A stretch of 15,017 bases of DNA from the NCBI GenBank assembly GCA_018644785.1, contig JABGPV010000122.1, forward strand, positions 1 to 15,017. Direction: 5' to 3'. A program made the position numbers and the translations under genes. The notes beneath the pieces are model-generated. The model was given only the letters and a program-made list of their open reading frames with translations, was not told the origin of the DNA and made no database searches. This document shows positions 1 through 15,017 of the stretch, in pieces. Within the stretch, counting starts at the first letter, position 1. Each line of letters starts with the position of its first letter. This DNA is from Deltaproteobacteria bacterium. Lineage in GTDB: Bacteria; Desulfobacterota; DSM-4660; Desulfatiglandales; Desulfatiglandaceae.

Positions 1-1
1 G

Positions 2-2752
2 GCAAAGTCGGACAACGTCTTTGCTCCGGAAACATTTGAGCGTCTGGGTGCCATTGGGGAGGCCATTGCAAAGATCCCGGGGGTAAGCCGGGTGTTAAGC
101 CTGCCGGGCATCAAGCGGGATATGGACCTCACCTCTCGCTGGACCCCTGATGAGTTCAGGGAAATCATCGGTCCCATTGAACTTTTCAAGCGGAATTTTC
201 TCTCCGAAGATCAGAAAACCAGTGTAATGTCCGTCATCCTGGATGATGTGCCGGATAAAACACCTGTTATCCGGGCCATCGAGCAGATTTTGGAGGGAGA
301 AAATAGAACACTTTCCCTTTATCAGATCGGCATGCCCCTGGTTTCCCGGGCCCTTGCCGCCTATACGCAAAGTGATTTTCTGAAACTGCCGCCCCTCACT
401 TTTTTGATCATGGCCCTGGTATTGCTCTGCCTTTTCAGGGACGTGCGATCGGTGCTCATCCCCACCGGTTCGGTCCTGTTTTCCCTGATCTGGACATTCG
501 GGTTGATGGCCTGGACCGGCACCCCCCTGTCGCTATTGACCATGATCGTGCCCATTTTTCTCATTGCCGTGGGTACGGCCTACTGTATGTACATCCTCTC
601 CGCTTACCGAACCGAAGTTCAAAGTTCGGATTCTTCCAAAGAAGCCGTATACGGGTGTTTTATCCATGTGCGGTTTCCCACGGTTCTGGCGGTGATTACC
701 ACCATCATCGGCCTGGGCTCCCTCATGCTGAACCAGATTCACAGCATTCGGGCGTTTGCCGCGTTCTCCTGCCTGGGGCTTCTGAGCATGCTGGTGATGA
801 TGCTCTACGCGGTTCCGGCCGCCCTGACCGTGCTGCCTCTGCCCAAAAGGGCAAAAGCAGCTCAGCATGTGGGTGGCCCCATCAACGCCTTTTTGGAAAA
901 GATCATTCACCTCAACATCAAGCATCGAAAATGGGTGTTGGCGGCGGTTTTGATGGTGAGTGTTATGGCCCTTTTCGGCATCACCAGAATCCATGTGGAA
1001 ACAAACCCCGTGGGGTTTTTTAAAAAAAATACCCCCATCAGCCGTAACTTCGAAGATATTTCAAAGCAGACGTCCGGCAGTTTTCCGGTCAACGTGGTGT
1101 TGAATGCCCGGACCGAGGGGTATTTTGAGGACCCGGCCCACCTGGAGCAGATCGCGAAAATCCAGGATTTTCTAAATAAACTCGCGGGAGTGGATAAAAC
1201 CGTTTCCCTGGTGGATTTCCTCAAACTGGTGAACTATGCCACAACACAATACAAAAAAGAGGCCTACGCCCTTCCGGAAGAACCCTTCGAGGTCCGCATG
1301 CTCATCAACAGTTACAAGACCATGCTGGGCCAGGAGATGTTCAACCGTTTCATGGACTCGGAGATGAAACAGGCCAATATTCTGCTCCGAACCCATATCT
1401 CCGGTTCACGGGATTTCCTGGCCTTGAAACAGGAAGTCAGCGATTTCTTGAAAGATAATTTCGGGGTGCATTTTGACGCCCATGTGACCGGGTTCGGGAT
1501 CGTCATTTCCCAGAGCAGTCAACTGCTCACAGAGGGGTTGGTGAAAAGCCTGACGCTAACCCTGGTGCTGATTATTGCCGCCATGAGCCTGGTGTTTCTT
1601 TCCGCCAAGGTGGGCTTTATGGCCATCATTCCCAATCTTTTTCCCATTGTGATCAGTTTCGGGCTCATGGGCTGGCTCGGAATCGAGCTTTCCGTCGCCA
1701 CCAGCCTGATTGCCAGTATCGCCATCGGTCTGGCCGTGGATGATACCATCCATTACCTGGTGCGGTACAACCATGAATTCAAGAAGGACCTGGACAAAGA
1801 TCGGGCCCTGCGGGAGACGATTTATGGGGTGGGAAGACCGATCATTTTTACGACACTGGCCATCAGTCTGGGGTTTTCCGTATTAATTTTTTCTCACTTC
1901 AATCCCACGGCGGTCTTCGGCCTTCTCATGGTGGTCACCATGGTGGCCTCCCTGGCGGGTGCTCTGCTCATTCTGCCCTCGGTCATGCTTCATGTGGAAC
2001 TGGTGACCGCGTGGGACCTGCTACGGCTCATGCCCACCATGGGAGGCATTTCCCCCGGGGTGGCCCACGAACTGAACCAGCCGCTGAATGCCATCAAGGT
2101 GGGGAGTGAGTTTTTAAAGATGATGGCCCGGAAAAAGCAGAAAATCCCCGACGATCGCATGTTGCAGGTGGCAACGGAGATCAGCGGGCAGGTGGACCGG
2201 GCATCCGTCATCATCAATCGTCTCACCGAGCTGGAGGAAAAACGGGGATTTCAAAAAGAAAAGGTCCAATTAAATGATGTGATTCAAAAGACCCTTGCCA
2301 TCGTTGAACAGCAGCTATTGCTGGATGATATTCGGGTCACCCTGGATCTGCAGAAAGACATGCCGCGGATCTTTGGACAGGCCAACCGCCTGGAACAGGT
2401 GATGTACAACCTGCTTTCCAATGCCGCTGATGCCATTATGGCCCTTAAGGACCATGACCATGACTCGGGAATCAAGGGACGTCTCATTGCCATCCGATCC
2501 TTCACGGACCAGAACCGGGTCAAGGTTTCCGTGTCCGACACGGGCATCGGAATTCCAGCGGACCTGCAGGACCGCATCTTTGAGCCCTTTTTTACCGGTA
2601 AGGCGGCGGGAGAAGGGGCGGGTCTGGGACTGTGCATCAGCCGGGAGATTGTGAAAAACCATGGCGGTCGCATCCGGATAAAAGCCTGGGAAAGCCAGGG
2701 GAGCACGTTTGTTTTGAGTTTCCCGAAACCCCGGGAAAACGGTGAAATTTGA
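2..2752 (+). CDS. RND/MMPL-family transporter fused to a C-terminal histidine kinase (5' partial)
   Basis: The reading frame is open from the left edge, so the true start and TM1 lie outside. GTG at 92 is only the first internal start-like codon. What is seen: the end of a periplasmic loop, five hydrophobic segments (TM2-6, about bases 390-840), TM7 near 930, a second large loop, then TM8-12 (about 1540-2000). TM10 carries GLAVDDTIH, typical of RND/MMPL permeases. About 30 residues after TM12 comes an H-box GVAHELNQPLNAI (His codon 2066-2068), an N-box NLLSNAADAI, a G1 box SDTGIGIP, an F-box IFEPFF and a G2 box GAGLGL, a complete HisKA-HATPase_c core. The transporter probably moves lipids or hydrophobic compounds by proton motive force. 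The kinase would phosphorylate a separate response regulator, since no receiver domain is attached. The HTH-receiver gene at 4503 is a candidate. The substrate is unknown. Domain calls are strong; coupling of transport to signalling is inferred. Confidence 0.9.
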   Translation, partial: AKSDNVFAPETFERLGAIGEAIAKIPGVSRVLSLPGIKRDMDLTSRWTPDEFREIIGPIELFKRNFLSEDQKTSVMSVILDDVPDKTPVIRAIEQILEGENRTLSLYQIGMPLVSRALAAYTQSDFLKLPPLTFLIMALVLLCLFRDVRSVLIPTGSVLFSLIWTFGLMAWTGTPLSLLTMIVPIFLIAVGTAYCMYILSAYRTEVQSSDSSKEAVYGCFIHVRFPTVLAVITTIIGLGSLMLNQIHSIRAFAAFSCLGLLSMLVMMLYAVPAALTVLPLPKRAKAAQHVGGPINAFLEKIIHLNIKHRKWVLAAVLMVSVMALFGITRIHVETNPVGFFKKNTPISRNFEDISKQTSGSFPVNVVLNARTEGYFEDPAHLEQIAKIQDFLNKLAGVDKTVSLVDFLKLVNYATTQYKKEAYALPEEPFEVRMLINSYKTMLGQEMFNRFMDSEMKQANILLRTHISGSRDFLALKQEVSDFLKDNFGVHFDAHVTGFGIVISQSSQLLTEGLVKSLTLTLVLIIAAMSLVFLSAKVGFMAIIPNLFPIVISFGLMGWLGIELSVATSLIASIAIGLAVDDTIHYLVRYNHEFKKDLDKDRALRETIYGVGRPIIFTTLAISLGFSVLIFSHFNPTAVFGLLMVVTMVASLAGALLILPSVMLHVELVTAWDLLRLMPTMGGISPGVAHELNQPLNAIKVGSEFLKMMARKKQKIPDDRMLQVATEISGQVDRASVIINRLTELEEKRGFQKEKVQLNDVIQKTLAIVEQQLLLDDIRVTLDLQKDMPRIFGQANRLEQVMYNLLSNAADAIMALKDHDHDSGIKGRLIAIRSFTDQNRVKVSVSDTGIGIPADLQDRIFEPFFTGKAAGEGAGLGLCISREIVKNHGGRIRIKAWESQGSTFVLSFPKPRENGEI

Positions 2753-2782
2753 CATGTTGATTTTCATAAAGGAGCTGATGGT

Positions 2783-4156
2783 ATGAATTCTCTTTTCAAC
2801 CCCGAATCCGTAGCGGTTATCGGTGCATCGGATAACCCCTCAAAATTGGGGTTTCACGTCATGAAGAGCCTGGTAAACGGTGGATTCGAAGGTGATTTAA
2901 TGCCTGTGAATCCGGGGGCGGAAATGATCTTCGGTTTTAAGGCCTGCGCCTCAGTATCGGCATCTTCAATCCCCATTGACCTGGCCATTGTGGTGGTGCC
3001 CGCAAACCGGGTTTCAGCCGTGTTCCGGGAATGCGCGGACAACAACGTCAAGGGAATTGTGCTCATCACCGCAGGGTTCAAGGAGATCGATGATCCAGCA
3101 GGCGCTGTTTTACATGAGGAGATTGCACAGATTTCTGATGCAGCGGGGATTCCTGTCATCGGTCCCAATACCTTCGGCATGGTGAACCTTTGTGCACATC
3201 TCAACGCTTCCTTTACACCCGAGTTTTCCCAACTGAAGACGGGAAACGTGGCCCTTGTGAGCCAGAGCGGCGGCATTTCTCACCTGCTGGGGTTTCTGGC
3301 CATGCGTGATGGTGTGGGGTTCAGCAAGATTGTAGGTCTGGGAAATCGTCTGAATGTGGATTTTTCAGAAATAGTGGATTACCTGATGGAAGACACGGAC
3401 ACCCGGGTCATTGCCCTTTATGTGGAGGGGATTGATGCCCCCAAAGACCTGCTGGCCGCTGCAAAACGCCATGCTGGGAAAAAGCCCGTGGTGGCCTACA
3501 AAACAGGCAGCGGCACGGTGGGCGATGCGGCGGCCCGGTCCCATACCGGCTCCCTGGCGGGCCGGCACGAGATCTACACCGATGCCTTCAGGCAGGCGGG
3601 AATTCTGACCGTTGACAGCACCCAGTCCTTATTGGATATGGCCAAGGCCTTGGGGTCATGTCCCATGCCCTCAGGAGCAGGTGTAGCGGTCCTGTCGGGT
3701 CAGGCGGGTCCGGCTATGGCCGCCTGCGATGTGTGTGAGTCCCGAGGGCTTGAGATTGTTCGGTTTTCTGAAAAAACCCAAAATAGGATCAATGAACTCC
3801 TGCCCCCCCTGGCCCTTCGAACCAACCCGGTGGACATGGGCCCGGCCTGGTACGATTCAACGGCCATCCAGGGGATCGTTCAGGCGGTCATGGAGGATGA
3901 AAACGTCCACGGCATCCTGTTTTTAATGATGTTTGCCTCCGCCAATGTGGAGGCTTTGGCTGGCATCAGTGGTCTGCTCGCACGATGGGCCCAGAAAAAG
4001 CCCGTGGTGAGCTGTATCCTGTCGCCGCCGGGTATCTGGGATGATCAGATAGAGGAACTTGAGAAAGCGGGGGCACTGGTCAATTATGACACGCCCGAGC
4101 GAGCAGCGGATGTCATGGTCAATTTGTGGAAATACAGGCGGCTTCAGTTGGGATAG
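2783..4156 (+). CDS. ADP-forming acyl-CoA synthetase, alpha-subunit-like (CoA-binding) protein
   Basis: This 457-residue protein starts with an ATG preceded by AAAGGAG at 2768-2774, with an 8-base spacer. The N-terminus (SVAVIGASDNPSKLGF) is a Rossmann-type CoA-binding domain. Two succinyl-CoA-ligase-like domains follow, with VSQSGG near residue 160 and SHTGSLAG, in which His254 matches the phosphohistidine of ADP-forming acetyl-CoA synthetase alpha subunits. The length equals the usual alpha subunit of about 460 residues, without the ATP-grasp (beta) domain found in fused versions. Such enzymes interconvert acyl-CoA, ADP and phosphate with free acid, CoA and ATP. No beta subunit lies in the window, so a partner elsewhere must supply nucleotide binding, or the protein has another acyl-CoA role. 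It begins 30 bases after the RND-kinase gene and could share its transcript. The acyl substrate cannot be read from sequence. Confidence 0.88.
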   Translation: MNSLFNPESVAVIGASDNPSKLGFHVMKSLVNGGFEGDLMPVNPGAEMIFGFKACASVSASSIPIDLAIVVVPANRVSAVFRECADNNVKGIVLITAGFKEIDDPAGAVLHEEIAQISDAAGIPVIGPNTFGMVNLCAHLNASFTPEFSQLKTGNVALVSQSGGISHLLGFLAMRDGVGFSKIVGLGNRLNVDFSEIVDYLMEDTDTRVIALYVEGIDAPKDLLAAAKRHAGKKPVVAYKTGSGTVGDAAARSHTGSLAGRHEIYTDAFRQAGILTVDSTQSLLDMAKALGSCPMPSGAGVAVLSGQAGPAMAACDVCESRGLEIVRFSEKTQNRINELLPPLALRTNPVDMGPAWYDSTAIQGIVQAVMEDENVHGILFLMMFASANVEALAGISGLLARWAQKKPVVSCILSPPGIWDDQIEELEKAGALVNYDTPERAADVMVNLWKYRRLQLG

Positions 4157-4189
4157 GAACGCGACATCAAGCTTCGTATTCCCTGGAAA

Positions 4190-4249
4190 GGTATCCCCCT
4201 GAGGGGAAAGGTCGTGTAGTCGGTGGCTTCAGCCACGCTATGAAATACC
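4190..4249. repeat. Nested inverted repeat, REP-like or structured RNA candidate
   Basis: The outer arms GGTAT (4190-4194) and ATACC (4245-4249) enclose two hairpins. The first is TCCCC-CTGA-GGGGA (4194-4207, sharing one T with the outer arm). The second is GTGGCT-TC-AGCCAC (4223-4236), extendable through C4221/G4237 and TAG/CTA (4217-4219, 4238-4240) with small bulges. A GTAG tetramer sits just 5' of the second hairpin, as in REP elements mobilised by RAYT/IS200-type transposases, but no transposase lies nearby. No T-run follows, so it is not a standard intrinsic terminator. It could also stabilise or end the upstream transcript. I matched it to no known riboswitch. Confidence 0.45.
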
Positions 4250-4331
4250 CCCATTAAGAAAAGGCGGTTTCTCTCTATGAATGCATAAATGCAATGCCTA
4301 TCGGAAAATCAATTTAAATCAAACTCTTTTC

Positions 4332-4358
4332 TTGACAACTCACCTGTTTTATTATACT
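4332..4358 (+). promoter_or_regulatory. Candidate sigma70 promoter for the HTH-receiver gene
   Basis: TTGACA (4332-4337) is a perfect -35 box. TATACT (4353-4358) is a good -10 with a short 15-base spacer, and the overlapping TACTTT (4355-4360) gives 17 bases. It lies in an AT-rich patch about 145 bases before the ATG at 4503, which leaves a long leader containing the heptamer repeat. Confidence 0.5.
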
Positions 4359-4452
4359 TTCCATATGTTCCACTTGTTTCGCATGATTCACACGTTTCTT
4401 ATGTTACCATCTCGTGCTATTTTGAAAATCAGTTCCTGGTTCGTTGTTTTTC

Positions 4453-4476
4453 AACCGTGAACCGTGAACCGTGAAC
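4453..4476 (+). repeat. Perfect heptamer tandem repeat, AACCGTG x 3.4
   Basis: Three exact copies of AACCGTG begin at 4453, 4460 and 4467, followed by AAC at 4474-4476. The array sits in the leader of the HTH-receiver gene, 26 bases before its ATG and just 5' of the AAGGA ribosome-binding site. Degenerate heptamers of related sequence occur at two other gene borders in this window. Copy number could change by slippage. Confidence 0.85.
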
Positions 4477-4502
4477 AGGTAAAAAACAAGGACCATTTCT
4501 CT

Positions 4503-5123
4503 ATGGAAAAAGATTTTTACACCATACCTGAGGCCGCAAAAATTTGTTCTGTGGGCCGTACCACCATGTGGCGATGGGTCAAGTCAGGCAAAGTGAAGGC
4601 CGCCACAACACCGGGTGGTCGACACCGTATTCCAAAGTCCGATCTGCAATTCCTGCTTACCCGGCTGGGAGCCCATCCCTTGCCTGAATCCGGCGAAACA
4701 GCCCATGCGAATCGGTCCTGGAAAACCTCTGTCAGAATTCTTGTGGTGGACGATGATCCTTTCATTCGAGAGATGCTCAGCAGAGCCTTGCAGAATCATG
4801 GCTTTCAAACAGAAGTTGCGGCTGACGGTTTTGAGGCCGGGGTCAAATTGGTGCAGTTCAATCCGGACCTGGTTTTTCTGGATCTGATTATGCCGGGGAT
4901 GGACGGTTTTGAAGTCTGTAGACGAATCAATGAGAATCCAAGTATTTCACAGATAAAGGTGATAGCCATCACGGGTTTTGACACCGAGGAGAACAGGGAT
5001 CAGATCATGAAGGCCGGAGCCGACGGCTATCTGGCAAAACCTTTGGAAACCAGTAAGTTGCTTCAAGAAGTGGAAGTGATTTTATCGGAACCGGTAAATC
5101 TGTTGGCCGCGGGAGGTGAGTAA
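4503..5123 (+). CDS. Response regulator with N-terminal excisionase-type HTH and C-terminal receiver domain
   Basis: The ATG at 4503 is chosen because AAGGA at 4488-4492 lies 10 bases upstream and the protein then begins directly with the HTH. A GTG at 4464 would add 13 residues encoded by repeat sequence. The protein has 206 residues. Residues 4-50 (YTIPEAAKICSVGRTTMWRW, then TTPGGRHRIP) form a MerR/excisionase-like winged helix. A linker leads to a receiver domain from about residue 77, with the acidic triad VVDDDP, phospho-acceptor Asp127 in FLDLIMPGMDG, a Thr in AITGF and Lys in YLAKPL. This domain order is the reverse of most response regulators. It probably regulates transcription when phosphorylated. 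The kinase module of the RND fusion 1.7 kb upstream is the nearest possible donor, which is an inference. The following secreted-protein gene may be its target or a co-transcribed neighbour. Confidence 0.9.
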   Translation: MEKDFYTIPEAAKICSVGRTTMWRWVKSGKVKAATTPGGRHRIPKSDLQFLLTRLGAHPLPESGETAHANRSWKTSVRILVVDDDPFIREMLSRALQNHGFQTEVAADGFEAGVKLVQFNPDLVFLDLIMPGMDGFEVCRRINENPSISQIKVIAITGFDTEENRDQIMKAGADGYLAKPLETSKLLQEVEVILSEPVNLLAAGGE

Positions 5124-5187
5124 GCGAAAAAGAACTAAAGGGCAAAGCATAGTGTGTAACCGTTCAAGTGTCATAGCGGGTGATAAA

Positions 5188-8100
5188 ATGCATAAAAAAA
5201 CGATGATCAATTTCATGGCGGGGACGTTGTTCGCAGCGGTTTTCTCTTTGAACATCGGGGTGTTCGGGTATATACCTTCGGGTGAGGCCCGCCCGGCCTC
5301 CGAGGTGGTCTTTATCGACCCGTCGGTCCGGGACGCGGAAATTATCGTGTCGCAACTGCCCAAAGGGGCCGAGGTGGTGCGGTTTTCACCGGGGATGGAC
5401 GGGGTCGAGCAGATCTCCGCGCATCTTGCGAAAAAGAGGGATCTTTCCGCCATCCGCATCATCTCCCACGGCAACGCCGGACATTTTGTCCTGAACGGGA
5501 AACGAATTGATGTAGATTTCCTGCGGAATCATGGGGGCCGGATCAGTGCCTGGGGCCGGGCACTGGCTCATAACGGAGACATCCTGCTCTATCCCTGTAA
5601 CCTGGCGGCGGACGAACAGGGAAAAAGATTGATTCATGCTATTGCTGAGTGGACCGGGGCTCATGTCGCTGCTTCCACCAACCTCACCGGACAGGGAGGA
5701 GATTGGGGCTTGGAATACGCCCGGGGCACCATAAAGACCGCTGCGCTCAACATCCAGAGGTATACATATGGCCTAGCAAATCAGACAGTTACAAGAAACG
5801 ACGATACCAACCATGGTGGTGGTGGTGTCGAAGGTGATCTAAGATATGCCATCGCCAATGTGGGAGAAGGTGAAGAAATTACTTTCAATATTTCCGGAAG
5901 CGATACTGTGACAATAGCAGCAGAGCTTTCCATTTCTGGAAAAGGCCTGACCATTAACGGTAATAATAGCGCTACCGGAAATAATGTGACCGTTCAGGTA
6001 ACAACCCCGGAAACATCCCTATTCCGTGTCTTCAACATGAACGCCACCGGAAAAACCGTCAACATCAGCAAAATGACCATCAAAGGCGGCCAATTAGGTA
6101 TCGGCGGTTACGGTGGCAGTATTTTCAACGGAAGGGGAACGCTTATTCTAGACGAGGTTACCGTGTCGGGTTCAAAAGCAGAATACGGTGGTGGCGTTTA
6201 TACGGAGAACGCTACGACCACCCTAAACAATTCCACCGTTTCATCATGTGTCGCCACCGAAGATGGTGGGGGCGTATATGGATGGAATACGACTCACTAC
6301 ATTAATAATTGCCTTATTGCAGGAAATACTTCAAATAATACTGGAGGAGGAATAGCAAACATTGGAGGCTCAGGCCCTGCAACAATAGAGATTATAAATT
6401 CCACCATCCAGGGAAACACCGCGGAATACTATGGAGGAGGCATTCATAACTATTCAGGATGTTGCAATACGAGTTTAACAATCATCAATTCAACGGTTTC
6501 CGGGAATAATTCAATAAGACAAGATTACGGAGGTTCCGGGATATTTAATGGTGAACATGCCGATGTCACATTAACAGTAAAGAATTCAATTTTAGCAAAC
6601 AATGCCAGCGATGATGATTACCGTTTTCAAGGCGCCTCCACCTTAACGGATAACGGATACAATATCGTTAAATATCAAAATTTTAACGCTGTAAGTTGGA
6701 CATCTACCAATGCATTTGACAACCCTACAACAATCCTTTTTAATTATGATGATGAAGGCAATGCCAAAGCGGCATGGAACAGGGATGGTACTGATTTAGA
6801 AGGGACGCCGGCACTGGATCTCTCCAATGCGCTGGCCGACAACGGCGGCTTCACCCGAACCCTGGCCATTACATCACAGACCAGCATTGCCGTGGGCAAC
6901 GGACTTTACGATGCATCCGTGACCACCACGGACCAGCGGGGTGCAACGCGCCATAATCCCGGACAGACCATCGGGGCTTATGAATTCTACGCCGACTACG
7001 TAACCAACGGCAATGGAACCTCCTGGAACACGGCCGCCAACTGGAACTTGTATAACGGCGTGACCACACCCGTTGCAACGGTCGCTCCCACCGCGGACAA
7101 TTCCATATCCATTGCCGTGAATCACAATATGAATGTGGATGCGGATGTCACCATCGACCAGACCGCGGTGGCATCCGGCAAAACCCTGACGGTTGCCGCC
7201 ACTAAAACCCTGACCGTTGCAAACGGAGACGGAACGGATTTAACGGTTACAGGCGGGCTAATAAATAATAGCACCATCACCTGCGCAGCCGATTCAATCG
7301 TTCTGTTTAACGGTGTGAACCAGGATCTGCCCTCAATGGTGGCATTTCAGGATCTGACCGTTTCCGGGGGCGGGATCAAGACCTTGACGGGCGGTGGAGT
7401 GACCGTTGACGGCATTCTGACCCTGACCGACGGACTGGTAACCTTGGGCAACAACGACCTGACCTTGGGCGCAAACGCCACTGTAACCGGAACACCGTCC
7501 GCCTCCAATATGATCGTCACCAACGGAAACGGCGTTCTGAAAAAGGTGTTTTCCGCAACCGGATCCTTTACCTTTCCGGTGGGGAACAACGGGGGAACAC
7601 CCCAATACTCGCCCGCCACCCTGGATTTCACCTCCGGTGCCTTTAATTCCGCCTGGGCCGCGGTGGGCGTAACGGACGGGAAACAGCCCAATAACACCAG
7701 TCCCACGGATTACCTGAACAGATACTGGACCGTGACCCAGAGCGGGATTAGCGGTTTTTCCTGTGAAATGATCTTTAACTATCTATCGAATGATGTGGTT
7801 GGCACGGAAGCCGACATCTTTGGGGGCCAGTATAAAGACAGTGCCTGGATCGTCTTGAATGCGGTGGACGCGGCAAACAACAGGTTTCAAGCGACAATCA
7901 GCAGTTTTTCAGATTTCACCGGTGTGGAAGCCTCAAGCCCCACCACCCAGGCCAACAACATCAGCTTCAGCAGCGTGGCCCAGACGCAGATGCAGGTGGG
8001 CTGGACCCGGGGAAACGGCGATAAGGTCCTTGTGGTAGCCCATCAGGGAAGCGCAGTGGACAGCAACCCGGTGGATGGAACCGGCTACACTGCCAACGCA

Positions 8101-9945
8101 GCATTCGGCAGCGGAAGCCAGATCGGGACGGGTAACTACGTGGTGTATAAAGGCACCGGGACCAGCGTAACCGTGACCGGTCTGACCGCGGCCACTACCT
8201 ATCATTTCAGGGCTTATGAATTAAATGATACGATCGACGAAAGGTATAACACCGACACGGCAACGGGCAATCCCAACAACCAAACCACCCTTCCCAACAC
8301 GCCGGGTGCCCCGACCGCAACCGCCGCAACCGCCACCACCCAAACCGGTTTTTCCGCCAACTGGAATGCGGCGACGGGGGCTACGGGCTACAGACTGGAT
8401 GTAGCCACAAACAGCGGGTTTACCAGTTATGTCTCAGGGTACCAGGATAGGGCCTATGCAACGGATGCGGTTGGAACATCATACGGAAACCAAGTTTCTT
8501 TTACCACCCATACGCAGGCGCCAACGGTGACCACCCAGGCGGTGGACAACATCGGCACAGACACCGCAATTGGGAACGGAAATGTCACGGATCTCGGTTC
8601 TCCCGATCCCACCCAGCACGGTGTTTGCTGGAACACCACCGGCACGCCAACCATAGGGGACAGCAAAACGGCACAAGGGCCGGTCAGCGCGACCGGTGCC
8701 TTCACTTCCAATATGACAGGTCTTTCCCCCGATACCACTTACCATGTGAGGGCCTATGCAACGAATACGGGTGGGACAGCATACGGCAATCAGGTTTCCT
8801 TTACCACAAGAGCGCAAGCTGCAATAGTGACCACCCAGGCGGAGACCGCTATCGGCGAAACCACGGCAACCGGGAACGGAAATATCACGAATCTCGGGGC
8901 TCCCCCTCCCACCGAACACGGTGTCTGCTGGAACACTTCAGGCACGCCGACATTAGCGGATAACAACACAGCACAGGGGCCGGTCAGCGCGGCCGGGGCC
9001 TTCACTTCCAGCATGACAGTGCTTTCCCGCAACACCACCTACTATGTCAGGGCCTATGCAACGGATACGGCGGGGACAATATACGGCAATCAAGTTTCTT
9101 TTGCCACCGGTGGGCAGGGCCCAACAGTGACCACCCAAGCCGTCTGGGCCATCGCCAAAACCACGGCAACCGGGAATGGAAATATCACGGATCTCGGGGC
9201 TGCCAATCCCACCCAGCACGGCGTCTGCTGGAACACCACCGGGACGCCAACAACAGCGGATAGCAAAACCACCGACGGTGCTGTAGCGGCAACCGGAGCA
9301 TTCACATCAAATATTACGGGATTACGTCCGGGAACTGACTATTATGTGAGAGCGTATGCAACCAATATGTATGGAACATCGTACGGCAACCAGGTCTTCT
9401 TTATATCTGCAGGGAGGGTGGATTCCGGAAAGCCCTCTTCCTACAAAGTCACCGTGACAAAGGTTCAAATGTACAATCAAACGTCATGGGTGACCCTCTT
9501 TTCAGGGACAGCACAACTTGACACGGTGGCCGGAGGGACATTTCCGGGGATTAGAGATCTAAGCCTGCCGGCAGGCGCCTACTCCCGGATAAGGATTATT
9601 TTCAATAATGCATTCCCCGTTACAGGCACGCTAAGTCATGACGGGACCGCCTATTATACAACGGCCGCCACGTTTGAAGGGAAAATCAACCTAGACAGTA
9701 CTCCGACAACCGTAGCCGGGGACATGGTGGAATTCACATTTTATGAACCCACGTGGGGAGCACTCAACGCGAATGTTACACAAATTTCCGCAATTACCCC
9801 CGTCACCGTCGGACCGGGAACGGATTATCAGCCGACCTTGAGATTTACCGTAAGCAAGACCCTTCATTTGAAGGAGAGTGCAGGGAATGCTCCCAGCCTT
9901 TATTTCTCGTTAGGTGTCCCGACCGTGAGTCTTGTTGAGCCCTAA
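5188..9945 (+). CDS. Large secreted multidomain protein: DUF4347, beta-helix, FN3-like repeats, DUF4382-like C-terminus
   Basis: With ATG 5188 the protein has 1585 residues and opens with a classical signal peptide (HKK, hydrophobic core, likely cut after SGEA, residue 34). An in-frame GTG at 5116 overlaps the upstream gene by 8 bases and would add 24 residues before the signal, which is less likely. Residues 39-190 are a DUF4347 domain with His94 in ISHGNAG and Cys137 in LLYPCNLA. Residues 195-600 form a glycine- and asparagine-rich right-handed beta-helix ending in RGATRHNPGQTIGAYEF. Residues 601-915 are further beta-rich repeats. From about 918 come an FN3-like domain, a chimeric FN3 domain, and three 100-residue repeats (1112-1411) with HGVCWNT and YVRAYAT motifs. 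The last 170 residues resemble DUF4382. No LPXTG, PEP-CTERM or beta-barrel anchor is seen. The likely role is surface or extracellular adhesion, possibly with DUF4347-linked processing; the exact function is unknown. Confidence 0.88.
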   Translation: MHKKTMINFMAGTLFAAVFSLNIGVFGYIPSGEARPASEVVFIDPSVRDAEIIVSQLPKGAEVVRFSPGMDGVEQISAHLAKKRDLSAIRIISHGNAGHFVLNGKRIDVDFLRNHGGRISAWGRALAHNGDILLYPCNLAADEQGKRLIHAIAEWTGAHVAASTNLTGQGGDWGLEYARGTIKTAALNIQRYTYGLANQTVTRNDDTNHGGGGVEGDLRYAIANVGEGEEITFNISGSDTVTIAAELSISGKGLTINGNNSATGNNVTVQVTTPETSLFRVFNMNATGKTVNISKMTIKGGQLGIGGYGGSIFNGRGTLILDEVTVSGSKAEYGGGVYTENATTTLNNSTVSSCVATEDGGGVYGWNTTHYINNCLIAGNTSNNTGGGIANIGGSGPATIEIINSTIQGNTAEYYGGGIHNYSGCCNTSLTIINSTVSGNNSIRQDYGGSGIFNGEHADVTLTVKNSILANNASDDDYRFQGASTLTDNGYNIVKYQNFNAVSWTSTNAFDNPTTILFNYDDEGNAKAAWNRDGTDLEGTPALDLSNALADNGGFTRTLAITSQTSIAVGNGLYDASVTTTDQRGATRHNPGQTIGAYEFYADYVTNGNGTSWNTAANWNLYNGVTTPVATVAPTADNSISIAVNHNMNVDADVTIDQTAVASGKTLTVAATKTLTVANGDGTDLTVTGGLINNSTITCAADSIVLFNGVNQDLPSMVAFQDLTVSGGGIKTLTGGGVTVDGILTLTDGLVTLGNNDLTLGANATVTGTPSASNMIVTNGNGVLKKVFSATGSFTFPVGNNGGTPQYSPATLDFTSGAFNSAWAAVGVTDGKQPNNTSPTDYLNRYWTVTQSGISGFSCEMIFNYLSNDVVGTEADIFGGQYKDSAWIVLNAVDAANNRFQATISSFSDFTGVEASSPTTQANNISFSSVAQTQMQVGWTRGNGDKVLVVAHQGSAVDSNPVDGTGYTANAAFGSGSQIGTGNYVVYKGTGTSVTVTGLTAATTYHFRAYELNDTIDERYNTDTATGNPNNQTTLPNTPGAPTATAATATTQTGFSANWNAATGATGYRLDVATNSGFTSYVSGYQDRAYATDAVGTSYGNQVSFTTHTQAPTVTTQAVDNIGTDTAIGNGNVTDLGSPDPTQHGVCWNTTGTPTIGDSKTAQGPVSATGAFTSNMTGLSPDTTYHVRAYATNTGGTAYGNQVSFTTRAQAAIVTTQAETAIGETTATGNGNITNLGAPPPTEHGVCWNTSGTPTLADNNTAQGPVSAAGAFTSSMTVLSRNTTYYVRAYATDTAGTIYGNQVSFATGGQGPTVTTQAVWAIAKTTATGNGNITDLGAANPTQHGVCWNTTGTPTTADSKTTDGAVAATGAFTSNITGLRPGTDYYVRAYATNMYGTSYGNQVFFISAGRVDSGKPSSYKVTVTKVQMYNQTSWVTLFSGTAQLDTVAGGTFPGIRDLSLPAGAYSRIRIIFNNAFPVTGTLSHDGTAYYTTAATFEGKINLDSTPTTVAGDMVEFTFYEPTWGALNANVTQISAITPVTVGPGTDYQPTLRFTVSKTLHLKESAGNAPSLYFSLGVPTVSLVEP
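8449..9420 (+). repeat. Exact 300-base tandem repeat array inside the secreted protein gene
   Basis: Three full units start at 8521, 8821 and 9121, each exactly 300 bases. A 72-base partial copy (8449-8520) precedes them in register with the end of a unit. Landmarks recur every 300 bases: GTGACCACCCA near each unit start, a GG(C/T)GT(C/T)TGCTGGAACAC core, and ATGCAAC near the end. Each unit encodes one 100-residue FN3-like domain with a single cysteine in GVCWNT. The similarity is visible at DNA level, which suggests recent duplication and possible copy-number change by recombination. Confidence 0.9.
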
Positions 9946-11253
9946 GACCGGCTGTTGCCGTGCCATCCTCAGAAGTTGCAGGGTGATTCTGTTTTTTGCA
10001 CCGGCCCTTTCGACCGCCAGGGAATGTTGTCTGTTTGAGAGATGTTCTTTGGGAAGGTGCGTGAGCGTAAGAAAAAAACGCGTGGCGTAGAAACGGAGAT
10101 GACGCAAAAAATAGAGAAAAGCATCACCTGATGATTGGGTCTCAGGATCGGTTAGGCTACCAGAAAATGGAAACAGCGTCTTTATCACATAAGCAATTTT
10201 ATTTCTAAATCCCTCCCGGTTTTCAATGGCAATTCGGAAACGCCAGATAACACCCCTTACATCCAGTAATCTTTCCTTATCCAATAGGGCAAGCAGGTTC
10301 CGAAGTGAGGCGTGAAATTCGCGCTGAGCGCCATCTTTATGGTTAAGCCGGGGCGCCTGAGACACATGAGGAAGATGCATCATGGTCGAAAGGAATCCCC
10401 TGGTAAGGGCAAATAGCTTTTCAAGACCAAAATCCCGAAACAGGGTTCCAATTGCATCCCGGTTAAGTTGCCCTTCGCAAAAAACAAGCAGTCCCGCAAT
10501 ATCTAAATAGTGTTTCAGAGAAACATCGAACTGATGCTGAACCAGGTGGGCGATGTTGAACAGCAACTCCATTTCGAGACAGAGGACGGGGCAATGAATC
10601 CCCCCGACATCTATCCCTTCCTGACGATCCCAGGCCAGCTGCATAAACCTTTCGTGGTCTTGAATGATCTCGTATGGCATGAAATGGAATTCTAAGATAG
10701 CGCCCCCTGCGGCCTGGACCATGGCCACGTGATGGGGGGATGCGGGGTCGTCTCCCACGTCCATCATGGTGTAACCCAACTGGCGGGCTATGGTTACAAT
10801 TCGCTGTAAGTCGATTGGGGAGCAGAGAATATCCAGATCGGAGAGGGTGCGCAGCGCCGGGTCTTTGTAGATGCGGCCGATCAGGGCAGGGCCTTTCAAG
10901 ACGATAATGGGTATCCCCTCTTTTTCGCATCTTGAAAGGAGTCTTTTCAATAGTTCAAAATATGCCTCGTTTCTGAGGAAATTCCCGAAATAGGCCTGCT
11001 CCCATTTCTGTTTCAGCCATTCAGGAATCTTTATTGGGATCTCGGTGTTTGAGACCATCCAGTAGAGAAGGGGTTCGACGTTATGAAAATAGGCCAGGTT
11101 AGCTATGGCCTTCCAGTTCACATCATCGCCATGGGGGAGTTGTTGCTTTGAATTTCGGTTTTGAAAGAGCCAGGGCCTGGTTGCGGCAAATAGCCAATCG
11201 AGGGCTTGGAGGCGGATGTTTAAGGGGTTCAAGGTTTCGAGTTCCCAGTTCAA
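9910..11253 (-). CDS. NTP_transf_5-like nucleotidyltransferase family protein
   Basis: This 447-residue protein is the last gene of the minus-strand operon. Residues 119-141 contain the minimal nucleotidyltransferase signature: LKG (Lys120), then ALRTLSDLDIL with the metal-binding pair Asp139 and Asp141. EFHF (188-191) gives a further acidic strand typical of the uncharacterised family PF14907. The nucleotide and acceptor are unknown. Members occur beside HprK-like kinases and PqqD-like proteins, including some lasso-peptide clusters, so it may nucleotidylate a kinase-modified peptide or small molecule. The start is TTG at 11253, overlapping the stop of the kinase gene as TTGA. The first ATG lies about 65 residues inside, too far to be the start. 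The first 12 residues are encoded by heptamer repeats and may be a recent extension. Its 3' end overlaps the convergent secreted-protein gene by 36 bases. Confidence 0.82.
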   Translation of the reverse strand: MNWELETLNPLNIRLQALDWLFAATRPWLFQNRNSKQQLPHGDDVNWKAIANLAYFHNVEPLLYWMVSNTEIPIKIPEWLKQKWEQAYFGNFLRNEAYFELLKRLLSRCEKEGIPIIVLKGPALIGRIYKDPALRTLSDLDILCSPIDLQRIVTIARQLGYTMMDVGDDPASPHHVAMVQAAGGAILEFHFMPYEIIQDHERFMQLAWDRQEGIDVGGIHCPVLCLEMELLFNIAHLVQHQFDVSLKHYLDIAGLLVFCEGQLNRDAIGTLFRDFGLEKLFALTRGFLSTMMHLPHVSQAPRLNHKDGAQREFHASLRNLLALLDKERLLDVRGVIWRFRIAIENREGFRNKIAYVIKTLFPFSGSLTDPETQSSGDAFLYFLRHLRFYATRFFLTLTHLPKEHLSNRQHSLAVERAGAKNRITLQLLRMARQQPVLGLNKTHGRDT

Positions 11254-11258
11254 AGTTC
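11224..11258. repeat. Degenerate heptamer repeats across a gene junction (NNRGTTC-like)
   Basis: On the plus strand, consecutive 7-base units run GGGGTTC, AAGGTTT, CGAGTTC, CCAGTTC and AAAGTTC. On the coding (minus) strand the array spans the stop of the kinase gene, the TTG start of the nucleotidyltransferase, and its first ten or so codons. The consensus resembles the reverse complement of the perfect array at 4453 (unit ACGGTTC when rotated). Confidence 0.65.
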
Positions 11259-12077
11259 AGGATTTGGTCCAACCAGTTCCTTTAGCAGTTCTCGCATGGA
11301 TTGTATGCTGTTTGTGCGAAGTCTGAAGATCTCGGCTGCTTCACAGATCCTGATAACAGAATCAAAGAGATGTTCATCATCCCTGTTGGGAGGGAAACAA
11401 TATCCCAGGAGTTCAGTGAACACCTCACCCGGTGTGAGTTCCTCAATTCCCGGTGTTTGGGAAGGACCGTATGCGGGCATCAGGATGGTCTTTAAGGGGA
11501 CCGGATCTGATCCGGCGGCATCAGGATGGTAGCGGGCCATCCGGGAATCCAGAATCTTGAGTTCCCCATTTTGAACCGGGTATAGGGATCGATGTTTTTC
11601 CGCATACGTTCCATCAAGGGTCAGCACCTGGGGGTAGGGATAAACCAGGAGGGTTTCAGGGTCCACCGGCGAAACCTCCTCGCATAAAAAGATATGCCCC
11701 ATCTCCACCAGGTTGAAAGTGGTGGTGGTCTTTCCGGTGTCCGGATTTCCCGGGATGACGCAGGCAGCGTCTCCGATCATCACAGCCCCCGCATGAAACC
11801 CCACCCAGTCCCCGATGGATCGGATGAGGGTATTTTCAATATCCTCTTCCAGACGGCAAATGAGATCAAAACACGACCCAAAATTCCCCGTGAGCTGACC
11901 GTCTTTGAGGAGGAGAAACCCGTTGGGAGCGGATTCGATCGCATATTCATGGCGGGGTGGTAGATGCGTCGCAGGACGTATTGAATGAAAAAACGCGGCT
12001 TGAAAATCAGGAATAATCTCGTCGGGGGCGGTTAAGGAGATATTGAGCTTTGGGAAAGAGAGGAATAAGGTTTTCAT
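11250..12077 (-). CDS. HprK-like P-loop kinase (PqqD-associated)
   Basis: This 275-residue protein resembles the C-terminal catalytic domain of HPr kinase/phosphorylase. The FHAGAV motif (94-99) precedes a Walker A loop GNPDTGKTT (110-118, Lys116), and GHIFLCEEVSPVD (127-139) occupies the place of the GHxLVADD segment. The canonical aspartates there are replaced by Glu133 and Glu134. The N-terminal regulatory domain of true HprK is absent, and no HPr gene is near, so carbon-catabolite control is unlikely. HprK-like proteins paired with PqqD relatives are thought to phosphorylate peptides; lasso-peptide kinases that phosphorylate a terminal serine are the studied example. The ATG overlaps the PqqD-like stop (ATGA) and the stop overlaps the next TTG, so all three genes are translationally coupled. 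Family assignment is firm; the substrate is inferred to be a peptide and is not seen here. Confidence 0.85.
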   Translation of the reverse strand: MKTLFLSFPKLNISLTAPDEIIPDFQAAFFHSIRPATHLPPRHEYAIESAPNGFLLLKDGQLTGNFGSCFDLICRLEEDIENTLIRSIGDWVGFHAGAVMIGDAACVIPGNPDTGKTTTTFNLVEMGHIFLCEEVSPVDPETLLVYPYPQVLTLDGTYAEKHRSLYPVQNGELKILDSRMARYHPDAAGSDPVPLKTILMPAYGPSQTPGIEELTPGEVFTELLGYCFPPNRDDEHLFDSVIRICEAAEIFRLRTNSIQSMRELLKELVGPNPEL

Positions 12078-12337
12078 GTTACTGTGTCGACCAAATGGTA
12101 TTGCAAAAACAGATCCAGTATCTCGTGCAGGTCTTCATTCATTTGGGTTTTGTCACCTTCAAAAACCTCGCTGAGCATATAGAGGAGTTCATCGAATATA
12201 AAGGGCTCCCGAAGGGCCTCCCAGATGAAGAGGGCCGTCTCGTTGAGCACATGTATGCCCTTTTGGTCACTGACATACAGGGCCGTATTGGCACCGACTT
12301 TTTTAACCTTGACCTTTTCAGATTGCTTGTAAAACAT
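12074..12337 (-). CDS. PqqD-like peptide-binding protein (RRE-type)
   Basis: This small protein of 87 residues has the PqqD pattern: basic beta strands at the start, then IHVLNETALFIWEAL (LNxTAxxIW core), an amphipathic helix with DELLYMLSEVF, and a closing helix EDLHEILDLFLQYHLV. PqqD relatives bind leader peptides and present them to modifying enzymes. It heads the operon and overlaps the kinase gene by 4 bases. ATG 12337 is chosen over TTG 12349 because GGAG (12342-12345) precedes it, although with only a 4-base spacer, and because the predicted transcript starts near 12354, leaving almost no leader for the TTG. No leader peptide gene was found in the window, so its partner is unknown. The divergent radical SAM proteins are natural candidates for cooperation. 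Confidence 0.85.
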   Translation of the reverse strand: MFYKQSEKVKVKKVGANTALYVSDQKGIHVLNETALFIWEALREPFIFDELLYMLSEVFEGDKTQMNEDLHEILDLFLQYHLVDTVT

Positions 12338-12360
12338 GATACTCCGCAAGTATTTCCACG

Positions 12361-12389
12361 AGAATAATCCATTTGGGTGGTGAGGTCAA
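12361..12389 (-). promoter_or_regulatory. Sigma70-like promoter for the PqqD-like/HprK-like/nucleotidyltransferase operon
   Basis: Read on the minus strand, TTGACC (12389-12384) and TATTCT (12366-12361) are separated by exactly 17 bases. Transcription would start near 12354, about 17 bases before the chosen ATG, with the GGAG ribosome-binding site inside the short leader. Confidence 0.6.
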
Positions 12390-12391
12390 TA

Positions 12392-12403
12392 TTCAAGCTT
12401 GAA
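12392..12403. promoter_or_regulatory. Perfect 12-base palindrome TTCAAGCTTGAA, candidate operator
   Basis: The palindrome lies 2 bases upstream of the -35 box of the minus-strand promoter and between the two divergent units, where a dimeric regulator could control both. No regulator gene sits next to it, and a single 12-base palindrome can occur by chance, so this is a candidate only. Confidence 0.35.
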
Positions 12404-12493
12404 ATAAAGCCCTCTCCTTCGGGCAGGACTTTTTAAATGTCGCTTTTATTTTGTGGTGGGAAGTGGTATGTTTTTTATCTTTTTCCATTAAAC

Positions 12494-12500
12494 GAGGGGA
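12494..12500 (+). promoter_or_regulatory. Ribosome-binding site GAGGGGA ahead of a non-standard ATC start
   Basis: GAGGGGA is followed by a 6-base spacer and an ATC codon at 12507, in frame with the first radical SAM gene. It is the only good Shine-Dalgarno sequence for that gene. The nearest canonical start, GTG 12588, has a purine run directly against it and no usable spacing. Confidence 0.5.
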
Positions 12501-12506
12501 CATCCA

Positions 12507-13574
12507 ATCCACAATCAAACGGAAAGAACCACTTATCGGTTCAAAGACCTTCTGGCCGATCCGGAAACAGACCGGCGTTGGGAAAGGGTGCGCCGCTATT
12601 TTTTCCTGCGGGAGTCCACCTATGACATGACCCATCGCTGTAACATCCAATGCGACGGCTGTTATTACTATGAGGGGGATAAGCAGTTTGCCCACGATAA
12701 CCGGGATCCTGAGCAGTGGCGGCAGCTCATGAAAGCGGAAAAAAAGAGGGGTATCACCTATGTGGTTCTGGCGGGCGCCGAACCGTCTCTTGTGCCGGAT
12801 CTTTGTGATGTTTGCTACCGCGAGATCCCCCTGGGTGCCATTGCAACCAATGGTTTAAGGGAAATTCCTGAGCCTGTGGGCTATAAAATTCATATTTCCG
12901 TCTGGGGGAATGATGAGACCAGCGCCCGGATTCGGCACCGGAAGGGTATGTTGCAACAACAGATCGCCAACTACCGGGGGGACGATAGGGCGGTCTTTGT
13001 GTATACCTTCACCCGGAACAACATCGCAGATGCCGAAGACGTGCTGGAGATGCTTGCGGAGGCGGGGTGCAAGGTCACCTTCAACATGTTTTCCGCGCCC
13101 GTTGGCTATGAAGGCCCCCTTCGCCATACGGAAATATCGCTCAAACTCGTTCGGGAAACCATGATGGCGCTTCTCTCCGGGTATCCCGATACCGTCCTCT
13201 TTTCCCCCTATAACGTTGTGGCCCACACCCACCCTTATGGTCTCCATGACCTCTACGCCTGCCCTTATCCCAGAATGAACCCGTCGAAAGCCCAGGGGCT
13301 GGGCCGGTCTTTTCGGCAGTATCGCACGGATCTCACGTGGGACCGGTCGGCGGCCTGCTGCGTTCCGGATACGGACTGCAAAGATTGCCGGCATTATGCC
13401 GCCGGGAGTGCCATTGTAACGGCAAAACTGTTTCGGCATGGGACTGATCCGAATTTGTTCAGGGCCTGGCTCGATTATGTGGATACCTATCTTTCGGTGT
13501 GGGTGATGGGGTATGAGAAGGGTGAAAACCTGTGCCCACAGCTTGTACCTCCGCCCGGGTATGATCTTTTTTAG
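12507..13574 (+). CDS. Radical SAM protein with C-terminal cysteine motif, first paralogue
   Basis: The 4Fe-4S motif CNIQCDGC (CX3CX2C) begins at base 12639, followed by the radical SAM barrel. VLAGAEPSL stands where most members have GGE. The C-terminal region has a CP pair and then CCVPDTDCKDC, probably ligands for an auxiliary cluster or metal. The start is uncertain. GTG 12588 is the nearest canonical codon, but coding-like sequence (RFKDLLADPETDRRWERV) continues upstream and aligns with the N-terminus of the next gene, and the frame is open back to a TAA at 12489. ATC 12507 is proposed because of its ribosome-binding site; CTG 12552 is the other option. The product is 355 residues from ATC or 328 from GTG. 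It probably acts with the next radical SAM protein on the same or a related substrate. The reaction is unknown. Confidence 0.85.
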   Translation: MHNQTERTTYRFKDLLADPETDRRWERVRRYFFLRESTYDMTHRCNIQCDGCYYYEGDKQFAHDNRDPEQWRQLMKAEKKRGITYVVLAGAEPSLVPDLCDVCYREIPLGAIATNGLREIPEPVGYKIHISVWGNDETSARIRHRKGMLQQQIANYRGDDRAVFVYTFTRNNIADAEDVLEMLAEAGCKVTFNMFSAPVGYEGPLRHTEISLKLVRETMMALLSGYPDTVLFSPYNVVAHTHPYGLHDLYACPYPRMNPSKAQGLGRSFRQYRTDLTWDRSAACCVPDTDCKDCRHYAAGSAIVTAKLFRHGTDPNLFRAWLDYVDTYLSVWVMGYEKGENLCPQLVPPPGYDLF

Positions 13575-13621
13575 GTATAAGGTGTAAGGTTTAAGGTGTT
13601 AGACTGGGTACCTTATACCTA
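13572..13621. repeat. Inverted repeat with 12-base arms containing degenerate heptamers, between the radical SAM genes
   Basis: TAGGTATAAGGT (13572-13583, beginning with the stop codon of the upstream gene) is the exact reverse complement of ACCTTATACCTA (13610-13621). The left arm and loop are a degenerate heptamer series: GGTATAA, GGTGTAA, GGTTTAA, GGTGTTA. In RNA this would fold into a long hairpin just before the AAAGGAG ribosome-binding site (13628-13634) of the second radical SAM gene. There is no T-run after it, so partial attenuation or transcript processing is more likely than full termination. Confidence 0.75.
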
Positions 13622-13644
13622 TCAATCAAAGGAGTTGTTTCTAG

Positions 13645-14643
13645 ATGAAAACCGTCAGTTCCCTGTTAAACGAAGAATGGTACAATCGGTACAAAACAAT
13701 TTCAAAACTGAATATCAGAAGTTCCATTTACGATGTCACTAATCGATGCAACCTTCGGTGCAAGGGATGCTTTTTTTTCTCCTCCGGGGAGCATGAAGCG
13801 GCCCGCGAAGAGATGGATATTCGAAAATGGGAGGACTTCATCGACAGGGAAATGGCAAGGGGGGTCAACCTGGCCATATTGATCGGTGGAGAGCCCACCC
13901 TGTGTCTCGATCGGGTGGAAGCCTTTTACAGCCGGCTACCCACCTTCTGTGCCACAAACGGCCTGATCAAAGTGCCGCGAGACCGATTTCCCCATATGAT
14001 GGTGGGCATTTCATTGTGGGGCGATGAAGAGGATGAAAAAACCCTTCGGGGAAAAGACACGTTTTCCATCTCAAGCAAGCATTATGCGGGGGATTCACAT
14101 GCCTATTACCTCTATACCCTTACGCCCAAACAGATGGGGAAAACAGAGCGGCTCGTCAAAAAAATCAGGAATGCGGGTCTGAAGGTCCATATGCAGCTTC
14201 TTTCGAACGATGAGGGGGTGGACCAGTTCTTCTGGAGCGATGAACAGTTGAAAGATATCCGGGACGAAATGGACCAGATGCTGGATTATTATCCTGACAC
14301 GGTCATTTCATCAAAATACTACCATCGTATTATCACCACCGGAAAAATGCTGGATCGTTCATTCGGGTGGGATGAGTGTCCTTCCGTCACCGAACCCCTG
14401 GACAAAAGAGATCCCGGCCCCAAGCGCCTCATCGGCTTTATCAGATGGGCGTCGGATCTTAAAACCACGCATCGATGCTGCACCTCCGAGACCCGGGACT
14501 GTTCAACCTGCAAAGACGGGGCTGCCCATATGAGCTGGGTTATGGTCAACAAGCGGGCCCACCTCCGTTCTGAAGAAGACCTGAAGGGGTGGATTGAGGT
14601 GTATGAGATGTTTGCCAAACTCTACCAGTTTATTCCATGGTAA
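13645..14643 (+). CDS. Radical SAM protein with C-terminal cysteine motif, second paralogue
   Basis: This 332-residue protein starts at an ATG with AAAGGAG 10 bases upstream. Cys35, Cys39 and Cys42 in CNLRCKGC bind the 4Fe-4S cluster. IGGEPTL is the SAM-binding GGE motif, and SLWGDEED matches SVWGNDET in the upstream paralogue. The C-terminus repeats the paralogue's pattern: a CP pair, about 40 residues, then CCTSETRDCSTC. It is separated from the first paralogue by 70 bases holding a hairpin, and overlaps the following ketoacyl synthase by 7 bases, so those two are translationally coupled. The pair is not a recognised PqqE, MoaA or NifB. The coupling to a ketoacyl synthase suggests modification of an acyl chain or an ACP-bound intermediate, while the divergent PqqD-like gene would argue for a peptide substrate. 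Confidence 0.88.
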   Translation: MKTVSSLLNEEWYNRYKTISKLNIRSSIYDVTNRCNLRCKGCFFFSSGEHEAAREEMDIRKWEDFIDREMARGVNLAILIGGEPTLCLDRVEAFYSRLPTFCATNGLIKVPRDRFPHMMVGISLWGDEEDEKTLRGKDTFSISSKHYAGDSHAYYLYTLTPKQMGKTERLVKKIRNAGLKVHMQLLSNDEGVDQFFWSDEQLKDIRDEMDQMLDYYPDTVISSKYYHRIITTGKMLDRSFGWDECPSVTEPLDKRDPGPKRLIGFIRWASDLKTTHRCCTSETRDCSTCKDGAAHMSWVMVNKRAHLRSEEDLKGWIEVYEMFAKLYQFIPW

Positions 14644-15017
14644 AACGTGCCGTTATCCTGGGTTACGATGCGGTGTCCCCCCTGGGGACGGACATGGAGA
14701 CCCAATGGGAAAATGCTGCCGGGGGCAAAAGCGGGATCGGGCCGCTGACGCGTTTCCCCTTGACAGATGAATTCCCGGTCCGTATCGCGGGGCAGGTCGG
14801 CGAATGGGATGCTTCGCCGTATCCCTTTCTGTCACCGAGGAAACTGGCTCAATGGGCTTCTCCCATTTTTAAGCATGCCATGCTGGTGACACACCGTGCC
14901 CTCTTGAAAAGTGGCGTGGAGATAACCGCTGAAGTGGCTCCCAGAACGGCTGTTACCTTTAGCTCCGCCGTGGGGGGGCAGGACGCGGTGCTGGCTGCCG
15001 ACAGAAGGATGATTCGT
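14637..15017 (+). CDS. Beta-ketoacyl-ACP synthase, FabF/KAS-II-like (3' partial)
   Basis: An ATG at 14637 opens a frame that runs off the right edge, so only 127 residues are present. The start VKRAVILGYDAVSPLG is the typical N-terminal strand and turn of FabF-type ketoacyl synthases, followed by WENAAGGKSGIGPLTRF, also characteristic, and RTAVTFSSAVGG near residue 105. The catalytic Cys-His-His lies beyond the window and cannot be checked, so a chain-length-factor-like or inactive member is possible. The gene overlaps the radical SAM stop by 7 bases (the ATG precedes the TAA), so it depends on that operon. Condensing enzymes next to radical SAM genes occur in clusters for unusual lipids or polyenes. 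This may be the first gene of such a cluster to the right. Confidence 0.87.
   Translation, partial: MVKRAVILGYDAVSPLGTDMETQWENAAGGKSGIGPLTRFPLTDEFPVRIAGQVGEWDASPYPFLSPRKLAQWASPIFKHAMLVTHRALLKSGVEITAEVAPRTAVTFSSAVGGQDAVLAADRRMIR

Follow-up and report, generated by a model that had tools for sequence, protein, structure and literature searches.

The question that this locus raises is whether two operons lying head to head contribute to one product. The window, which is the whole stretch of 15,017 nucleotides that we analysed, encodes a PqqD-like protein, an HprK-related kinase and an NTP_transf_5 protein (hereafter the trio), and on the other strand two radical SAM enzymes and a ketosynthase, all of them found as a sequence-only reading of the same DNA had described them (Table 1). 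Our explanation, to which we give a probability of about 0.7, is that two independent systems are present: a trans-acting peptide-modification trio, and a radical SAM/ketosynthase set of an anaerobic fatty-acid/polyene-like cluster.

Table 1. Features of the window, with coordinates counted from its first base.
Feature	Position	Strand	Basis or remark
MMPL-histidine kinase fusion	2-2752	+	ancestral left neighbour of rSAM1; same order in L003/L004
CoA-ligase-like gene (ACS)	2783-4156	+	ancestral left neighbour of rSAM1; same order in L003/L004
Inserted stretch between ACS and rSAM operon, ~8.2 kb	4157-12400	.	borders approximate
HTH_17 + response-regulator protein	4464-5123	+	overlaps surface-gene ORF; within the insert
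Large surface-type protein (DUF4347, fn3)	5116-9945	+	domain matches; convergent with the trio
NTP_transf_5 nucleotidyltransferase-like protein (NTP5)	9910-11253	-	Pfam PF14907, E=1e-42
HprK-related kinase	11250-12077	-	TIGR04352, E=1e-12, below cut-off
PqqD-like protein, discrete RRE-type domain	12074-12349	-	Pfam PF05402, E=1e-7
Promoter-like site of the trio, TTGACC-17-TATTCT	12361-12389	-	identical hexamers and spacing in L083
rSAM1	12507-13574	+	PF04055, E=3e-9
rSAM2	13645-14643	+	PF04055, E=4e-7
FabF-like ketosynthase, incomplete at window end	14637-15017	+	TIGR03150, E=4e-17

One possible option, put forward by the sequence-only reading, is that the trio and the radical SAM/ketosynthase set are controlled from one common region and act on the same product, and the two sets are indeed adjacent and divergent in the window. 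However, the trio is missing from all 80 related radical SAM loci in the DNA stretches compared, 27 of which have full 10-kb flanks. Of 395 sampled genomes of the phylum, 28 have rSAM2 (E≤1e-100); the kinase (E≤1e-20) occurs in a single one, G169, which is outside the 28, and no genome in the sample has both. BH30 (G002) does contain the trio and the radical SAM set, on separate contigs. That reading had itself named independent occurrence of the operons in relatives as the result that would speak against it, and this is what the neighbourhoods show. Joint action is thus extremely improbable and was dropped on synteny and distribution; the head-to-head operons look, by their sequence neighbourhoods, like unrelated neighbours.

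The geometry of the locus can be explained by an insertion. In NaphS2 and L003 the genes that flank positions 4157-12400 of the window adjoin each other, which makes this stretch an insert of ~8 kb, consisting of the surface-protein gene and the trio. ACS and rSAM1 are adjacent and uninterrupted in L003 and L004, and the similarity of the window to these two loci stops at 4107-4136 and restarts at 12534, with an extra alignable segment at ~12400-12490. The trio DNA in common with L083 extends to 12393 and includes the promoter-like site (one such site found, 0.5 expected by chance), and from ~12400 on the DNA aligns with the upstream region of the rSAM operon itself in L003 and L004. The best explanation is that two independent systems meet near 12394-12400. 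What was taken for a 170-base control region shared by both operons is the seam of two adjoining blocks, each with its own upstream DNA, which also argues against a joint pathway. The trio block recurs as 83% identical DNA on another contig of BH30.

The novel part of the locus is the trio, whose gene order is identical in the window, L083 and L085. The PqqD-like protein is 81% identical to its counterpart in L083 and 70% to that in L085, and it more likely starts at ATG 12337, the same start as in L083; a PDB sequence search gave no match for it at E≤0.1. The kinase reaches 47.9 bits against the TIGR04352 cut-off of 200, so the equivalog score is not reached, and Pfam gives no match above cut-off. 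Its P-loop Lys116, His95 and Glu133-Glu134 are unchanged across 24 aligned relatives, and a PDB profile search with it returned the HPr(Ser) kinase 3tqf (E=0.003). The conserved neighbour of the trio is the convergent surface gene, which lies outside the part of the window that the sequence-only reading had joined into one system and probably starts at an ATG near 5188.

It was also suggested in that reading that the trio is associated with RiPP-type peptide modification and that the precursor may lie elsewhere. Both suggestions gained support from small homologous genes that sit between the trio and the surface gene in L083 and L085, which provide a precursor family beside the trio in two other genomes. 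The encoded peptide has ~70 residues, resembles a Tat signal, carries a YxxP motif and ends in LKGDSN in most relatives. A search with this family gave 195 relatives at E≤1, and among the best 120 of these RRxF is present in 119, YxxPx[VILFA] in all 120, [AS]xA[AST] in 118 and a terminal GDS plus one residue in 116; the penultimate Ser is found in 116 of the 116 peptides with AYA. The G169 peptide has no penultimate Ser. The Tat signal model TIGR01409 matches one of seven peptides, with a score below cut-off. Of 297 genomes of the phylum, eight match the precursor profile at E≤0.01, G169 alone strongly (5e-39); the seven others (4e-4 to 9e-3) were treated as chance.

The window itself contains no recognisable peptide gene, and none of its segments is among the 20 best-scoring ones in the precursor-profile search. 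One explanation is that the trio is here a decaying orphan that has lost its peptide and has no present function, which would be compatible with our best explanation for the relatives. The surface-gene and NTP5 frames overlap by 36 bases and the C-terminal tail of NTP5 is unlike its L083 counterpart, extending into surface-gene DNA, as decay might produce. Yet all three trio frames are intact, and BH30 has four full peptide genes on three contigs with a single trio, and we regard decay as unlikely. Because of this arrangement in BH30, the precursors of the window may lie elsewhere.

The trio and the peptide are also linked in their distribution. BH30 and G169 carry both, and nine other tested genomes carry neither. 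When contigs of at least 4 kb were paired by exact size, as a proxy for contig identity, nine were common to the kinase list (51 distinct) and the peptide list (48), one of them being BH30 itself, and the same comparison with the rSAM2 list (68), read with the same proxy, gave none in common. A peptide gene tagged JRL30_27250 is near in number to a kinase gene tagged JRL30_27260. The kinase occurs in one of 17 genomes of G169's class, namely G169; viral contigs searched contained no kinase relative and plasmids searched gave no kinase match.

A surface-type gene lies directly upstream of the peptide gene and on the same strand in five of five full peptide genes that were placed (four in BH30, one in G169), so that this link rests on five copies from two genomes. 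The C-terminal domain of the window surface protein (9403-9942) recurs in these upstream genes; its predicted fold is of low confidence (mean pLDDT 55) and gave no PDB match at E≤0.001. Judged by eye, three of six surface-type proteins (window, L085 and L101) have a signal-like N-terminus, and the remaining ORFs appear 5'-truncated or split. It could be asked whether the trio modifies the surface protein at its C-terminal domain, the small peptide being a cofactor or decoy. The domain-bearing gene is convergent with the trio in the window, L083 and L085, and the domain has, by reading and without statistics, an FxLK[GE]xS-like stretch that looks like the tail of the peptide. However, it is the peptide that carries YxxP, the motif that an RRE would be expected to bind (120/120, best 120 of 195 relatives), and a surface-protein substrate seems improbable to us. 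The trio probably decorates the small exported peptide.

Which known system does such a trio resemble? As described by their discoverers, linear polyphosphorylated peptide (LPP) clusters combine an RRE, an HprK-like kinase and an NTP transferase, LppK phosphorylates the precursor, and LPPs are restricted to Bacillota with a biological role that is called unknown (PMC13381572). The trio shares with them the discrete RRE, HprK-like kinase and NTP transferase together, with a low kinase model score here, and linear precursors with YxxPx[V/L/I/F/A] (120/120 among the best 120 of 195, none in the window); no macrolactam cyclase was seen. The G169 trio adjoins glycosyltransferase genes, and LPP clusters are described in polysaccharide loci (PMC13381572). 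The differences are a precursor like a Tat signal peptide followed by a tail of 14-17 residues, a surface-protein gene next to every peptide gene that was placed, and the occurrence in Desulfobacterota, whereas the LPPs reported are from Bacillota (PMC13381572). Two further LPP traits, an SpI-type leader peptidase and an MsbA-like exporter, were found in none of the neighbour ORFs scanned in L083 and L085, a scan that covered all but a few ORFs. The best reading, made by analogy, is that the trio would be the Desulfobacterota counterpart of the Bacillota LPPs, with a chemistry that we infer.

Another hypothesis derives the trio from a phosphorylated lasso-peptide cluster, of which it would be a remnant or a variant. 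The same three families are described in paeninodin- and pseudomycoidin-type clusters, in which a kinase acts on the C-terminal Ser and the nucleotidyltransferase-like PsmN on the phosphate (PMC9266682). Yet neither a macrolactam cyclase nor a B2 protease was seen in the neighbour ORFs scanned in L083 and L085, which were all but a few, and the PqqD-like protein scores 16.5 against a cut-off of 80 on the lasso PqqD model. The conserved Ser is penultimate here, and the kinase has Glu-Glu where the lasso kinase motif, by a presumed correspondence, has Asp-Asp. A lasso origin is thus very unlikely.

A mechanism that fits the trans-acting trio is that the PqqD-like RRE binds the YxxP motif (YKKPAxRSFFG) within the Tat-signal-like region of the precursors, and the HprK-like kinase would then phosphorylate the short C-terminal core, most likely at the penultimate Ser. 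The NTP_transf_5 protein would probably add a nucleotide or a sugar to that phosphate; this third step is the least secure, because the LppN deletion, as reported, gave no detectable change (PMC13381572). The Tat system may then export the modified peptide, which would be cleaved after AxA and would work together with the large surface-type protein whose gene immediately precedes its own. In the window the insert sits at the upstream end of the acyl cluster, with the local peptide gene missing. More tentatively, and with less than even odds, this may be a new RiPP class: the Tat signal would also be the RRE-recognised leader, and the released peptide of ~15 residues, phosphorylated and further decorated, would act as partner to one large surface protein in particular (as anchor, strand donor or cap). 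A single trio would then serve in trans several such pairs of peptide and surface protein in each genome. In the open-access literature that we consulted we met no description of such a Tat-type precursor. A substrate family, with concrete peptide sequences that can be tested, is now offered for the Desulfobacterota RRE-HprK-nucleotidyltransferase trio. The family points to Tat signals that can double as RiPP leaders, and to a possible pairing of these peptides with surface proteins, which would be a clue to what LPPs do (PMC13381572).

Separated from the trio, the radical SAM/ketosynthase genes are found repeatedly across Desulfobacterota, within an acyl-chain cluster that awaits characterisation, and merit a study of their own. 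Among the 80 loci, 77 have an rSAM1 copy with at least 65% identity and 70 a FabF-like ketosynthase, and a genome scan gave 311 relatives of rSAM2. The relatives L041, L010 and L059 have ApeP-like and ApeI-like dehydratases, LolA, DUF3261, a ketoreductase, two ACPs, several ketosynthases, a 4HBT thioesterase and an MMPL protein. This resembles the APE cluster of E. coli as described (PMC8253772), with its KS, KR, ApeI/ApeP-type dehydratases, ACPs, LolA, DUF3261 and RND/MMPL; the relatives' cluster differs in two B12-type and two further radical SAM enzymes. No ApeH-like aryl starter ligase turned up in the proteins that were scanned. The APE-like genes are mostly outside the window, and in the nearest lineage the ACP is elsewhere in the genome. 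Ladderane-like FASII clusters were reported in Kuenenia and Desulfotalea psychrophila, with the radical SAM proteins Kuste3343/3342 and DP1855/DP1853, and C31:8 and C31:9 hydrocarbons were found in D. psychrophila (PMC2649909). Compared by description, they share with our cluster a FASII-like gene set that includes radical SAM enzymes and atypical ketosynthases, in a member of the Desulfobacterota (PMC2649909); they differ in that no phytoene-desaturase-like gene was among the proteins scanned here.

As judged from sequence, the radical SAM pair and the ketosynthase form an ancient unit within a Desulfobacterota fatty-acid cluster of aryl-polyene/ladderane-like type, which would be an anaerobic type II fatty-acid/polyene-like cluster, and the operon probably builds an unusual fatty-acid-like chain. 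The unusual acyl chemistry proposed earlier for this set gains support in part: the set sits among acyl-chain genes in relatives. The rSAM2 model (mean pLDDT 73) has several different radical SAM enzymes as best folds (sactipeptide, anSME, DesII, viperin), so that no specific reaction follows. At the 5' end of rSAM1, GTG 12588 is probably too late as a start, because residues conserved in the N-termini of relatives are encoded upstream back to ~12507; an in-frame TAA lies at 12489-12491, with no ATG, GTG or TTG between it and ~12507. The proteins encoded by rSAM1 and rSAM2 share 27% identity across 311 columns, and CxxxCxxC plus five further Cys are conserved in both paralogues (alignment of 23).

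The gene calls of the sequence-only reading proved correct, and the arrangement that it described is present in the window: a minus-strand trio (PqqD-like, HprK-related kinase and PF14907 nucleotidyltransferase) head to head with a plus-strand operon of two radical SAM genes (rSAM1 and rSAM2) and a ketosynthase. The first gene of the window, the MMPL-histidine kinase fusion, is retained in the rSAM loci of BH30 (L002), of another relative (L003) and of NaphS2 (L004). At the rSAM1 start no ATG, GTG or TTG is seen 5' of GTG 12588, yet conserved N-terminal residues are encoded there (12489–12588); an ATC at 12507, preceded by a GAGGGG stretch, is a candidate start; either the start codon is unusual or the sequence has a base error here.

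Genes of the window and of the corresponding site in BH30
Source	Coordinates	Strand	Feature	Remark
Window	2–2752		MMPL transporter fused to HisKA/HATPase histidine kinase, single ORF	5' end cut by window
Window			CoA-ligase-like gene (ACS)	right of the MMPL-histidine kinase fusion
Window			HTH/response-regulator gene	between ACS and surface gene
Window	ends 9945		surface-type protein ORF, 1609 residues, DUF4347 and fn3 domains
Window	from 9910	minus	PF14907 nucleotidyltransferase-like gene
Window		minus	HprK-related kinase gene and PqqD-like gene	after the PF14907 gene
Window		plus	two radical SAM paralogues, then ketosynthase	ketosynthase cut by window end
L002 (BH30)	4400–8926		glycosyltransferase fusion, weak Lar_N-match gene, ACS remnant	same site as window insert

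In L003 and NaphS2 the MMPL-kinase, ACS, rSAM1, rSAM2 and ketosynthase genes are consecutive, with ~300 bases between ACS and rSAM1. The DNA similarity of the window to these two loci (L003/L004) ends at 4136 and 4107 and returns at 12534, and a segment near 12400–12490 aligns (alignment only) with their ACS–rSAM1 intergenic DNA. By sequence comparison, the trio sits within an insert between ACS and the rSAM operon. L002, the closest relative with flanks, has other genes at this position, which suggests that the site was used for insertion repeatedly. The BH30 trio lies on a contig other than that of its rSAM genes, and its DNA is 83% identical over window 9965–12393, including a promoter-like TTGACC-17-TATTCT. 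Based on the trio-free order in L003 and NaphS2 and the trio block elsewhere in BH30, the 170-base region between the trio and rSAM1 is a seam between two blocks and not a control region with which the two sets evolved. Transposase-like genes (DDE_Tnp_ISAZ013, Y1_Tnp) were seen near BH30 trio and peptide genes (L083, its trio locus, 13236–13877; L099, a further peptide locus, 9959–10933) and are a possible means of their spread.

The rSAM2 scan of genome contigs gave 311 relatives, the best 80 of which were taken as loci. At E≤1e-3 none of the 80, 27 of them with full 10-kb flanks, contains a match to PqqD, HprK, NTP5 or the surface C-terminal domain. With rSAM loci lacking the trio and the trio block on a separate BH30 contig, neither the shared control region nor the cooperation between the two sets that had been proposed is borne out. 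In 77/80 loci rSAM1 is present at ≥65% identity; L001 and L028 start at a contig edge and L045 is without it. A ketosynthase start was detected in 70/80; six of the ten misses have a contig that stops <300 bases from rSAM2 (L011, L014, L042, L051, L052, L074), and four are not explained by a nearby contig end (L017, L040, L045, L080). Other neighbours counted over these 80 loci, of which many are truncated, include a second ketosynthase (74, a count that may include cross-matches), ACP (67), FabA-like dehydratase (64), thioesterase (56), PS-DH (54), B12-type radical SAM (48), ketoreductase (28), LolA (26), PlsY (20) and MMPL-methyltransferase (17), with domain names assigned from L041, L010 and L059. 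BH30, NaphS2 and the genome of L003 each carry an ACP relative (71–73% identical) at a distance from their rSAM genes. The set of neighbours is similar to the aryl polyene cluster of E. coli (PMC8253772), with radical SAM enzymes in addition. Earlier work also reports radical SAM genes in FASII-like clusters of Kuenenia and Desulfotalea psychrophila, the latter making C31:8 and C31:9 hydrocarbons (PMC2649909), and antiSMASH-type ladderane clusters in Cariaco Basin Desulfobacterota MAGs (PMC9902471). Any identity of the acyl product is a guess.

The kinase is present in 2/25 genomes behind related loci (E≤1e-5; one match weak, 4e-10), in 1/85 genomes of the class of NaphS2 (again BH30) and in 1/395 of a phylum sample (G169); rSAM2 (E≤1e-100) is in 28/395 of the same draw, G169 not being one of them. 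Protein database relatives at E≤1e-3 number 143 for the kinase and 1912 for rSAM2. In L083 and in the G169 trio locus (L085) a small gene lies between the surface gene and the trio, on the strand of the surface gene, and the kinase and this peptide travel together. Both are in BH30 and G169 and neither is in nine other genomes tested for both. For contigs of at least 4 kb, nine exact sizes, one of them that of BH30's own contig, recur between the 51 distinct sizes of the kinase list and the 48 of the peptide list, while none of the 68 in the rSAM2 list is found in either; with all sizes counted, a single one, 1195, is common to rSAM2 and the peptide. In one named assembly the peptide (JRL30_27250) and the kinase (JRL30_27260) carry neighbouring locus tags and have the same longest-contig size.

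The L083 and L085 peptides (71 and 67 residues, 49% identical) share the layout SRRxF, hydrophobic stretch, YKKPAxRSFFG, AYA and a short tail, and by its motifs the N-terminus reads as a Tat signal. Searched with both, 231 candidates yielded 195 relatives at E≤1. In the best 120 of 195 (weakest E=9e-29), which are nearest the query and under-represent divergent forms, RRxF occurs in 119, YxxPx[VILFA] in 120, [AS]xA[AST] in 118, AYA in 116 and a C-terminal GDS plus one residue in 116; 14–17 residues follow AYA, and the penultimate Ser is present in 116/116 AYA-bearing peptides. Pfam gave no match for three members scanned and NCBIfam none above cut-off for seven. The kinase alignment of relatives keeps His95, Lys116 and Glu133-Glu134.

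In linear polyphosphorylated peptides (LPPs), Ser3 of the core is phosphorylated by LppK, and no effect of LppN could be detected in the test host (PMC13381572). In lasso systems a C-terminal Ser is the kinase target, and PsmN was linked to hexose on phosphorylated Ser, nucleotidylation not being excluded (PMC9266682). In the likely order, of which we infer every chemical step, the peptide would be bound by an RRE, its C-terminal core would be phosphorylated, the PF14907 protein would make a further transfer, and Tat export would be followed by cleavage after AxA. The G169 peptide ends in GRAD without a penultimate Ser, an argument against a universal phosphosite at that position. In its way of working the trio is best classed with the LPP machinery, yet not as an LPP member, since neither the peptidase nor the exporter by which LPP clusters are defined turned up in the neighbouring ORFs that were scanned.

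The peptide family is represented in BH30 by four full-length genes and one fragment match. A surface-domain ORF lies 41–132 bases upstream, on the same strand, of 5/5 full peptide genes (four BH30, one G169). The C-terminal domain of these ORFs also ends the window DUF4347 protein (39–74% identical; DUF4382 match below cut-off only), and the regions N-terminal to it differ (fn3, laminin-G, PKD, DUF4347). Judged by eye, the proteins of the window, L085 and L101 have a signal-like N-terminus; the remaining ORFs seem to be split or to lack their 5' end. The surface and nucleotidyltransferase ORFs of the window overlap by 36 bases and the nucleotidyltransferase tail is changed, whereas in L083 283 bases, peptide gene included, separate them; the simplest reading is that the peptide gene was deleted in the window genome. 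Near its C-terminus the surface domain (window 9403–9942; L083, L099, L100, L101, L085) has an FLLKGSAG-like stretch that resembles the peptide tail FSLKGDSN, either by strand mimicry or by chance. Among the further BH30 loci, L100 encodes a caspase-like Peptidase_C14 protein with an Lcl_C domain (3195–4409) shortly upstream of surface and peptide genes, and a second DUF4347 ORF (7944–8708), which is truncated at the contig end and has an N-terminus similar to that of the window protein. In L101 (1–2043) a small P-loop ORF adjoins a radical SAM/SPASM gene, a pair that we take to be reminiscent of a SynChlorMet-type cassette.
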